From Sulfurimonas sp. (lineage in GTDB: Bacteria; Campylobacterota; Campylobacteria; Campylobacterales; Sulfurimonadaceae), in assembly GCA_026988315.1 (NCBI GenBank), contig JALSLJ010000035.1:1-61551 (forward strand): a stretch of 61,551 nt of DNA. The letters run 5' to 3'. A program made the translations under genes and the position numbers. The notes under the pieces were generated by a model. It was not told the DNA's origin, ran no database searches, and saw nothing but the letters and a program-made list of their open reading frames with translations. Below are positions 1 through 61,551 of this stretch, in pieces. How positions within the stretch are numbered: position 1 is the stretch's first letter; each line of letters begins with the position of its first letter.

Positions 1-613
1 TAAGTAAAAAGATAAGGTAAATGTGTAACTAAACTTTTATATGCTGATACTAGTTTTTGATGAGTGAATGACTCTTGCAATGTGTCAGGGTTTATGGTTT
101 TCTCTGCTAAAAAATCTTTATGCTTTTTATACCACTCATTAAGTTTTTTTGTAAAACTAGTTTGAGTTGTTGATGTCCAATATCTAAAAGTCTTTGAAGA
201 AGTTGCTTGTAGTCTTTAGTTAGTTCACTTTGAACATGCTTCCAGATAAGAACCTCGCCAGATAAAATATCTTTAAATACTAGTGTACCTAGCTTGTCTT
301 TTTTCTTTCCGTAAAAAGTAGCATCACAGACGATAACTACTTCTCTTGGATTGTGAGTTTTTTCTGCTGGTTCATATTCAAATATTTGTTTTCTTATCCA
401 TGGAATACTATGCTTATAATCACATGCTAAATCTTTTAAAATTTGTCTACGATAAACATACTTTTTAAAGATAGTTTCCTGTAGATTTTTTGGTCTTCTT
501 TTTGAGCTAATCCAACTATCACATTCATGACAATAGTATCTCTTAATTCCTCTTCTTGAACCTTTGGAAATAGTGTTTTTAGAATCACATTTTGGACAAG
601 TTTTAGAGATTTT
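1..613 (-). pseudogene. Decayed IS256-type (zinc-binding variant) transposase
   Basis: Read on the minus strand from about 598, the frame encodes a zinc-ribbon start (CPKCDSK, then CHEC), a block with RRQILKDLACDY, and the segment VVIVCDATFYGKKKDKLG, as in zinc-binding-variant IS256-type transposases. Near position 170 the frame breaks: the N-terminal part stops after QLLQRLLDIG, and a C-terminal part (KLNEWYKKHKDFLAEKTINP) continues in another frame to the window edge. The stretch expected between them is missing, which indicates an internal deletion. An in-frame stop sits at 614-616; the candidate N-terminus further upstream is in yet another frame. The gene is therefore broken at least twice. 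The family assignment is from memory of related proteins; the frame breaks are read directly. Confidence 0.75.
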
Positions 614-732
614 TTACAATCATTTGTAAATAAACCTTTGTTTACACCCAATATACCGAAGTTTTATGAATGTTTTAGGAGCCCGAATTTTTCATTAAAC
701 CAGAGTTGTAGATGTAAGTGTAGCAAAAAAGA

Positions 733-843
733 TTAGTATGCGTGAGATAAGAAGTAAATGATTTTTTCTTTTAAAAGTCGTTGTTCTTCTTTATTATAAT
801 CATGCGGTGAAAGGATAGAACTAAGTAAATTTTTTAAATTCAT
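733..843 (-). CDS. Small 36-aa ORF, function unknown
   Basis: An ATG at 843 opens a 36-codon frame starting MNLKNLLSSILSPHDYNKEE and ending in SHAY. It is preceded by an AGGAT ribosome-binding-like sequence about 7 bases upstream and by a good -35/-10 promoter. The protein is charged in its second half and has no membrane segment or recognisable domain. It may be a genuine small protein, or the surviving start of a longer gene whose rest was lost when the neighbouring insertion element came in and decayed. I do not recognise it. Confidence 0.35.
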   Translation of the reverse strand: MNLKNLLSSILSPHDYNKEEQRLLKEKIIYFLSHAY

Positions 844-868
844 ATAGTGATCCTATCTTTTTGCAATC

Positions 869-898
869 ATTATATAACTTTTATGCACAAAAAGTCAA
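869..898 (-). promoter_or_regulatory. Sigma70-type promoter for the 36-aa ORF
   Basis: On the minus strand TTGACT (893-898) and TATAAT (869-874) are separated by 18 bp, close to the housekeeping consensus. It points at the small ORF ending at 733 and is one of the best-matching promoters in the first 5 kb. Confidence 0.5.
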
Positions 899-904
899 TA
901 TTAT

Positions 905-1693
905 TTATTTAAAATAAGCACTTGTGTAGCCAACTACTCTTGATGTGTCATTACTAGCATCTGCACTTGTTCTATAATCTAATATAGTGGCATTTAAATG
1001 TAGTTTTTTAGCACTCAAAATCATAGCCTCAACACCTATCTTTCCACAAGCTTCACATCCAGAATGAAGTAAACCTATATCTTGTTTCTCTATAGCTTGT
1101 AAACAAATATTGTCTAGTATGTTTGCATATTCTTGAGAGTGAAAATGACTTAAATCGGTACTAATTATAACTCCATAGTCATCTTGTTCTAAAACATAAT
1201 CTATAATTTGAGAAAGAAGTGTCGCATCCGTTTTTGAATATACAAGCTCAACAATATTCACATCATCTATATAATACTTTAAAAATGGAAACTGTACCTC
1301 TGTAGAGTGTTCTGCATGAGCTTGACTGAAACATGAGAGGTTAAACTTTTCATGTAGTTTTTGTGCCATTGCATTATCACTTCTTATATCTTCAAAGGGG
1401 GTCTCAAAGCTCTCAAAATTAGATATGCTTATCCCATCAAAGACCACTCTATGAGATGGACCGATAACAAGAAACTTTTTTATACCACTTTTGTGCAAAA
1501 CTCTATATGCAATGTTTGCAGTGTAGCCTGAGTAGATATATCCAGCATGTGGAACTATCACTGCTCTTGTTTTTATATCAGGAAGTTTAAATTTTTCATC
1601 ATATATTTTAGTGAAATGTTCAAAGTATCTCTCTAGTTCAATATCCCTTGCTGGATAAAAAGTACCAGCAACACTCCTCATCTGTCTTTTCAT
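905..1693 (-). CDS. amrB: MEMO1-family protein, AmmeMemoRadiSam system protein B
   Basis: The protein has about 262 residues and is a MEMO1-family member, related to the metal-dependent class III dioxygenase fold. It carries HAGYIYSG near residue 50, GPSH near 80 and DLSHFHSQEY near 180, which supply the conserved histidines and aspartate. It is the last gene of a three-gene operon with the radical SAM protein and the AMMECR1-domain protein. I chose the ATG at 1693 because AAGGAG lies 7 bases upstream and the ATG overlaps the preceding TGA (ATGA), a sign of translational coupling. A TTG at 1699 is a possible alternative. The substrate of the system is unknown. Confidence 0.88.
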   Translation of the reverse strand: MKRQMRSVAGTFYPARDIELERYFEHFTKIYDEKFKLPDIKTRAVIVPHAGYIYSGYTANIAYRVLHKSGIKKFLVIGPSHRVVFDGISISNFESFETPFEDIRSDNAMAQKLHEKFNLSCFSQAHAEHSTEVQFPFLKYYIDDVNIVELVYSKTDATLLSQIIDYVLEQDDYGVIISTDLSHFHSQEYANILDNICLQAIEKQDIGLLHSGCEACGKIGVEAMILSAKKLHLNATILDYRTSADASNDTSRVVGYTSAYFK

Positions 1694-2679
1694 TGCCAAA
1701 CTCCTTTTATAGGCTCTTTACAAGATTTACAAACTCCATTGCTCAAATCTATCACATCAGAACCAAATCCTATTCTATCTATGAGTTTATCTCCACATTT
1801 ATAGCAATATGTACTATTATCATTTTGAATATTTCCTAAATAAATGTACTTGATTCCATAGCTTTGTGCAATTTTTTTAGCTTTTAAAAGAGTCTCCAAA
1901 GTAGTGTTTGGCGTATCAAGCATTTTGTAGTCTGGATGAAAAGCACTAAAGTGCCAAGGGATGTCAGTTCCAAGCTTTGATGATATAAATTGTGACATCT
2001 TATGAATCTCCTCTTTTGAATCATTAACTCCAGGGATGAGAAGGGTGGTGATTTCGAGCCATATATCACTTGAAGCAAACTCTATAAGTGATTCGAGCAC
2101 ACCATCTAGGTTGGTTTTTAAAACTTTTTTATAGTAATCATGCGAAAAACTTTTAAGGTCTATGTTGGCAGCATCGAGCCATGACTTCATATCTTCTAAG
2201 ACCTCTTTTGATTCATAACCACTTGATACAAACACATTTTTCATCCCTTTTTCTCGTGCAAGAACCCCTATATCTTTTGCATAGGGGTACCAGATAGTTG
2301 GTTCATTGTATGTATAGCTGATACTTTGTGTTTTGTTCTCAATCGCTAAGTCAACTATATCTTGCGGTGTATATATAACACTCTCATCTATTTTTGTTGT
2401 TTGTGAGATGGAGTAGTTTTGACAAAATGGACATTTAAAGTTACATCCGACTGTTCCAATTGAGAGAGATTTAGAAGCGGGTAAAAAATGATAAAGCGGT
2501 TTTTTTTCAATTGGGTCTATATGAACAGCACTCGGATGTGCGTATGTTTTATTTACAAGGTGCGAGTCTCTGTTGTAATTGATACCGCATATACCATTTT
2601 TATCTTTTTTTAGTGTGCAGTAATGTTTACATAAAAGACACACGATTGCATTATCATCTTTATATCGGTAGTATTTCAT
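1690..2679 (-). CDS. amrS: AmmeMemoRadiSam system radical SAM enzyme
   Basis: A radical SAM protein of about 329 residues. It contains the cluster motif CNFKCPFC in the setting TVGCNFKCPFCQNYSIS, with a further Cys set near the N-terminus (CLLCKHYC) and a zinc-ribbon-like C-terminus (CYKCG, CKSC). The layout fits the PflA-like radical SAM proteins that co-occur with MEMO and AMMECR1 proteins. The start was placed at the ATG at 2679 because AAGGAAGG lies just upstream; the longer reading frame adds 19 residues that do not look like the family. It overlaps the end of amrA by 20 bases and its stop overlaps the amrB start. The reaction is unknown. Confidence 0.9.
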   Translation of the reverse strand: MKYYRYKDDNAIVCLLCKHYCTLKKDKNGICGINYNRDSHLVNKTYAHPSAVHIDPIEKKPLYHFLPASKSLSIGTVGCNFKCPFCQNYSISQTTKIDESVIYTPQDIVDLAIENKTQSISYTYNEPTIWYPYAKDIGVLAREKGMKNVFVSSGYESKEVLEDMKSWLDAANIDLKSFSHDYYKKVLKTNLDGVLESLIEFASSDIWLEITTLLIPGVNDSKEEIHKMSQFISSKLGTDIPWHFSAFHPDYKMLDTPNTTLETLLKAKKIAQSYGIKYIYLGNIQNDNSTYCYKCGDKLIDRIGFGSDVIDLSNGVCKSCKEPIKGVWQ

Positions 2680-3232
2680 TGAACCTTCCTTTGAGATGTT
2701 CAACACTGTACCTATAGATAGTTGGATGTTGTGCATAGATAGATGGATCTGTCCCGGCTTTCATACTAAGATGCTCTAAAAACTGCATAGGTTTTGGTAA
2801 CTGTTCCCAAACCTGAGGTAAAAATGTACCTTGATAAACACCATGTTTTAAAATAAGTCCATCGACATTTGGTGTGACTTTTTGAAGCAGGTCATTATAG
2901 TTTTCATACTCTAAAATTTCAGGAGTACTCAAAACTGAAACTTCAAGTGTTAGTTCTGAGAGCTCATCAAGCCTTAGAGGGCTAAATCTGGAGTCATTAA
3001 ATGCTGAAGATATTGCATTGTGTATTATATCTTCGAGAAAAGAAGTGTGTGCAATTATGGAACCTATGCAACCACGCAATTTATGCGAAAATTCTAATGT
3101 AACAAAAGTTGCAACATTCTCTTGCAAAAACGGATAGTGGGAAAGGAGTTCTTCTTTGTTAAATTTATACTCAGTATCAAATCTACTGAGTATCGCACTT
3201 TTTGCAATGCGTAGTACAATCTTGTCTATCAT
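2660..3232 (-). CDS. amrA: AMMECR1-domain protein, AmmeMemoRadiSam system protein A
   Basis: An AMMECR1-domain protein of about 190 residues. The signature LRGCIGS lies near residue 55 and FNDSRFSPLRLDEL near 80, as in the bacterial and human AMMECR1 family. It is first in the operon amrA-amrS-amrB. The start is set at 3232, with AAGG nearby; an ATG six codons upstream at 3250 is also possible. The biochemical role is not established. The fixed pairing with a radical SAM enzyme suggests a shared modification reaction, which is inference. Confidence 0.88.
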   Translation of the reverse strand: MIDKIVLRIAKSAILSRFDTEYKFNKEELLSHYPFLQENVATFVTLEFSHKLRGCIGSIIAHTSFLEDIIHNAISSAFNDSRFSPLRLDELSELTLEVSVLSTPEILEYENYNDLLQKVTPNVDGLILKHGVYQGTFLPQVWEQLPKPMQFLEHLSMKAGTDPSIYAQHPTIYRYSVEHLKGRFNEILPI

Positions 3233-3269
3233 AATAAAACCTTTTAACAAGAATACTATTTTTTAGATT

Positions 3270-3779
3270 TTATCTTGCTTCTTTAATTGCTTCAAGGGCT
3301 GCAGCATAGTTTGGCTCATTCGTAACCTCAGCGACAATCTCTTTATATACAACAGTACCACTTCTGTCAATAACAAATACACTTCTAGCACTCAAACCTT
3401 TTAGTTTATTATCAGCCATAAGGACACCGTAAGCTTTGCTTACCTCTTTTTCTATATAATCAGATGCAACGCTTAGATTAGCTATCCCCTCTGTTGTGCA
3501 AAAACGCTCAGATGCAAATGGCAAGTCCATAGAAACAACTGTAGTTTCACAAATGTCAAGATTATTTACATCTTGGTTAAATCTTCTAGTCTCAGCAGCA
3601 CAAGTGTCTGTATCTAAAGATGGAAGAGTGATGAGGAGTTGTATATTATCTTTAGCTCCACCAATCTCTATATCACTTAAATCAGTAGCAATAGCTGTTA
3701 CAACTGGTGCTTTATCACCTACATTGATTTCATCACCTGATAGTTTTACGGGGTTTCCTAAAAATGTTGTTGTTTGCAT
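3270..3779 (-). CDS. tpx: Thiol peroxidase (atypical 2-Cys peroxiredoxin)
   Basis: At 169 residues it is the full length of the Tpx family. The peroxidatic Cys lies in PSLDTDTCAAETRRFN near residue 60 and the resolving Cys in FASERFCTTEGI near residue 94, so both catalytic residues are present. It reduces peroxides in the cytoplasm or periplasm using thioredoxin-type donors; no signal peptide is seen here, so a cytoplasmic place is likely. It stands alone, with AAGGAAA before the ATG, and is followed by the amr operon after about 40 bases. Confidence 0.95.
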   Translation of the reverse strand: MQTTTFLGNPVKLSGDEINVGDKAPVVTAIATDLSDIEIGGAKDNIQLLITLPSLDTDTCAAETRRFNQDVNNLDICETTVVSMDLPFASERFCTTEGIANLSVASDYIEKEVSKAYGVLMADNKLKGLSARSVFVIDRSGTVVYKEIVAEVTNEPNYAAALEAIKEAR

Positions 3780-3838
3780 GAAGTTTCCTTAAAGAATTTT
3801 TAATTATTTTATCATAAAAACTGTATAAGTTATCTTCT

Positions 3839-4198
3839 TTACTTATGCCCTTTATGCTTTTTTTCAAAGTCTGTTTCATAAATATACTCAGAGATAATTT
3901 CTAAAGTATCTAAACCAAATCCTAGTTCTGGCATCAATGCATGTTTTTTGATAGCATCACGCATAATTGAGGTCTCTTTTTGTGGATGTTGTACCCAAGC
4001 AGACATATATTTAATAAAATCTTCTTTTTGAGGGAATGCATCCATGTATCTTTGTTTAAACTCTATGACAGAGGGTGCAGAAACAGTTTTACCCTCAAAA
4101 TGGCAGGTTGTGCAGTTGCCGTGAAATAGTAATGAAGCATAAGGGTTAGCTTGAAGGTTTAAAGTAAAAAGTAGTGGAATGAAAAATATTTTGAACAT
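3839..4198 (-). CDS. Monoheme periplasmic cytochrome c
   Basis: A 119-residue protein with an N-terminal signal peptide (MFKIFFIPLLFTLNLQA) and one heme-binding motif, CTTCH, near residue 31. A methionine in LMPELGF near residue 90 is a plausible sixth heme ligand. This is a small class I-like cytochrome c, probably an electron carrier. It lies downstream of the helicase-like gene by about 14 bases, which suggests co-transcription but gives no clue to its redox partner. Confidence 0.8.
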   Translation of the reverse strand: MFKIFFIPLLFTLNLQANPYASLLFHGNCTTCHFEGKTVSAPSVIEFKQRYMDAFPQKEDFIKYMSAWVQHPQKETSIMRDAIKKHALMPELGFGLDTLEIISEYIYETDFEKKHKGHK

Positions 4199-4212
4199 AT
4201 TTGTAGGAGAGC

Positions 4213-4887
4213 TTATTCGCTCTCTTTTTTAGGCTTTAATGCTTTTATATTTATTTTTTTACCTGTACGGCGCCTTGTGGAGACTTTTTCATCATTGTGT
4301 TTTGGAGTACCGTCATAACGGTGGTTACGCTCACCTGATCTTCCTGAAAACATTGCTTTTCCATTTTCATCTTTTCCAAGGTATTTTGATTTAGAGTTTT
4401 GTGAGTGCTTGCCAGATCTTTCATTGTTTTTGCGTGCTTTAGATGCTTGTTCTTTAGATGCTTTAGCTCTCTCTTGCAGTAGTGAATCAGGCTCAAATCC
4501 TTTAATCACCTCTTGTTTTAAAGCTCTCTCAAGAAGTGTTTCAATAGGGTATAGTTTTTTATGTTCACCTTCATCTAGCAGTATTGAAGCATATATAATA
4601 GCATGAGCCAATCTAACCATATAAACAATCGAAGTATCTGGCAAGTCATAACTAATAAGCATATCACATTTGAGTTTATTATCTTTTGTTAATTCACTAT
4701 CGGTTAATACCGTAACATTCTCATTTGCAAGGTTTTTAAGTTCTTCTATCTCATCGCTTGTAACAATTAAGATACTTTTATCCGTGTTATTTTTTAGTAG
4801 AAAATTCAGTAGTTCATTTTTACGTTTAGTGTCACATGGGTGAACACAATGATTGTGGCGTTTAACAGAGATAGTATCTGATGACAT
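4213..4887 (-). CDS. Degenerate DEAD-box helicase C-terminal-like protein
   Basis: A 224-residue protein. Its middle (about 45-100) resembles the second RecA domain of DEAD-box RNA helicases: ILIVTS, then LISYDLPDTSIVYMVRLAHA, which matches the family pattern of INYDLP followed by a YVHRIGR-type motif. The arginine-finger motif is not intact and there is no Walker A domain, so helicase activity is unlikely. The C-terminal third is strongly basic and rich in Lys, Arg, Ser and Asn, typical of RNA-binding tails. It may be an RNA-binding remnant or accessory factor. The resemblance is seen by eye and is uncertain. Confidence 0.5.
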   Translation of the reverse strand: MSSDTISVKRHNHCVHPCDTKRKNELLNFLLKNNTDKSILIVTSDEIEELKNLANENVTVLTDSELTKDNKLKCDMLISYDLPDTSIVYMVRLAHAIIYASILLDEGEHKKLYPIETLLERALKQEVIKGFEPDSLLQERAKASKEQASKARKNNERSGKHSQNSKSKYLGKDENGKAMFSGRSGERNHRYDGTPKHNDEKVSTRRRTGKKINIKALKPKKESE

Positions 4888-5005
4888 TAAGAGTCCTTGA
4901 TTACATTAAAATTTTATATAATTATAGCGTAAGGAACTTAATTGCATAAAAAAAGTTTTTTGATTATAATGGACAACATTAAAACATATGTTAAGGAAAC
5001 ATTAT

Positions 5006-5611
5006 TTGAATAAAAAAAACATGATTTTAGAAGTAGCAGAACAGTTATTTGCCAGTGAGGGATATACATCAACTTCCATAGATGATATAGCATCAAAATG
5101 TGATATTACAAAGGCTGCTATATATTATCATTTTAAAAATAAACAAGAACTTTATAGATATATTTTACAAAAAAACTTTATGAATTTAGCTCAAAATATA
5201 GAAATTGCTGTAGGGAATGAAGATAAGGTTGAAAACAAATTTATCGCCTATGTTATCACCTTTGCTCAAGAGATACAAAACAGCAAACATATAGCGTCAC
5301 TACTTATGCGAGAGATGGCAAACGGTGGAAAAGATATGCCTCCAGATGCTCTAAAAGAGATGTTAAGAACTTTTAAATCACTTACCCTTATTATAAAATC
5401 TGGAAATGAACAGAAAATATTTAAATGTATAGAACCAATGATTATGCAGATGATGATTATAGGTTCATTGTCTTTTTTATTTACAACTCAAAAAATAAGA
5501 AAAAAGGTAAAAGAAGAATCCGATACTGGAGCTAAAGTAGATATACAACACAGCTTTGAGCAAAGTGCCTATAAGATATCAATGACTCTTTTGAACTCCT
5601 TGGAAGAGTAG
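5006..5611 (+). CDS. TetR/AcrR-family regulator of the adjacent efflux operon
   Basis: About 201 residues with an N-terminal TetR helix-turn-helix: LFASEGYTSTSIDDIASKCD, then AAIYYHFKNKQELY. The C-terminal ligand-binding half is not distinctive. It lies 77 bases upstream of a three-gene RND efflux operon in the same direction and is presumably its repressor. I prefer the TTG at 5006, which has AAGGAA about 8 bases upstream, over an ATG at 4988 with no such site. The gap to the efflux gene contains imperfect repeats (GCAA at 5619 and TTGC at 5636) that could be an operator, but the match is weak. Confidence 0.85.
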   Translation: MNKKNMILEVAEQLFASEGYTSTSIDDIASKCDITKAAIYYHFKNKQELYRYILQKNFMNLAQNIEIAVGNEDKVENKFIAYVITFAQEIQNSKHIASLLMREMANGGKDMPPDALKEMLRTFKSLTLIIKSGNEQKIFKCIEPMIMQMMIIGSLSFLFTTQKIRKKVKEESDTGAKVDIQHSFEQSAYKISMTLLNSLEE

Positions 5612-5688
5612 CATTAGACAATATTTTGCAATAGTTAATGAAATAGTTGCTACAATACTAAACGATTGTTAAGTAAGGTGAATATAAT

Positions 5689-6969
5689 ATGATAAAAATG
5701 TTATCTGTACTCTCTTTGGTGAGTCTCTCTTTAATGGCTCTTACTTTGGATGAAAGTGTTGATGCAGCACTAGAGAATAGCTCTAAACTTAGTGAAATTA
5801 AACTAAATAAAGAGATTAAAAAATTACATAAAGAAGAAAAAAGTGGACTGCAATATGGTGAACTTAGTTTAGTTGGAAGTTTTGATCATTATAATCTTCC
5901 TAGAACACTTGCTCCAATAACTCCAGCATCTATATCCCCATCAACTCCAACTACACAAGATTTATTTAGTCTTGGACTTAATTACTCTGTAGCACTGTTT
6001 ACTGGTTTTGCACAAACAAGAAATGTAGAGATAGAGCAGTTGCAAGTTGAGAGTGCTATTAGTATGGAAAACTTAACTAAAGAGCAGATTATTTACAATG
6101 TTAAAAACATATATCTCTCTATCCTTTCTTTAGATAAGCAGTTACAATCACTCAATGATTATTTTAAAGCTCAAAGTGCTTTTGTGGATGTTATAAAAGA
6201 GGAAGTAAAACTTGGGAAAAAAGCTTATATAGATGAGTTAAAAGCAAAAAATGATTTAGAATCTATTAAAGCAAATAGACAAACCCTTTTAGCAAATAAA
6301 GATATTTTAAAAGCGTCGTTAAAATATTTTATAAATCAAGATATAAACACTTTAGAAGATATAGGGATTACAGTCTCCAAGGTGGAATTTGACATAGCTA
6401 ATATTGACTCGCTTGATAGATTAAAAGTGTTAGATTTAAGCTTACAAGCTATAGATAAAAAAGTAAAGATAAAAGAATCTTCTTACTATCCTCAGGTTTC
6501 ACTCAACGGTTACTTCGGAGAAAATTTTGGCTTTAATGATGCAACCAATGTAAATGATGGTGACTTTGATAGTGAAACTATCTGGCAGGTTGGAGTGAAG
6601 CTAAAATATAATTTGTATGACTTTGGCTCAAGAGGTGCATCTGTAGAGTCTGCGAAGGTTGAAAAACTCCAAAATAGCATAAAAAAAGAAGATATGAAGC
6701 GAGAAATTACAAAAGATGTTACTACTGCACTAGCAAAACTCAACGAGAGTATCTCCACCTATGAAAGTACAAGTTCACAGTTTGAACTTTTGCAAGAGAG
6801 TGCTGAGATAGAGCAGGTGAGATACGAAAGTGGAGCTGCAACTATAAATGATTTGCTATTTATAAATGCTCAAAAAGAGCTAGCAAGATCAAAAATGATA
6901 GATTCAAAATACGCATATCAAAAAGCTATCTACTACATAGAATACATACTAGAAAAAGGAAATAAATAG
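5689..6969 (+). CDS. TolC-type outer membrane efflux channel
   Basis: A 426-residue outer membrane factor with a signal peptide (LSVLSLVSLSLMALT) and two internally similar, largely helical halves, as in TolC/OprM channels. The family pattern LYDFGSRGASVESAKVE lies near residue 305. It is the first gene of an OMF-adaptor-permease operon; the adaptor gene starts immediately after its stop. It forms the exit channel of a tripartite pump. Confidence 0.9.
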   Translation: MIKMLSVLSLVSLSLMALTLDESVDAALENSSKLSEIKLNKEIKKLHKEEKSGLQYGELSLVGSFDHYNLPRTLAPITPASISPSTPTTQDLFSLGLNYSVALFTGFAQTRNVEIEQLQVESAISMENLTKEQIIYNVKNIYLSILSLDKQLQSLNDYFKAQSAFVDVIKEEVKLGKKAYIDELKAKNDLESIKANRQTLLANKDILKASLKYFINQDINTLEDIGITVSKVEFDIANIDSLDRLKVLDLSLQAIDKKVKIKESSYYPQVSLNGYFGENFGFNDATNVNDGDFDSETIWQVGVKLKYNLYDFGSRGASVESAKVEKLQNSIKKEDMKREITKDVTTALAKLNESISTYESTSSQFELLQESAEIEQVRYESGAATINDLLFINAQKELARSKMIDSKYAYQKAIYYIEYILEKGNK

Positions 6970-8025
6970 ATGAAAAAAATCATACCAATAATAATATTTG
7001 CAATAATTGCTGTAATTGCAGGGAGGTTTTTGTTAGGAGAAAAGCAAAAAGTTGAAAATGCCCCTGTGGCAGTTAAACCAACTATATCGGTTAAGTTAGC
7101 AGATGCAGAACAATCAACTCTAACAGATAAAAAAAGCTATCTTGCTACTTTGTATGCTGATAAAAGTGTAAACATCTCATCAAAGCTCAGTGGCTATATA
7201 GAAAGCGTAGCTGTAAAAGAGGGCGATGTTGTAAAAAAAGGGGATTTACTTGTAAAGATAGACTCTGCAGAAATCAAAACAAATATAGACTCTCTTAAGG
7301 GTTCTATTGAGGCAATGCAAAAAGATTTAGACTATAAAACATTGGTTTATGAGCGAAATAAAAAACTTTATGAGAAAAAAGCACTCTCCAAAGAGAAACT
7401 AGACCTCAGTGCAGTTGCTTTAAGCGCAACAAATGCAAATATAAATGCAAATTCTCAAAAAGTTCTCTCTTTACTTAATCAACTTGAATACTTAAATATT
7501 AAAGCACCTTTTGATGGGGTTGTCTCTACCATCATAACTCATAAAGGTGACTTAGCTATGCCAAATAAACCAATCATAAAACTAAATAACATAGAGCAAA
7601 AACTAATCTTTTCATTTGTTGATAAAAAGGTTAAAAAAGATATGAGTGTTTTTATAGAGGGTGTTAAATATGGAAAAATTAAAACCATATACGATGATGC
7701 TAAAAACGGTTTAAAAGTTGCAGAGGTTGAGGTGTTTAAGCATATAGATGCAACAAATGGTGAAAGTTTTAGAGTTGATGTTGTGTTTGATGAAGTTGAT
7801 GGATGTAAGGTTGATACAAAAGCTATACTTTATGATGATGGTAAAAATTATTTACTAGAGTATAAAGATGGTTCGTTTGATTTTTTAGGTATAGATATAG
7901 TGTTGGTCGAAAATGACAAGGCAATAGTTACTCCATGTACACCAAACAAGATAGCACTCTCTTCACAAAGTAAGCTCTCAATTTTGCCACAGTATAAAGA
8001 TGTGAATATCATAGAGGCAAAATAA
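6970..8025 (+). CDS. RND efflux periplasmic adaptor (membrane fusion protein)
   Basis: A 351-residue adaptor. An N-terminal membrane anchor (IIPIIIFAIIAVIAG) is followed by the split lipoyl domain (SGYIESVAVKEGDVVKKGD near residue 75, and IKAPFDGVVS near 178) and a helical hairpin between them. It links the inner-membrane permease to the TolC-like channel. Its stop codon shares one base with the permease ATG (TAATG), so translation is probably coupled. Confidence 0.9.
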   Translation: MKKIIPIIIFAIIAVIAGRFLLGEKQKVENAPVAVKPTISVKLADAEQSTLTDKKSYLATLYADKSVNISSKLSGYIESVAVKEGDVVKKGDLLVKIDSAEIKTNIDSLKGSIEAMQKDLDYKTLVYERNKKLYEKKALSKEKLDLSAVALSATNANINANSQKVLSLLNQLEYLNIKAPFDGVVSTIITHKGDLAMPNKPIIKLNNIEQKLIFSFVDKKVKKDMSVFIEGVKYGKIKTIYDDAKNGLKVAEVEVFKHIDATNGESFRVDVVFDEVDGCKVDTKAILYDDGKNYLLEYKDGSFDFLGIDIVLVENDKAIVTPCTPNKIALSSQSKLSILPQYKDVNIIEAK

Positions 8026-11000
8026 TGAAGAAGTCCAATAGTTTCATAGAGGCACTCTTAAATAGACCCTCTTTTATATTTTCATTTCTTACACTTTTTA
8101 TATTTTTAGGGATTGTTGGATATACAAAAATAAATCATAAACTATTTCCTGATTCAAACTACCCTCAAATCGCTATAGCAATTGTCCAGCCTGGTGCATC
8201 TGCTGAATCCATGGCGACCAATATTGCTGTGAGTGTTGAAGAGGAGTTTTACACACTAGATAAGGTAAGAAGAGTATTTTCTACAACTATTGATGAGGTA
8301 AGTGTGATAAATGTAGAGTTTGAATATGAAAAAGATATAGATGCTGCTTCAAATGATGTGAGTAGCTCTTTAGAGAAGATAAAAAGTAAACTTCCATCTT
8401 CTATACTTGCCCCGCAGATTATAAAAATCACTTCAGCAACTGCACCCATACTTACAATCGCAATATCACCTAAAAATGATGAGATTTCACTAGAAGATAT
8501 AAGAGAACTAGCAGACACTAAACTAAAAAAACAACTTATAAAGATGGATGGAGTTAGTAATGTTGATATCTTTGGTGGATATAAAAAAGAGATTCAAATT
8601 ATAGTTGACAAAGATAAACTTGAAGCATTACATCTTTCTATATCTCAAATCATAGCAGTTATATCTTCAAACAACAAAGATTTAGCAGCAGGATTTATAA
8701 CAAACGATAAGGGTCGTTATCTTTTAAAAGCATCTCTTAAAAGAGATAATATTCAAGCTTTAAAAGAGCTCTCAATCACACCAAGTGTAAGCCTTCAAGA
8801 TGTAGCAGATGTTACACTATCCTCTTATGAGAACTCTGCTGAGTATTTTGGAAATGGGAAAAAGTCCATAGCACTAGCCGTTCAAAGGGGTGATAGTGCA
8901 GATATTATCAAAACTATAGATAAAGTTGAAAAAGAGATTCAAACTCTTAGAGAGAGGTATAAAAACCTAAACTTTGAGATAAGCGATACACAAAAAGAGA
9001 CCATAGAACAAAGCACTACAAATATGTTTGAGTCACTTCGTGATGCGATTATCATGTCAACCATAGTTATATTTTTCTTTCTTGCTAGTTTTAGACAAGT
9101 TTTAGTTGTACTGATAACAATCCCCATAGTTTATGCAGCTACTATTGCTCTTATGTGGATAGTTGGAATTGAGTTTAATGTTGTAACATTAACTGCTGTT
9201 ATCTTAGCTCTCGGGTTATTACTAGATGATACCGTTGTTGTTATGGAAAATATTGAGAGGCATTACAGGGAACTCAATGATGATATACATAAAGCGGTGT
9301 TTACAGGTACAAAAGAGATAATGTTTGCTGATTTGTCTGGAACTATAACAACCATGATTGCTCTTGCTCCTATGCTTTTTGTGGGTGGTTATCCACAAAC
9401 AGTTTTTCAGCCTCTAGTTGGAACACTTTTACTAGCACTCGCTGCTTCGTATGTTATATCTATAACAGCGGTGCCACTTTTATCACTTCATATTTTAGCA
9501 ATAGATAATAAGTTTATAAATACAAGTGAGAAGTTTTTTCATAGTGCATTTGGTAGAGTTACAGATGGTGCACAGAGATTTTTTTCTGGTGCTGTAAAGA
9601 TGGCACTAGAGAGTAAAAAAATAGCCTTTATATATTTTGCCATTTTAATATTTTTGTTTTTAACAAGCGTAAAAGGTGTTATGCCTACGGTTGGTCAAGA
9701 GCTTATGCCCCCAATGGACACAGGGGGTGTGAAGGTTGCTGTTAGTGTTGATTCAAATCTTCCAATTGAGAGTTCTCAACTTGTAGTGGAGCAAATTGAT
9801 GAGATTTTGCGTAAACATGGAGAGATACTAAGAGTCTCAAGCTCCATAGGTTCAGAAGCTGGTGTTGTAAGCATTGGAAGTGGTAGCGGGATAGATAAAA
9901 TTGTAATAAATGCTACTTATATAGATAGATACCAAAGAGATGAGAGTATTTGGGAGATACAAAGAGAGCTTAGAAAAGAGATTGCAGAGATAGAAAATAT
10001 AAAACATTTTGAAGTTGTTGATTATGGTGCTACTGCACTTGCTAGTATCCGTGCCAATTTAGATGTTACACTTTATAGTGAGAACATAGAAGACCTAGTT
10101 ATTGCTGGAGATATGATAGAAAAAGCTATCTATAATACTCAAGGAATAGTCTCAGTTTCAAGAACATGGGATATGGATAAAGTGGTTTATGACTTAGAGA
10201 TAGATGAAGTTATGGCACTCTCATACGGGCTAACAAGCTCAGAGTTGATGTCTCAGGTACAAGTACTGCTTCATGGTGCTTTAATCTCTTCATATCCAAG
10301 AGAAAATAGTTCAGACTATATGGTGAGAGTTTGGGTGGATGAAGAGTATAGAGATTCAAAATCTACAATACTCTCAACTAAAATAACTACAAAAAAAGGT
10401 TTAGTTGAGTTGCAAAAGTTTGCAAAACTAAACAAAGTAGTAGAGCCTACAGTGATTACAAGAGAGGGGCTACAATACACTTTAAATGTTTATGGATTTA
10501 GAGAAAAAGCGGCGATTTCGCACATCATGGCATCCTTTGAAGAGGTTTCTAAAGATATAGTTCTCCCTCCTAGTGTTACAATGGAGCAAACAGGAGATAT
10601 AAAGCAGTTTAAGAGTTCAGCCGCAAGGATGATAGGTGCTATCGGCTTTGCAATAGTGCTCATCTTTTTTACACTTATCACCCTTTTTAATTCTGTTAAA
10701 ATTTCTATAATGATTTTATTATCTATCCCTTTAACTATCATAGGTGCTTCATGGATTATGCTAATTTTAAATTATCATACATCTATGCCAGCGATGATGG
10801 GTTTTATGCTTCTAAGTGGTGTCATAGTTAACAATGCCATACTTTTGATACATTTCGCTTTAGAAAAGATGCAAGAGGGATTAAAGAAAAGAGAAGCTAT
10901 GTTGGAGTCCATAAGGATAAGAACAAGACCAGTTCTTATGACAGCTTTTGCGGTAACAGCAGGTATGTTGCCAGTTGCCCTCGGTAGTGCTATAGGCTTA

Positions 11001-11126
11001 GAGAGACTTGCCCCACTTGGAGCTGTTGCTATTGGTGGACTTATGATAGGAACATTTTTAACACTTTTGTTTATCCCGTTAGTATTTATATGGACCATTA
11101 ACGATAAAGATAAAGACTTGTTGTAA
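8025..11126 (+). CDS. RND-family efflux permease
   Basis: A 1033-residue inner-membrane pump of typical RND length with twelve predicted membrane segments in two halves. The fourth segment holds the paired acidic residues of the proton relay (LGLLLDDTVVVMENIERH, near residue 395). It belongs to the AcrB/MexF-like hydrophobe/amphiphile exporters; the substrate cannot be deduced. It is the last gene of the efflux operon controlled, presumably, by the upstream TetR protein. Confidence 0.92.
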   Translation: MKKSNSFIEALLNRPSFIFSFLTLFIFLGIVGYTKINHKLFPDSNYPQIAIAIVQPGASAESMATNIAVSVEEEFYTLDKVRRVFSTTIDEVSVINVEFEYEKDIDAASNDVSSSLEKIKSKLPSSILAPQIIKITSATAPILTIAISPKNDEISLEDIRELADTKLKKQLIKMDGVSNVDIFGGYKKEIQIIVDKDKLEALHLSISQIIAVISSNNKDLAAGFITNDKGRYLLKASLKRDNIQALKELSITPSVSLQDVADVTLSSYENSAEYFGNGKKSIALAVQRGDSADIIKTIDKVEKEIQTLRERYKNLNFEISDTQKETIEQSTTNMFESLRDAIIMSTIVIFFFLASFRQVLVVLITIPIVYAATIALMWIVGIEFNVVTLTAVILALGLLLDDTVVVMENIERHYRELNDDIHKAVFTGTKEIMFADLSGTITTMIALAPMLFVGGYPQTVFQPLVGTLLLALAASYVISITAVPLLSLHILAIDNKFINTSEKFFHSAFGRVTDGAQRFFSGAVKMALESKKIAFIYFAILIFLFLTSVKGVMPTVGQELMPPMDTGGVKVAVSVDSNLPIESSQLVVEQIDEILRKHGEILRVSSSIGSEAGVVSIGSGSGIDKIVINATYIDRYQRDESIWEIQRELRKEIAEIENIKHFEVVDYGATALASIRANLDVTLYSENIEDLVIAGDMIEKAIYNTQGIVSVSRTWDMDKVVYDLEIDEVMALSYGLTSSELMSQVQVLLHGALISSYPRENSSDYMVRVWVDEEYRDSKSTILSTKITTKKGLVELQKFAKLNKVVEPTVITREGLQYTLNVYGFREKAAISHIMASFEEVSKDIVLPPSVTMEQTGDIKQFKSSAARMIGAIGFAIVLIFFTLITLFNSVKISIMILLSIPLTIIGASWIMLILNYHTSMPAMMGFMLLSGVIVNNAILLIHFALEKMQEGLKKREAMLESIRIRTRPVLMTAFAVTAGMLPVALGSAIGLERLAPLGAVAIGGLMIGTFLTLLFIPLVFIWTINDKDKDLL

Positions 11127-11148
11127 TTTTGTTGATTTTATTATTTTA

Positions 11149-11181
11149 AGAATTTTATTATGTTAATTAAAATAAAATTCT
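11149..11181. other. Perfect 11-bp inverted repeat between efflux operon and next gene
   Basis: AGAATTTTATT (11149-11159) pairs exactly with AATAAAATTCT (11171-11181) across an 11-base loop. It sits just after the efflux permease gene and ends 20 bases before the next start codon. No U-run follows on the + strand, so it is not a classical terminator. It may still mark the operon end or protect mRNA. Confidence 0.4.
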
Positions 11182-11200
11182 AAAAAAAAATAGGCGAAAT

Positions 11201-12109
11201 ATGAAGATTTGTAGAAAAAGAGTTGTTTTTTTATTTTTAGTGAGCGTTCTTTTAAGCTCTAGTGTTTTTGCAGGAACTACTTTTATGGCTTCAGGGAGTG
11301 CAAAACAGTATGAAATAACAACTACTCAAAAGGCAACAGGTGGTGATATTTCACTTTTTGATTATCAGTATTTAGTAAGAATGGAGTCAAAATATTTTGG
11401 TTCACTAAAATACTCCAAAACATTTGCTGAGTATGATAATAAAAATTTTAATGAAGTTGATTATAAATCAAGTGTGTTGATGTACTATACTGATCCTATG
11501 GCAATTATGATTTTACCTAGCTACAATTTGAAAAAGTTTGATGAGCCAAATAGAAAGTATAAAGAACAAACTGTTTCTATCTGGCTTGGATTGTTTTCAT
11601 ACTCTCAAAGAGAAGATGAAAATAGCTCTTCAATAATAAAATCAAAAAGATATGGGCTTACAACCTCTAAGTTTGCTGAAGAGTATAGACACCTTATAAG
11701 CTATGGCTTTCGAAATGCAGATGATATATCAGAAGGTCTTTTAGCCGATAGAGTAGTTCAGCTTGAAAATAATTTATGTTCCTCAGCATTTTGGTATTCA
11801 GGTGGATACCAATACTGTTCGTTTGATGATTTTAATATGTATGCGTATTATGGACTTTCTTACGATTATTATGCAATAGATGTAGAGCATGATATCTATG
11901 GTGAAGGGAGAGGAACAGGCTTTATGTATGGTGCCAATGCCTTGCTTGAACTTTCATATAACCCTTTTGAAAACAATTCTATAGTTTTTGGGATAGATTA
12001 TTCATATTTTGTGGGTACTGAGACTATTGATTTTGAAACAGTTGAGTTTCAGGATGATGTATCCCGTAAAAATTTTGCAACATCCTTTAAATATGTAGGT
12101 AGATTTTAA
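11201..12109 (+). CDS. Secreted, probably outer-membrane beta-barrel protein, unknown
   Basis: A 302-residue protein with a clear signal peptide (VVFLFLVSVLLSSSVFAG) cleaved near residue 25. The mature part is rich in Tyr, Ser and aromatic residues with alternating polar and hydrophobic stretches, and it ends in phenylalanine (KYVGRF). These are features of outer-membrane beta-barrels. I do not recognise a family. It is a single gene between the efflux operon and a convergent acetyltransferase gene. Confidence 0.6.
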   Translation: MKICRKRVVFLFLVSVLLSSSVFAGTTFMASGSAKQYEITTTQKATGGDISLFDYQYLVRMESKYFGSLKYSKTFAEYDNKNFNEVDYKSSVLMYYTDPMAIMILPSYNLKKFDEPNRKYKEQTVSIWLGLFSYSQREDENSSSIIKSKRYGLTTSKFAEEYRHLISYGFRNADDISEGLLADRVVQLENNLCSSAFWYSGGYQYCSFDDFNMYAYYGLSYDYYAIDVEHDIYGEGRGTGFMYGANALLELSYNPFENNSIVFGIDYSYFVGTETIDFETVEFQDDVSRKNFATSFKYVGRF

Positions 12110-12120
12110 TCGGATAAATA

Positions 12121-12537
12121 TTATATTGTTTTAACAAAGAGGTAACTTTTTTTTAAAAAACCATTTTTTTCATAAAATTTATGAGCTTCTTCTCTAGCAA
12201 ATCCTGAGGAGAGGACAATACTTTGACACATCCCCATTTTTGAGTAATCTATCAAATATTCCAACATCATCTCCCCATATTTTTTACCTCTGTATTTTTC
12301 ATCAGTTACAAAGTCAAAAACATACAGATGTCTTTTGTGGTAAAGATTTGTTTGAATCGCAACACCAGCATAAGTGATAAGTTTTTCTTTGTCAAAAATA
12401 CCTAGCATTTTATACTCCATATGTCGCATATCATATATGAGGTCTTCAAAATCTTTATAGCTTAGTTCAGTACGAAGCTGAGATACAAGCTCATAAGCTG
12501 TGTATAGTTCTTTTAAATCAAGTTCTCTTATCTGCAT
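12121..12537 (-). CDS. GNAT-family N-acetyltransferase
   Basis: A 138-residue single-domain acetyltransferase. The acetyl-CoA-binding motif KYRGKKYGEMMLEYLID lies near residues 78-94, and FYEKNGF near the C-terminus is typical of the fold. The substrate is unknown. It converges with the outer-membrane-like gene; the two stops are only about 11 bases apart, with no hairpin between them. Confidence 0.85.
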   Translation of the reverse strand: MQIRELDLKELYTAYELVSQLRTELSYKDFEDLIYDMRHMEYKMLGIFDKEKLITYAGVAIQTNLYHKRHLYVFDFVTDEKYRGKKYGEMMLEYLIDYSKMGMCQSIVLSSGFAREEAHKFYEKNGFLKKSYLFVKTI

Positions 12538-12672
12538 ATTTTATCTATCCATTAATCAATCTTTTGTATGCATTATAGCAAATTAGAGATGCCCAACAAG
12601 TGTTAATATAAGATAAAGTAATTAACAACTACAATACCCTTAGATATAATTTATAGAGCAGGAGTTATTTGA

Positions 12673-13953
12673 ATGAAAAACAGTATAACAATGATAGATA
12701 ATAGAACAAATGAAAGTTATGAGTTTAATATTATAAATGCTACAAAGGGACCAAGTGTAGTTGATATATCTACTTTTTATAAAGAAACAGGAATGTTCAC
12801 ATATGATCCTGGTTTTACATCTACAGCTAGTTGTAAATCTGATATAACATTTATAGATGGTGATAAGGGTAAGCTTACTTATAGAGGAGTTGAGATTAGT
12901 GAACTTGCCTCAAAACATAGCTATATGGAGGTTTGTTATCTACTTTTAAACTCTAAATTTCCAAGTAAAGAGGAGTCAGAAGATTTAGATTTGGAACTAA
13001 GACATAGAGGTTTTTTACATGAGGGATTGATGAATCTTTTTCGTGCTTTTCCATCAAATGCACACCCAATGGCAACCCTCTCTTCTGCTACATCTGCACT
13101 TTCATCGTTTTACTATGATCATTTAGATATAGAACATGAAGAGGAGTATCAGGAGATGGCTAGAAGAATCATCGCTAAAATCCCCACAATCGCAGCATTT
13201 GCCTACAGACATTCTATTGGTGCACCGTTCATCCAGCCTGATATAGACAGAGGGTTTACAGAGAACTTTTTGTATATGCTTCGTGCGTACCCAGGTGGAA
13301 AGATGCATAGAAATGCAAACGGTGAAGACCACATCAGAGAGATAGAGGTAAAAGCACTTGATACTATCTTTACTCTTCATGCAGACCATGAGCAAAATGC
13401 TTCAACTACAACAGTTAGAAATGTAGCCTCAACAGGAGCACATCCATATGTGGCTATAAGTGCAGGAATATCTGCACTTTGGGGAAGAGCACACGGTGGA
13501 GCAAATGAGTCTGTAATCAACCAGCTTAAAATGATAGGAAGCGTTGATAATGTAGATGCTTTTATAGCTAGAGCAAAAGACCCTGATGATGATTTTAGAC
13601 TTATGGGTTTTGGTCACCGTGTTTATAAAAATTTTGATCCTCGTGCAAAAGCTCTCAAAGGACTTCAAGACCAACTCAAAGATGAACTGCATCTTGATTC
13701 AGGACTGATGCAAATAGCGAGTAGGATTGAAGAGATAGCATTAAATGATGAGTACTTTATAAAAAGAAAACTGTATCCAAATATAGACTTTTACTCGGGT
13801 GTAATTTTAACAGCCCTCAAAATTCCAACATCCATGTTCACACCAATTTTTGTAATAGGAAGAACAGTAGGATGGATAACTCAGTGGATAGAACTCAAAA
13901 AAGACCATAAAGCAAAAATAGCCAGACCTAGACAGCTCTACTTAGGGAAGTAG
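12673..13953 (+). CDS. gltA: Citrate synthase
   Basis: At 426 residues it has the length of the hexameric bacterial type (E. coli GltA-like). It carries the active-site signature GFGHRVYKNFDPRAK near residue 313, with the catalytic His in HADHEQNAS near 240 and Asp in YPNIDFYSG near 375. It condenses oxaloacetate and acetyl-CoA to citrate in the cytoplasm. It is monocistronic, with GGAG upstream of the ATG. Confidence 0.96.
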   Translation: MKNSITMIDNRTNESYEFNIINATKGPSVVDISTFYKETGMFTYDPGFTSTASCKSDITFIDGDKGKLTYRGVEISELASKHSYMEVCYLLLNSKFPSKEESEDLDLELRHRGFLHEGLMNLFRAFPSNAHPMATLSSATSALSSFYYDHLDIEHEEEYQEMARRIIAKIPTIAAFAYRHSIGAPFIQPDIDRGFTENFLYMLRAYPGGKMHRNANGEDHIREIEVKALDTIFTLHADHEQNASTTTVRNVASTGAHPYVAISAGISALWGRAHGGANESVINQLKMIGSVDNVDAFIARAKDPDDDFRLMGFGHRVYKNFDPRAKALKGLQDQLKDELHLDSGLMQIASRIEEIALNDEYFIKRKLYPNIDFYSGVILTALKIPTSMFTPIFVIGRTVGWITQWIELKKDHKAKIARPRQLYLGK

Positions 13954-14061
13954 AGCAAAAATGAGAAATCATATTATATTTCTGTAAGTTTTATAAAAGT
14001 TTAGAAGTAGTATGTTTATGCAAGTATCAGACTTAATTAAAATACGGGGTTTGAAAATTCA

Positions 14062-14339
14062 TTTTATTCAACTTCAAACTCTTATTCAATCCTTGATGCA
14101 AACTAATCATATTTTTCATAACACTCATCAAGCTTTTGCGCGAAGTGTTTCTCTGTAGTTTGAGTCAGCCTTGAAACTATTTTCTTTAGATCTTTACTCG
14201 CTTGTAATTTTGGTTTCAATGTTAAATATCGCTGTACTATCCTTTTCCGATGGAAGTGACATATTTCAAGGAAAGTTTGTTACACAACCACTATTGGCTA
14301 CTTTTGCATTGGAACATCTTTAAATATATCTGAGTCAAT
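14062..14339 (-). pseudogene. Decayed IS256-type (zinc-binding variant) transposase, middle portion
   Basis: The 567-base gap between citrate synthase and the ABC-F gene holds no intact gene. On the minus strand it encodes DSDIFKDVPMQ, then CHFHRKRIVQRYLTLKPK, then RLTQTTEKHFAQKLDECYEKYD, interrupted by several stop codons. This matches the catalytic middle of the same transposase family as the remnant at 1-613: KLDECYEKYD here corresponds to KLNEWYKKHKD there. The copies are both dead and retain different parts. The rest of the gap shows nothing recognisable apart from the promoter and leader near its right end. Confidence 0.65.
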
Positions 14340-14457
14340 TAAAGCAGTTTTAGTGTTTTTTATAATTCATTATAAAAATACCTTATCACCTTATGTAAGA
14401 TGTGTTAGAGCAGGGCAGTAAAAATTAAAGATAATCAACTTTTAAACAACTCTTAGC

Positions 14458-14504
14458 TATAATCGCGAAAAATATAATAGGCACTTAATTCCCCTTGGTG
14501 TCTA
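14458..14504 (+). promoter_or_regulatory. Promoter -10 and leader hairpin of the ABC-F gene
   Basis: TATAAT at 14458-14463 is a consensus -10 box; a second TATAAT lies at 14473. Between it and the ATG at 14521, TAGGCAC (14478-14484) can pair with GTGTCTA (14498-14504), with one G-U pair. A short structured leader is present, but any regulatory role is inference. Confidence 0.35.
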
Positions 14505-14520
14505 AACGAGAGAAATAATC

Positions 14521-16128
14521 ATGGTAAGTGTAAATAATTTAATAATGCGTTTTGGAAATAGAGTTCTATTTCAAGATATCAACCTTAAACTTGATCGTCA
14601 TAAAAGATACGGACTAATTGGTGCAAATGGTGCTGGAAAAACAACATTTTTAAAAATTCTTTCTGGTCAAATAGATGAGTACGAAGGTGATATCAATATT
14701 GAGAATGGATTAAAGGTTGGAGTACTTGGGCAAAATCAATTTGCTTTTGAAGACTTTACAATTATGGATGCTGTTCTTTATGGTAACAAAAGACTTTATG
14801 ATGCTATCAAAGAGAAAGAGGAACTATATGCTACTGGTGACTTTGAAGATGATGCTGTAAATAATCGTCTTGCCGATTTAGAAGTTATCTGCGTTGAAGA
14901 GGATCCAACCTATGAGTATGATGTAAACATTGCTAAAATCTTAGAAAATGTTGGCATCCCTGCAGATCAACACCAGAATCTTATGAGCACACTGGACTCT
15001 GCTGATAAGTTTAAGGTTTTACTTGCACAGGTTTTGTATCCTAAACCTGATGTATTATTCCTTGATGAGCCTACGAATAATCTTGATATTGAAACTATTA
15101 GTTGGCTAGAACATGAACTAAAGCGCCATGATGGTACACTTGTTGTTATCTCTCACGATAGACACTTTTTAAATGCAGTAGTGACAAATATTTTAGATGT
15201 GGATTACCAGAAGATTCGAGAGTTTACTGGAACCTATGATGATTGGTACATTGCTGCAAATGTTATCGCAAAACAAAATGAACTTGATAATGCAAAAAAA
15301 GAGAAAGAAAAAGAGCAACTAGAAGCTTTCGTTCGCCGTTTCTCTGCAAATGCTTCAAAAGCCAAACAAGCAACCTCGAGACAAAAACAACTTGACAAAT
15401 TAGTTATAGAAGATATAAAACCATCTTCTCGCCGTGACCCAAGTATAGTTTTTAAAGCTAAAAGAGTGATGGGTGATGAAGCGCTTAACATTGTTGGAGT
15501 AAACCATACATATGATGATGGCAATGAAGTTTTAAAAGATATTAACTTAAAATTTGATCCAGATGAAAAAGTTGCACTCATTGGGCCAAATGGTGCGGGT
15601 AAAACAACTTTACTCAAAATAATTATGGAAGAGTTAAAGCCTAGTAGTGGTGAAGTTCACTGGGGTGCTACGATTGAGAGCTCATACTTTCCACAAGATA
15701 CAGCAGATACTATTAGTGGAGATGGAACTCTTTATGATTGGTTAAGAGCCTTTGACCCTAAGCGTGAAATTGCTGAGATTAGAAACTGTCTTGGTCGTAT
15801 GCTTTTTAATGGTGAACAGCAAGAAAAATCAGTTGAGAGTATATCTGGTGGTGAAAAACATAGAATGATGTTAAGTAAAATGATGCTTGAGGGTGGAAAT
15901 TTTTTAGTTCTCGATGAGCCTTCAAATCACCTTGACCTTGAGGCTATCGTTGCGCTTGGTGAAGCACTTTTACAGTTTAAAGGAAATGTGATTTGTGTAT
16001 CTCATGACCGTGAGTTACTTGACGCTTTTGCTTCTCGTATCATAGAGATTCATGCTGATGGGAGTATTACAGATTTCAAAGGAACTTATGAAGAGTACGC
16101 TGAGAGAAAAGAAAATGGCAAAGTATAA
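14521..16128 (+). CDS. ABC-F family ATPase (YbiT-like)
   Basis: A 535-residue soluble protein with two ABC ATPase domains and no membrane segments. Walker A motifs are GANGAGKTT near residue 37 and GPNGAGKTT near 358; ABC signatures and FLDEPTNNLD / VLDEPSNHLD Walker B motifs are intact in both halves. A charged linker near 260-300 separates the domains, as in ABC-F proteins that act on the ribosome. The length fits the YbiT group. Its end overlaps the start of the next gene by 14 bases. Confidence 0.9.
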   Translation: MVSVNNLIMRFGNRVLFQDINLKLDRHKRYGLIGANGAGKTTFLKILSGQIDEYEGDINIENGLKVGVLGQNQFAFEDFTIMDAVLYGNKRLYDAIKEKEELYATGDFEDDAVNNRLADLEVICVEEDPTYEYDVNIAKILENVGIPADQHQNLMSTLDSADKFKVLLAQVLYPKPDVLFLDEPTNNLDIETISWLEHELKRHDGTLVVISHDRHFLNAVVTNILDVDYQKIREFTGTYDDWYIAANVIAKQNELDNAKKEKEKEQLEAFVRRFSANASKAKQATSRQKQLDKLVIEDIKPSSRRDPSIVFKAKRVMGDEALNIVGVNHTYDDGNEVLKDINLKFDPDEKVALIGPNGAGKTTLLKIIMEELKPSSGEVHWGATIESSYFPQDTADTISGDGTLYDWLRAFDPKREIAEIRNCLGRMLFNGEQQEKSVESISGGEKHRMMLSKMMLEGGNFLVLDEPSNHLDLEAIVALGEALLQFKGNVICVSHDRELLDAFASRIIEIHADGSITDFKGTYEEYAERKENGKV

Positions 16129-16951
16129 ACATTTTTTAGGTTTAGGTATTGCTGGAAATTTTGCACTTCACCTAGCACAAGCGGGTGAGCTTGAAGAGTT
16201 TAAAGATATCATTACAGCAGATGAAGCAGCTCCAAAAGGGATGTTTCCTTTTTATCTACCTAAGCCAGTAAGTGGTGCTAAAGAAATTTTAGGTATGTTT
16301 CCATTATCAAGTTCTGCTATAAAACTTCCAGATGCGGATGTAAATGTTCAAGCAGAACCAGAAGTTGGACTTGTATGTAAAATACAATATAAAGATAAGA
16401 AAATAGTTAAAATCATTCCAACTCACTTTGGTGCTTATAATGACTGCTCTATCCGTGTAGCAGGTGCGAGTAAAATTAGTGACAAGAAAAACTGGGGTGC
16501 TGATTCCAAAGGGATAAGTGACAATTTAATCTCCATAGATAAGTTTGAAGATGGCGGAGTTATGGATAATTACTCAATATGTAGTTTTTTACGTCGTGAT
16601 GACGAAGTTCGTGCTTATGGTGAAGATGTTGAACTAAATGGTTATAGTTATTTTTATGAGAAACTAGAAGCATGGATGGTCAACCAAATCAACACACAAG
16701 AGGATTTTGGTCCACTTGAGCCACTAAGTGAATATATTGCTGAGTGTGAGTACCCTACTGAAGCTGTTATCAGCATCGGTGCTACAAGATACACGCCATA
16801 TGGTGAGACTACATTTTTAAAGAGCGGTGATGAAGTTATTATTGTTGTTTATAATGCAAAAAATATCTCTGCACAAGATGTTGTTAAAAGTGTAGAAAAT
16901 AAATCTTATGATAACTCAAACATGAGTGTCCTAGCACAAAAAGTTCTCTAA
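16115..16951 (+). CDS. DUF5718-like protein, function unknown
   Basis: About 278 residues beginning MAKYKHFLGLGIAGNFALHL. Recognisable blocks are DEAAPKGMFPFYLP, NVQAEPEVGLVCKIQY and HFGAYNDCSIR, which I associate with the DUF5718 family, distantly like fumarylacetoacetate-hydrolase-fold proteins. The ATG at 16115 is chosen over an upstream start at 16052 because family similarity begins there; it overlaps the ABC-F stop. No reaction can be assigned. Confidence 0.6.
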   Translation: MAKYKHFLGLGIAGNFALHLAQAGELEEFKDIITADEAAPKGMFPFYLPKPVSGAKEILGMFPLSSSAIKLPDADVNVQAEPEVGLVCKIQYKDKKIVKIIPTHFGAYNDCSIRVAGASKISDKKNWGADSKGISDNLISIDKFEDGGVMDNYSICSFLRRDDEVRAYGEDVELNGYSYFYEKLEAWMVNQINTQEDFGPLEPLSEYIAECEYPTEAVISIGATRYTPYGETTFLKSGDEVIIVVYNAKNISAQDVVKSVENKSYDNSNMSVLAQKVL

Positions 16952-16958
16952 TCAAATT

Positions 16959-17303
16959 ATGAGTAGAGGCAAAAAGCTAGATATATTTATCGGTGCAGAT
17001 ATTGAAGATAGTTGGGCAGAGATTCAAGCCCCTAGAAAATCTACAATCTCAAACGAAATTTTAGAACCTTCTAAACATTTTCTTATGTTTAAAAAAGAGA
17101 AACGCCGTGGGAAAACTGTAACCTTAGTCGGCGAATTTAAATTACCTAAAAATGACGCAACAGCAACACTCAAAACTTTGAAAAAAAAGCTTGGATGTGG
17201 TGGCAGTTACAAAGATAACTGGATGGAGTTTCAAGGTGAACTAAAAGATAAGCTTCGTGCACTTTTAATACAAGAGGGTTTTAGATTTAAACATAAGCAC
17301 TAA
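16959..17303 (+). CDS. SUI1/eIF1-family translation factor-like protein (YciH-type)
   Basis: A 114-residue protein whose C-terminal half carries the SUI1 fold pattern: KTVTLVGEF, then LKKKLGCGGSYKDNWMEFQG near residues 75-95, and a basic tail. Bacterial members resemble eIF1 and bind the small ribosomal subunit. It follows the DUF5718-like gene by 7 bases and the ABC-F gene further upstream, so the three probably form one unit with a translation theme. Its stop overlaps the stop of the convergent diguanylate cyclase gene. Confidence 0.8.
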   Translation: MSRGKKLDIFIGADIEDSWAEIQAPRKSTISNEILEPSKHFLMFKKEKRRGKTVTLVGEFKLPKNDATATLKTLKKKLGCGGSYKDNWMEFQGELKDKLRALLIQEGFRFKHKH

Positions 17304-18541
17304 ACAGATACCTTCTTAGAAACCTTTGCAAAACTTACATCTGTACTCAAAACAAAACAATCCCTACCGCTCTCTTTTGCTTCATAAAGCATCTTATCTG
17401 CTAGAGAGATGAGAGCATCATCATCAAGTGCGTCATCAGCTACACAACACACAACACCAATAGAGATAGTTACAAACTCATTAACCTTAGAGGTTTCATG
17501 CCTAATCTCTCTACCTCTGATAGCATCACAAATATTTTGAGCTAATTTAGCACTGTTAAGCTCATCTGTGTCAGTGAGTAAAACACCAAACTCTTCCCCG
17601 CCAAGCCTGAAAACAAAATCACTAGGGCGTTTGAGCGTATCTTTTAAAACTTTTGCAACAGATTTTAAAGCGAAGTCTCCCTCTATGTGACCGTATGTAT
17701 CGTTATATTGTTTAAAGAAGTCTATGTCTAACATCATAAAAGTTATATGGCATTTTGTTCTTTTAGCACGCTTAAGCTCTTTGTCGTAAATAAAGTTAAA
17801 ATACCTTCTGTTGTGCAGGGATGTAAGTGCATCTGTATAGGAAACATTTTCCAGTTTTTTATTTGCTCGTTTTAATTTTTTAGTTGTAATTTCGAGTTTT
17901 GTTTGATCTCTTTGTATGCTTGCAAACACATGGTAAGATATAAATAAAACAGCAATGATTATAGCGAGCAGTACAATACCAACTTCAAATAAGGTTGAAT
18001 TATATTTATTTAAAAATTGTTTTCTATCATATTTGGCAATTTCTATTTCGTATTGGATCATCTTTTTTATAATTGTATGCAGGTGAGTTATATATTTTGT
18101 TATTGAAACTATATTTATATCTTTCAAGTCTTTATTGTGCTGAAATACACTTGTAAAGTGTTTATTCGCATTTTCTATCTCAAGAGAAACATAATTTACA
18201 TATTCCAACTCTTCATCTCTTTTAAAATGAGATTCATATTGAGACCAATATTTGTTTATTTTTCTAATAGAACTTTGAACTTGAGTGTTGGCTTGATCGA
18301 AACTAATCTCTTTGTTTTTTATGTTGTAAAATGTAGTAGCAACTTTTCCATGATAGATTTGTAGTATTTCATTGAGCTCAGTCACAGGTACTAATGAACC
18401 AAAATATAAAGAGTCCACACTCTTTTTCATTGAGTTGATATTGATAGCACCCATGATACCAACGATAATAAGACCAATCGTTATGAGTATAAAAAGAAAA
18501 AATAGCTTACTTCTAAGCTTTAAAGCTTCAATGAATTGCAT
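17300..18541 (-). CDS. Membrane diguanylate cyclase with 4-helix-bundle sensor
   Basis: About 413 residues. A first membrane segment (LFFLFILITIGLIIVGIMGA) and a second near residue 190 flank a periplasmic four-helix-bundle region of the chemoreceptor type. A GGDEF domain follows with the active-site motif GGEEF in FRLGGEEFGVLL, so it should make cyclic di-GMP. The start at 18541 is supported by AGGGAG just upstream; the longer frame adds eight residues. It is transcribed divergently from the Crp/Fnr gene. Confidence 0.88.
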   Translation of the reverse strand: MQFIEALKLRSKLFFLFILITIGLIIVGIMGAININSMKKSVDSLYFGSLVPVTELNEILQIYHGKVATTFYNIKNKEISFDQANTQVQSSIRKINKYWSQYESHFKRDEELEYVNYVSLEIENANKHFTSVFQHNKDLKDINIVSITKYITHLHTIIKKMIQYEIEIAKYDRKQFLNKYNSTLFEVGIVLLAIIIAVLFISYHVFASIQRDQTKLEITTKKLKRANKKLENVSYTDALTSLHNRRYFNFIYDKELKRAKRTKCHITFMMLDIDFFKQYNDTYGHIEGDFALKSVAKVLKDTLKRPSDFVFRLGGEEFGVLLTDTDELNSAKLAQNICDAIRGREIRHETSKVNEFVTISIGVVCCVADDALDDDALISLADKMLYEAKESGRDCFVLSTDVSFAKVSKKVSV

Positions 18542-18648
18542 ATTGCTCCCTATGTTCAAAACCAAGTAGCAATTTATATGCCATTTTTTGCTAAAAAGTA
18601 ATATTATGATAAAATGTAAATAATATTTTTGACTCAGGACTTAACAAT

Positions 18649-18702
18649 ATGAAAATAATTGAAGAAGAATATATCGACTTACAGCTATTTTTGCAAACAT
18701 AA
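18649..18702 (+). CDS. Possible 17-aa leader peptide before the Crp/Fnr gene
   Basis: An ATG at 18649, preceded by CAGGAC, opens a 17-codon frame (MKIIEEEYIDLQLFLQT) that ends one base before the ATG of the Crp/Fnr regulator (TAATATG). The regulator itself has no visible ribosome-binding site, so translation could be coupled to this leader. It might also be chance. Confidence 0.3.
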   Translation: MKIIEEEYIDLQLFLQT

Positions 18703-18703
18703 T

Positions 18704-19375
18704 ATGATGGAAGAAAAGTTAAAGCATATAGAAAAGCTCAGTTTTTTTAAATCATTAAAGAGTGAGCAACTTGATATAATTATCAATATCTCAAATGTAG
18801 TAAAGTATCCTAAAGGTTCCATCCTTTATTACGAAAATGATTTTTTCAATAAAATTTTCTTTTTGGTTTCTGGTCTCTTAAAGGTCTATAAAATAGATAA
18901 GTTTGAGAATGAAATTTTTTTGTATCACATTTATGAAAACACCCTTATATCGGAGCTCACTACATTAGAAAGTGATACTGTTCACTGTTTTTCAAATTCT
19001 GAATTTATGGAAGAGAGCGTTGTTTTAGAGGTTGATTTCATAGAGTTAAAAAAACAATTTTTATCTAAAAACATACTCAATAATGAGTTTATCAATGAGA
19101 TACTATTAAAAACGCAACAGCTTCATTGCGTAGTAAATAGAGAATTGGTTTTTGATGCAACAGCAAAAGTTGCTTTTATGTTAAGTAACGATTTGGAGAT
19201 ATTTAACTCCCTTAAAAGACAGGAAGTCTCCTTTATGCTACATATCCAGCCAGAGACATTATCAAGAGTGCTAAAAAAATTAAAACGAAGCAATACAATA
19301 GAGATTAATCAATCATGTATTAGTATTTTAGATAAAGAAGCATTAAAAAGTATATATAAAGGTGTAGAGATATGA
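18704..19375 (+). CDS. Crp/Fnr-family regulator, probably of nitrate respiration
   Basis: About 223 residues with an N-terminal cyclic-nucleotide-binding fold (YPKGSILYYENDFFNKIFFLVSG near residue 30) and a C-terminal Crp-type winged helix (MLHIQPETLSRVLKKLKRSNTIEI). It lacks the N-terminal Cys cluster of Fnr, so it is not an oxygen-sensing Fe-S Fnr. In Wolinella, Crp/Fnr proteins called Nss govern nitrate and nitrogen-oxide responses; this gene lies 1.2 kb ahead of the nap operon, which has a Crp/Fnr-like palindrome. That link is inference. The start could also be the ATG at 18707. Confidence 0.85.
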   Translation: MMEEKLKHIEKLSFFKSLKSEQLDIIINISNVVKYPKGSILYYENDFFNKIFFLVSGLLKVYKIDKFENEIFLYHIYENTLISELTTLESDTVHCFSNSEFMEESVVLEVDFIELKKQFLSKNILNNEFINEILLKTQQLHCVVNRELVFDATAKVAFMLSNDLEIFNSLKRQEVSFMLHIQPETLSRVLKKLKRSNTIEINQSCISILDKEALKSIYKGVEI

Positions 19376-20382
19376 AAAAACCAAATAAGATTAGTACAAA
19401 AATTAAACTATTAGGTGCGTTGTTAATTGTTTTAATGTTAAGTGTTATCTCTACAACTATCTATCTAAATCAGCAAAATACAAAAGATGCTTTAATTGTC
19501 AATATAGTCGGTAAACAGAGAATGTTAACGCAAAAAATGGCTAAAAATGTATTTTATATACATTATAGTTCAAATAAAGACTTTTATGAATTAAATACAG
19601 CAATAGAAGAATTTATAAAAGGCTTAAATATTTTAAGGCATGGCTCACAAGATAAACAGATACCACCTGTCCCTACGCATAAAATCTCAGCACATTTATT
19701 TGAGGTAAATAAACTTTGGGATAAATTTTACGAGGATATTCAAAGCTTTAAACTCTTGACAAATTCAGATCTCAATAGAAAATATGAACTAGAGGAGATT
19801 GTAACTTCTATCTATAAGCAAAACACTATACTTTTAGATAGTGTAGATAAGCTTGTAACTATGTACACGGATCATAGTGAAGATAAAACAAACTTTATAA
19901 AAACATTTCAATTTGTATCAGGATTTATACTGCTTATTTTATTTATATATTCACTTTATCAATTAAGGACAATAGAATCCCATGTTGATGATTTTATGCA
20001 ATACTCCAAAATGCTTGCTAATGATGGTGATGTCACAAAACTAGAACCAATTAAAATTGAGGCAGAGAGCGAAATAGAATTAGTTGAAGTCAGTGATACT
20101 ATAAACTGCTTTATTAAAAAAATTAACTCTGCTGTTGATTATTCAAGTGAAGCATTACTACAGTCTCAACAAGCTTCACAAAAACTTGAAGAGTTAACAG
20201 ATGAGTTTGATACGATTTTAGATGAGTTAAAAGATGCTTCAGTTATCTCAAAACATCTCAATAATAGTGAGGATATTGTGATAGAATCTACTGAAGATTT
20301 GATTAATTCAACGAAGAGATTGCAAAACTTAAAGGAAGAATTGCAGATGCTTACAAAAACTTGTTTAAACACAAAAGCTTAG
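19372..20382 (+). CDS. PilJ/NIT-type membrane sensor without output domain
   Basis: A 336-residue protein with a membrane segment near residues 10-30 and another near 182-200. The periplasmic part has NIVGKQRMLTQKMAKNVF, the signature of the PilJ-type N-terminal domain related to the nitrate-binding P-box of NarX/NarQ. After the second segment comes only a HAMP-like and coiled-coil stretch; there is no kinase, GGDEF or chemoreceptor tip. Its start overlaps the Crp/Fnr stop (ATGA), and nap follows by 184 bases, so it may sense nitrate or nitrite and act through a partner. The ligand is inferred from the family. Confidence 0.75.
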   Translation: MKKPNKISTKIKLLGALLIVLMLSVISTTIYLNQQNTKDALIVNIVGKQRMLTQKMAKNVFYIHYSSNKDFYELNTAIEEFIKGLNILRHGSQDKQIPPVPTHKISAHLFEVNKLWDKFYEDIQSFKLLTNSDLNRKYELEEIVTSIYKQNTILLDSVDKLVTMYTDHSEDKTNFIKTFQFVSGFILLILFIYSLYQLRTIESHVDDFMQYSKMLANDGDVTKLEPIKIEAESEIELVEVSDTINCFIKKINSAVDYSSEALLQSQQASQKLEELTDEFDTILDELKDASVISKHLNNSEDIVIESTEDLINSTKRLQNLKEELQMLTKTCLNTKA

Positions 20383-20433
20383 TGCTACAAAAATCTACAT
20401 ATAAAATAAAACTTAATTATTTTTTTTAAACAT

Positions 20434-20475
20434 TTGACATAAGTCAAGGGTTTTAAATCTTCAAGCTGATACTAT
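20434..20475 (+). promoter_or_regulatory. Crp/Fnr-type palindrome and -10 box of the nap operon
   Basis: TTGACATAAGTCAA (20434-20447) is a perfect palindrome with the TTGAC-N4-GTCAA form of Crp/Fnr sites. A -10-like TACTAT lies at 20470-20475. If transcription starts near 20482, the palindrome is centred at about -41.5, the position of a class II activator site. The upstream Crp/Fnr protein is the obvious candidate to bind it. The start site is predicted. Confidence 0.6.
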
Positions 20476-20504
20476 AGACATTGTTAATGGACACCTTAAC
20501 AAAG

Positions 20505-20543
20505 TTGAAGAGAAGCAATTTTTGAAGTTGCTTGATTCTTCAA
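20505..20543 (+). promoter_or_regulatory. Stem-loop in the nap leader
   Basis: TTGAAGA (20505-20511) pairs with TCTTCAA (20537-20543), and AAGCAA (20513-20518) with TTGCTT (20528-20533), giving a 13-pair stem with a small internal loop. It ends about 14 bases before the napA ribosome-binding site (AGGAG), so it could affect mRNA stability or translation. Confidence 0.4.
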
Positions 20544-20565
20544 ACATTATCAAATAGGAGAAAAT

Positions 20566-23382
20566 ATGTCACTTTCAAGAAGAGAATTTCTTAAAAGTTC
20601 AGCGGCAGCATCTGCAGCAGCAGCGATAGGTATGAGTGTACCATCAGAGCTTGAAGCAGCGGCTAGTGAAGCTGAAGGTGGTTGGAGATGGGACAAGGCA
20701 GCTTGTCGTTTCTGTGGTACAGGTTGTGGTATCATGATGGCAACAAAAAACGGTAAAATTGTTGCTGTTAAAGGAGACCCTGCAGCTCCTGTAAATAGAG
20801 GTTTGAACTGTATTAAAGGTTATTTTAATGCAAAAATCATGTATGGTGCAGATAGACTTACTCAGCCTCTTTTGAGAGTTGATTCAAATGGAAATTTTGA
20901 TAAAAAAGGTAAATTTGCTCCAGTATCATGGGAAAGAGCTTTTGATGAGATGGAAGTAAATATCAAAAAAGCACTAAAAGAGAGTGGTCCTGAGGGCGTT
21001 GGTGTTTTTGCTTCTGGGCAGTACACAGTTATGGAAGGTTATGCAGCTCAAAAAATGATGAAAGGTGGATTCCGTTCAAACGCAATCGATCCAAATGCTC
21101 GTCACTGTATGGCATCTGCGGTTGTTGGTTTTTACCAAACTTTTGGTGTTGATGAACCATCTGGATGTTATGATGATATCGAGCTTACGGACACAGTCGT
21201 AGCTTGGGGATCAAATATGGCAGAGATGCATCCTATCCTTTGGTCTCGTGTAACTGATAGAAAACTCTCAGATCCAGATCGTGTAAAAGTTATTAGTATT
21301 CAAACTTATACTCATAGAACTTCTGATTTAGCGGATACTGAGATTATTTTCTCACCAAATACAGATACGGCGCTGTGGAATTATGTAGCGCGTGAAATTG
21401 TATATAATAACCCTGAGTCAATAGATTGGGATTTTATCAAGAAGCATATTATTTTTGCAGCAGGTCCTGTAAATATTGGTTATGGTATGAGAAGAAAGGG
21501 TGAAAAATCACTCAAGGATGGTAAATACTCAGCTAAAGAGATGGAGATCATTGATAAAGAGATGAAAACTACAGTTTCTGCAAAAGAAGCACCTGCTTTA
21601 GAACCATATGGTTACAAAGAGGGTGATACTATGAAACACACCCCTGGCACATTAGGTCACTGGGAAATCTCTTTTGAAGAGTATAAAAAATCTCTTGCTC
21701 CATATACATTAGATTATACAGCAAAAATTGTAAAAGGTGATCCTGATGAAAGTATTGAAAGTTTTAAAGCAAAACTTCAAGAACTAGCTGATTTATACAT
21801 TGAAAAAGATAGAAAAGTAGTATCTTTTTGGACTATGGGTATGAATCAACATACGCGTGGTACTTGGTGTAATACTTTATCTTATAATGTTCACTTTTTA
21901 CTAAATAAACAAGCTAAACCAGGTAATGGTGCATTTTCACTAACTGGTCAACCTTCTGCTTGTGGTACTGCTCGTGAAGTTGGTACATTTACACATAGAT
22001 TACCAGCCGATATGATGGTTAAAAACCCTAAGCATAGAAAAATTGTTGAGAATAAATGGAATGTTCCTGAGGGAACTTTAAATGGTGTTGGTAAACAACA
22101 CATCATGGCTATTCATAGAGGAATAGAAGATGGTCTTGTTAAATTTGCATGGGTAAATGTTTGTAATCCTTACCAAGACTCTGCATCTGCAACTCACTGG
22201 ATCAAAGCGGCTCGTGAGATGGATAACTTCATTGTTACCTCTGATGGATACCCTGGTATTTCAGCAAAAGTTTCTGACCTTATCTTACCATCAGCGATGA
22301 TGTATGAGAAATGGGGAGCTTACGGTAATGCTGAGCGTCGTACACAACACTGGAGACAACAAGTAATTCCAGTAGGTGATGCGATGAGTGATACTTGGCA
22401 ATGGGTTGAGCTTTCAAAAAGATTTACTGTTAAAGATGTGTGGGGTTCATACGCACCATCAGGACCAAGAAAAAAAGCACTTCCAAGTGTAATCGATAAA
22501 GCAATAGCAATGGGATACACTGAAGATACAACTATGTTTGATATTCTTTTTGCTAATGATACTGCTAAGTCTTATAAACTTGACCAAAATGACCCAATCC
22601 AAAAAGGGTATGATAACTCTGAGTGTTATGGTGATAGCAGAAATGTTGTTGGTTCAGACGGTAAAGTATTTGAGGGTTATGGTTTCTTTATTCATAAATA
22701 TCTGTTTGAAGAATATGCAGCATTTACTCGTGGACATGGTCATGACCTTGCACCATTTGATGTTTACCATAAAGTTCGTGGACTTAAATGGCCAGTTGTT
22801 GATGGTAAAGAGACTCAGTGGAGATTTAATGCTAAGTATGATCCATACGCAGCAAAAGCTACAAAAGAGAGTGGTAATTCACATGCATTCTATGGTACTT
22901 TAGCTAAAGCATTGCAACATGGTAGTTTAATGGGTAAAGATAAAGCTAGTAAAAAAACTGGTCTTAAAAATAAAGCCAAAATTTTTGCTCGTCCATATAT
23001 GGATCCACCAGAAATGCCAGATGCAGAGTATCCAATGTGGTTAAGTACAGGTCGTGTACTAGAGCACTGGCACTCAGGAACTATGACTATGCGTGTACCT
23101 GAACTCTATCGTGCAGTTCCAGAAGCTCTTTGTTATATGCATCCACAAGATGCGAAAGAAAAAGATCTTAAACAAGGTGCTTTATGTTGGGTTGAATCTC
23201 GTCGTGGTAAAGTAAAAGCGAGAGTTGAAACTCGTGGTAGAAATAGACCTTCTCGTGGTCTTGCGTATGTTCCATGGTTTGATGAGAAAGTATTTATCAA
23301 TAAAGTTTGTTTAGATGCAACATGTCCAATGTCAAAACAAACAGACTTTAAAAAATGTGCTGTAAAAATTTACAAAGCATAA
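20566..23382 (+). CDS. napA: Periplasmic nitrate reductase catalytic subunit NapA
   Basis: A 938-residue molybdoenzyme of the long Campylobacterota NapA type. It has a Tat signal (SRREFLKSS), an N-terminal [4Fe-4S] site ([12 protein letters not shown], with the fourth Cys in GLNCIKGYF) and the Mo-ligand Cys in [15 protein letters not shown] near residue 182. It binds bis-MGD and reduces nitrate to nitrite in the periplasm, taking electrons from NapB and quinol through NapGH. It heads the operon napAGHBFL-PAS-napD. No napC is present in the cluster, as is usual for this phylum. Confidence 0.97.
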
Positions 23383-23416
23383 AAAAACTAAATAAAAAGG
23401 CAAGGGAAGTATCGTT

Positions 23417-24238
23417 TTGAGCGAAAACAGACCTGAAATAAAAAAGAAAAAAAGAGAACCATTGAGTGATAGAAGGAAGTTTATTCTTAATATGGCAAGA
23501 GGCGTAGGTCTCGTAACGATGGGTGGATTTGTGTGGAGTGCTTATGTTGATGAAGTTACAGCTTCAACACTGCTCCTTCGACCACCTGGAGCTATAAAAG
23601 AGAAAGATTTCTTAAAAACATGTATCAAGTGTGGACTATGTGCTTTAGCTTGTCCATACGATACTCTATTACTTGCTAAACCAGGTGATAATAAACCTCT
23701 AGGAACACCGTATTTTATTCCTAGAGATATACCATGTTATATGTGTCCAGATATTCCTTGTGTACCTGTATGTCCTACAGGTGCTCTTGATGAAACTAGT
23801 GTAACGACAGATGGTGTGTTAGATATAAATATAGCTGACATGGGTCTTGCGATAGTTGATGATGAGAGCTGTATAGCTTTTTGGGGGATTCAGTGTGATG
23901 CTTGTTATAGAGCTTGCCCTCTTTTGGGAGAAGCAATAACAATTGAATATGAAAAAAATGCTAGAACTGGTAAACATGCTTTTATGAAGCCTATAGTGCA
24001 CAGTGATGCTTGTACTGGATGTGGATTGTGTGAAAGAGCGTGTGTAACTGAAAAACCAGCCATATTTGTACTTCCTCGTGAAACTGCAATGGGTAAAGCT
24101 GGTGACTACTATATCAAAGGTTGGGATAAAGAGGACGAAAAGCGCTTAGAAAATGCTGGAGAAATCAAAACAACAACTGAGATAAGTAAACAAAGTGCGA
24201 TGGATTCTTTAAATAGTGGTATGGAGGACTTATACTAA
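23417..24238 (+). CDS. napG: NapG ferredoxin-type protein of nitrate reductase
   Basis: A 273-residue periplasmic iron-sulfur protein with a Tat-like signal (DRRKFILNMARGVGLVTMGG) and four [4Fe-4S] Cys groups, starting with CIKCGLCALACP near residue 72 and ending with CTGCGLCERAC. With NapH it forms the quinol dehydrogenase that replaces NapC. The start is a TTG at 23417, with AAGGGAAG about 9 bases upstream. Its stop overlaps the napH start by one base. Confidence 0.95.
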   Translation: MSENRPEIKKKKREPLSDRRKFILNMARGVGLVTMGGFVWSAYVDEVTASTLLLRPPGAIKEKDFLKTCIKCGLCALACPYDTLLLAKPGDNKPLGTPYFIPRDIPCYMCPDIPCVPVCPTGALDETSVTTDGVLDINIADMGLAIVDDESCIAFWGIQCDACYRACPLLGEAITIEYEKNARTGKHAFMKPIVHSDACTGCGLCERACVTEKPAIFVLPRETAMGKAGDYYIKGWDKEDEKRLENAGEIKTTTEISKQSAMDSLNSGMEDLY

Positions 24239-25068
24239 TGGCAACATTATGGAATAGTTACAGGTACCTTGTTTTAAGAAGAGTGACGCAAATTGGTTTG
24301 CTGGTTCTGTATTTTGGAGCAAATGCTTGGGGATGGACTATCCTTATGGGAAATCTTAGTTCATCAAGATTTTTAGATTTTGTACCGATGAGTGATCCAT
24401 ATGCCGCATTACAGATGTTAGTGGCAGGTGCTGTTCTTGCAACAGATTTGCTTATAGGTGTAGCAGTTGTTACTGTATTTTATCTACTTATCGGCGGTCG
24501 TGCCTTTTGTAGTTGGGTTTGCCCTATAAATATGATAACAGATGCAGCAAATTTTCTAAGAAGAAAACTAGAAATTGATCGTATTCAAGGGTCTAAGCAA
24601 CCCGCATCTCGTAATATGAGATACTGGATTTTAGCTCTTAGTTTGATAATCTCAGCAATTATGGGATTAACAGCGTTTGAGTTTATATCACCAATATCTA
24701 TGGTTCATAGAGGTATTGTATTTGGTTTAGGTTTTGGTTGGGCAGCGATGCTTATAATTTTTCTTTTTGACCTATTTGTCCTAAAAAATGGATGGTGTGG
24801 ACATGTGTGTCCGCTCGGTGGATTTTATTCACTACTAGGCAAATTTAGTCTCATTAGAGTACAACACTATGAAGAAAATTGTACTTTATGTATGAAATGT
24901 AAAACTGTTTGTCCTGAGCATCAAGTGTTACATATGATAGGCAAGAAAAGTTTACCTGTACTTTCAGGTGAGTGTTCAAATTGTGCAAGATGTATAGAAG
25001 TATGTGATGATGATGCTTTGGGTTTTTCGATAAGAAATTTAGCAGAAAATAAAAAGACGGGAGAGTAA
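24238..25068 (+). CDS. napH: NapH membrane quinol dehydrogenase component
   Basis: A 276-residue membrane protein with four predicted helices, cytoplasmic Cys motifs in CSWVCPINM and CGHVCPLGG, and two C-terminal [4Fe-4S] motifs (CTLCMKCKTVCP and CSNCARCIEVC). It oxidises menaquinol together with NapG and passes electrons towards NapB/NapA. It is tightly packed between napG and napB. Confidence 0.95.
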   Translation: MATLWNSYRYLVLRRVTQIGLLVLYFGANAWGWTILMGNLSSSRFLDFVPMSDPYAALQMLVAGAVLATDLLIGVAVVTVFYLLIGGRAFCSWVCPINMITDAANFLRRKLEIDRIQGSKQPASRNMRYWILALSLIISAIMGLTAFEFISPISMVHRGIVFGLGFGWAAMLIIFLFDLFVLKNGWCGHVCPLGGFYSLLGKFSLIRVQHYEENCTLCMKCKTVCPEHQVLHMIGKKSLPVLSGECSNCARCIEVCDDDALGFSIRNLAENKKTGE

Positions 25069-25069
25069 A

Positions 25070-25762
25070 ATGAAAACAATAAGTAAAATAACGATTGGTT
25101 TAGCTGCTGCGGCACTACTAATTGTTGGTTGTGGTAGTGCAACTCCATCAGGAGAGCAGAAAGTTAAAGCTTCTGTAAGTGAAGAGTCATTAGGTTTAAG
25201 AACAACTGACCTTTATAGTGAAGAGAGCACTGTAGCCCCAAAAACAGAGTATAGAACAGCTGGAGCTGGATCAAGTACTAAGATAGCAAGAGCATTTCAA
25301 GATGCTCCACCAATGATTCCACATGATGTATCTGATTATCTTCCAATTACGATAAACAATAATGCATGTACTGGATGTCACATGCCAGAGGTAGCTCCAT
25401 CAGTTGGTGCAACAGCGATTCCTAAGTCTCACTTCTTAGATATGAGACCTAAGCACGAGTTTGATGGTAAAATGTTTACTAAAACTATCGACAATATGAA
25501 AAATGAAACTTCTGTTAAGAAAATAGATCATCTTTCAATGTCTAGATTTAATTGTTCACAGTGTCATGCTCCTCAGTCACAAGGTAATCTTGCAGTTGAG
25601 AATACATTTGAAGCTGCATACACCAGAGCTGATGGTGCGTTTAAATCAACTTGGGATGAAGTTGTTTATGATAGTTTAGATACTGTTGGTGGTTCAGCTG
25701 CTACAGTTACTGATGCAGACATTGCAAATGCAAACTCTGCTGCTGGTAGTCTAGATCATTAA
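25070..25762 (+). CDS. napB: NapB diheme cytochrome c, possibly a lipoprotein
   Basis: A 230-residue electron-transfer subunit with two heme motifs, CTGCH near residue 104 and CSQCH near 165, and nearby histidines for bis-His ligation. The signal peptide ends in LLIVGCGSA, which is a lipobox, so the mature protein may be lipid-anchored at Cys22 instead of being freely soluble. It is longer than typical NapB because of an N-terminal linker and a C-terminal Ala/Asp-rich tail. It passes electrons to NapA. Confidence 0.93.
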   Translation: MKTISKITIGLAAAALLIVGCGSATPSGEQKVKASVSEESLGLRTTDLYSEESTVAPKTEYRTAGAGSSTKIARAFQDAPPMIPHDVSDYLPITINNNACTGCHMPEVAPSVGATAIPKSHFLDMRPKHEFDGKMFTKTIDNMKNETSVKKIDHLSMSRFNCSQCHAPQSQGNLAVENTFEAAYTRADGAFKSTWDEVVYDSLDTVGGSAATVTDADIANANSAAGSLDH

Positions 25763-25764
25763 TA

Positions 25765-26262
25765 ATGGAGAGAAGAGAACTATTTAGTTCTCTTGCCTCA
25801 TCTCTAAAAGGTGCAGTCTCTGCACCCCAAGAGACGCAAGAGCGATTTTTAAGACCACCGTATAATAATGATGAATCTCTTTTTCATAATGAGTGTAGCA
25901 AGTGTGAAGCTAAATGCGCCGCTGTTTGTGAAGAAGAAATTATAAAAATAGCAAGTGATTCTACCCCTTATTTAGATTTTTCTCGCAGTGGATGTACATA
26001 CTGTGATGATTGTGCAAGAGCTTGTGAGTATGGGGTACTTATTTTAGAAGCTAAGAAGTTTATTGATGCTACTATCAGTATCAATAAATCAAGCTGTGTT
26101 AGCTGGAATGCAACTATGTGTTTTTCATGTAAAGATCCATGCTTAGATAATGCAATAGATTTTCAGGCAATGTTTATGCCTGAGATAAATGCAAAATGTA
26201 CATCATGTGGATTTTGCATAAGTAGGTGTCCAACATTGGCAATAGATCTAAAGGTGCTATAA
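25765..26262 (+). CDS. napF: NapF cytoplasmic ferredoxin-type protein
   Basis: A 165-residue protein with no signal peptide and four Cys groups for [4Fe-4S] clusters (CSKCEAKCAAVC, CTYCDDCARAC, CFSCKDPC, CTSCGFCISRCP). In other bacteria NapF interacts with NapA in the cytoplasm, probably helping to load or activate its cluster. It starts 2 bases after napB, and its stop shares a base with the napL ATG. Confidence 0.92.
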   Translation: MERRELFSSLASSLKGAVSAPQETQERFLRPPYNNDESLFHNECSKCEAKCAAVCEEEIIKIASDSTPYLDFSRSGCTYCDDCARACEYGVLILEAKKFIDATISINKSSCVSWNATMCFSCKDPCLDNAIDFQAMFMPEINAKCTSCGFCISRCPTLAIDLKVL

Positions 26263-27212
26263 TGAAAATAATTTTAACAATAATACTAATAATAAGTTCT
26301 CTTTTTGGTGTAAATATACAATTACCTGTTGCAAAGTTTAAATCTAGCGGTGCTGTAACAGATTTGTTTATTCATGAAAATAAATTATATAGTGCTACTA
26401 ATGCTAGCTGTATAGATGTTTTTGATATGAAAACAAAAAAAATAATCAAAAAAATAGAAGTTGATAAAATTACTGATTTTATGGGAGACTTAGTAGATTC
26501 TAAAGTCTATTCTATAGATGTAATAGATGATAAAATATTAATTTTATCTCAAACAAAACAGGGCTTTAGAAGAGTGCATATCTATAAAGATAATAAATAT
26601 AAGCTTATCATATCATATCAAGATAATCTCTCTATCGCAAAAGCAAAATTTTTAGATAGTAATACTATTTTATTTGCGCTCTTAAGTAATGAACTTATCT
26701 CTTATGACATTAAAAAAAGAAAACAGAATTGGATAATTCAAGTTTCAGGAGCGAAGTTTTCAAATTTTGCTTTAAGTGAAAATAAAAAACAAGTCGTGAT
26801 AGCTGATGAGAGTGGAGATTTGAAAATCCACAATACTAAAAGTGGAAAACTAGAGAAGTTACTTGAAGGACAGAACCTAGATAATGTTTTTCAAGTTGAT
26901 TATAAAAATGGGATAATTGCTACAGCAGGTCAAGATAGACGAGTGGTTGTTTATAATACTAAACTTAATTCTGCTTATTATAAAAGTGCTCCCTTTTTAA
27001 TATATAGTGTAGGACTTAGCCCAAGTGGAAAACTAGTAGCTTATTCAAGTGATGAAAACAATAATGTAACAGTTTTTAAAACTACTACAAAGAGTACAGT
27101 TGGTGTTTATGGTGGTAACAAAATGACACTTACTAATATTCTTTTTATTGATGAAAAAGAATTTTTAGTATCTAGTGACGATAATACAATCAACTTGTAT
27201 AAAATTAAATAG
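26262..27212 (+). CDS. napL: NapL periplasmic WD40-like protein
   Basis: About 316 residues with a signal peptide (IILTIILIISSLFG) and repeated beta-propeller-like segments, for example KLYSATNASCIDVFDMKTK and GDLKIHNTKSGKLE. Position and features match NapL of Wolinella and Campylobacter, a non-essential accessory factor of unclear role in nitrate reductase assembly. The ATG at 26262 (TAATG overlap with napF) is used; a longer frame begins inside napF. Confidence 0.88.
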   Translation: MKIILTIILIISSLFGVNIQLPVAKFKSSGAVTDLFIHENKLYSATNASCIDVFDMKTKKIIKKIEVDKITDFMGDLVDSKVYSIDVIDDKILILSQTKQGFRRVHIYKDNKYKLIISYQDNLSIAKAKFLDSNTILFALLSNELISYDIKKRKQNWIIQVSGAKFSNFALSENKKQVVIADESGDLKIHNTKSGKLEKLLEGQNLDNVFQVDYKNGIIATAGQDRRVVVYNTKLNSAYYKSAPFLIYSVGLSPSGKLVAYSSDENNNVTVFKTTTKSTVGVYGGNKMTLTNILFIDEKEFLVSSDDNTINLYKIK

Positions 27213-27221
27213 AGGTGAGAT

Positions 27222-27665
27222 ATGCAGTTTAATCAAAGTGAATTTTTAATAGAAACTATTGTCCCAGAAGATGAGTTGATTGTTTCTCGAACTGACTTAA
27301 ATGGCAACATTACATTTGCAAATGAAACATTTTGCAATATTAGTGGTTATGAAATGGAAGAACTTATTGGCGAATCGCACAATATTGTTAGACATCCAGA
27401 TATGCCAAAAGCTGCTTTTAAAGATTTGTGGGAGAGTATTAAAAATAAGAAGCAATGGAAGGGAATTGTGAAAAATCTTCGCAAAGACAAAGGATATTAT
27501 TGGGTAGAAGCGATAGTCTCTGGTGTATATAAGGATGGAGATTTGGTTGAATATAAATCATTAAGAACACCTATATCATTTGATGAAAAATTAAAATATC
27601 AAAAGTTGTATGATAAAATGCGTAGCGAAAATGGCGAAAGAAGAAGAAAAATTATTTATGAATAA
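27222..27665 (+). CDS. Stand-alone PAS-domain protein (Aer/CetB-like) inside the nap operon
   Basis: A 147-residue protein made almost only of one PAS domain of the Aer type, with ITFANETFCNISGY near residue 30 and NIVRHPDMPKAAFKDLW near 55. Such domains bind FAD or heme. Campylobacter CetB has this single-PAS form and works with a membrane partner in energy taxis, so a redox or nitrate taxis role is a reasonable guess. It has its own ribosome-binding site (GAGGTGA) and lies 10 bases from both napL and napD. Confidence 0.85.
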   Translation: MQFNQSEFLIETIVPEDELIVSRTDLNGNITFANETFCNISGYEMEELIGESHNIVRHPDMPKAAFKDLWESIKNKKQWKGIVKNLRKDKGYYWVEAIVSGVYKDGDLVEYKSLRTPISFDEKLKYQKLYDKMRSENGERRRKIIYE

Positions 27666-27674
27666 GGAAATAAG

Positions 27675-28064
27675 ATGAATGTATCAAGTATAGTAGTGCA
27701 AACACTGCCAAAGTATTTAGAAGAAGTTGTTCAAAGTTTGAAAGATTGCGAAGTTTGTGATTATCATTTACATGATGCAAAAGGGAGGATTATTATTACT
27801 ATTGAGGGTGCTGGTGTTTCTGAAGAGCTTGAAAAATTAAAAGTTATAGAAAATATTCCCCATGTAGTAGCTGCGGATATGCAGATGGCATACAGTGAGG
27901 ATGAACTCGATGAACATATGGAAAGAATCAATGATGCAGAGGTTGTACCTAAGTTTTTAAATGATGCAGATATAAGACCTGAAGATATAATATATAATGG
28001 TGATTTAAAGAAAAAAGATTTAGAAGGTTTTGCTAAAACTTTTGATAACACAGGGAAAGATTAG
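27675..28064 (+). CDS. napD: NapD chaperone for the NapA Tat signal
   Basis: A 129-residue NapD. The ferredoxin-like core begins VSSIVVQTLPKYLEEVVQSL and contains GRIIITIEG near residue 37. NapD binds the Tat signal of NapA and holds it until cofactor insertion is complete. It is longer than the roughly 87-residue E. coli form, with an acidic C-terminal extension of about 40 residues that is of unknown use. Confidence 0.9.
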   Translation: MNVSSIVVQTLPKYLEEVVQSLKDCEVCDYHLHDAKGRIIITIEGAGVSEELEKLKVIENIPHVVAADMQMAYSEDELDEHMERINDAEVVPKFLNDADIRPEDIIYNGDLKKKDLEGFAKTFDNTGKD

Positions 28065-28066
28065 TA

Positions 28067-28351
28067 ATGAGTGTTATTTTTGAATCAGTAATTAAAATCG
28101 ATGAAATGGGCGAATGGTTTATAGAGTTAACAGATACAGTGGATGGCAGAGTTGAGCTATGTACAAGTATGGAAGAATTTTCTGAAAAAGTTCAAGAGCT
28201 TGGAAATGATTATGGTGGAAATATTGATGAAGTGAAATGGAGCAAAGATGATAATGTTCCTGCAAATGTTATGAATGAGATAAGAGAAGAGATGGCTAAA
28301 CAACAAGCAGATATTGAAGAACAAACAGGTGAACCACTCATTAAAAAATAA
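28067..28351 (+). CDS. Small acidic protein at the end of the nap operon, unknown
   Basis: A 94-residue acidic protein starting 2 bases after napD, so almost certainly in the same transcript. The beginning (VIKIDEMGEWFIELTDTVDG) looks like a small beta-rich domain; the rest is helical. It has no signal peptide, Cys motif or known domain. A role in NapA maturation is possible from its position only. Confidence 0.7.
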   Translation: MSVIFESVIKIDEMGEWFIELTDTVDGRVELCTSMEEFSEKVQELGNDYGGNIDEVKWSKDDNVPANVMNEIREEMAKQQADIEEQTGEPLIKK

Positions 28352-28390
28352 TTTACAAATTTATTAGCTTATATTCGCTAAAATTCCATG

Positions 28391-28405
28391 AATGAAAATT
28401 TCATT
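28391..28405. promoter_or_regulatory. Palindrome upstream of groES
   Basis: AATGAAAATTTCATT is a perfect inverted repeat (AATGAAA-A-TTTCATT) 22 bases before the groES ATG, downstream of a -10-like TATATT at 28370. It resembles the hydrogenase-island operator but is AT-rich enough to arise by chance. Confidence 0.3.
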
Positions 28406-28426
28406 AAATTTTACAAGGATATATAC

Positions 28427-28687
28427 ATGAACTTTCAACCATTAGGAAAAAGAGTTTTAGTTAAAAGAGTAGAGGAAGCGAATACTACTGTGTCAGGTAT
28501 TATTATCCCTGATAATGCACAGGAAAAACCTTCTCAAGGTGAAGTTGTAGCAGTTAGCAAAGAGGTTTCCGAATTAGAATTAGGAAATCTTGTTGTGTTT
28601 GGTAAATATGCAGGCAATGAGGTTTCACTTGGAACTGATAAATTCTTAGTTTTAAATACAGAAGATATTTTTGGAATAATAGGATAA
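28427..28687 (+). CDS. groES: Co-chaperonin GroES
   Basis: An 86-residue GroES beginning [14 protein letters not shown], with the mobile loop [16 protein letters not shown] near residues 18-33. It caps the GroEL chamber in the cytoplasm. The ATG at 28427 with AAGGA upstream is used; a longer frame starting at 28388 lacks family support. groEL follows 4 bases later. Confidence 0.96.
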
Positions 28688-28691
28688 TAAT

Positions 28692-30335
28692 ATGGCAAAA
28701 GAGATGATTTTTTCAGATGATGCGAGAAATGCATTGGCTCGTGGTGTTGCACAATTAACAGATGCAGTAAAAGTAACTATGGGACCTCGTGGTCGTAATG
28801 TTCTGATTCAAAGAAGTTACGGTTCACCAGTAATCACTAAAGATGGTGTTTCTGTTGCTCGTGAGATAGAACTAAAAGATAAACTAGAAGATATGGGTGC
28901 GCAACTTGTTAAAGAGGTAGCGTCTAATACAGCTGATGAGGCTGGTGATGGAACAACAACAGCTACAGTTTTAGCAAATGCTATTTTCTCAGAGGGGCTT
29001 AGAAATATTACTGCTGGTGCTAACCCTATTGAGGTTAAAAGAGGCATGGATAAAGCGTGTGAATTAATTTTAGAAAATTTAAAAGCTGCAAGTAAATCAG
29101 TTGACGGTAAGCAAGATATAGCACAAGTTGCTACAATCTCTGCAAACTCTGATAGTGCTATTGGTGATATGATTGCTGAGGCTATGGAGAAAGTTGGTCA
29201 AGATGGTGTCATTACTGTTGAGGAAGCTAAAGGGATATCTGATGAGTTGGATGTCGTTGAGGGTATGCAGTTTGATCGTGGTTATTTGAGTCCCTATTTT
29301 ATTACAAATACTGAGAAGATGATTGCTGAGATAGAAAATCCTTGGATTTTACTTGCAGATAGTAAAATCTCATCATTAAAAGATTTATTACCAGTTTTAG
29401 AGCAAGTTCAAAAAACTTCTCGTCCACTTCTTATCATCGCTGAAGATGTGGAGGGTGAAGCGCTTTCAACTTTAGTTGTAAATAAACTTCGTGGAGTGTT
29501 AAACATAAGTGCTGTAAAAGCTCCAGGTTTTGGTGATAGAAGAAAAGCTATGCTTCAAGATATTGCGACACTCACAAAAGGGACTGTGATTTCTGAAGAA
29601 ACTGGTCATACCATAGAAGGTGCTGATATCTCTTTGCTAGGTCAAGCTTCTCGTGTAGTAATCGATAAGGACAACACTGTTATAGTAAATGGTGCTGGTG
29701 ATGAAGCAGATGTTCAATCAAGAATAGCAGAGATAAAAGTTCAAATAGATGCTACAACCTCGGAGTATGATAAAGAAAAACTTCAAGAGCGTTTAGCAAA
29801 ACTTTCGGGTGGTGTTGCAGTTATTAAAGTTGGTGCGGCTACTGAGACTGAGATGAAAGAGAAAAAAGATAGAGTTGATGATGCACTCTCAGCAACAAAA
29901 GCCGCTGTTGAAGAGGGCATAGTTATTGGTGGTGGTGCTGCACTTGTTCGTGCTGCTGCTAATGTTTCTCTTGATTTAGAAGGTGACCAGCTTATAGGGT
30001 GTGAAATTATACTTCGTGCTGTAAAAGCTCCAATCAAACAGATAGCGCAAAATGCTGGTTATGACACAGGTGTTGTTGTAAATGCAGTAGAGATTGCAGA
30101 AAATAAAAACATAGGATTTAATGCAGCAACTGGCGAATATGTAGATATGTTTGAAGCTGGGATTATTGATCCTCTTAAAGTTGCAAGAGTTGCTTTAACA
30201 AATGCAACATCTGTTTCGAGTCTTCTTTTAACAACAGAAGCTGCAATTTTTGAGATACCAGAAAACAATCCTGCACCTGCTGATATGGGTGGTGGAATGC
30301 CACCACAAATGGGTGGAATGCCAGGTATGATGTAA
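28692..30335 (+). CDS. groEL: Chaperonin GroEL
   Basis: A 547-residue chaperonin of normal length. The ATP-binding motif [10 protein letters not shown] lies near residue 88, and the protein ends in the typical Gly/Met-rich tail ([14 protein letters not shown]). It folds client proteins with GroES. It is followed after 15 bases by a tandem array of terminator-like hairpins. Confidence 0.97.
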
Positions 30336-30350
30336 GCAAGCGTTAAGAAA

Positions 30351-30602
30351 ACGACAAATTTATTGTCGTTTTTAGCTTGCGCACCAAAGGGCGATGTGCT
30401 TTAGCACCGACCGGCGGAGACAACAACGACAAATTTATTGTCGTTTTTAGCTTGCGCACCAAAGGGCGATGTGCTTTAGCACCGACCGGCGGAGACAACA
30501 ACGACAAATTTATTGTCGTTTTTAGCTTGCGCACCAAAGGGCGATGTGCTTTAGCACCGACCGGCGGAGACAACAACGACAAATTTATTGTCGTTTTTAG
30601 CT
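30351..30602 (+). repeat. 75-bp perfect tandem repeat with terminator-like hairpins
   Basis: Three identical 75-bp units begin at 30351, 30426 and 30501, and a partial fourth begins at 30576. Each unit opens with ACGACAA-ATTTA-TTGTCGT followed by TTTT, a Rho-independent-type terminator, so the groEL operon ends in four stacked hairpins. The rest of each unit is much more GC-rich than the surroundings and contains a second short inverted repeat, GTGCTTTAGCAC. Open frames exist across the array on both strands only because 75 is a multiple of three; they are not credible genes. It is not a CRISPR array because there are no distinct spacers. Confidence 0.9.
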
Positions 30603-30666
30603 CATTTTCCAATAATTTTTATCCTTTATAAAGATATTGTAATCTCATAAGCGATACAATATAATT

Positions 30667-32586
30667 ATGAATAGACTCCCTTTAAAATTAAAAATCCTCA
30701 TAATGTTTCTAGTACCAACCGTAGCACTTTTATATGTGACAATTGTATTTATAGATTTAAAATACAGTCAACTTCAAAGTAGTTCTGCTAGTAAGGCAGC
30801 CACAGAGATAACAAGTACTTTAAGTGCACTGATTCACAATCTACAAATTGAAAGAGGCTTAAGTGCTGGCTACATTGCTTCCTCAAGTGAAAATAAAAAG
30901 CTTATAGACCTTTCGTCTCAATTTAAACTAACCGATGAATCTTATAAATCATTTTTAGATTTGATTCAGCTACATAGCCAAGAAAAGAAACGACTACATG
31001 AGAAAATAGCTTATAAGGTTAAGCCATTAGTGAAAAATATAGTAAAAGAACTCAGTGAATTAAAAGATATAAGAAAAAAGGTGCTAGAAAACAAGATAAA
31101 TTTTGTACAAGAGGTAGAATTTTATACAGCCATAAACGGCTATATAATAAAAATCATTAAAATAATCAATGAAACTGTAAATATTAAGACAACTAATAGC
31201 CATGCAATAGTTGTCTTACACTACTTAAAAGAGAGTGCTGGACTAGAGAGGGCTTACATATATAACCAGTTGCTTTCAAAAAAATTTGAATCAAGGTATT
31301 TAGAAAAAATAATAGAACTTCAAGAAGTTCAAAAAAAATATGAGGATGATTTTTTTACGGTATCAAGCGTAGATGCAGCGATGAATTTTTACAAATATAT
31401 AGATGGCTCAATAAAAAAAGATATTAAAAGCACTAGAGAGAAGTTTATAAATAAAAAACTCAATGATGCTGATGCTCAAAGATGGTTTATGTTAAAGACA
31501 CAATATATTGATAGTTTAGATAATATTTTATTAATTATTTTTGACTCACATATAAAAAATTCTGAAATTAGATATGAAAAAGCTAGTGAAGATTTGTTGA
31601 TTGTTTCTATTATTAGTGGATTGTCGTTCTTTATACTTACTTGTATGACATTTATAATATTTAATCTTATACGCAAAGAGGAAAAGCTATTATCAGAGGT
31701 GATGTTTTCTGCATATGCATTTGAATCACATGAAGCAATTGTTATTACAGATGTAAACGCAAATATAGTAAAAATCAATCAAGCTTTTAGTGATATAACA
31801 GGGTATTCATTTGAAGAAGTTAATGGAAAAAACATAAGAATACTCAAGTCAAATAAGCATGGAAAAAGTTTTTTTAAAGATATGTGGTATAAGATTAGCA
31901 CTATTGGAAAATGGAATGGTGAGATTTACAATAAACGAAAAAATGGAGAAATATTTCCAGAACTACTCTCTATAACAGCTATAAAAAATGAAAAAAATAC
32001 CACCACACATTATATAGCTCAGTTTTCAGATATAAGTGAACTAAAAGCTACACAAGAAGAGGCTGAATACCAAGCGAATCACGATTTTTTAACAGAGCTT
32101 GACAATAGAAAAGCAATTACTAAAAGGCTTAAAGAAGAGTTTGCAAAGTCAAAAAGACATAACTTTTTAGAAGCATTTTTATTTATTGATTTGGATGGAT
32201 TTAAACAGATTAATGATACTTACGGGCATCATATAGGAGATTTATTACTTATAGAATTTGCACATCGACTTAGAAATATATTACGAGAAGAGGATGTATT
32301 AGCTAGAATAAGTGGTGATGAGTTTGCTATTATAATATCTAACTCTAATAGTAATTATGATGAGATGAAGAGCACAACGAAAGAGGTGTGTAAAAAAATA
32401 TTTCACTCAATTTCAAAAAAATTCATTTTAGAAGATGCGGAGATAAGCATGGGAGCAAGTATAGGTGTAAGTATTTTTCCTATGAAACTACTTAATTATG
32501 AAGATGTGATAAACGAAGCAGATAGTGCAATGTACAAGGCAAAGCTAAATGGTAAAAATAGGGTAGAGTTTGCTATAGAATTATAA
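30667..32586 (+). CDS. Diguanylate cyclase with NIT, PAS and GGDEF domains
   Basis: A 639-residue membrane protein. A first membrane segment lies near residue 10-28. A periplasmic NIT (nitrate/nitrite sensing) domain follows, with IHNLQIERGLSAGYIAS near residues 52-68, then a second segment near 312-335, a PAS domain near 345-465 and a C-terminal GGDEF domain. The active site is SGDEF in ARISGDEFAIII, an accepted variant, so cyclic di-GMP synthesis is likely. The domain suggests nitrate or nitrite as the signal. It lies between groESL and the hydrogenase island and is probably its own transcription unit. Confidence 0.88.
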   Translation: MNRLPLKLKILIMFLVPTVALLYVTIVFIDLKYSQLQSSSASKAATEITSTLSALIHNLQIERGLSAGYIASSSENKKLIDLSSQFKLTDESYKSFLDLIQLHSQEKKRLHEKIAYKVKPLVKNIVKELSELKDIRKKVLENKINFVQEVEFYTAINGYIIKIIKIINETVNIKTTNSHAIVVLHYLKESAGLERAYIYNQLLSKKFESRYLEKIIELQEVQKKYEDDFFTVSSVDAAMNFYKYIDGSIKKDIKSTREKFINKKLNDADAQRWFMLKTQYIDSLDNILLIIFDSHIKNSEIRYEKASEDLLIVSIISGLSFFILTCMTFIIFNLIRKEEKLLSEVMFSAYAFESHEAIVITDVNANIVKINQAFSDITGYSFEEVNGKNIRILKSNKHGKSFFKDMWYKISTIGKWNGEIYNKRKNGEIFPELLSITAIKNEKNTTTHYIAQFSDISELKATQEEAEYQANHDFLTELDNRKAITKRLKEEFAKSKRHNFLEAFLFIDLDGFKQINDTYGHHIGDLLLIEFAHRLRNILREEDVLARISGDEFAIIISNSNSNYDEMKSTTKEVCKKIFHSISKKFILEDAEISMGASIGVSIFPMKLLNYEDVINEADSAMYKAKLNGKNRVEFAIEL

Positions 32587-32655
32587 TAATTGCTTAAAAT
32601 TAAAGAAATATAAAGTATAATGGCAAAAGAAGAGTAAATTAATAAATGAGATTAG

Positions 32656-33249
32656 ATGGCTAGAGTAACAAAACAAGAGCGTAAAGATGGAATTATATCA
32701 GTAGCACTGAAACTTTTCTCTGAAAAAGGTTTTTACATTACAACTATACCTGATATCGCAGAAAAAGTTGGGATGAGTGTTGGAAATTTTTATAACTATT
32801 TTACATCAAAAGATATTTTAGCAAAAGAGCTTGTGGTATATATCTCTGAGTATATTGGAGCTAAAATAAAAAAAATTAATGAAAGTGATATTGCTACAGA
32901 AAAAAAAATATATGAAATTGTATCTATGTATTTCGATATGGCAGATGAAAAACCTGAGATGATAGAATATTTTTTAAGAGTGTATCTCTCAAATCGTGAA
33001 GTATTTAAAGAGGGCTGTGAGGGTATGATTTGTGTGAGTGCCTTTGTAACTGAGTTGATGATATTTTTTGATGAAGGCGTTGAATCTGGAGATTTGTATG
33101 ACCAAGATTTTTTTAGTGCTTTTGGACTTTTTATGGGATACTTAGGAGGTATGGTTTTTCTTTTTGGAGAAAAAATCTTACCAGACTCGCTATCAAGCTA
33201 TAAAGAGTCTATAGCACAAAATATTTATAATGCACTCAAAGCAAGATAA
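32656..33249 (+). CDS. TetR/AcrR-family regulator, hydrogenase-island paralogue 1
   Basis: A 197-residue TetR protein with the helix-turn-helix LFSEKGFYITTIPDIAEKVGMS, then VGNFYNYFTSKDILAKEL. It is clearly paralogous to the regulator at 55785: both share KGFY-TT, GMSVG-FYN and YFF/L-VYL-NRE blocks. The HupS-like gene begins inside its last 20 bases, so regulator and hydrogenase pair are one operon. It is a candidate to bind the AATGAAT/ATTCATT palindromes of the island. Confidence 0.88.
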   Translation: MARVTKQERKDGIISVALKLFSEKGFYITTIPDIAEKVGMSVGNFYNYFTSKDILAKELVVYISEYIGAKIKKINESDIATEKKIYEIVSMYFDMADEKPEMIEYFLRVYLSNREVFKEGCEGMICVSAFVTELMIFFDEGVESGDLYDQDFFSAFGLFMGYLGGMVFLFGEKILPDSLSSYKESIAQNIYNALKAR

Positions 33250-34135
33250 GAAACCAACACTTATCTGGTTTCAAGGTCTTACTTGTAATGGTAACACACA
33301 CTCTTTTTTTAATCTGCACAACTTAGAAAACCTACTTAATAAATTTGAAATTCTTTACCATCCATCTTTAGAGTCAACAAAAAATATAGACGAAATAACA
33401 GCTTGTATATTTACCTGTGATATATTTATCTTTGAGGGGACATATGACCCCCTCATGAAGCGAAATGATGTTTTAGTTTCTGAGATTTTAAATTATTACG
33501 CAAAAGATGCAAACTATATTATAGCTGCTGGAACTTGCGCAAGTTTTGGTGGAATGTTTAAGGCATCAGCACCAGAGAGAAATAGCGGATTAATATTTAA
33601 CGAAGCAGACCATGAGGGACCAATAATAAAGTATAAGCATAAAGTTATAAACATCTCTGGATGTCCAATCCACCCTGAATGGCTAGGATATACCTTAAAT
33701 ATGGTTCTCTCAAAAAAAGAGCTAGAAGTGGATAAGTTGCATCGACCAATAGAGCTCTTTAGTAACCTTTCTCATCATGGATGTACTAGAAACGAATATT
33801 TTGAATGGAAGGTTGATAGCGATAATTTTGGTGAAAAAGAGGGTTGTTTGTACTATAAACAAGGTTGTCGAGCTCCAATGACACATGCCTCATGCAACAA
33901 AATACTTTGGAACGAAGTAAGTTCTAAAACAAGAGTTGGAACTCCATGCTTTGGATGTACTGAAGCAGATTTCCCAAGACAAAGCCTTTACAGCACAAAA
34001 ACAAATATGTCTATACCTCAAGATATGCCTATTGGAGTTCCAAAGCGAAGCTATCTAACATTAGCAGGTATTGCTAAAACATTTAGTATAAAAAGATTAG
34101 AAGGGAAACTCATTGATTACAAAAAAACTCATTGA
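33230..34135 (+). CDS. Cytoplasmic group 2-type [NiFe]-hydrogenase small subunit
   Basis: A 301-residue small subunit without signal peptide, therefore cytoplasmic. It begins LIWFQGLTCNGNTHSFFN; the C-x-G-N-T motif is the hallmark of group 2 enzymes (cyanobacterial HupS, sensory HupU). Further cluster ligands are seen in AAGTCASFGG, ISGCPIHPEW, HHGCTRNEYFEW, YYKQGCRAP and GTPCFGCTEADFP. It could be an uptake enzyme of group 2d or a sensory HupU-type protein. Co-transcription with a TetR regulator and the form of its partner favour sensing, as inference. Confidence 0.85.
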   Translation: MHSKQDKKPTLIWFQGLTCNGNTHSFFNLHNLENLLNKFEILYHPSLESTKNIDEITACIFTCDIFIFEGTYDPLMKRNDVLVSEILNYYAKDANYIIAAGTCASFGGMFKASAPERNSGLIFNEADHEGPIIKYKHKVINISGCPIHPEWLGYTLNMVLSKKELEVDKLHRPIELFSNLSHHGCTRNEYFEWKVDSDNFGEKEGCLYYKQGCRAPMTHASCNKILWNEVSSKTRVGTPCFGCTEADFPRQSLYSTKTNMSIPQDMPIGVPKRSYLTLAGIAKTFSIKRLEGKLIDYKKTH

Positions 34136-35411
34136 TAAGATAGAGGGTGAGGCTTGTGTTTATTTTGATATTAAAGATAGAGTTGTTGATTTTGCAACGA
34201 TAGCATTTCCAAATTTTAGGGGAATACAAGAAATTCTTAAGGGAAAGAATGCCTTAGACGCTTTAGTTATTACACCTCGAGTGTGTGGCATTTGTGGGCA
34301 TGCACATTTAATGGCTACGGTTAGAGCTATAGAAGATGCATATAAAAATGGAGGCTATGAAATAGTTCTCAATCAAAAAATTCAAAAAATCCGAGAATTT
34401 ACATTAATTATGGAGACAATTCAGAACCATTTAAAATGGATATACCTAACAATTATGCCCGAGCTTGCTCAATTAAACAAATCAACTAAAATACTAACAC
34501 CATTAAAAAGTGCATTTGGATCTTCAATTGCTGCAAGAGCAATAGCTACATTTGCAGGTCAATGGCCACACTCATCATATATGCTCCCCGGAGGAATTAC
34601 TTGTGATCCAACAAATATTGATGCACTAAAAGCAAAAAGCTATGTAGATGAGCTAACATCTTTTTTTGAAAAGGAGTCATTAGGGATAGGGATAGAAGAG
34701 TTTTTAGCTTTTGAATCTTGCAAAGATTTTAAAAATATGGATAGTGATATCTCCTTTATAGAAGAGGAATTGATAAAAGCTGGTATGAATAAAAAAGGGT
34801 TTTCTCACGATCGCTTTATTGTCTTAGGCAATCATAGCTATACAAATCCATCTAAAATAAATCAAACAAGAATATACTGTGCTGATGCAATGTGTGTAGA
34901 AGATATCGATTCCTATTCTCCAAATGAAAAAACATATGCTAAGAATGCAGTATATAGTGGAAGTTATTACGAAGCAGGTTCACTAGCGAGACAGATGTCT
35001 TTAAATGTCCCTATAGTAAAAAATATGCATAGAAGGTATAAAGATAGTGCATATAGTAGGGTGATGGCTAGAATATTTGAACTTGCATATCTGCTTAAAG
35101 AATCTAATAGCATCTTAGATGATATAGATATTAGTGAAGCATCTTTTAACGCACCCCAGCACATCAATGCAATAACTGCAACAGGAATAGGTGTAGTAGA
35201 AGCACCAAGGGGACCATTAGTTCATAAAGTAAGCTTAGAAAAAGGTGTCATAAAAGAGTATAAAATAATAACTCCTACACAGTTTAATATTGGTAGTTCA
35301 ACAAAATCAGATCCAACACCTGCTCAAAAATCAATGATAGGGGTATCTAAGGAGGACGCCTTATTTATCTTTCGTACCTTCGATGTATGCTCAGTTTGTA
35401 CCACACATTAA
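34113..35411 (+). CDS. Cytoplasmic group 2-type [NiFe]-hydrogenase large subunit, no C-terminal extension
   Basis: A 432-residue large subunit. The first active-site motif is RVCGICGHAH near residue 56; the second is FDVCSVCTTH and is the very end of the protein. All four Ni/Fe Cys are present, but the usual Pro of DPC is Val, and no peptide follows the final His. Most uptake enzymes carry a tail there that a protease removes, while sensory HoxC/HupV-type subunits lack it. The start is a TTG at 34113 with AGAAGGG upstream, overlapping the small subunit gene. Confidence 0.87.
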   Translation: MITKKLIDKIEGEACVYFDIKDRVVDFATIAFPNFRGIQEILKGKNALDALVITPRVCGICGHAHLMATVRAIEDAYKNGGYEIVLNQKIQKIREFTLIMETIQNHLKWIYLTIMPELAQLNKSTKILTPLKSAFGSSIAARAIATFAGQWPHSSYMLPGGITCDPTNIDALKAKSYVDELTSFFEKESLGIGIEEFLAFESCKDFKNMDSDISFIEEELIKAGMNKKGFSHDRFIVLGNHSYTNPSKINQTRIYCADAMCVEDIDSYSPNEKTYAKNAVYSGSYYEAGSLARQMSLNVPIVKNMHRRYKDSAYSRVMARIFELAYLLKESNSILDDIDISEASFNAPQHINAITATGIGVVEAPRGPLVHKVSLEKGVIKEYKIITPTQFNIGSSTKSDPTPAQKSMIGVSKEDALFIFRTFDVCSVCTTH

Positions 35412-35506
35412 AATTTGAATAACTCCTAAAAATATACAAGAAATAACTTATTTTAGTTTAAATTAAATAATATAATATTTGTTTAAGTAATTATTATGTA
35501 ACATAC

Positions 35507-35520
35507 TGAATGATAGTTCA
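35507..35520. promoter_or_regulatory. Operator-like inverted repeat before hydABC-1 (weak island match)
   Basis: TGAATGATAGTTCA has TGAA/TTCA arms around six bases and ends 23 bases before the hydA ATG. It is a looser relative of the AATGAAT/ATTCATT palindromes at the three other operons, in an equivalent place just ahead of the ribosome-binding site. Confidence 0.4.
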
Positions 35521-35543
35521 ATCATAAAAAAGAGGAGAAAACA

Positions 35544-36776
35544 ATGGCAGATAGAATTGAAGGTGTAAAAAAACTTTTTACATCTAAAAGTGCACGCGTT
35601 GAAACAAATATGGGTGATGCTCATTACGAGAAGTTGTTTCAATCATGTCAAGCAAGAATAGAAGAGTTAAAAACACAGACACCGAGGGAGAATCGTTTAG
35701 ATATAGATAGTTTTTTGGATGACCAAGGTGTTAATCGTCGTGATTTTATGAAATGGGCAAGTGCTGTAACTGGTATGTTAATGTTGCCATCATCATTTAC
35801 TCCTCTTGTAGCAGATGCAGCTTTACTCATGAATAGAGCTCCTGTTATTTGGCTAGAGCTTTCTGATTGTGCAGGAAATACTGAGGCTATTCTTCGTTCA
35901 GACGGACCAAAAATTGATGAAATTCTTTTGGATATTATATCTTTAGAATTTAATGAAACAATTATGGCAGCATCTGGACACCAAGCTGAGAAACAATTAG
36001 AAGATGCTATACACACATTTAAAGGTAAATATTTACTTTTTGTTGAGGGTGCTATACCTATGGGTCTTGATGGTCAATATGGTACTATCGGTGCTCATGC
36101 AGAGACATTTTATGATCATCTTATGAGAATCTCTAAAGATGCGGCTGCTGTTGTTGCTGTTGGTTCTTGTGCGACTTTTGGTGGTGTTCCAGCCGCTTCT
36201 CCAAATCCGACTCAGGCAGTTGGTGTTATGGATGTACTTAAAGGTAAGCCACTTATTAATATCCCTGCTTGTCCTGCTAATCCTGCAAATATGGTTGGTG
36301 TAATTATTCACTATATCTTAACTGGTCAAGTTCCAGAGTTAGATTCACTACTTCGTCCTAAGTTTGCATTTGGATATAGAATTCACGATAATTGTGAGCG
36401 TCGTGCACATTTTGATGCTGGTGAGTTTGTTGAAGAGTGGGGAGATCATGGAGCAAAACATAATCATTGCCTCTATAAGGTTGGATGTAAAGGTCCTATG
36501 ACATTTAATAATTGTTCTATTATTAGATACAATGAAGGTGTTAACTGGCCTATCGGTGTTGGCCGTGGTTGTATAGGCTGTTCTGAGCCAGATTTCTGGG
36601 ATAAGTATGCGCATGAGCGTCCTATATCAAGCGTAAATATAAAAGCACCAACTGGCGGTGTTGAAAAAACTGTTGATGAGTTTGGTTTAGGACTCTTAAC
36701 AGCAGCGAGTATCGGTATCGGTATTCATGCAGTAGCAAGTGTAATAGCCGGTAAGACAGAGAATAAGGAGTATTAA
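35544..36776 (+). CDS. hydA: Periplasmic [NiFe]-hydrogenase small subunit HydA, variant proximal cluster
   Basis: A 410-residue group 1-type small subunit with a Tat motif (NRRDFMKWAS, Arg65-66) after an unusually long N-region and a C-terminal membrane helix. Distal and medial cluster ligands are intact (IHDNCERRAHF, YKVGCKGP, NNCS, GCIGCSEPDFW), as are GSCATFGG and IPACPANP. The proximal motif reads DCAGNTEA: Cys109 is kept but the second Cys is Asn112, where HydA-2 at 49907 has CTGC. A [3Fe-4S] or otherwise altered proximal cluster is therefore likely. It forms an operon with hydB and hydC. Confidence 0.92.
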   Translation: MADRIEGVKKLFTSKSARVETNMGDAHYEKLFQSCQARIEELKTQTPRENRLDIDSFLDDQGVNRRDFMKWASAVTGMLMLPSSFTPLVADAALLMNRAPVIWLELSDCAGNTEAILRSDGPKIDEILLDIISLEFNETIMAASGHQAEKQLEDAIHTFKGKYLLFVEGAIPMGLDGQYGTIGAHAETFYDHLMRISKDAAAVVAVGSCATFGGVPAASPNPTQAVGVMDVLKGKPLINIPACPANPANMVGVIIHYILTGQVPELDSLLRPKFAFGYRIHDNCERRAHFDAGEFVEEWGDHGAKHNHCLYKVGCKGPMTFNNCSIIRYNEGVNWPIGVGRGCIGCSEPDFWDKYAHERPISSVNIKAPTGGVEKTVDEFGLGLLTAASIGIGIHAVASVIAGKTENKEY

Positions 36777-36777
36777 G

Positions 36778-38559
36778 ATGGCAAAAAAACATATAATAGT
36801 AGATCCAATAACAAGAATTGAAGGTCACTTAAGAATAGAAGCGGTAATTGATGAGAATAATACAATTGTAGATGCGTATGCATCATCAACACTTTTTCGT
36901 GGTATAGAGACAATCCTTCAAGGGCGTGACCCTCGTGATGCTGGTCTTTTAGCTATGCGTATTTGTGGTGTTTGTACTGGTACACACTATCAGCGTTCAA
37001 TCGAAGCTGTTGAAGATGCATTTAATGTTACTATTCCAAAAAACGCTCGTTTAGTTCGTAACCTTATTCAGGGTGCATTATATCTGCACGATCATTTGGT
37101 TCACTTTTACCATCTTCATGCTCTTGATTTTGTTGATGTAGTATCAGCTTTATCAGCTGATCCTAAAAAGACATCCGATGAGGCTGTAAAATGGGCAAAA
37201 GTATCAGGTACTAACCCTTTCATAGAGGGAGCTGGTCAATTTAAAGAGATTCAAGATAGAGTTGCTAAATTTGTAAAACAAGGCCGTTTAGGAATTTTTG
37301 GAAATGGATATTGGGGTAACAAGCACTACAAACTAACTCCTGAACAAAACTTAATTGGTGTTGCACACTACTTAAAAGCTCTTGATATTCAAAGAGATAT
37401 GGCTAAGATGCAGGCTATCTTTGGTGGTAAAAATCCACATCCACAATCAATAGTAGTTGGTGGAGTAACTTGTGTTCAAGATATTCAAAATCCTGCTCGT
37501 ATTGCACTTTTTAAGTCACTTTTAAAAGATGCAAATAAGTTTATCAAACAAGCGTATCTTCCAGATGTTTATATGGCTGGAACTATGTATGCAGATGAAG
37601 CGACTGACTCTAATGCTACATTTACAAAACACACAACTGGAAAAGGTGTAGGTGGAACTGGTGGAGGTCTTCTTAACTTCTTGTCATATGGTGATTTTAG
37701 ACTAGATGATACTGGTTTTTATAAATCTGCACTTCTGTTCCCATCTGGTGTAGTAAAAAATGGAGATTTAACGAAGGTGTATCCATTTGATCCAGAGAAA
37801 GTTAAAGAGGATGTTACCCATGCTTGGTATGAAGGAACAGGTTCTCCTGAGCATCCATATGAGGGGACAACAAACCCTAAATATACTGGAATGGAGAAAA
37901 AAGCTGATGGTATGAGTTATCTTAAAACTGATGAAAAATACTCTTGGATAAAATCTCCAATCTATGATGATGAGAGAATGGAGGTTGGACCACTAGCTCG
38001 TATGGTTATTGGTGTTGCGTCTGGACATGAACTTATAACAAAATATGTAACAAACTTTTTAGAGCGTGCAAACCTTCCTGTAACTGTACTCTACAGTACT
38101 ATTGGTCGTACAGCAGCTCGTGCTATTGAGACTGAACTTATGGGTGATGAGATGATGAAATGGGTAGATGAACTAGCTGCAAATGCTGCAAGTGGTGATC
38201 TACATACATGGACTGATTTTGATTTTGATGTAGTGAGTCAAAATACTAAAGGTGCTGGTCTTGCAGAAGCTCCTCGTGGAGGTCTTGGTCACTGGGTGAA
38301 AATTGAAAATGGTAAAATCTCTAACTATCAAGCTGTCGTTCCATCAACATGGAATGCAGCTCCTAGAGACTATAAAGGTCGTTTAGGTGCTTATGAGGCT
38401 GCTCTAATTGGTACGAAAGTAGCTGACGCTGAACAGCCACTGGAAATCATAAGAACTATTCATAGTTTTGACCCTTGTATCGCATGTGCAGTGCATGTAG
38501 TAGATACTAAAGGTAAAGAGCTTGGTGTTTATAAGATAGATACTCAGTGTAGTATCTAA
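36778..38559 (+). CDS. hydB: Periplasmic [NiFe]-hydrogenase large subunit HydB (copy 1)
   Basis: A 593-residue group 1 large subunit. Active-site motifs are RICGVCTGTHY near residue 61 and DPCIACAVH near the end, followed by a 20-residue tail starting VVDTKGKELG that a HydD-type protease should remove. It oxidises H2 in the periplasm and is exported with HydA. It begins 1 base after hydA and is followed by hydC. Confidence 0.95.
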   Translation: MAKKHIIVDPITRIEGHLRIEAVIDENNTIVDAYASSTLFRGIETILQGRDPRDAGLLAMRICGVCTGTHYQRSIEAVEDAFNVTIPKNARLVRNLIQGALYLHDHLVHFYHLHALDFVDVVSALSADPKKTSDEAVKWAKVSGTNPFIEGAGQFKEIQDRVAKFVKQGRLGIFGNGYWGNKHYKLTPEQNLIGVAHYLKALDIQRDMAKMQAIFGGKNPHPQSIVVGGVTCVQDIQNPARIALFKSLLKDANKFIKQAYLPDVYMAGTMYADEATDSNATFTKHTTGKGVGGTGGGLLNFLSYGDFRLDDTGFYKSALLFPSGVVKNGDLTKVYPFDPEKVKEDVTHAWYEGTGSPEHPYEGTTNPKYTGMEKKADGMSYLKTDEKYSWIKSPIYDDERMEVGPLARMVIGVASGHELITKYVTNFLERANLPVTVLYSTIGRTAARAIETELMGDEMMKWVDELAANAASGDLHTWTDFDFDVVSQNTKGAGLAEAPRGGLGHWVKIENGKISNYQAVVPSTWNAAPRDYKGRLGAYEAALIGTKVADAEQPLEIIRTIHSFDPCIACAVHVVDTKGKELGVYKIDTQCSI

Positions 38560-38569
38560 GGAGTTTCGT

Positions 38570-39361
38570 ATGAATAATACTGATGTCGAATATGACGATA
38601 AACTAGGGAGCAAAAGAGTTAGAGTAAGACGCATGACATTTACAATGCGTCTTATTCACTGGGTAAATGTTGTTTCAATGATAGTTGCAATAGCTACAGG
38701 TTTATATATTGCTGAACCATATTATCAAACATTAATAGCTGACGATGCTGTTGATAAATATGTTATGGCATGGAACCGTTGGGGACACTTTATAGTTGCT
38801 ATTATTTTTGATGTTACTGCTATTATTGTTTCTTATCTGTTTTTCTTTTCTAGGTTTGAGAAGCATTATTTAAAAATAATACCAAATAAGAAAAATATAA
38901 TTGAGTTTTGGGAAGTGTTTTTAAATCTTATACTCTTAAATAGAAGAAAAAAGTTTGACTCATCTCACAACGATAGCTTTAATGCCATATACTTTATTGT
39001 ATTTCATATAATGCTAGCGTGGATGCTCTTTACTGGACTTCAGCTGTATGTACATGCTTTGGCTTCCGGAGATAGTTCTATCGGTGCTTGGTGGCCTTGG
39101 ATGTTGCACCTTGTAACAGATTGGACAATTCCATTTTCATCATGGTTAGTTGGTACAACAGCAACGGGTGGAAATATTATGGATGTAAGAATTGTACACC
39201 ATATGAGCATGTGGATAATAATTGTTTGGGTTTTATTTCATATTTACTATCAAATATGGAGAACAATTTTTTGGCAAGAAGGTGATATAGCTATAGTAGT
39301 TGGTGGTTCTAAATTCATGAAAGTTGGCAGCGATGGCAACAAAAAAGTAGAAGATAAATAA
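38570..39361 (+). CDS. hydC: Hydrogenase cytochrome b subunit HydC (copy 1)
   Basis: A 263-residue diheme cytochrome b with four main membrane helices and histidines in LIHWVNVVSM, RWGHFIVAI and VHHMSMWIIIVWVLFHIYYQ. It carries electrons from HydA to menaquinone. It differs from HydC-2 at 52847 in its longer N-terminus and loops, so the two hydrogenases are diverged paralogues, not recent copies. Confidence 0.93.
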   Translation: MNNTDVEYDDKLGSKRVRVRRMTFTMRLIHWVNVVSMIVAIATGLYIAEPYYQTLIADDAVDKYVMAWNRWGHFIVAIIFDVTAIIVSYLFFFSRFEKHYLKIIPNKKNIIEFWEVFLNLILLNRRKKFDSSHNDSFNAIYFIVFHIMLAWMLFTGLQLYVHALASGDSSIGAWWPWMLHLVTDWTIPFSSWLVGTTATGGNIMDVRIVHHMSMWIIIVWVLFHIYYQIWRTIFWQEGDIAIVVGGSKFMKVGSDGNKKVEDK

Positions 39362-39390
39362 CTTCAGTCTTCTAATTTACAAAAAATAAT

Positions 39391-39410
39391 AGGGAAGATT
39401 TTTCTTCCCT
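39391..39410. terminator. Hairpin after hydABC-1
   Basis: AGGGAAGA-TTTT-TCTTCCCT is a perfect 8-bp stem 30 bases after hydC. On the + strand no U-run follows; on the minus strand ATTATTTTTTG follows. It most likely ends the hydABC-1 transcript or insulates the next operon. Confidence 0.5.
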
Positions 39411-39506
39411 GTCTCAAATCACTTTCCATATATTCTTTTATCAATTATCATCACATTATATCATTTGCTATTTTAAGTTCTCCAGCTAAGTGTTTCAAGT
39501 TCGGAC

Positions 39507-39520
39507 AATGAATATTCATT
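39507..39520. promoter_or_regulatory. Palindromic operator before the soluble hydrogenase operon
   Basis: AATGAATATTCATT is a perfect 14-bp palindrome, identical to the one before nrfH (44788). It is followed by CACTATA, a stretch also found after the palindrome before hydABC-2. The first gene of the operon starts 110 bases downstream. Confidence 0.7.
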
Positions 39521-39629
39521 CACTATAGAATTTATTATTATATTAATATAAAATTATATTTTAAGGTTTAAGCTAATAGAATTAAATTACTTTTTAAATT
39601 AAGTAAATATTAATAATAAGGGGCGATTC

Positions 39630-39914
39630 ATGCTTAATAAAACCTGTATTCGGATGTATTGCGAATCTGAGGGTAGATGTCATGGAATTGTTTTAGTACA
39701 TTTTACAGAAGATCAAAAAAAAAGAATAATGACTCAAGTCAATGAGTTGTCACATAGACATAGAGTTTCACCTGATGTCGTTTCAAGAAAGATGTCTCAC
39801 TATGGTGAAGTGTTTATAGAATTTTATGATGAATATCATCATGAAGATGCTTGCTTTTTCGAAGATTTGGTTGATGCACTAGGTGCTAAACTATGTAACT
39901 GTGAGGAGATGTAA
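39630..39914 (+). CDS. Small Cys/His-rich protein heading the soluble hydrogenase operon
   Basis: A 94-residue protein beginning MLNKTCIRMYCESEGRCHG and ending CNCEEM, with six Cys and six His. The arrangement suggests metal binding, but no known motif fits. It shares the last base of its stop with the ATG of the hydrogenase small subunit, so translation is coupled. A maturation or metal-delivery role would fit the place, but this is a guess. Confidence 0.7.
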   Translation: MLNKTCIRMYCESEGRCHGIVLVHFTEDQKKRIMTQVNELSHRHRVSPDVVSRKMSHYGEVFIEFYDEYHHEDACFFEDLVDALGAKLCNCEEM

Positions 39915-40792
39915 TGGCAAAGATTATACCTAAGATATTTAGAATAAATACTGGAAGTTGTAATGGATGTGATGTAGAGTTCGTAGCCACTGCATTTGTA
40001 GATAAATTTCATATAACTAGCTTAAATGTGGAACTTGTTGATGATGTAAAAGATGCAAATCTTTTAGTTATTACAGGACCTTTAACGGCTAGAAGTGAAT
40101 CATTTTTAAAAAATGCGTTAACAAAACTACGAAAACCTTTTGTAGTTGTTGGAGTTGGAACCTGTTCTGTTAGTTGTGGAATATTTAGAGATTCATATGC
40201 GATTAATGGTCCCATTGATAAGTTTGTTGCAGTAGATGTAAATGTGGCAGGATGCCCACCTCGTCCAGAGTCAATTGCAGAGGGGATAGCAAAAGGGATA
40301 AAAGTTCTTGAACAAAAACTCAACGGTGAGGTTATACCTAAGAAAATAGATACAATTTTTAGTGATTTTAGTGCACCTGCTAGTTTTAGAGGAAGAATGG
40401 ACTTAAATGCAGATATGTGCACTGGATGCAGAACTTGCGAGACTGTGTGTCCATCAACGGCTATTAAAATATCTGAAGATGCAAATGGGTTTATTCATAA
40501 GATTTGGCATAACAGCTGTTGTTATTGTGGAAATTGTGCGTATTTTTGTCCAACAGGTGCTATCTTTTCAACAAATAGCTTTGATACAGTTAAATTGCAA
40601 AATGAAAAATACTCAGATGTAAATGTATCGCACATCTTTTATGATGAATGTACTTGTTGTGGAGAAAAATATATGCCACCATCTAGGGGACTTCTTAGTA
40701 AATCATACATTAAAGAGGATAGAAATAAGTTAAATGCAGCAATTTGCTCGAAATGTAGAAAAGAAGAAAATTTTAAAAGGATGTATGGATGA
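39914..40792 (+). CDS. Complex-I-type hydrogenase small subunit fused to a 2[4Fe-4S] ferredoxin
   Basis: A 292-residue fusion. The N-terminal half is NuoB/EchC/HycG-like with the N2-type cluster ligands (SCNGCDVEF, GTCSVSCG, VAGCPPRPE). A ferredoxin domain with two [4Fe-4S] motifs follows (CTGCRTCETVCP and CCYCGNCAYFCP), like NuoI/EchF. The C-terminus has another Cys set (CTCCGE, CSKC) that may bind zinc or a cluster. It relays electrons from the [NiFe] site to partner proteins. Separate genes are usual for these parts. Confidence 0.88.
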   Translation: MAKIIPKIFRINTGSCNGCDVEFVATAFVDKFHITSLNVELVDDVKDANLLVITGPLTARSESFLKNALTKLRKPFVVVGVGTCSVSCGIFRDSYAINGPIDKFVAVDVNVAGCPPRPESIAEGIAKGIKVLEQKLNGEVIPKKIDTIFSDFSAPASFRGRMDLNADMCTGCRTCETVCPSTAIKISEDANGFIHKIWHNSCCYCGNCAYFCPTGAIFSTNSFDTVKLQNEKYSDVNVSHIFYDECTCCGEKYMPPSRGLLSKSYIKEDRNKLNAAICSKCRKEENFKRMYG

Positions 40793-41292
40793 AATTGGAA
40801 GAGTTTAACAATGCAGTAAAAAGTAAAATATCTTGTGGATATGAGTTTAAAGAAGATAAAGATAGCTATTCTAATCCATCGGCCTGGATTATATTAAAAG
40901 ATAAAAGAGATTCTGAAGTAGTAGCAAAGGCAATCAAGGCATACAAAGGAAGATGCGTAGTTGCAACTGCATATAAAAATGATGGTGAAGATGTTCATAC
41001 AGTAATTTATCATTTTGATATTGCAGGGACAATAATAAATATGCAGCTACAAACAGATGATGCAACTATTCATGCTATCACCCATATCCTTCCGAGCGCT
41101 AACTGGGCTGAGAGAGAAATCCGTGAGATGTATGGAGTAGAGCCAATTGGGCATCCAAATAAAGATAGGCTGTTCTTAGATTACTCAATTGCTAAGGGTG
41201 TGTTAAATGAGTATATTTCACTCTCAAAGATGCAACTTGGGGTGAGTGATACGGATGTACTTTGGAACAATGTTAACAAGGAGGCAAATTAA
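40789..41292 (+). CDS. NuoC-like subunit of the soluble hydrogenase
   Basis: A 167-residue protein of the complex I 30-kDa (NuoC/EchD) family, ending in the family block NWAEREIREMYGVEPIGHPN near residues 103-122. It is a structural partner of the large subunit. It overlaps its neighbours on both sides by 4 and 1 bases. Confidence 0.88.
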   Translation: MKLEEFNNAVKSKISCGYEFKEDKDSYSNPSAWIILKDKRDSEVVAKAIKAYKGRCVVATAYKNDGEDVHTVIYHFDIAGTIINMQLQTDDATIHAITHILPSANWAEREIREMYGVEPIGHPNKDRLFLDYSIAKGVLNEYISLSKMQLGVSDTDVLWNNVNKEAN

Positions 41293-42389
41293 TGACTCAA
41301 ACTCAAAAAATCACTATTGGACCATTTAATCCTGAACTTGAAGAGTCTGTATATTTTAAGCTAGAAGCAGATGAAAATAGAGTTGTGACACATGTTGAAA
41401 TAATAAATGGTTTTATCCACAGGGGTATGGAATCTCTTGTTACAAAGAAAAACTTTATGCAAAATCTTATTTTAACAGAGCGTGTCTGCTCCCTTTGTTC
41501 TAATAATCATCCATTTACATATGCCTTAGCAGTGGAAAAAATCGCTGGCATAAAAGTTCCACTTCGTGCAGAGGCGCTTCGTGTAATAGCTGATGAAGTA
41601 AAAAGAGTTGCTTCTGATTTATTCAATCTATCAATGTTAACACATTTAGCTCATCATCACGAACTGATGCGTGATACAATGAATACAAGAGAACATATGC
41701 AAGACCTCAAAGAGATTATTTGGGGAAATCGGATGGATATGAGTGCTAACCAACTCACAGGTACAAAATATGACCTAGATGAGAAGAAGATAGAACTCAT
41801 CATCGATACTCTTGATAGAGTTGAACCAAAGCTAAGAGATTTGCAGGAGAGATATGAAAATGATGAAATCTTCCGTGAAAAAACTGTAGGTGTTGGTGTA
41901 CTTCCATATGAAGATGCAATAGAGATAGGTGTTACAGGTCCTGTTGCAAGAGGTAGTGGCATCAATAATGATGTGCGTGTAATGGCACCATACTCACTAT
42001 ATGCTTACAGAAAAGAGCTTCAACCAAAGGTCACACTAAGAGAAGAGGGTGATGTGCACGCTCGTGCTATGGCTAGATTCGGTGATATTTTAGAGGCTGT
42101 TAGGATTATCCGTGATGTCGTTGCAGATATGCCAGAGGGTGATACATATGTTGAAAAAAGACCCCATATCCCAGCAGGTGAAGCAGTTGTTAGAACAGAA
42201 GCACCTCGTGGTGAACTTATCTATTATTTAAAAACGGATGGCTCACAAAAACCTGTAAGAATGCGTTGGAAAGTACCAACATTTACAAATTGGGAAGCAC
42301 TTAAAGTGATGATTTTAGGTGATAAAGTGGACAATGTAACAATGATTTTAAATAGTATAGACCCTTGCATATCTTGTACTGAGAGATAG
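41292..42389 (+). CDS. Complex-I-type [NiFe]-hydrogenase large subunit
   Basis: A 365-residue NuoD/EchE/HycE-like subunit. It keeps both Ni-binding motifs, RVCSLCSNNHP near residue 63 and DPCISCTER at the very C-terminus, so it is a hydrogenase and not a complex I subunit, which lacks these Cys. There is no cleavable tail. It would reduce protons or oxidise H2 in the cytoplasm. No membrane-subunit gene lies anywhere in the operon. Confidence 0.9.
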   Translation: MTQTQKITIGPFNPELEESVYFKLEADENRVVTHVEIINGFIHRGMESLVTKKNFMQNLILTERVCSLCSNNHPFTYALAVEKIAGIKVPLRAEALRVIADEVKRVASDLFNLSMLTHLAHHHELMRDTMNTREHMQDLKEIIWGNRMDMSANQLTGTKYDLDEKKIELIIDTLDRVEPKLRDLQERYENDEIFREKTVGVGVLPYEDAIEIGVTGPVARGSGINNDVRVMAPYSLYAYRKELQPKVTLREEGDVHARAMARFGDILEAVRIIRDVVADMPEGDTYVEKRPHIPAGEAVVRTEAPRGELIYYLKTDGSQKPVRMRWKVPTFTNWEALKVMILGDKVDNVTMILNSIDPCISCTER

Positions 42390-42398
42390 GAGATAAAA

Positions 42399-42905
42399 GT
42401 GAAAAATAATAGATTTATATATGCCGATCCAGATAAATGTATAGGGTGTATTAACTGTGAACTTGCATGTAGTGCTAGTCATATGGGAATAGATATAGAC
42501 AGTGTATATGAGATGGCACTTCAAGGTGAAGAGATAGCACCTTCAAGAAACAAGGTGATTAAAGTAGATGGTAAAACTGCTCCACTACAGTGTATGCAGT
42601 GTCCAGATGCTCCATGTTTAGAGGGATGTCCTGTTGATATCATCAAGTATGAAGATGATTTTGTAAAATATTATGAGAGTGATTGTATAGGGTGTAAAAG
42701 TTGTGATATGGTTTGTCCATATGGTGCAGTAGTTATGGCAACGAATACGAAACCAGATGCACCAGTCAGTCAAATGGTGGCTCTTACTTGTGATTTATGT
42801 GGTGGCGAAAATGGCAAACAAGCATGTATCAATATATGTCCTACAGATGCAATAGCGCTTATAGATTATGAGCAGTTCTTTGAGATTTCTTTTAAAAGAG
42901 CTTAG
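42399..42905 (+). CDS. CooF/HycB-like four-cluster ferredoxin
   Basis: A 168-residue protein with four [4Fe-4S] groups: CIGCINCELAC, CMQCPDAPCLEGCP, CIGCKSCDMVCP, and CDLCGG with CINICP. It belongs to the CooF/HycB/HydN group that connects a hydrogenase to an oxidoreductase. Here the oxidoreductase candidate is the GltD-like flavoprotein two genes downstream. The start is a GTG at 42399 with AGGAGA upstream. Confidence 0.9.
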   Translation: MKNNRFIYADPDKCIGCINCELACSASHMGIDIDSVYEMALQGEEIAPSRNKVIKVDGKTAPLQCMQCPDAPCLEGCPVDIIKYEDDFVKYYESDCIGCKSCDMVCPYGAVVMATNTKPDAPVSQMVALTCDLCGGENGKQACINICPTDAIALIDYEQFFEISFKRA

Positions 42906-42910
42906 ATAAT

Positions 42911-43246
42911 ATGCATGAATATAGCATTGTTCAATCTATGTTGGATTTATGTGAAAAACACTCAAATGGTAAAGAGATTCAAAAAGTTGTAGTAAAGATT
43001 GGAAAAATGAGTGGAATTGAGCCCCATTTTCTTAAATCAAGTTTCGATCTCTTTAAAGAAGACACTCTTTGTCATGATGCAATTATGGAAATGCAACTTA
43101 TAGATATAACATTGTTATGTGTTGATTGCAACAAAGAAGCTTTAGTTGATAGTTTTAACTTTTATTGTCCACACTGCAAAGGTGGAAATACAAAGGTGCT
43201 AACGGGGCAAGAGATGCATATAGATTATATAGAATTGAAGGAGTAG
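42911..43246 (+). CDS. hypA: Hydrogenase nickel incorporation protein HypA
   Basis: A 111-residue HypA. The N-terminal MHEYSI supplies the Ni-binding His2, and two CxxC pairs (CVDC and CPHC) form the zinc site. It delivers nickel to hydrogenase large subunits and, in related bacteria, to other nickel enzymes. It is the only hypA in the window and sits in the soluble hydrogenase operon. Confidence 0.95.
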   Translation: MHEYSIVQSMLDLCEKHSNGKEIQKVVVKIGKMSGIEPHFLKSSFDLFKEDTLCHDAIMEMQLIDITLLCVDCNKEALVDSFNFYCPHCKGGNTKVLTGQEMHIDYIELKE

Positions 43247-43248
43247 AG

Positions 43249-44679
43249 ATGCAGAGAAAAAAACAATACCTAAAGATAAAAAAAGAGACACCAAGAAAAA
43301 GAGAAGCAGATGAGAGAGTTATAGATTTTCATCCCACTTACCATCTTTTTAGTAAAGAAGAAGCAGATACACAATCGCTGAGATGTATTAAGTGCCCTGT
43401 TGATTTACTTAAAGATATGAGTGGAGATTTTAGCTTTTGTAGAACTGGATGTCCATTGGAAAATAAAATTCCACTTTGGATTGAGGCAACAAAAAATGGT
43501 GATATTAAAAAAGCCTTTGAGTTAAGTAATGAGGTCTCGCCTTTTCCTGAGATACTTGGTATGGTTTGTCCACACGATGTTTTATGTCAGGGAGGCTGCA
43601 CCATCTCTAAAACAGAGAGTGGAAGTGTCAGTATTGGTGCGATTGAAGTTTATCTAAATGAGCAAGCATTTAAGATGGGTTTAAAGCCTGATTATGGACA
43701 AAATAAAGATAGAACAGGGAAAAAAGTAGCTGTTATAGGAAGTGGACCTGCTGGCATGAGCTGTGCAACATTTTTACTTCGTGCTGGTGTTGAGGTAGAT
43801 ATGTTTGAAAAATCAGATAGACCAGGTGGACTATTAACCTATGGCATCCCAAATTTTAAGATAAAAAAAGATGTGATTTTGAGAAGATTTGGTTGGATGC
43901 AAGAAGCAGGGATGAATTTACATCTTAATAGCGATATAAAGGACTCACAACAATTAAAAAACATGCTAGATGAATATGATGCAATTTTTGTAGGTCTAGG
44001 AGCACCAAGCAGTAGAGGTGCTAGAATGAAAAATGAAGATTCCCACGGGGTGTATCATGTTATGGATATATTAAAGCATGCTCAAAAAAGGGTATTTGAA
44101 GATTTCTATGAGTCAATCCTTGAGGATAAACATGTAGTAGTTATTGGTGGTGGTGATTCTGCTATGGATGCTGTAAGAACTTCAGTGCGTATGAATGCAA
44201 AATCTGTTCGTTGTGCATATAGAAGAGATCAAGCAAATATGCCAGGAAGTCAAAAAGAGGTTATAAATGCAAAAGAGGAAGGTGTTCTCTTTGAGTTTTA
44301 TACTGCTCCAAAAGAGGTTGTAGTAGATAAGGGTAGGCATGTGAAAGGTATGATATGTCAAAAAACTCACTTAGGCGAACCAGACGCAAGTGGCAGAAGA
44401 AAACTTGAAGTGATAGAGGGAAGTGATTTTGAATTAGAGTGTGATGTTATTATCTTAGCACTAGGTTTTGATAATGTAGAGTTCCCTTGGTATGATGATG
44501 CTCAAATAAACACTGGTAGATGGGGTGATATTCTTGTTAATGAAGAAAAGAGAACTTCTAATAAACGCGTTTATGCTGGTGGAGATGCTGTAAGAGGTGC
44601 TGATTTAGCAGTAACTGCAGCAGCAGATGGAAGATTGGCAGCCTTGTCAATGATGCAAGATTTCGGTCTAACTCTATAG
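43249..44679 (+). CDS. GltD/NfnB-type NAD(P)H oxidoreductase, likely partner of the soluble hydrogenase
   Basis: About 476 residues. An N-terminal Cys-rich domain (CIKCP, CRTGCP, CPHDVLCQGGC) binds [4Fe-4S] clusters. An FAD site (VIGSGPAGMSCATFLLRAG) and an NADPH site (VIGGGDSAMDAVRTSVR with CAYRR) follow, as in the small subunit of glutamate synthase, NfnB and AegA. No glutamate synthase large subunit is nearby. As last gene of the hydrogenase operon it probably couples H2 to NADP(H). The ATG at 43249 follows hypA by 2 bases, with AAGGAG upstream. Confidence 0.85.
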   Translation: MQRKKQYLKIKKETPRKREADERVIDFHPTYHLFSKEEADTQSLRCIKCPVDLLKDMSGDFSFCRTGCPLENKIPLWIEATKNGDIKKAFELSNEVSPFPEILGMVCPHDVLCQGGCTISKTESGSVSIGAIEVYLNEQAFKMGLKPDYGQNKDRTGKKVAVIGSGPAGMSCATFLLRAGVEVDMFEKSDRPGGLLTYGIPNFKIKKDVILRRFGWMQEAGMNLHLNSDIKDSQQLKNMLDEYDAIFVGLGAPSSRGARMKNEDSHGVYHVMDILKHAQKRVFEDFYESILEDKHVVVIGGGDSAMDAVRTSVRMNAKSVRCAYRRDQANMPGSQKEVINAKEEGVLFEFYTAPKEVVVDKGRHVKGMICQKTHLGEPDASGRRKLEVIEGSDFELECDVIILALGFDNVEFPWYDDAQINTGRWGDILVNEEKRTSNKRVYAGGDAVRGADLAVTAAADGRLAALSMMQDFGLTL

Positions 44680-44740
44680 ACAAGGTTACAAAACATAGAG
44701 ATATTGACACTTTTCATTTGATTTTATTTTAATATTAATT

Positions 44741-44768
44741 CCTTTGGTAAATTTAAGTTTACTAAAGG
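44741..44768. terminator. Hairpin after the soluble hydrogenase operon
   Basis: CCTTTGGTAAA (44741-44751) pairs with TTTACTAAAGG (44758-44768) with one G-U pair. It lies between the GltD-like gene and the nrf promoter and could end the upstream transcript, though no U-run follows. Confidence 0.4.
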
Positions 44769-44777
44769 AAAAATGTG

Positions 44778-44801
44778 TACAATAACGAATGAATATTCAT
44801 T
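44778..44801 (+). promoter_or_regulatory. nrf promoter -10 with palindromic operator
   Basis: A -10-like TACAAT (44778-44783) is followed 4 bases later by the perfect palindrome AATGAATATTCATT (44788-44801). A protein bound there would sit on the expected start point and block transcription. nrfH starts at 44844 with AAAGGAGGA upstream. Confidence 0.65.
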
Positions 44802-44843
44802 TGTCTATGAAATATTACTATTTAATCTTATAAAGGAGGAATA

Positions 44844-45380
44844 ATGAAAGAGAGCAGTACAGTAAAAAAGTTAGCATTATTTGTGTTTTTTATTGCAGTT
44901 GGTTTATTTATATACACAGTATATATCTCAAAAGCGTGGTCTTACCTATCTAAAGATCCAAAAGCTTGTATAAACTGTCATGTAATGGATACACAATATG
45001 CAACATGGCAACATAGTTCTCATGGGATAGCTGGAGTTACTTGTGTTGAGTGTCACCTACCAACAGATAGTTTTGTCAATAAGTATATGGCAAAAGCAAG
45101 AGATGGTTGGAACCACTCTGTAGCGTTTACCTTAAGAACATATGATAATGCTATGCAGATCAGTGATGACGGTGCAAGAAGGGTACAAGAAAATTGTATA
45201 TCGTGTCATGCAAGCTTAGCATCAACGCTTGGTGAAAATGCTGATAAATACCATAAGTTTTCACAGCCGTATGTTGAGAATGGACGAAAATGCTGGGAGT
45301 GTCATAAGAGTGTGCCTCATGGAAAAGTTCGTAGTCTTACTACAACACCATATAATTTAGGTATGAAAGATTTTAAATAA
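44844..45380 (+). CDS. nrfH: NrfH tetraheme quinol dehydrogenase
   Basis: A 178-residue NapC/NirT-family protein with one N-terminal membrane helix (LALFVFFIAVGLFIYTVYI) and four heme motifs (CINCH, CVECH, CISCH, CWECH). It oxidises menaquinol and feeds NrfA, with which it forms a membrane complex. It is the first gene of nrfHAIJ, the arrangement known from Wolinella. Confidence 0.96.
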   Translation: MKESSTVKKLALFVFFIAVGLFIYTVYISKAWSYLSKDPKACINCHVMDTQYATWQHSSHGIAGVTCVECHLPTDSFVNKYMAKARDGWNHSVAFTLRTYDNAMQISDDGARRVQENCISCHASLASTLGENADKYHKFSQPYVENGRKCWECHKSVPHGKVRSLTTTPYNLGMKDFK

Positions 45381-45394
45381 AAAAAGGAGATAAA

Positions 45395-46912
45395 ATGGGT
45401 ATAAATTTTAAGTTATTACTTGCAGGTTCAGTTGTTGCAATAGGTGCTATGGCTTTATTGGCTAGTAGTATTAATGAGAGAGAACAAGAGAGAGTGGAGC
45501 TTCATAAGACTCCCGTTATAGCAAAAAGCATAGAAAACAAAAGTGAAGAGTGGGCTAGATATTATCCTAGACAATATAGTTCTTGGAAAAAAACAAAAGA
45601 GCAGGATGAGTTGACTGATATGTTGAAAGAAAAATCTCAACTAGCTGTTTTATGGGCCGGTTACGGTTTCGCAAAAGATTATAATGCTCCTCGTGGACAC
45701 TATTATGCACTTCAAGATAATGTTAATACGCTTAGAACAGGGGCTCCAGTAGATGATAAAACTGGACCTATGCCAACTGCATGTTGGACTTGTAAATCTC
45801 CAGATGTTCCTCGTATTCAAGAGAGAGATGGTGAGTTAGAATATTTTACTGGTAAATGGTCAAAATATGGTGATGAAATTGTAAACACTATTGGTTGTGC
45901 TTCTTGCCACTCCAATGAAACTGGTGAGCTTTTAGTTCGTGTTCCTCACTTAGATAGAGCTTTAAAGTCAGCTGGTTTGCCAACATTTGCTGAATCAACT
46001 CATCAAGAAAAAAGAAACTTAGTATGTGCACAGTGTCATGTTGAGTACTATTTCCAAAAAACTGAATGGAAAGATAAAGATGGCAATAAAAAAATTGCAA
46101 AAGTTGTTACTTTACCATGGGCTAATGGCTTAACGGCAGAGGGCGCAGAGAAGTACTATAATGATATGAACTTTACTGACTGGACACATAAAATCTCTAA
46201 AACTAAAATGTTAAAAACGCAACATCCAGGTTATGAGCTTTATAAAACTGGTATTCATGGACAAAAAGGTGTGTCTTGTGCAGATTGTCACATGCCATAT
46301 ACTCAAGAGGGATCTGTAAAATATTCAGACCACCAGCTACAAAACCCATTAGAAACAATGGATAGATCTTGCATGAATTGTCATAGAGAGAGTGAAAAGA
46401 AGTTAAAAGAGATTGTTCATAGAAAATATGAAAGAAAAGATCAACTTCATGAGATAGCTATGGATAACTTGGCTAAAGCTCACCTAGAAACTGCCAAAGC
46501 GATGGAAGCAGGTGCTACAGATGCAGAGCTTAAAGATATAAGAGCAAATATTCGTTCAGCACAGTGGAATTGGGACTATGCAGTGGCATCTCACCCAGCG
46601 TTCTTTCATGCACCTGAAGAGACATTAAGACTTTTAGCTGTTGCAAATGAAAAAGCACAGAATGCTAGAATTGGTTTAGTTGGTGTTCTTGCTAAACATG
46701 GTGTTATGAACTATTCTGCTCCAGATTTTTCTACAAAAGAAAAAGCGCAAAAGCTTGCAGGTGTTCCATTTGAAAAACTAGTTGCTGCTAAGCTTAAGTT
46801 CAAGAAAACTCTAGAAAAAGAGTGGTATAAACAAGCTGAGGCCAAAGGTACTTTAAATGCTAAAGCATCTCGTCAAGGTTTAGATGATGTTGAGACAGCG
46901 TATTCTAAATAA
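45395..46912 (+). CDS. nrfA: NrfA pentaheme cytochrome c nitrite reductase
   Basis: A 505-residue enzyme that reduces nitrite to ammonium with six electrons in the periplasm. The catalytic heme motif is CWTCK, with Lys as axial ligand; the four others are CASCH, CAQCH, CADCH and CMNCH. A signal anchor is at the N-terminus. The CxxCK heme needs a dedicated lyase, and the next gene encodes a CcsBA that fits the role. Confidence 0.97.
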   Translation: MGINFKLLLAGSVVAIGAMALLASSINEREQERVELHKTPVIAKSIENKSEEWARYYPRQYSSWKKTKEQDELTDMLKEKSQLAVLWAGYGFAKDYNAPRGHYYALQDNVNTLRTGAPVDDKTGPMPTACWTCKSPDVPRIQERDGELEYFTGKWSKYGDEIVNTIGCASCHSNETGELLVRVPHLDRALKSAGLPTFAESTHQEKRNLVCAQCHVEYYFQKTEWKDKDGNKKIAKVVTLPWANGLTAEGAEKYYNDMNFTDWTHKISKTKMLKTQHPGYELYKTGIHGQKGVSCADCHMPYTQEGSVKYSDHQLQNPLETMDRSCMNCHRESEKKLKEIVHRKYERKDQLHEIAMDNLAKAHLETAKAMEAGATDAELKDIRANIRSAQWNWDYAVASHPAFFHAPEETLRLLAVANEKAQNARIGLVGVLAKHGVMNYSAPDFSTKEKAQKLAGVPFEKLVAAKLKFKKTLEKEWYKQAEAKGTLNAKASRQGLDDVETAYSK

Positions 46913-46922
46913 AAAAGATAAA

Positions 46923-46954
46923 CTATAAACAATGGGAGTTCCCATTGTTTATAG
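46923..46954 (+). promoter_or_regulatory. First long hairpin between nrfA and ccsBA
   Basis: CTATAAACAATGGGA pairs exactly with TCCCATTGTTTATAG around two bases, a 15-bp perfect stem starting 10 bases after nrfA. It may stop RNases or reduce read-through into the downstream lyase gene. No U-run directly follows. Confidence 0.7.
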
Positions 46955-46999
46955 ATATTTTAGATTAAAAATATATATTTATTTTTAATCTAAAATATC
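46954..46999 (+). promoter_or_regulatory. Second long hairpin between nrfA and ccsBA
   Basis: GATATTTTAGATTAAAAATA pairs exactly with its complement at 46980-46999 around TATATT, a 20-bp perfect stem. It shares its first base with the preceding hairpin and ends 16 bases before the ccsBA ATG, so the lyase ribosome-binding region is close to the stem. Confidence 0.7.
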
Positions 47000-47015
47000 T
47001 TGAGTAACTAAAAGA

Positions 47016-49430
47016 ATGGATTATATGTTATATAAAATTTTCACCTCCTATATCACTATGTTTATATTGTTGTCAATACTAGCAGTAGGTGCAGCTATTG
47101 GAACATTTATTGAAAATGACTATGGTTCCATTGAAGCAAAAAGAGTAGTATATTACTCATGGTGGTACGAACTCACTTTAATCTTTAGTGTTTTAAATAT
47201 CTTAGCAGTTGTTATAAAAACAAAGATGTATAAAGTTAAGCCAAGGGCTTTGTTTCATATATCTTTTTTATTTATACTTGTAGGTGCTGGGATCACACAT
47301 TTTTTTGGCATAGATGGTACGATGCATATTCGTGAAGGCAAACAATCAAATATAATTTTAGTAGGTAAAAAAGAATATATTGTACCTTTTAGCATAAAAC
47401 TAGAAGATTTTACCCTCAAACGCTATCCTGGAAGTAGATCGCCCTCTGAATTTTCTTCAGATGTTGTAGTTTTAGATGAAGAGTTAGATAAAGAGTTTAG
47501 ATATAAGATATATATGAATCATACACTTAGCTATAGAGGGTATAAGTTTTTTCAAACATCCTATGATAGTGATGAAAAGGGAACTAAACTATCTGTAAAT
47601 AAAGATCCTGGAGTAGAAGTAACTTATATTGGTTATGCGATGCTGTTTTTAGGGCTAATTTGGACACTTTTAGATAAAAAATCTCGTTTTAGATATTTAG
47701 TAAGAAAGATACAAAAGATGCCTATAGCTTCTATAGCTTTTGCCTTTTTAGTTGTTTCATCTCCTACTCTCCCATTATTTGCATCTGATTCTACATTTAT
47801 TCAAGAGTATATAAAAGAGCATAGAACAAAAGCAGCAGAGGTTTCTCAAAAATTTGGAACGCTTATTGTGCAAGCACCAGATGGACGAATGAAACCATTA
47901 AACACTCAAAATCGAGAAGTTTTAAGCAAGATAAGTGGTTCCTATACTTGGAACAGTATGGATGCTGACATGGTGATGTTGGGTATTTTTTCTAAGCCTA
48001 GTGCATGGAAAAAGATAGAGATAATTCGCGTAAAAACTAAAAAATTACGAAAATATTTAGGGGTGAGTGAAGATAAAAAGTTATTAAGATTTGTAGATTT
48101 TTTTAATGATGATGGAAAATATATATTATCAAATGAAGTTGATAAAGCAAATAGGATTGCAGCATCAAAAAGAGGGACTTATGAGAGAGACCTTATTCAA
48201 GTTGATGAGAGGTTAAATGTTTTTTTTATGGCATATAGGGGAGTGTTATTTACTATATTTCCTTTGCCAAATGATGAAAAAGAAAAATGGGTTGATTTTA
48301 AGAGTATGTTTAGTGAGGTGGAAGATAGTAATATAAAACGGAGTGTTAGTAAGTTTTTAGATGCTACTTATAATAGACAATATGAAAAAGCACTCCCTAT
48401 GTTAGATGATATTACTGCTTATCAGTATAGGTATGGAAATGAAGTGATTCCATCAAAAGAAAAACTAGATTTAGAAATATGGTTTAATTCACTTGATTTG
48501 TTTTTCAAACTAGCACTTGGGTACCTCTTTTTTGGAATTTTACTACTTATATATAGTATAGTCTCGATGTTTAACAATAAGCTTGTAAATGAAAAGATAA
48601 AAAAAATATTTTCATTTATCACTATGCTTTTATTTGTTTTTCATAGTGCGGGGATAGCGATTAGATGGTATGTGGGTGGTTACATACCAATCTCAAATAC
48701 CTATGAAACTATGGTTTACATAGCATATGCTTCGATAATTGTATCTTTAGTGTTTTTTAGAAAATCAACTCTAGCTTTGGCCGCTGCCTTTGTGATGGCA
48801 GGAGTGTTTTTATTTGGTGCATATTTAGGGGAAGTTGATCCTCAAATAACTAGCTTAGTTCCAGTGCTAAAATCTTACTGGCTTAGCATACATGTTTCCG
48901 TGATTACAGCAAGTTATGGTTTTTTTGGAGTGAGTGCAATTTTGGGCTTAGTTATGTTGTTGCTGTTTTCTTTGAGGGATTCAAAAAGAGAGTATATAAA
49001 TAAACATATTCAAAATATAGCATACATAAATGAAGCTATTTTGATACTAGGCTTGGTTCTGCTTGTGATTGGAAACTTTCTAGGCGGTATTTGGGCAAAT
49101 GAGTCTTGGGGAAGATACTGGGGATGGGATCCTAAAGAAACATGGGCATATATCTCAATAATAGTATATACACTTGTTATCCATTTGCGTTTAATACAAA
49201 AATTTTACTCTTTATACCTCTTTTCTATACTGAGCGTATTGTCATTTTATTCAATATTAATGACATATTTTGGTGTAAACTTTTATCTTGCGGGGATGCA
49301 TTCCTATGCTACTGGAGACCCTATCCCCATACCTATTTGGGTTTATGTGTCTTTAGCTATTGTGTTTGTATTTGTTGCAATGGCTTACCCTAAAAGAAAA
49401 ATAGAAAATCAAAAAGGAAAATTCAAATGA
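47016..49430 (+). CDS. nrfI: Fused CcsBA cytochrome c heme lyase (NrfI)
   Basis: An 804-residue membrane protein. The N-terminal part is ResB/CcsB-like and the C-terminal part is CcsA-like with the heme-handling motif WGRYWGWDPKETW near residue 705. Such fusions are typical of Campylobacterota. In Wolinella the nrf-linked copy, NrfI, attaches heme to the CxxCK motif of NrfA, and position here is the same. The next gene starts 4 bases before its end. Confidence 0.93.
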   Translation: MDYMLYKIFTSYITMFILLSILAVGAAIGTFIENDYGSIEAKRVVYYSWWYELTLIFSVLNILAVVIKTKMYKVKPRALFHISFLFILVGAGITHFFGIDGTMHIREGKQSNIILVGKKEYIVPFSIKLEDFTLKRYPGSRSPSEFSSDVVVLDEELDKEFRYKIYMNHTLSYRGYKFFQTSYDSDEKGTKLSVNKDPGVEVTYIGYAMLFLGLIWTLLDKKSRFRYLVRKIQKMPIASIAFAFLVVSSPTLPLFASDSTFIQEYIKEHRTKAAEVSQKFGTLIVQAPDGRMKPLNTQNREVLSKISGSYTWNSMDADMVMLGIFSKPSAWKKIEIIRVKTKKLRKYLGVSEDKKLLRFVDFFNDDGKYILSNEVDKANRIAASKRGTYERDLIQVDERLNVFFMAYRGVLFTIFPLPNDEKEKWVDFKSMFSEVEDSNIKRSVSKFLDATYNRQYEKALPMLDDITAYQYRYGNEVIPSKEKLDLEIWFNSLDLFFKLALGYLFFGILLLIYSIVSMFNNKLVNEKIKKIFSFITMLLFVFHSAGIAIRWYVGGYIPISNTYETMVYIAYASIIVSLVFFRKSTLALAAAFVMAGVFLFGAYLGEVDPQITSLVPVLKSYWLSIHVSVITASYGFFGVSAILGLVMLLLFSLRDSKREYINKHIQNIAYINEAILILGLVLLVIGNFLGGIWANESWGRYWGWDPKETWAYISIIVYTLVIHLRLIQKFYSLYLFSILSVLSFYSILMTYFGVNFYLAGMHSYATGDPIPIPIWVYVSLAIVFVFVAMAYPKRKIENQKGKFK

Positions 49431-49762
49431 AAAAAATGATAATGGCTTCGATGCTAGTGCTTGGAATGTTAACACTACAGGCTAGTGAAATAGAAAAAGA
49501 GCAAGTGAGTTCTGAACAGGTTAAGCCTTATTATATGGGTGAGATTGTAAAAGTTGAGCAGGGTGGTGCATATACATACCTAGAGATTAAAGAAAAAAAC
49601 AATAAAAGCTTTTGGATAGCAGTTAATAGTATAGAAGCAAACAAGGGTGACACTGTGCGTTTTCAAAATGAATTAGTTGTTAAGGACTTTACAAGCAAGG
49701 CATTAAATAAAAAATTTGATGAATTGATGTTTGCTTCAAATTTGCAGTATAAAGTGAAATAA
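49427..49762 (+). CDS. nrfJ: NrfJ-like periplasmic protein
   Basis: A 111-residue protein with a signal peptide (MIMASMLVLGMLTLQAS) and a compact beta-rich core (MGEIVKVEQGGAYTYLEIKE, then FWIAVNSIEANKGDTVRF). Place and size match the last gene of Wolinella nrfHAIJ. Its function is not known. No heme motif is present. Confidence 0.75.
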   Translation: MKKMIMASMLVLGMLTLQASEIEKEQVSSEQVKPYYMGEIVKVEQGGAYTYLEIKEKNNKSFWIAVNSIEANKGDTVRFQNELVVKDFTSKALNKKFDELMFASNLQYKVK

Positions 49763-49857
49763 TCTTTAAGATGTTTCTAAAATGTAATAATTAGATACTT
49801 AATAAGTAGTTTATCTGAAATATTAATAATATTATATTAGTTTAAGTTAAACTATCA

Positions 49858-49886
49858 TACTATTCTTAAATGAATTAGCATTCATT
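49858..49886 (+). promoter_or_regulatory. hydABC-2 promoter -10 with palindromic operator
   Basis: A -10-like TACTAT (49858-49863) is followed 5 bases later by AATGAATTAGCATTCATT (49869-49886), with perfect 7-base arms around TAGC. The spacing to the -10 box is nearly the same as at nrf. A further palindrome, AGTTTAAGTTAAACT, lies upstream at 49839-49853. Confidence 0.65.
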
Positions 49887-49906
49887 CACTATAAAAAGGA
49901 GTAAGA

Positions 49907-51079
49907 ATGATGAAGCCGCATACTGAGGTATCGTTTGATAAACTTTATAAAGATTTTGAAAATCGAATTAAAGATTTAGAAAAATTACCGCGTGTCAAAG
50001 AGGAAGGTTCTGTCGAGCAAATGCTAACAGAAAAAGGGTTTTCAAGAAGAGATTTTATGAAGTGGGCAAGTGCAATTACAGCAATGCTAGCCCTTCCGTC
50101 AAGTTTTACACCACTTATGGCAGATGCTATTAAAGTTGTTGATAGACTTCCGATTATTTGGTTGCATATGGCGGAGTGTACAGGTTGCAGTGAAGCACTT
50201 CTTCGTTCTGCTCACCCAACTATAGACAGTCTTATATTTGACTATATTTCATTAGAATATCATGAAACTTTAATGGCTGCAGCTGGTTGGCAGGCTGAAG
50301 AAAATATAGAACATGCAATGGATAAATATAAGGGTCAGTATATCTTAATGGTTGAGGGTGGCATCCCAACTGGCTTAGAGGGTTCTTATCTTACTATTGG
50401 TGGACATGGGAAAAAAGGTATAGATATAGCCAAGGAAGCTAGTGATAATGCAGCGGCTATTTTTGCTATTGGTACATGTTCTGCATATGGTGGAGTGCAA
50501 GCTGCTATTCCAAATCCTACAGGTGCTGTTGCTCTAAGTGATGTGACAAATAAAACAGTTATTAATGTTCCAGGATGTCCTCCTAGTGAGAAAAATATTG
50601 TTGGAACTTTAATGTACTATCTCCTGTATGGTTCTTTACCTGCACTTGATGTATATAACAGACCAAAATGGGCTTATAGATTGAGAATCCATGATTTATG
50701 CGAGAGAAGAGGTCGCTTCGATGCTGGTGAATTTGTAGAGAGTTTTGGTGATGAGGGTGCAAAAGATGGATATTGCCTATATAAAGTAGGTTGTAAAGGT
50801 CCTTATACCTTCAATAACTGCTCTAAAAATAAATTTAATGAAGATACTTCATGGCCGGTTCAAGTTGGTTTTGGGTGTATTGGTTGTAGTGAACCAGATT
50901 TCTGGGATACTATGGGAACAGTTAATGAACCACTCGCAAACAAGCTCTACAATACTACATTTAGTGGGCTAGGCGCTGATGCAACAGCAGATAAGATAGG
51001 TGTAGCTATATTAGCAGCAACCGCTATTGGTGTAACAGCTCACGCAGTTTTAGCATTAGTTAAGCCACCAAAAGAATAA
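49907..51079 (+). CDS. hydA: Periplasmic [NiFe]-hydrogenase small subunit HydA (canonical, copy 2)
   Basis: A 390-residue group 1 small subunit with a Tat motif (SRRDFMKWAS, Arg47-48), again after a long N-region, and a C-terminal membrane helix. All cluster ligands are present, including ECTGCSEALLRS (Cys91 and Cys94) for the proximal cluster, NVPGCPPSEK and GCIGCSEPDFW. It transfers electrons from HydB to HydC. It is the first gene of hydABCDE, as in Wolinella and Helicobacter. Confidence 0.96.
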   Translation: MMKPHTEVSFDKLYKDFENRIKDLEKLPRVKEEGSVEQMLTEKGFSRRDFMKWASAITAMLALPSSFTPLMADAIKVVDRLPIIWLHMAECTGCSEALLRSAHPTIDSLIFDYISLEYHETLMAAAGWQAEENIEHAMDKYKGQYILMVEGGIPTGLEGSYLTIGGHGKKGIDIAKEASDNAAAIFAIGTCSAYGGVQAAIPNPTGAVALSDVTNKTVINVPGCPPSEKNIVGTLMYYLLYGSLPALDVYNRPKWAYRLRIHDLCERRGRFDAGEFVESFGDEGAKDGYCLYKVGCKGPYTFNNCSKNKFNEDTSWPVQVGFGCIGCSEPDFWDTMGTVNEPLANKLYNTTFSGLGADATADKIGVAILAATAIGVTAHAVLALVKPPKE

Positions 51080-51097
51080 GAGTAGAGGAGATAAGAT

Positions 51098-52837
51098 ATG
51101 TCAAAAAGAGTAATAGTTGACCCAATAACTAGAATAGAGGGACACTTAAGAGCAGAAGTTGTGGTTGGAGATGATGGTATAGTTGAAGATGCCTTTGTTT
51201 CTTCAACGCTATGGCGTGGTTTAGAAGTGATTGCTAAAGATAGAGATCCAAGAAATGTTGCAATTTTAATGCAAAGAATATGTGGTGTTTGTACTTATTC
51301 TCACTACTTAAAAAGTACTATGGCAGTTGAGGACGCATTAGGGATTAAAATTCCATTAAATGCAGAACTTGTGCGAACACTTATGAATGTAGCACTATTT
51401 ATTCATGACCATGTAGTTCATTTTTATCATCTTCATGGTGTTGATTGGGTTGATATTACAAGTGCACTAAAAGCTGATCCTGCAAAGGCGTCAAAGTTAG
51501 CATTTAAGTATAGTGACTCTCCAGTAGCAACAGGGGAGGCTGATCTTAAAAAGACACAAGAGACTATTGAGAAGTTTGCTAAAAGCCCACAAGGGATGGG
51601 ACCATTTGCTAATGCATATTGGGGTCATGGAACTTACAGACTAACACCTGAGCAAAATTTAATAGCACTTTCTCACTATTTAAAAGCCTTAGAGATTCAA
51701 AGAATAGCGGCGAAGATGATGGCTATTTTTGGTGGTAAAAATCCACATCCACAATCTTTAGTTATTGGTGGTGTAAGCTGTGTTATGGATATACTTGATC
51801 CAACTAGAATGGCAGAGTATATGGAAAACTTCAAAAAACTTGCAGATTTTGTTGATAATGCTTATTATCCAGATATTAAGATGGCAGCAGAGATGTACAG
51901 AGATGAACCATCTGTTGTGAAGCCAATAGGTGTTAAAAATTTTATGGGTGCACCTGAACTAATGATAGGGAGAGGCGAGTATCTGTTTGATGCAAAAGGG
52001 TATATTTTAGATGCTGATTTATCTAAAGTCTTTGATATAAATGAAGACTTAATCACAGAAGAAGCAACACATGCATGGTATGCAGATGATGAAGCGCAAC
52101 ACCCATATGATGGAACAACTGTACCAAACTACACAGGTTTTGTAAAAGGTGAAAGTGTTGGACCTCAAGGCAAAATGGTGCATTCTGAAAATATTGACCC
52201 TAAAGGGAAATATAGTTGGATAAAAGCTCCACGATATGAAGATAAGCCGATGGAAGTAGGTCCTTTAGCTTCTATACTTGTAAACTATGCGAACGGAAAT
52301 GAAAAAGTGATAGCTGCGGTTGATAGTTTCTTAGAAGAGACAGATTTACCTCTTGAAGCACTCTTTACTACATTGGGTCGTACAGCGGCTCGTGCTGTTC
52401 AAGCAAAATTAATAGCTAAGCATGGTATGGAAGCATTTTATAATCTTATTGAAAACCTTAAGGTTGATGAAGAAACATGTGCTCCGTATGTGATTGATAC
52501 AAACAAAGAGTACAAAGGTCGTGGAATCGGTGAAGCGCCTCGTGGTATGTTAATCCACTGGATTCGCATAAAAAATGGTGTTTGTGAAAATTATCAAGCT
52601 ACTGTACCATCAACATGGAACGCATCGCCTATAGATGCTAATGGTGTAAAAGGTCCCTATGAAGCTGATTTAGTTGGTCTTAAAATTAAAGATTTATCAA
52701 AGCCTTTAGAAGTTATTAGGGTTATACACTCTTATGACCCTTGTATTGCTTGTGCTGTTCATGTTATGGACACTAAGGGTAACAAGCTTGGTGAATATAA
52801 GGTTGACCCACTCTATGGTGGCGTTTGTAACGCATAA
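51098..52837 (+). CDS. hydB: Periplasmic [NiFe]-hydrogenase large subunit HydB (copy 2)
   Basis: A 579-residue large subunit with RICGVCTYSHY near residue 64 and DPCIACAVH near the C-terminus, followed by a tail beginning VMDTKGNKLG for proteolytic removal. It oxidises H2 and co-folds with HydA before Tat export. It is clearly homologous to copy 1 but diverged through the middle region, which suggests an old duplication or separate acquisition. Confidence 0.96.
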   Translation: MSKRVIVDPITRIEGHLRAEVVVGDDGIVEDAFVSSTLWRGLEVIAKDRDPRNVAILMQRICGVCTYSHYLKSTMAVEDALGIKIPLNAELVRTLMNVALFIHDHVVHFYHLHGVDWVDITSALKADPAKASKLAFKYSDSPVATGEADLKKTQETIEKFAKSPQGMGPFANAYWGHGTYRLTPEQNLIALSHYLKALEIQRIAAKMMAIFGGKNPHPQSLVIGGVSCVMDILDPTRMAEYMENFKKLADFVDNAYYPDIKMAAEMYRDEPSVVKPIGVKNFMGAPELMIGRGEYLFDAKGYILDADLSKVFDINEDLITEEATHAWYADDEAQHPYDGTTVPNYTGFVKGESVGPQGKMVHSENIDPKGKYSWIKAPRYEDKPMEVGPLASILVNYANGNEKVIAAVDSFLEETDLPLEALFTTLGRTAARAVQAKLIAKHGMEAFYNLIENLKVDEETCAPYVIDTNKEYKGRGIGEAPRGMLIHWIRIKNGVCENYQATVPSTWNASPIDANGVKGPYEADLVGLKIKDLSKPLEVIRVIHSYDPCIACAVHVMDTKGNKLGEYKVDPLYGGVCNA

Positions 52838-52846
52838 GGAGCTATA

Positions 52847-53551
52847 ATGCAAACTGTTCAAAATAAAGATGCCTCTCACGAGGAGGTTCATATAGAGCAA
52901 GAGTTAGAGTTTAGTACATTTTACAGGTTACATCATTGGGTAAGGGTACTTAGTATTATAGTTTTAACAGCGACAGGATTTTATTTAGCTATTCCTGTTA
53001 TTGCACCTGCTCAAAATCCTGAGCCTACAAACTTTATGTATGCACTTTTTAGATCTTGGCATCTCATATTTGGTTTTGTGATGATCTCTATGTTTATAGG
53101 TAAAACATACTATTTCTTATTTGTTAAAAGTAATAGAGCCGAGGTAAAATCTATAAAAGACATTTTTCGTTTGGAGAATTGGGCAAAGCAGATAGGATAC
53201 TATTTTCTTGTAACAAAGCATCCACAGTTAACGGGTGCTTATAATGTTGTACAGTTTATAGCCTATGTTGCTTTTTACTTTATATCATTGGGTCTTATAG
53301 TTACAGGCTTAATCCTTTATGTTCATGTATATCATGAGGGGATGGGTGGTGTACTTTATGATAGCATGAGGTACTTAGAAGTTATGTTAGGTGGCTTAGC
53401 CTTTGTAAGAGAGTTACATCATCTTCTTATGTGGGGAACTATTCTTTTTGTTGTGGTTCATGTGTATATGGCAATCTTTAATGCTGTGTATGGCAAAGAG
53501 GGAAGCATAGATTCAATTATTAGTGGATATAAATGGCATAGAAAGCATTAG
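52847..53551 (+). CDS. hydC: Hydrogenase cytochrome b subunit HydC (copy 2)
   Basis: A 234-residue diheme cytochrome b with four membrane helices and heme-ligand histidines in LHHWVRVLSI, RSWHLIFGFVM and ELHHLLMWGTILFVVVHVYM. It passes electrons from HydA to menaquinone. It is closer in size to the Wolinella HydC than copy 1 is. Confidence 0.95.
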   Translation: MQTVQNKDASHEEVHIEQELEFSTFYRLHHWVRVLSIIVLTATGFYLAIPVIAPAQNPEPTNFMYALFRSWHLIFGFVMISMFIGKTYYFLFVKSNRAEVKSIKDIFRLENWAKQIGYYFLVTKHPQLTGAYNVVQFIAYVAFYFISLGLIVTGLILYVHVYHEGMGGVLYDSMRYLEVMLGGLAFVRELHHLLMWGTILFVVVHVYMAIFNAVYGKEGSIDSIISGYKWHRKH

Positions 53552-53573
53552 CAGATAGAAAAAGGAAATTATT

Positions 53574-54134
53574 TTGAAAATATTAATATTAGGCATTGGT
53601 AATATCCTTTTTGGAGATGAGGGAGTAGGTCCTCATCTTGCAAATCTTATCGAGAGAAAATACGAATTTACTTCAGATAAACATAGTGTTGAAATCATAG
53701 ACGGTGGAACACTAGCACACAGACTTATCCCAATAATTACCGAATATGATAGAGTAGTGCTTATAGATTGTGTAAAAGTTGATGATGGAAAAATTGGGGA
53801 TGTGTACTCTTTTGAGTTTAGTGATATGCCAGAACATATAAAATGGAATGGCAGTGCACATGAGGTTGAGATGCTGCAAACTCTTCAAATGATAGAGATG
53901 ATAGGAGACTTACCACCTGTAAAGATAGTAGGCGTAATCCCTTATGTGATTGGTGAAAATAGTACATTTTCTATGACACAAGAGGTCGTTAATGCAAGTT
54001 TAACAATGGAGAAAGTAGTTATAGACTATCTGAAATCCCTAGATATAGATGTAGAAATAAAAAAAGATTTAAAAATTACAGATGTGACAAATGATACATA
54101 CACCAAGGGGATAGAATATGATATTGGAGTTTAG
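53574..54134 (+). CDS. hydD: Hydrogenase maturation protease HydD
   Basis: A 186-residue endopeptidase of the HybD/HyaD type. The three nickel-sensing ligands are present: Glu16 in FGDEGVG, Asp65 in VVLIDCV and His96 in GSAHEVEM. It removes the HydB C-terminal tail after Ni insertion. The start is a TTG at 53574 with AAAGGA upstream. It overlaps hydE by 17 bases. Confidence 0.93.
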   Translation: MKILILGIGNILFGDEGVGPHLANLIERKYEFTSDKHSVEIIDGGTLAHRLIPIITEYDRVVLIDCVKVDDGKIGDVYSFEFSDMPEHIKWNGSAHEVEMLQTLQMIEMIGDLPPVKIVGVIPYVIGENSTFSMTQEVVNASLTMEKVVIDYLKSLDIDVEIKKDLKITDVTNDTYTKGIEYDIGV

Positions 54135-55767
54135 TCTTGATTACCGTTCTTCCTCTTTGGTGTATGAAAAGATTTTTTTAAAGCTACTCAAAGAGCATGG
54201 CTTGAGTGGAAAAATAATCAAAAATAAATTTAGCCTAAAGTTTTATGTTGTATCAGAAGATATGGAGTTGCTCAAGGATTTTATTACAAATTTTTCATCA
54301 ACTCTTCCCCACTCCATTTTTTTATATGCAAATGATGCTCAGATGCTAGAAGAGATGCCAGAGGGAAACTACGAGCTAAATGAAGATAAAAAAACTTCGC
54401 TCCCTTTTTGTTTAGAATGTCTTCATGATGTTATGGATGAGACTGGTGATGATTATTATAATATATTTAAAGAGTGTAGCGTTTGTGGCTATAGTGTAGA
54501 TGGAGAAAAACGAAGCTATAAAAAAGAGTTTGAAAAAATAGCACAAGATATTAAAAATGGGAAAAATGTAGAGTTAAGCACATTATATGGAAAATATATA
54601 GTAGGTTTGCCATCAAAGCTATGTAATGAGTATAAATGCGATTTAATAGCGTATGATTATGCCACTATAAATGAGTACATGAATGCTATAGAGGAGGAGC
54701 TCACAGCGATAGCATCTTTTGAGAAACCTTTTGTGAAATTATCAAGAAAAATGAAACTTGCTCTTGATTATGAGGATGTTGAAGTTGAGTTGTTTCGATG
54801 CAAACTACCTGATGATTTAGTGCTGCATTTGTTGATGCAAGAGTTATATGCTTTAGATGAGAGGCTTATGTTTATATCTAAAGAGAAGATCGATTATGAT
54901 GAACAATTACACCTTAATGTGATTAAAGAGGAACAAGAGCCTATTGAGCTTGTAGTTTCTTCTACACATAGAGCTATTGTAAAAGGAGAAAAAGGACTTC
55001 AAGAGTTTGAAGTTCTTAGAGAAGAGGTTGTGCCTTCTCATGGTGCACTCTTATCTGTAGTAAATGAACACAGCATAGATGCACAAAATATAGCTGGTTT
55101 ATATCTGAGTAAAGAGCGCCAGTCATCTTTGGTTGTTTATGGAAAAAAATATGACTTTATAGATTATCTTTATTTTACTTTTTCATTTTCATCTGTAAAA
55201 GAAGTTATGAATGCGATTGTAGAGTCAGATGAGACGGCAAGAAAGTTAGTTGAAAACTATACAAATAAATTTCCACAGCACCTTGAAAAAATAAAAGATA
55301 TTTCATGGAAAAAAGAGAAGTTAAGTATATATGATCTTTGGGGAGTTGCCGCAATTATTTTAAATCTAACACAATCAGATGATATTTATCAAGCTGCGCA
55401 GGATTTAGAAGATAATAATATGAAATTTTTAGGAGAAAAAGGGCCTAGAATTGATTATAAACTTATTAAAGAAGAGAAACAGATAGTTTTAGACCCACTC
55501 AAAATGATAAGAAGTGCTATCAGTTTTAAGCTGGCAGGAATAGATAATTTGACACTTTCTTATGGAATTATGGAGAGTTTTGTAGAATTTATTGCTCACG
55601 AAATTGATGTTTTAAAAGAGAGTATGAGTGTAGAAGCGGTGGTGATATCTGGCTCAATGTTAGAAAATAAAAAACTCTTTAGAAGGTTGTGTAAAGATAT
55701 AAATGATAACCATAAACTTTATTTTCACAATGAATTACTTGTAGATGGCGATAGTATATTTAAATAG
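54118..55767 (+). CDS. hydE: HydE, HypF-like hydrogenase accessory protein
   Basis: A 549-residue protein at the hydE position of the Wolinella/Helicobacter hydABCDE operon. It has a reduced HypF-like plan: a zinc-finger-like part (CLECLHDVMDETG with CSVCGYS near residue 100) and a C-terminal block (VVISGSMLENKKLFRRL) that lines up with VVLSGGVFQNATLVSQ of HypF. The acylphosphatase motif and most catalytic residues are missing. HydE is needed for hydrogenase activity in Helicobacter, but its reaction is unknown. Confidence 0.82.
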   Translation: MILEFSLDYRSSSLVYEKIFLKLLKEHGLSGKIIKNKFSLKFYVVSEDMELLKDFITNFSSTLPHSIFLYANDAQMLEEMPEGNYELNEDKKTSLPFCLECLHDVMDETGDDYYNIFKECSVCGYSVDGEKRSYKKEFEKIAQDIKNGKNVELSTLYGKYIVGLPSKLCNEYKCDLIAYDYATINEYMNAIEEELTAIASFEKPFVKLSRKMKLALDYEDVEVELFRCKLPDDLVLHLLMQELYALDERLMFISKEKIDYDEQLHLNVIKEEQEPIELVVSSTHRAIVKGEKGLQEFEVLREEVVPSHGALLSVVNEHSIDAQNIAGLYLSKERQSSLVVYGKKYDFIDYLYFTFSFSSVKEVMNAIVESDETARKLVENYTNKFPQHLEKIKDISWKKEKLSIYDLWGVAAIILNLTQSDDIYQAAQDLEDNNMKFLGEKGPRIDYKLIKEEKQIVLDPLKMIRSAISFKLAGIDNLTLSYGIMESFVEFIAHEIDVLKESMSVEAVVISGSMLENKKLFRRLCKDINDNHKLYFHNELLVDGDSIFK

Positions 55768-55784
55768 CATAGAAGGACAAAACG

Positions 55785-56366
55785 GTGGATAAAAAACAAA
55801 GAGAATATAAAATAATAGAATCCGCATTAGATATGTTTTCTAGAAAAGGTTTTTACAGCACGACAGTAGCTCAGATAGCTAAAAGTATTGGTATGAGTGT
55901 TGGACATTTTTATAATTTTTTTCCATCAAAAAATTCACTTGCAAAAGCTTCTATCACATTTGTAACAAAAAAATTAGCAGATGAACTGCATAAAATAAAT
56001 GAATTAAATATATCTTCAAAAGATAAAATACATATGTTTGTACTTAGCTATTTAGATTTTTTAGAAAAAAATCCACAAATGATTGATTATTTTTTTAAAG
56101 TATATTTAGCAAATAGAGAGATGTTTTCACAAGATGGAGATAGTGGATTTGAGCTTGCAAAAGCATTTATAGATGAGATAGAGATTTTAATAAATAGCGG
56201 CATAGAATCAAAAGAGTTTTGCAAAAAAGATTTTTATGTCTCTTTCTCTTGTATTACAGGAATTTTAGGGGGGATAACTTTTTTAAATGGTGAGGGTGTT
56301 TTAAATAAAGATGTCAATATATATGCTAAAGAACTTTCAGATTCAATTGTAAAAGCACTTCAATAG
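55785..56366 (+). CDS. TetR/AcrR-family regulator, hydrogenase-island paralogue 2
   Basis: A 193-residue TetR protein with helix-turn-helix MFSRKGFYSTTVAQIAKSIGMS, then VGHFYNFFPSKNSLAKAS. It is paralogous to the regulator at 32656. The start is a GTG at 55785 with AAGGA upstream, and it follows hydE by 17 bases, so it is probably in the hydABC-2 transcript and could feed back on the palindrome at 49869. Confidence 0.88.
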   Translation: MDKKQREYKIIESALDMFSRKGFYSTTVAQIAKSIGMSVGHFYNFFPSKNSLAKASITFVTKKLADELHKINELNISSKDKIHMFVLSYLDFLEKNPQMIDYFFKVYLANREMFSQDGDSGFELAKAFIDEIEILINSGIESKEFCKKDFYVSFSCITGILGGITFLNGEGVLNKDVNIYAKELSDSIVKALQ

Positions 56367-56446
56367 TTGAGTTAGTGAATTTAATTAATTTTTTTGTTAT
56401 CATTTATTAGTATAATATTTCTTTATTAAAATCTAAAAGGTAATCT

Positions 56447-58372
56447 ATGGCATTTGTCCTTGAACTTCAAACCACTTCCAAACAAAACTACATTAAAAAT
56501 TACATTACATCTGTTATCAGAAACTTTGATATAAAAGTAGATATATTACACGATAGTGAAAAACTAGCCTTTGCTTTTGAATCAGAACATGAAAAACTTC
56601 AAGAGTGTCTTGACTCAATCGCAAAAGAGCTTCCAGCTTCTATTTTTTTGAAAAGTTCTACTAGTTACAGGGTAGATGATGAGCCAAAATCAATTCCAGA
56701 GATGGATAATTCATTTGCACTCAATCTAGGACTCTGCCCCTCTTGTCAAAAAGAGATGTTTGATGTAAGTTCTAAGCGATACTACTATCCATTTGCTTCA
56801 TGCTCTTGTTGTGGTGGAAACTACAGCTTTGTTAACTCTTATCCATATGAGAGAAAAAACACCTCCTTTAAATTTATAAGCCCCTGTAAATCATGTGTTG
56901 ATGAAACAAATAGTGTTGGTACAAAAGAGACGCATCAAGTAAACTCTTGCCATGATTGTGGTGTTCCTGTGAGACTTGTAAATAAGTCAAATGAGAGATA
57001 TGCAAACGATGCTGGTAGCTTTAGAACTATGTTTGAGGTTGCTGCAAAAGCTTTGCATGATGACAAAAAACTACTGATGAAGACCACTTTTGGGTATAGA
57101 CTTTTTTATAAATCTAATATGATGGATAATAGTTCCACCCTTATGATGATAAATGCAAGCAAAATAACGGATCATCTCTCTTTAATCACAGAAGAGTTCA
57201 ATGCTCTGTTGAGCATAGAGAGACCTATTTTAAATGTAACATTAAAAAATGAAGAGTTAAAAAAGCAGCTAGGGGCAAATACTGTAAATGTAAAATATCC
57301 CGATGATGGTTTTAGCATACTTCTTGGTGCAGAGTTGCAAAAGCTTGGAGTTGATTATATAGCATATGAAGATACAAACTCCGATGTGGATGCTGATATA
57401 CTTATGGATTATGACCTAGAGGTAAGAGCTCAAAAAGATATGAAAATCTTTTTAAATAAAGATATATTGTTTATAGCAGAGGGTGAGAGGGTCTCTTTTC
57501 CATCTAAAAATCTTGTAGCCAAAAGTGTTTTAAGTGTTAGTGATAAGTTTATAGGTTTACCAAAAAATGGTGAAATGTTTTTTGATAAAATGGAACTTTT
57601 TGAGTCAGTAGATGTTCATAAGGCAAATGTTTTAGAGGGGATAGATGAAAAATACCACTCAAACCAAACAGCGTACTCAAAAGAGGAAGCATCTTTTACC
57701 TCTGTGATAGCAGAGCATAATCTTTTTGGCAAAAAATGTGTAGGGGCATACTTTGATGAGGAACCATCTTTTTTGTACTATGATGGGAAAAAAGTACTCA
57801 AAATAGTTCCACCTAAGAAGTTTGATCCAAAAGAGATTTTGAATGATATTTCGCAGTTGCGAGAGGGTTCAGATAAACTTGTACAAAACTTAGAGAAAAA
57901 TATGCCTGAGGTTTATAAAAAGCTCCAAGAGATGCAAGAGAGAGATGATGTAAAGTTTTTTGAATCAGTTGCAATCATACTCGGACTAAGCGATGAGTCT
58001 ATGGATGGGGTAACTAAAGAGGCTATGAAGTTTATAGGAAAAGGTGGGATTCAGATAGATACACATGTAAAAGATAACCGTTTTGATCATAGTGCATTTC
58101 TAGCAAGTATCATCTCATACCAACTAGCTGGTGTTGAGAGTACCATAATTGCATACTCTATCTTTGAGAGCTTCGGTGATTACTTTAGCGAGATAATTGG
58201 TGAACTAAAAGAGAAAACAAAATCAAGTGAGATAATTCTTTGTGGAACACATTTTGCAAACCAGTCACTTTTTTCAAGGATGCAAAGAAATCTAAAAATT
58301 ACACCACCATATATGAATAAAAACTATCCAATAGGGGGAGAAAATGTAGTTGTTGGGGGCGTTTATCTATAG
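56447..58372 (+). CDS. Second HydE/HypF-like accessory protein
   Basis: A 641-residue paralogue of HydE. It has two zinc-finger-like groups (CPSCQKEMFDVSSKRYYYPF with CSCCGG; CKSC with CHDCG), as HypF does, and a C-terminal Kae1/HypF-like block (IILCGTHFANQSLFSRMQRN). It is larger than HydE and keeps more of the HypF layout but lacks the acylphosphatase signature. A TATAAT at 56411 may be its promoter. It overlaps hypF by 23 bases. It may serve the other HydABC enzyme; this is inference. Confidence 0.75.
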   Translation: MAFVLELQTTSKQNYIKNYITSVIRNFDIKVDILHDSEKLAFAFESEHEKLQECLDSIAKELPASIFLKSSTSYRVDDEPKSIPEMDNSFALNLGLCPSCQKEMFDVSSKRYYYPFASCSCCGGNYSFVNSYPYERKNTSFKFISPCKSCVDETNSVGTKETHQVNSCHDCGVPVRLVNKSNERYANDAGSFRTMFEVAAKALHDDKKLLMKTTFGYRLFYKSNMMDNSSTLMMINASKITDHLSLITEEFNALLSIERPILNVTLKNEELKKQLGANTVNVKYPDDGFSILLGAELQKLGVDYIAYEDTNSDVDADILMDYDLEVRAQKDMKIFLNKDILFIAEGERVSFPSKNLVAKSVLSVSDKFIGLPKNGEMFFDKMELFESVDVHKANVLEGIDEKYHSNQTAYSKEEASFTSVIAEHNLFGKKCVGAYFDEEPSFLYYDGKKVLKIVPPKKFDPKEILNDISQLREGSDKLVQNLEKNMPEVYKKLQEMQERDDVKFFESVAIILGLSDESMDGVTKEAMKFIGKGGIQIDTHVKDNRFDHSAFLASIISYQLAGVESTIIAYSIFESFGDYFSEIIGELKEKTKSSEIILCGTHFANQSLFSRMQRNLKITPPYMNKNYPIGGENVVVGGVYL

Positions 58373-60617
58373 GTTAGAGCTAAAAATACATGGTATTGTA
58401 CAAGGTGTTGGGTTTCGACCTTACATCTACAAACTAGCGCATAAATATAAACTTTTTGGGCATATCTATAATGATGGTAATGGTGTGACTATTGAGATAG
58501 AAGGGGATGAGAAAAATATCTCCAACTTTAAAGAGGAGCTAAAAAATTCAACTCCAGTTTTATCTCGAATAGATTTGATGCAAACAAAAGAGTTAGAGCT
58601 AAAAAATAGCACAGAGTTTCTTATACTTAAATCCAACCAAACATCTATCTCAACTATGCTATCAGCAGATATAACTATGTGTGATGATTGTAAAGCAGAG
58701 ATGTACGATAAAAACAATCGCAGATACAATTACCCCTTTATAAATTGTACAAATTGTGGACCAAGATACACCATCATTAAAAACCTTCCCTATGATAGAG
58801 ATGAAACAAGCATGAGCCTTTTTGAGATGTGTAGTGAATGTAGGCAAGAGTATGAAAATCCAAACAATAGAAGATACCATGCACAGCCAATATCATGTTT
58901 TAGATGTGGTCCAAAGTTACGGTTTGTGTCTATTGACGGGGATAAAGAGATAGATGAAGAAAAAGCTATTCAAAAGATATGTTTGCTTATCAAAAGTGGA
59001 CAAAGCGTTGGTATAAAAGGTCTCGGTGGTTTTCATATAGTTTGTGATGCTAGCAACGAAAAGGCAGTATCAGAGCTGCGTTTAAATAAAAACAGACCAA
59101 CAAAACCATTGGCAGTGATGTTTAAAGATATAGACGCTATAAAAAAAGTATGTTCACTCACTCAAAAAGATGAAGAGCTTGTACTCTCAAAAGAGAGACC
59201 CATAGTGATAGTTACAAAAAGCTCTTATATAGGTTTAGCCGATTCTATTGCACCCAATATTGATAAAATAGGAGTTTTTCTACCCTATACACCACTGCAC
59301 GAGATACTCTTGCAAGAGTTAAATATACCCTTAGTAGCTACAAGTGCAAATCTAAGTGATGAACCAATCATAAGAGATGAAAAAGAGCTCTTTGTAAAGA
59401 TGCCAAATGTTATAAAAAATGTTTTAACACACGATAGAGAGATTGTAAATGCTTGTGATGATAGTGTTGTTTTAAACAGTTCTACCCATATACTTATGCT
59501 TAGGATGGCAAGGGGATATGCACCGCAGAGTTTTTACTTGAAGAAAAAAATATCTAAAAATATTTTAGCTCTAGGAGCTAACCAAAAATCAACTATAACC
59601 ATAGCTTTTGATAATAACATAGTAATATCTCCTCATATTGGGGATTTGAACTCCATAGAAGCCTTTGAGTATTTTAAAACTACACTCGATACTCTCAAGA
59701 GAGTTTACAAGTTTGAACCAGATGTGATAGTATGCGATAAACATCCAAGGTATGAAACAACAATTTGGGCAAAAGAGTATGTAAAAGAGCATAAAAATAT
59801 AGAACTTTTAGAGGTGCAACACCATTTCTCCCATGCTCTTGCTTGTATGGCTGAATACTCTTTAGATGAAGATGTTTTGGCATTTTGTTTTGATGGAACA
59901 GGGTATGGAGATGATGGAAAACTTTGGGGTGGAGAGGTTTTTGTAGTATCAGCACAAAAATATAAAAGAGTGTATCATTTTTTAGAACTCTCTTTGCTAG
60001 GTGGTGAAAAAGCTATAAAAGAGCCAAAAAGAGTTGGACTTTCACTATTGTTTGAGATATTTTCCCTCCACGAGATACTAAGCATGGAGTGTGAATTTTT
60101 AAAAGCATTTACAAAACAAGAGATAAAAATATTTCATCATATCTACATTAAAGGTACAAACACTCCAAAAACCTCCTCTTTGGGAAGAATTTTTGATGGT
60201 GTGTATGCCCTTAGTGGTGATGGAGTAAACTTAGGTTATGAGGGTGAGAGTGGTTTAATACTAGAGACTCAAAGTAAAGATTCCTCTAGCGAAGAGATAT
60301 ATAGCTACACACTAGAAAATGGGGTGATTGACTATAAAGAGATGATAAATCAGATAGTGATAGATGCAGATAAAACAGATATAGCAAAAAAGTTTATCTC
60401 TACTATCACAAATATAATTGTAGATATAGCTAAAGAGTATCCTACATTACCAGTAGTTCTTAGTGGTGGAGTGTTTCAAAATGCCACCTTAGTTTCGCAG
60501 GTGACACAAGCACTCAAAGAGATGGACAGAGAGTATTATATACAGAGTAAAACACCTATAAATGATGGTGGAATTTCACTCGGTCAAGCATATTTTGCAA
60601 TAAAAAAGGATGGATAA
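58350..60617 (+). CDS. hypF: Carbamoyltransferase HypF
   Basis: A 755-residue HypF of normal length. Domains in order: acylphosphatase (GIVQGVGFRPYIY near residue 15), two zinc fingers (CDDCKAEMYDKNNRRYNYPF with CTNCG; CSECRQEY with CFRCG), the YrdC-like domain, and a Kae1-like domain with HHFSHALACMAE near 490 and VLSGGVFQN near 700. It makes the carbamoyl adduct that becomes the cyanide ligands of the [NiFe] site. The likely start is a TTG at 58350 with GGGGGAG upstream. Confidence 0.96.
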   Translation: MLGAFIYRLELKIHGIVQGVGFRPYIYKLAHKYKLFGHIYNDGNGVTIEIEGDEKNISNFKEELKNSTPVLSRIDLMQTKELELKNSTEFLILKSNQTSISTMLSADITMCDDCKAEMYDKNNRRYNYPFINCTNCGPRYTIIKNLPYDRDETSMSLFEMCSECRQEYENPNNRRYHAQPISCFRCGPKLRFVSIDGDKEIDEEKAIQKICLLIKSGQSVGIKGLGGFHIVCDASNEKAVSELRLNKNRPTKPLAVMFKDIDAIKKVCSLTQKDEELVLSKERPIVIVTKSSYIGLADSIAPNIDKIGVFLPYTPLHEILLQELNIPLVATSANLSDEPIIRDEKELFVKMPNVIKNVLTHDREIVNACDDSVVLNSSTHILMLRMARGYAPQSFYLKKKISKNILALGANQKSTITIAFDNNIVISPHIGDLNSIEAFEYFKTTLDTLKRVYKFEPDVIVCDKHPRYETTIWAKEYVKEHKNIELLEVQHHFSHALACMAEYSLDEDVLAFCFDGTGYGDDGKLWGGEVFVVSAQKYKRVYHFLELSLLGGEKAIKEPKRVGLSLLFEIFSLHEILSMECEFLKAFTKQEIKIFHHIYIKGTNTPKTSSLGRIFDGVYALSGDGVNLGYEGESGLILETQSKDSSSEEIYSYTLENGVIDYKEMINQIVIDADKTDIAKKFISTITNIIVDIAKEYPTLPVVLSGGVFQNATLVSQVTQALKEMDREYYIQSKTPINDGGISLGQAYFAIKKDG

Positions 60618-61175
60618 ATGGGTAAAAAAATAGCACTAATAGGTTCTGGCAATGCATTTTTTAAAGATGAGGGGATAGGTCTTTATGGGGCAAAATATAT
60701 AAAAGAAAACTATATTTTTGAGCCTAGTATAGAGATAGTTGATGGTGGAACACTTGGGTTTTTGCTTATGCCACTTTTACAAGAGTTTGATGAGGTGATA
60801 ATCATTAACACAGAATCTGATGAGGGGAAAGAAGCTGGTGATATAGTAATCAAAACAACAGATGAGTTTTTAGATGGCACACTTGTAAAAAAGACGGCAA
60901 ATGAGGTAGAGATAGCTGAGATGCTACAGATTTGCTCCCTTACAGAGGCTATGGCAGAGACAACTGTAATAAGTATAGTTCCTAAAGATATTATCTCTGT
61001 TGAGGTTGCATTAAGTGAGGAGCTCAAATCAGCATGGAGGAGATACATAGATGTCACTCTTGAGAAGATAAAGGCACTTGGTGTTGGTGTTAAGAAAAAA
61101 GAGGAAGAGTTTACCTTAGAGGAGATATTAGATATTTTTGCAAATCCAAGTATAGAGTTTAAAAAAGGATTTTGA
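60618..61175 (+). CDS. HydD-like protease paralogue with substituted metal ligands
   Basis: A 185-residue HybD-family protein. Glu18 (FKDEGIG) is kept, but the positions matching Asp65 and His96 of HydD are Asn64 (VIIINTE) and Asn95 (TANEVEI). Two of three nickel-sensing ligands are therefore changed. It may use other ligands, accept a different large subunit such as HydB-1, or have lost protease action. A C-terminal extension of about 20 residues is present. It follows hypF directly, with AAGGATG upstream. Confidence 0.85.
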   Translation: MGKKIALIGSGNAFFKDEGIGLYGAKYIKENYIFEPSIEIVDGGTLGFLLMPLLQEFDEVIIINTESDEGKEAGDIVIKTTDEFLDGTLVKKTANEVEIAEMLQICSLTEAMAETTVISIVPKDIISVEVALSEELKSAWRRYIDVTLEKIKALGVGVKKKEEEFTLEEILDIFANPSIEFKKGF

Positions 61176-61214
61176 TGAGCTGTTTACCTCACTAGATTGT
61201 GCTATACTTGAGAT

Positions 61215-61551
61215 ATGAAAAATATATTGATAGTTGAAGATGATGTTGACTTAAACACTACAGTATCTAAGTTTTTAAAGCTGAAGTCTTTTGGTTGTAG
61301 CTCTGCTTTTGATGGACAAAAGGCGGTTGATATGGCGTATGAGGATAATTATGATTTGATTATTTTAGATGTAAAGCTTCCCCTTTTAAATGGTTTTGAG
61401 GTGGCTACAAAAATAAGGGAAAACTCCAATACTCCCATAATATTTTTAACCTCACTCAATAGTGAAAAAGATATAGAACAGGGCTTTTTAACTGGTGGTG
61501 ATGACTACATAACAAAGCCTTTTTCGCTCTCAGAGTTACATCTAAGAATAA
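61215..61551 (+). CDS. Response regulator, receiver domain (cut by window end)
   Basis: The frame from ATG 61215 encodes a CheY-like receiver: ILIVEDDVDL with the acidic pocket, the phosphorylated Asp in LIILDVKLPLLNG near residue 52, and the conserved Lys in DDYITKPFSLSEL near 101. The gene continues beyond the window, so a C-terminal OmpR-type or other output domain is expected but not seen. Confidence 0.88.
   Translation, partial: MKNILIVEDDVDLNTTVSKFLKLKSFGCSSAFDGQKAVDMAYEDNYDLIILDVKLPLLNGFEVATKIRENSNTPIIFLTSLNSEKDIEQGFLTGGDDYITKPFSLSELHLRI

Follow-up and report, generated by a model that had tools for sequence, protein, structure and literature searches.

A seven-gene operon of Sulfurimonas sp. 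probably encodes a soluble, non-bifurcating H2:NADP+ oxidoreductase. The predicted enzyme is a CooLXUH hydrogenase that has shed its CooM/CooK membrane arm and would deliver electrons through CooF to a GltD-like subunit. For this reading, the gene content, motifs, phylogeny and loss of a docking segment were established from the sequence.

Operon organization and gene content

The analyzed window comprises 61,551 nucleotides of contig JALSLJ010000035.1, and the operon occupies positions 39630-44679 on the + strand. Its seven tightly packed genes overlap or are spaced by at most 10 nt, and the flanking gaps measure about 269 nt on the upstream side and 164 nt on the downstream side. The promoter and terminator scan around the operon performed no better than on shuffled sequence, including the promoter-like matches in the upstream intergenic gap (39362..39629, no strand).

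The first gene (39630..39914) encodes S94, a Cys/His-rich small protein of 94 aa. It is followed by a CooL-CooX fusion (39914..40792), in which a NuoB-like part (PF01058, 2e-21) harboring the proximal [4Fe-4S] cluster precedes a ferredoxin domain for two [4Fe-4S] clusters (Fer4) and a C-terminal Cys-rich ribbon. The NuoC-like CooU (40789..41292, 167 aa) was assigned by PF00329 (3.5e-17) and by synteny in relatives, and the hydrogenase large subunit CooH (41292..42389, 365 aa) contains four Ni-site Cys. The remaining genes encode a CooF/HydN-like polyferredoxin of 168 aa (42399..42905) with 16 Cys, enough for four [4Fe-4S] clusters, the nickel chaperone HypA (42911..43246; PF01155, 1.6e-28), and a GltD-like flavoprotein of 476 aa (43249..44679) with two [4Fe-4S] clusters, FAD and NADPH-type domains. 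The best start of the latter is the ATG at 43249, with AAGGAG just upstream, rather than the TTG at 43165 of the mechanical ORF listing. A second HypA of the genome is located at C100. The original prediction was confirmed for all genes, including the Cys/His-rich small protein and a large subunit with all four Ni-site Cys.

The search for a conserved gene order in relatives, which had been suggested as a check, recovered this arrangement in over 30 loci. These derive from many independent genomes, some of them single-contig, so the operon is neither a chance arrangement nor the product of an assembly gap. The genes for CooF, HypA and GltD lie behind CooH in every Campylobacterota CooH locus with the downstream region in hand; for GltD-linked CooH outside Campylobacterota, the search covered 26 loci. 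The operon type is patchily distributed over several families (24 of 397 genomes).

Hydrogenase class

CooH carries the L1 motif ERVCSLCSNNH and the L2 motif DPCISCTER, and the Ni-site Cys of both CxxC motifs were invariant in 12 sequences. The protein ends at DPCISCTER, without an extension or tail to be cleaved. In the tree, it is nested with Carboxydothermus and deltaproteobacterial CooH, and the CooL-X-U-H core order is present, with L and X fused. By its motifs and tree position, the enzyme is placed inside the CO-induced (CooH-type) hydrogenases, [NiFe] group 4c, in agreement with the predicted complex-I-type hydrogenase. The best PDB match was MbhL (6cfw, 9e-61). An assignment to the NAD(P)-coupled [NiFe] groups 3b/3d was rejected; the closest solved structures to CooH were MBH, complex I and FHL, and group 3-type NCBIfam models scored only 23-47 bits, far under their cut-offs. 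The CO dehydrogenase CooS had no match in any Campylobacterota locus examined. The CooF family has 16 conserved Cys columns.

Loss of the membrane arm

Group 4 hydrogenases are relatives of complex I and are regarded as ion pumps. The operon contains no genes for EchA/B, CooM/K or HycC/D. The genome is 99.85% complete, and its only PF00146 genes elsewhere encode NuoH (C79) and the EchB of a separate Ech-type cluster (C86), which has EchC, D, E and F proteins of its own. Candidates for orphan pump subunits all belonged to complex I or to this cluster, and a 588-aa antiporter at C86 was rejected as an orphan pump, as it adjoins another hydrogenase large subunit. CooM and CooK were found neither in the operon nor as orphans in the genome. 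The predicted lack of ion-pumping subunits was therefore upheld; the proposed check for EchA/EchB-like genes did return an EchB, although with small and large subunits of its own.

Nautiliaceae carry the complete gene series cooM-K-L-X-U-H-F-hypA-gltD. The cooM and cooK genes are absent from the window clade, from Sulfurospirillum and from one Nautiliaceae genome (L055). In these membrane-less forms, CooL lacks the docking segment RYDxERxG...SPKHAD, and CooX lacks the N-terminal helix. We compared the columns invariant in 11 pump-linked operons with the same columns in pump-less operons. CooL had lost 11 of 72 such columns, ten of them within residues 26-51, against 1 of 23 in CooU, 3 of 143 in CooH and 0 of 42 in CooF, and the lost columns were clustered over CooL and CooX (p=0.0016). 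The docking segment is present in MbhJ, HycG and MbsJ, as well as in the NuoB and EchC of the same genome. Since the docking segment and the CooX helix are gone while the catalytic residues are intact, the membrane arm was probably lost for good rather than borrowed from elsewhere. A cytoplasmic location, as originally predicted, is likely.

In the GltD tree, the L055 protein clusters with those of pump-linked Nautiliaceae (96/91). The L055 locus also keeps the Nautiliaceae frd genes downstream, and both observations point to a separate loss of the arm. A single loss was not rejected by the AU test (p=0.43). The arm and its docking surface were dropped at least once, perhaps two or three times.

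The GltD-like flavoprotein and the predicted reaction

The GltD-like proteins form a clade apart from GOGAT GltD, with a clade-specific insertion of about 10 residues in the Fe-S domain, and the window protein scored 479.5 bits against the TIGR01318 cut-off of 482.95. Its NADPH-type binding motif, GGGDSAMD...YRRD, is that of E. coli GltD, and the NADP specificity is predicted from this motif only. CooF-like and GltD-like domains are fused in E. coli AegA, which supports the GltD-type NAD(P)H module as the probable electron partner of the hydrogenase.

In the proposed mechanism, CooF and the GltD-like protein would be members of the complex. Electrons would pass from the Ni-Fe site of CooH to the proximal cluster in CooL, on to the clusters of CooX and the four of CooF, and finally through the GltD-like subunit, with its two clusters and FAD, to reduce NADP+. 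The E0' values are -414 mV for H2 and -320 mV for NADP+. Electron transfer in this presumed direction is downhill, and thus neither an ion pump nor bifurcation would be needed. The enzyme may supply NADPH from H2 for biosynthesis, such as the reductive TCA cycle. Ferredoxin would be the task of the separate Ech cluster, and HypA would load nickel. In Nautilia PV-1, an NADPH-binding subunit appeared to be co-expressed with the Coo hydrogenase (PMC10092268). Published biochemistry was not found for any family member.

Alternative explanations

The original prediction of a cytoplasmic H2:NADP(+) enzyme offered two variants, and the one that is not energy-conserving remains the best reading. In the other, the FAD of the GltD-like protein would split H2 electrons between NADP+ and ferredoxin, either CooF or a free one. 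GltD has the fold and cofactors of NfnB (match to NfnL, 4e-75), CooF is a possible low-potential branch, and the reductive TCA cycle requires reduced ferredoxin. However, the closest solved relative is GltD rather than NfnB, and the operon encodes no NfnA, HydB, NuoF-like or other second flavin subunit. In addition, the residue aligned with R201 of P. furiosus NfnB, which shields FAD N5 (PMC10482914), is Lys in all 33 family members and likewise in GltD and AegA. Bifurcation or confurcation is therefore unlikely, and the specific case of a soluble group 4 [NiFe] hydrogenase bifurcating to NADP+ and ferredoxin through the GltD-type FAD and CooF is quite unlikely, although it would supply both reductants of the cycle with no ion gradient used. 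Energy conversion might also persist if the soluble CooLXUH docked on the pump of the C86 cluster, where EchB and an antiporter-like protein exist. This is highly improbable, as that pump has its own EchC-F and the window proteins lack the docking segment and helix.

The GltD-like protein might instead serve mainly glutamate synthase, as an H2- or NADPH-driven GOGAT linked only incidentally to the hydrogenase. The N. profundicola annotation gives it that name, GltD-linked [FeFe] A2 hydrogenases are described in HydDB, and in six Nautiliaceae and G225 of the window clade the operon GltD is the only one of its type found, with gltB present; in these genomes it may have a GOGAT role. In the Sulfurimonas genome, however, gltB at C86 is directly followed by its own gltD; glutamate synthase has no need of the operon protein, which was ruled out as its subunit here. 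A second GltD is encoded close to gltB in six further genomes (G105, G125, G356, G123, G206 and G209). Each of the Coo-less Nautiliaceae and Sulfurovum-type genomes yielded a single match, whose strength was that of GltB, and no GltD, so their GltB apparently does without a GltD. With the clade-specific insertion and the constant coo linkage, we regard the glutamate synthase role as rather improbable; the GltD-like protein could also act on free ferredoxin instead of the hydrogenase. Finally, the operon may be a rarely used relict of CO metabolism with little present function. In S. multivorans, echE transcripts were negligible and the authors raised non-functionality (PMC5357620), S. cavolei makes these proteins at a low level only, and the distribution is patchy. 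Nevertheless, 30+ loci preserve the catalytic residues, the CooF Cys and the order of the genes, and the operon is kept in several families, which makes a relict very unlikely.

Comparison with known systems

The Coo hydrogenase of Nautilia ('Hyd-3') matches the window operon in its subunits and their order, GltD-like gene included (cooMKLXUHF-hypA-gltD), and the Nautiliaceae GltD-like proteins are 62-67% identical to that of the window. In contrast to the window operon, it retains CooM, CooK, the docking segment and separate CooL and CooX, frd genes come next, and no S94 was seen. The 'Ech-like' hydrogenase of Sulfurospirillum multivorans (EchEDFC, SMUL_1307-1310) is also CooH-like without membrane subunits (PMC5357620), and the Sulfurospirillum loci have the same GltD-like gene. 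They differ in a CooH of about 55% identity, mostly unfused CooL/CooX and no S94. The words 'glutamate' and 'NADPH' are absent from the text of PMC5357620. The novelty of the system had been overstated: the lack of membrane subunits in S. multivorans was described in 2017 (PMC5357620), and the NADPH role of the Nautilia enzyme was proposed from proteomics in 2022 (PMC10092268).

The CO-induced hydrogenase of Carboxydothermus (CooMKLXUH-hypA-cooF-cooS; C. islandicus, L034) shares 53% identity in CooH, the DPCISCTER end, the LXUH core, and HypA and CooF in the operon; unlike the window operon, it includes a pump arm as well as CO dehydrogenase, and it lacks GltD. E. coli AegA/YgfT, whose function is not settled (PMC8097209), combines a HydN-like N-terminal ferredoxin domain and a GltD-like domain (33% and 43% identity to CooF and GltD), but in a single protein without a hydrogenase and without the 10-residue insertion. 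The [FeFe] group A2 hydrogenases likewise pair with a downstream GltD-type gene, whereas their catalytic subunit is unrelated.

A clade that sheds pump and docking surface but retains the redox core together with a GltD-type module would be a natural experiment on the separation of redox and pumping modules in the complex I superfamily. If our reading is true, H2-oxidizing Campylobacterota have a direct NADPH route, and the operon provides a soluble enzyme from the complex I lineage that can be tested.

The small protein S94

S94 occurs in the coo operon of the window clade only, in seven loci with 68-77% identity to the window protein. Searches against Pfam/NCBIfam returned no family, and neither a sequence nor a fold match (E<=0.001) was found in the PDB with a predicted model of pLDDT 72. 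Further matches in L021 and L049 were obtained. Within a wider family of Campylobacterota small proteins, S94 is a diverged member; the genes of this family, S94 paralogs included, are often located beside ftsY-radA, a neighborhood that gave no functional lead. Its invariant residues are C6, C11, C17, H18, C89 and C91.

Gene content and relatives of the operon

All seven predicted genes were found on the + strand at 39630-44679, overlapping or at most 10 nt apart. The NuoB plus ferredoxin, NuoC, NuoD/[NiFe] large subunit, polyferredoxin, HypA, and GltD assignments were backed by Pfam and NCBIfam. CooH carries both CxxC nickel motifs and, like other CooH proteins, ends in DPCISCTER with no tail; ATG 43249 is the best-placed start codon of the GltD-like gene. 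The predicted absence of a membrane subunit also held within 39630-44679. Comparison with related loci identifies the operon as a Coo (CO-induced type) hydrogenase that lacks the ion-pumping membrane arm, CooM and CooK.

The comparison drew on 26 related loci from one search and on 397 surveyed Campylobacterota genomes, of which 24 were positive. Deltaproteobacteria and Carboxydothermus have CooMKLXUH plus CooF and HypA, with GltD absent. Nautiliaceae have cooM-K-L-X-U-H-F-hypA-gltD, then frd genes. The order L-X-U-H-F-hypA-gltD, lacking M and K, recurs in the window clade, Sulfurospirillum, and one Nautiliaceae genome (locus L055). Genomes of the Sulfurimonas, Sulfurovum, Arcobacter, and Hydrogenimonas types make up the window clade; most are MAGs, and one lies on a single contig. 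In this clade CooL is fused to CooX, and most operons are preceded by S94, the 94-aa Cys/His-rich protein. The Sulfurospirillum sample includes several single-contig genomes. In Nautiliaceae loci L050-L055, the coo-gltD operon continues into fumarate reductase-type frd genes; at L047, the same genes lie upstream of a membrane-less operon.

Probable loss of the membrane arm and its docking segment

All 11 pump-linked operons encode the CooL motif RYDxERLG..GSPKHAD, allowing single conservative changes, and a CooX whose N-terminus is amphipathic (FLKIAIRNLLKGPxTDPYPFG or a similar sequence). In membrane-less forms, the GSPKH part is gone and the CooX stretch is gone entirely. These forms lost 11 of 72 invariant CooL columns, ten of them within residues 26-51, against 1/23 in CooU, 3/143 in CooH, and 0/42 in CooF (clustering over CooL+X, p=0.0016). 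By analogy with complex I and MBH structures, the CooL segment would face the membrane subunit. It also occurs in MbhJ (6cfw), HycG (7z0s), and MbsJ (6u8y), and is kept in NuoB and EchC of the window's own genome.

In the CooH tree, the GltD-bearing Campylobacterota clade is nested inside pump-linked proteins. The GltD tree groups L055 with Nautiliaceae (support 96/91), so that the membrane-less label needs three state changes; the six-protein tree gives L055 the same place at lower support (92). CooH alone places L055 with the window clade, with weak support and a long branch. On the assumption that losses occurred but no gains, the arm would have been lost two to three times; a single loss for all membrane-less forms was not rejected (AU p=0.43). 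The L055 CooL retains the segment in part (RFDLQKLG), which fits a younger arm loss there.

The probable GltD-like partner and proposed mechanism

The coo-linked GltD proteins group together in a clade that excludes E. coli GltD, AegA, YgfT, and the window genome's own GltD, and carry an insertion of about 10 residues between Fe-S domain Cys ligands (RCIKCPVDLLKDMSGDFSFCRTGC versus RCLSCGNPYCEWKC). Among solved structures, GltD comes nearest (1e-100), ahead of DPD/NfnL types (about 1e-75), and the NAD(P) domain motif is that of the NADPH enzyme GltD. The window CooF and GltD-like proteins each resemble one half of E. coli AegA. In P. furiosus NfnB, R201 protects FAD N5 during bifurcation (PMC10482914); the aligned position is Lys in 33/33 coo-linked proteins.

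What the sequences themselves show is the gene content, an intact Ni site and Cys ligands, no pump or docking segment, and a constant GltD linkage. Electrons would pass from H2 through NiFe, CooL, CooX, CooF, the GltD clusters, and FAD to NADP+. The reaction from H2 to NADP+ is downhill, by about -18 kJ/mol at standard potentials, and would therefore require neither a pump nor bifurcation.

The operon GltD could instead serve glutamate synthase, the outcome named as refuting the original prediction. In the window genome, gltB on contig C86 has its own gltD directly behind, which speaks against this role, and a second GltD lies within a few kilobases or less of gltB in G105, G125, G356, G123, G206, and G209. 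On the other side, in six Nautiliaceae with gltB the coo-linked GltD is the only one, and G225, a single-contig genome that also has gltB, adds just a nuo-type GltD to the coo-linked one. Coo-less Nautiliaceae (G086, G300, G382) and Sulfurovum-type genomes (G204, G221, G264, G285, and others) gave a single match each, identified by strength only (E about 1e-95 to 1e-111); with the same query, measured GltB of G028, G225, and G004 gave about 1e-101 to 1e-106. From these match strengths, gltB without gltD seems usual in both groups.

On another contig of the window's genome, the complex I (nuo) operon holds a gene at G000:C79:33975-36008 (L039) whose 677-aa product contains a GltD-like domain; it comes just after nuoD and a 73-aa ORF, at the expected NuoF site. 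Similar ORFs occur in G125, G105, G225, and G356. It is possibly a second case of GltD as the electron-input module of a complex-I-type enzyme.

Relation to earlier reports

Kruse 2017 (PMC5357620) called it remarkable that S. multivorans lacks the membrane subunits, and found the transcript of its Ech-like hydrogenase to be negligible; 5/6 Ech-like subunits were detected in S. cavolei (Kruse 2018, PMC6242987). Campbell 2009 (PMC2628731) described the Nautilia Coo enzyme as enigmatic in its role, and the Coo-type enzyme of Nautilia PV-1 was proposed to make NADPH (PMC10092268). Within the literature searched, what is new is the union of missing membrane subunits and a proposed NADPH role in one conserved family, the erased docking surface of membrane-less forms, and the coo-linked GltD clade's own signature.

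Other hydrogenases and S94 relatives

The window holds four [NiFe] hydrogenases: Coo, two HydABC-type, and one HupSL-like. The HydABC-type membrane hydrogenase operons (35544-39361 and 49907-54134) lie either side of the Coo operon and nrfHA. At 32656-35411, a TetR regulator precedes a hydrogenase small subunit and a diverged large one, much like the TetR-hupSL layout described in S. multivorans.

A separate Ech-type cluster with EchB, C, D, E, and F lies at G000:C86:23309-28478 (L038), with a 593-aa Na/Pi-cotransporter-like gene and a 72-aa ORF inserted between EchD and EchE. At G000:C86:37550-39998 (L038), a 588-aa NuoL-type antiporter gene adjoins another [NiFe] large-subunit gene (DPCLACAVHV), an unusual pairing.

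S94 belongs, as a diverged member, to an unnamed family of small Campylobacterota proteins present in 70/397 genomes (G000:C83:1279-1539, L090-L096). Genes of this family often adjoin ftsY-radA, and in one genome lie amid apparent nitrogen-fixation genes.
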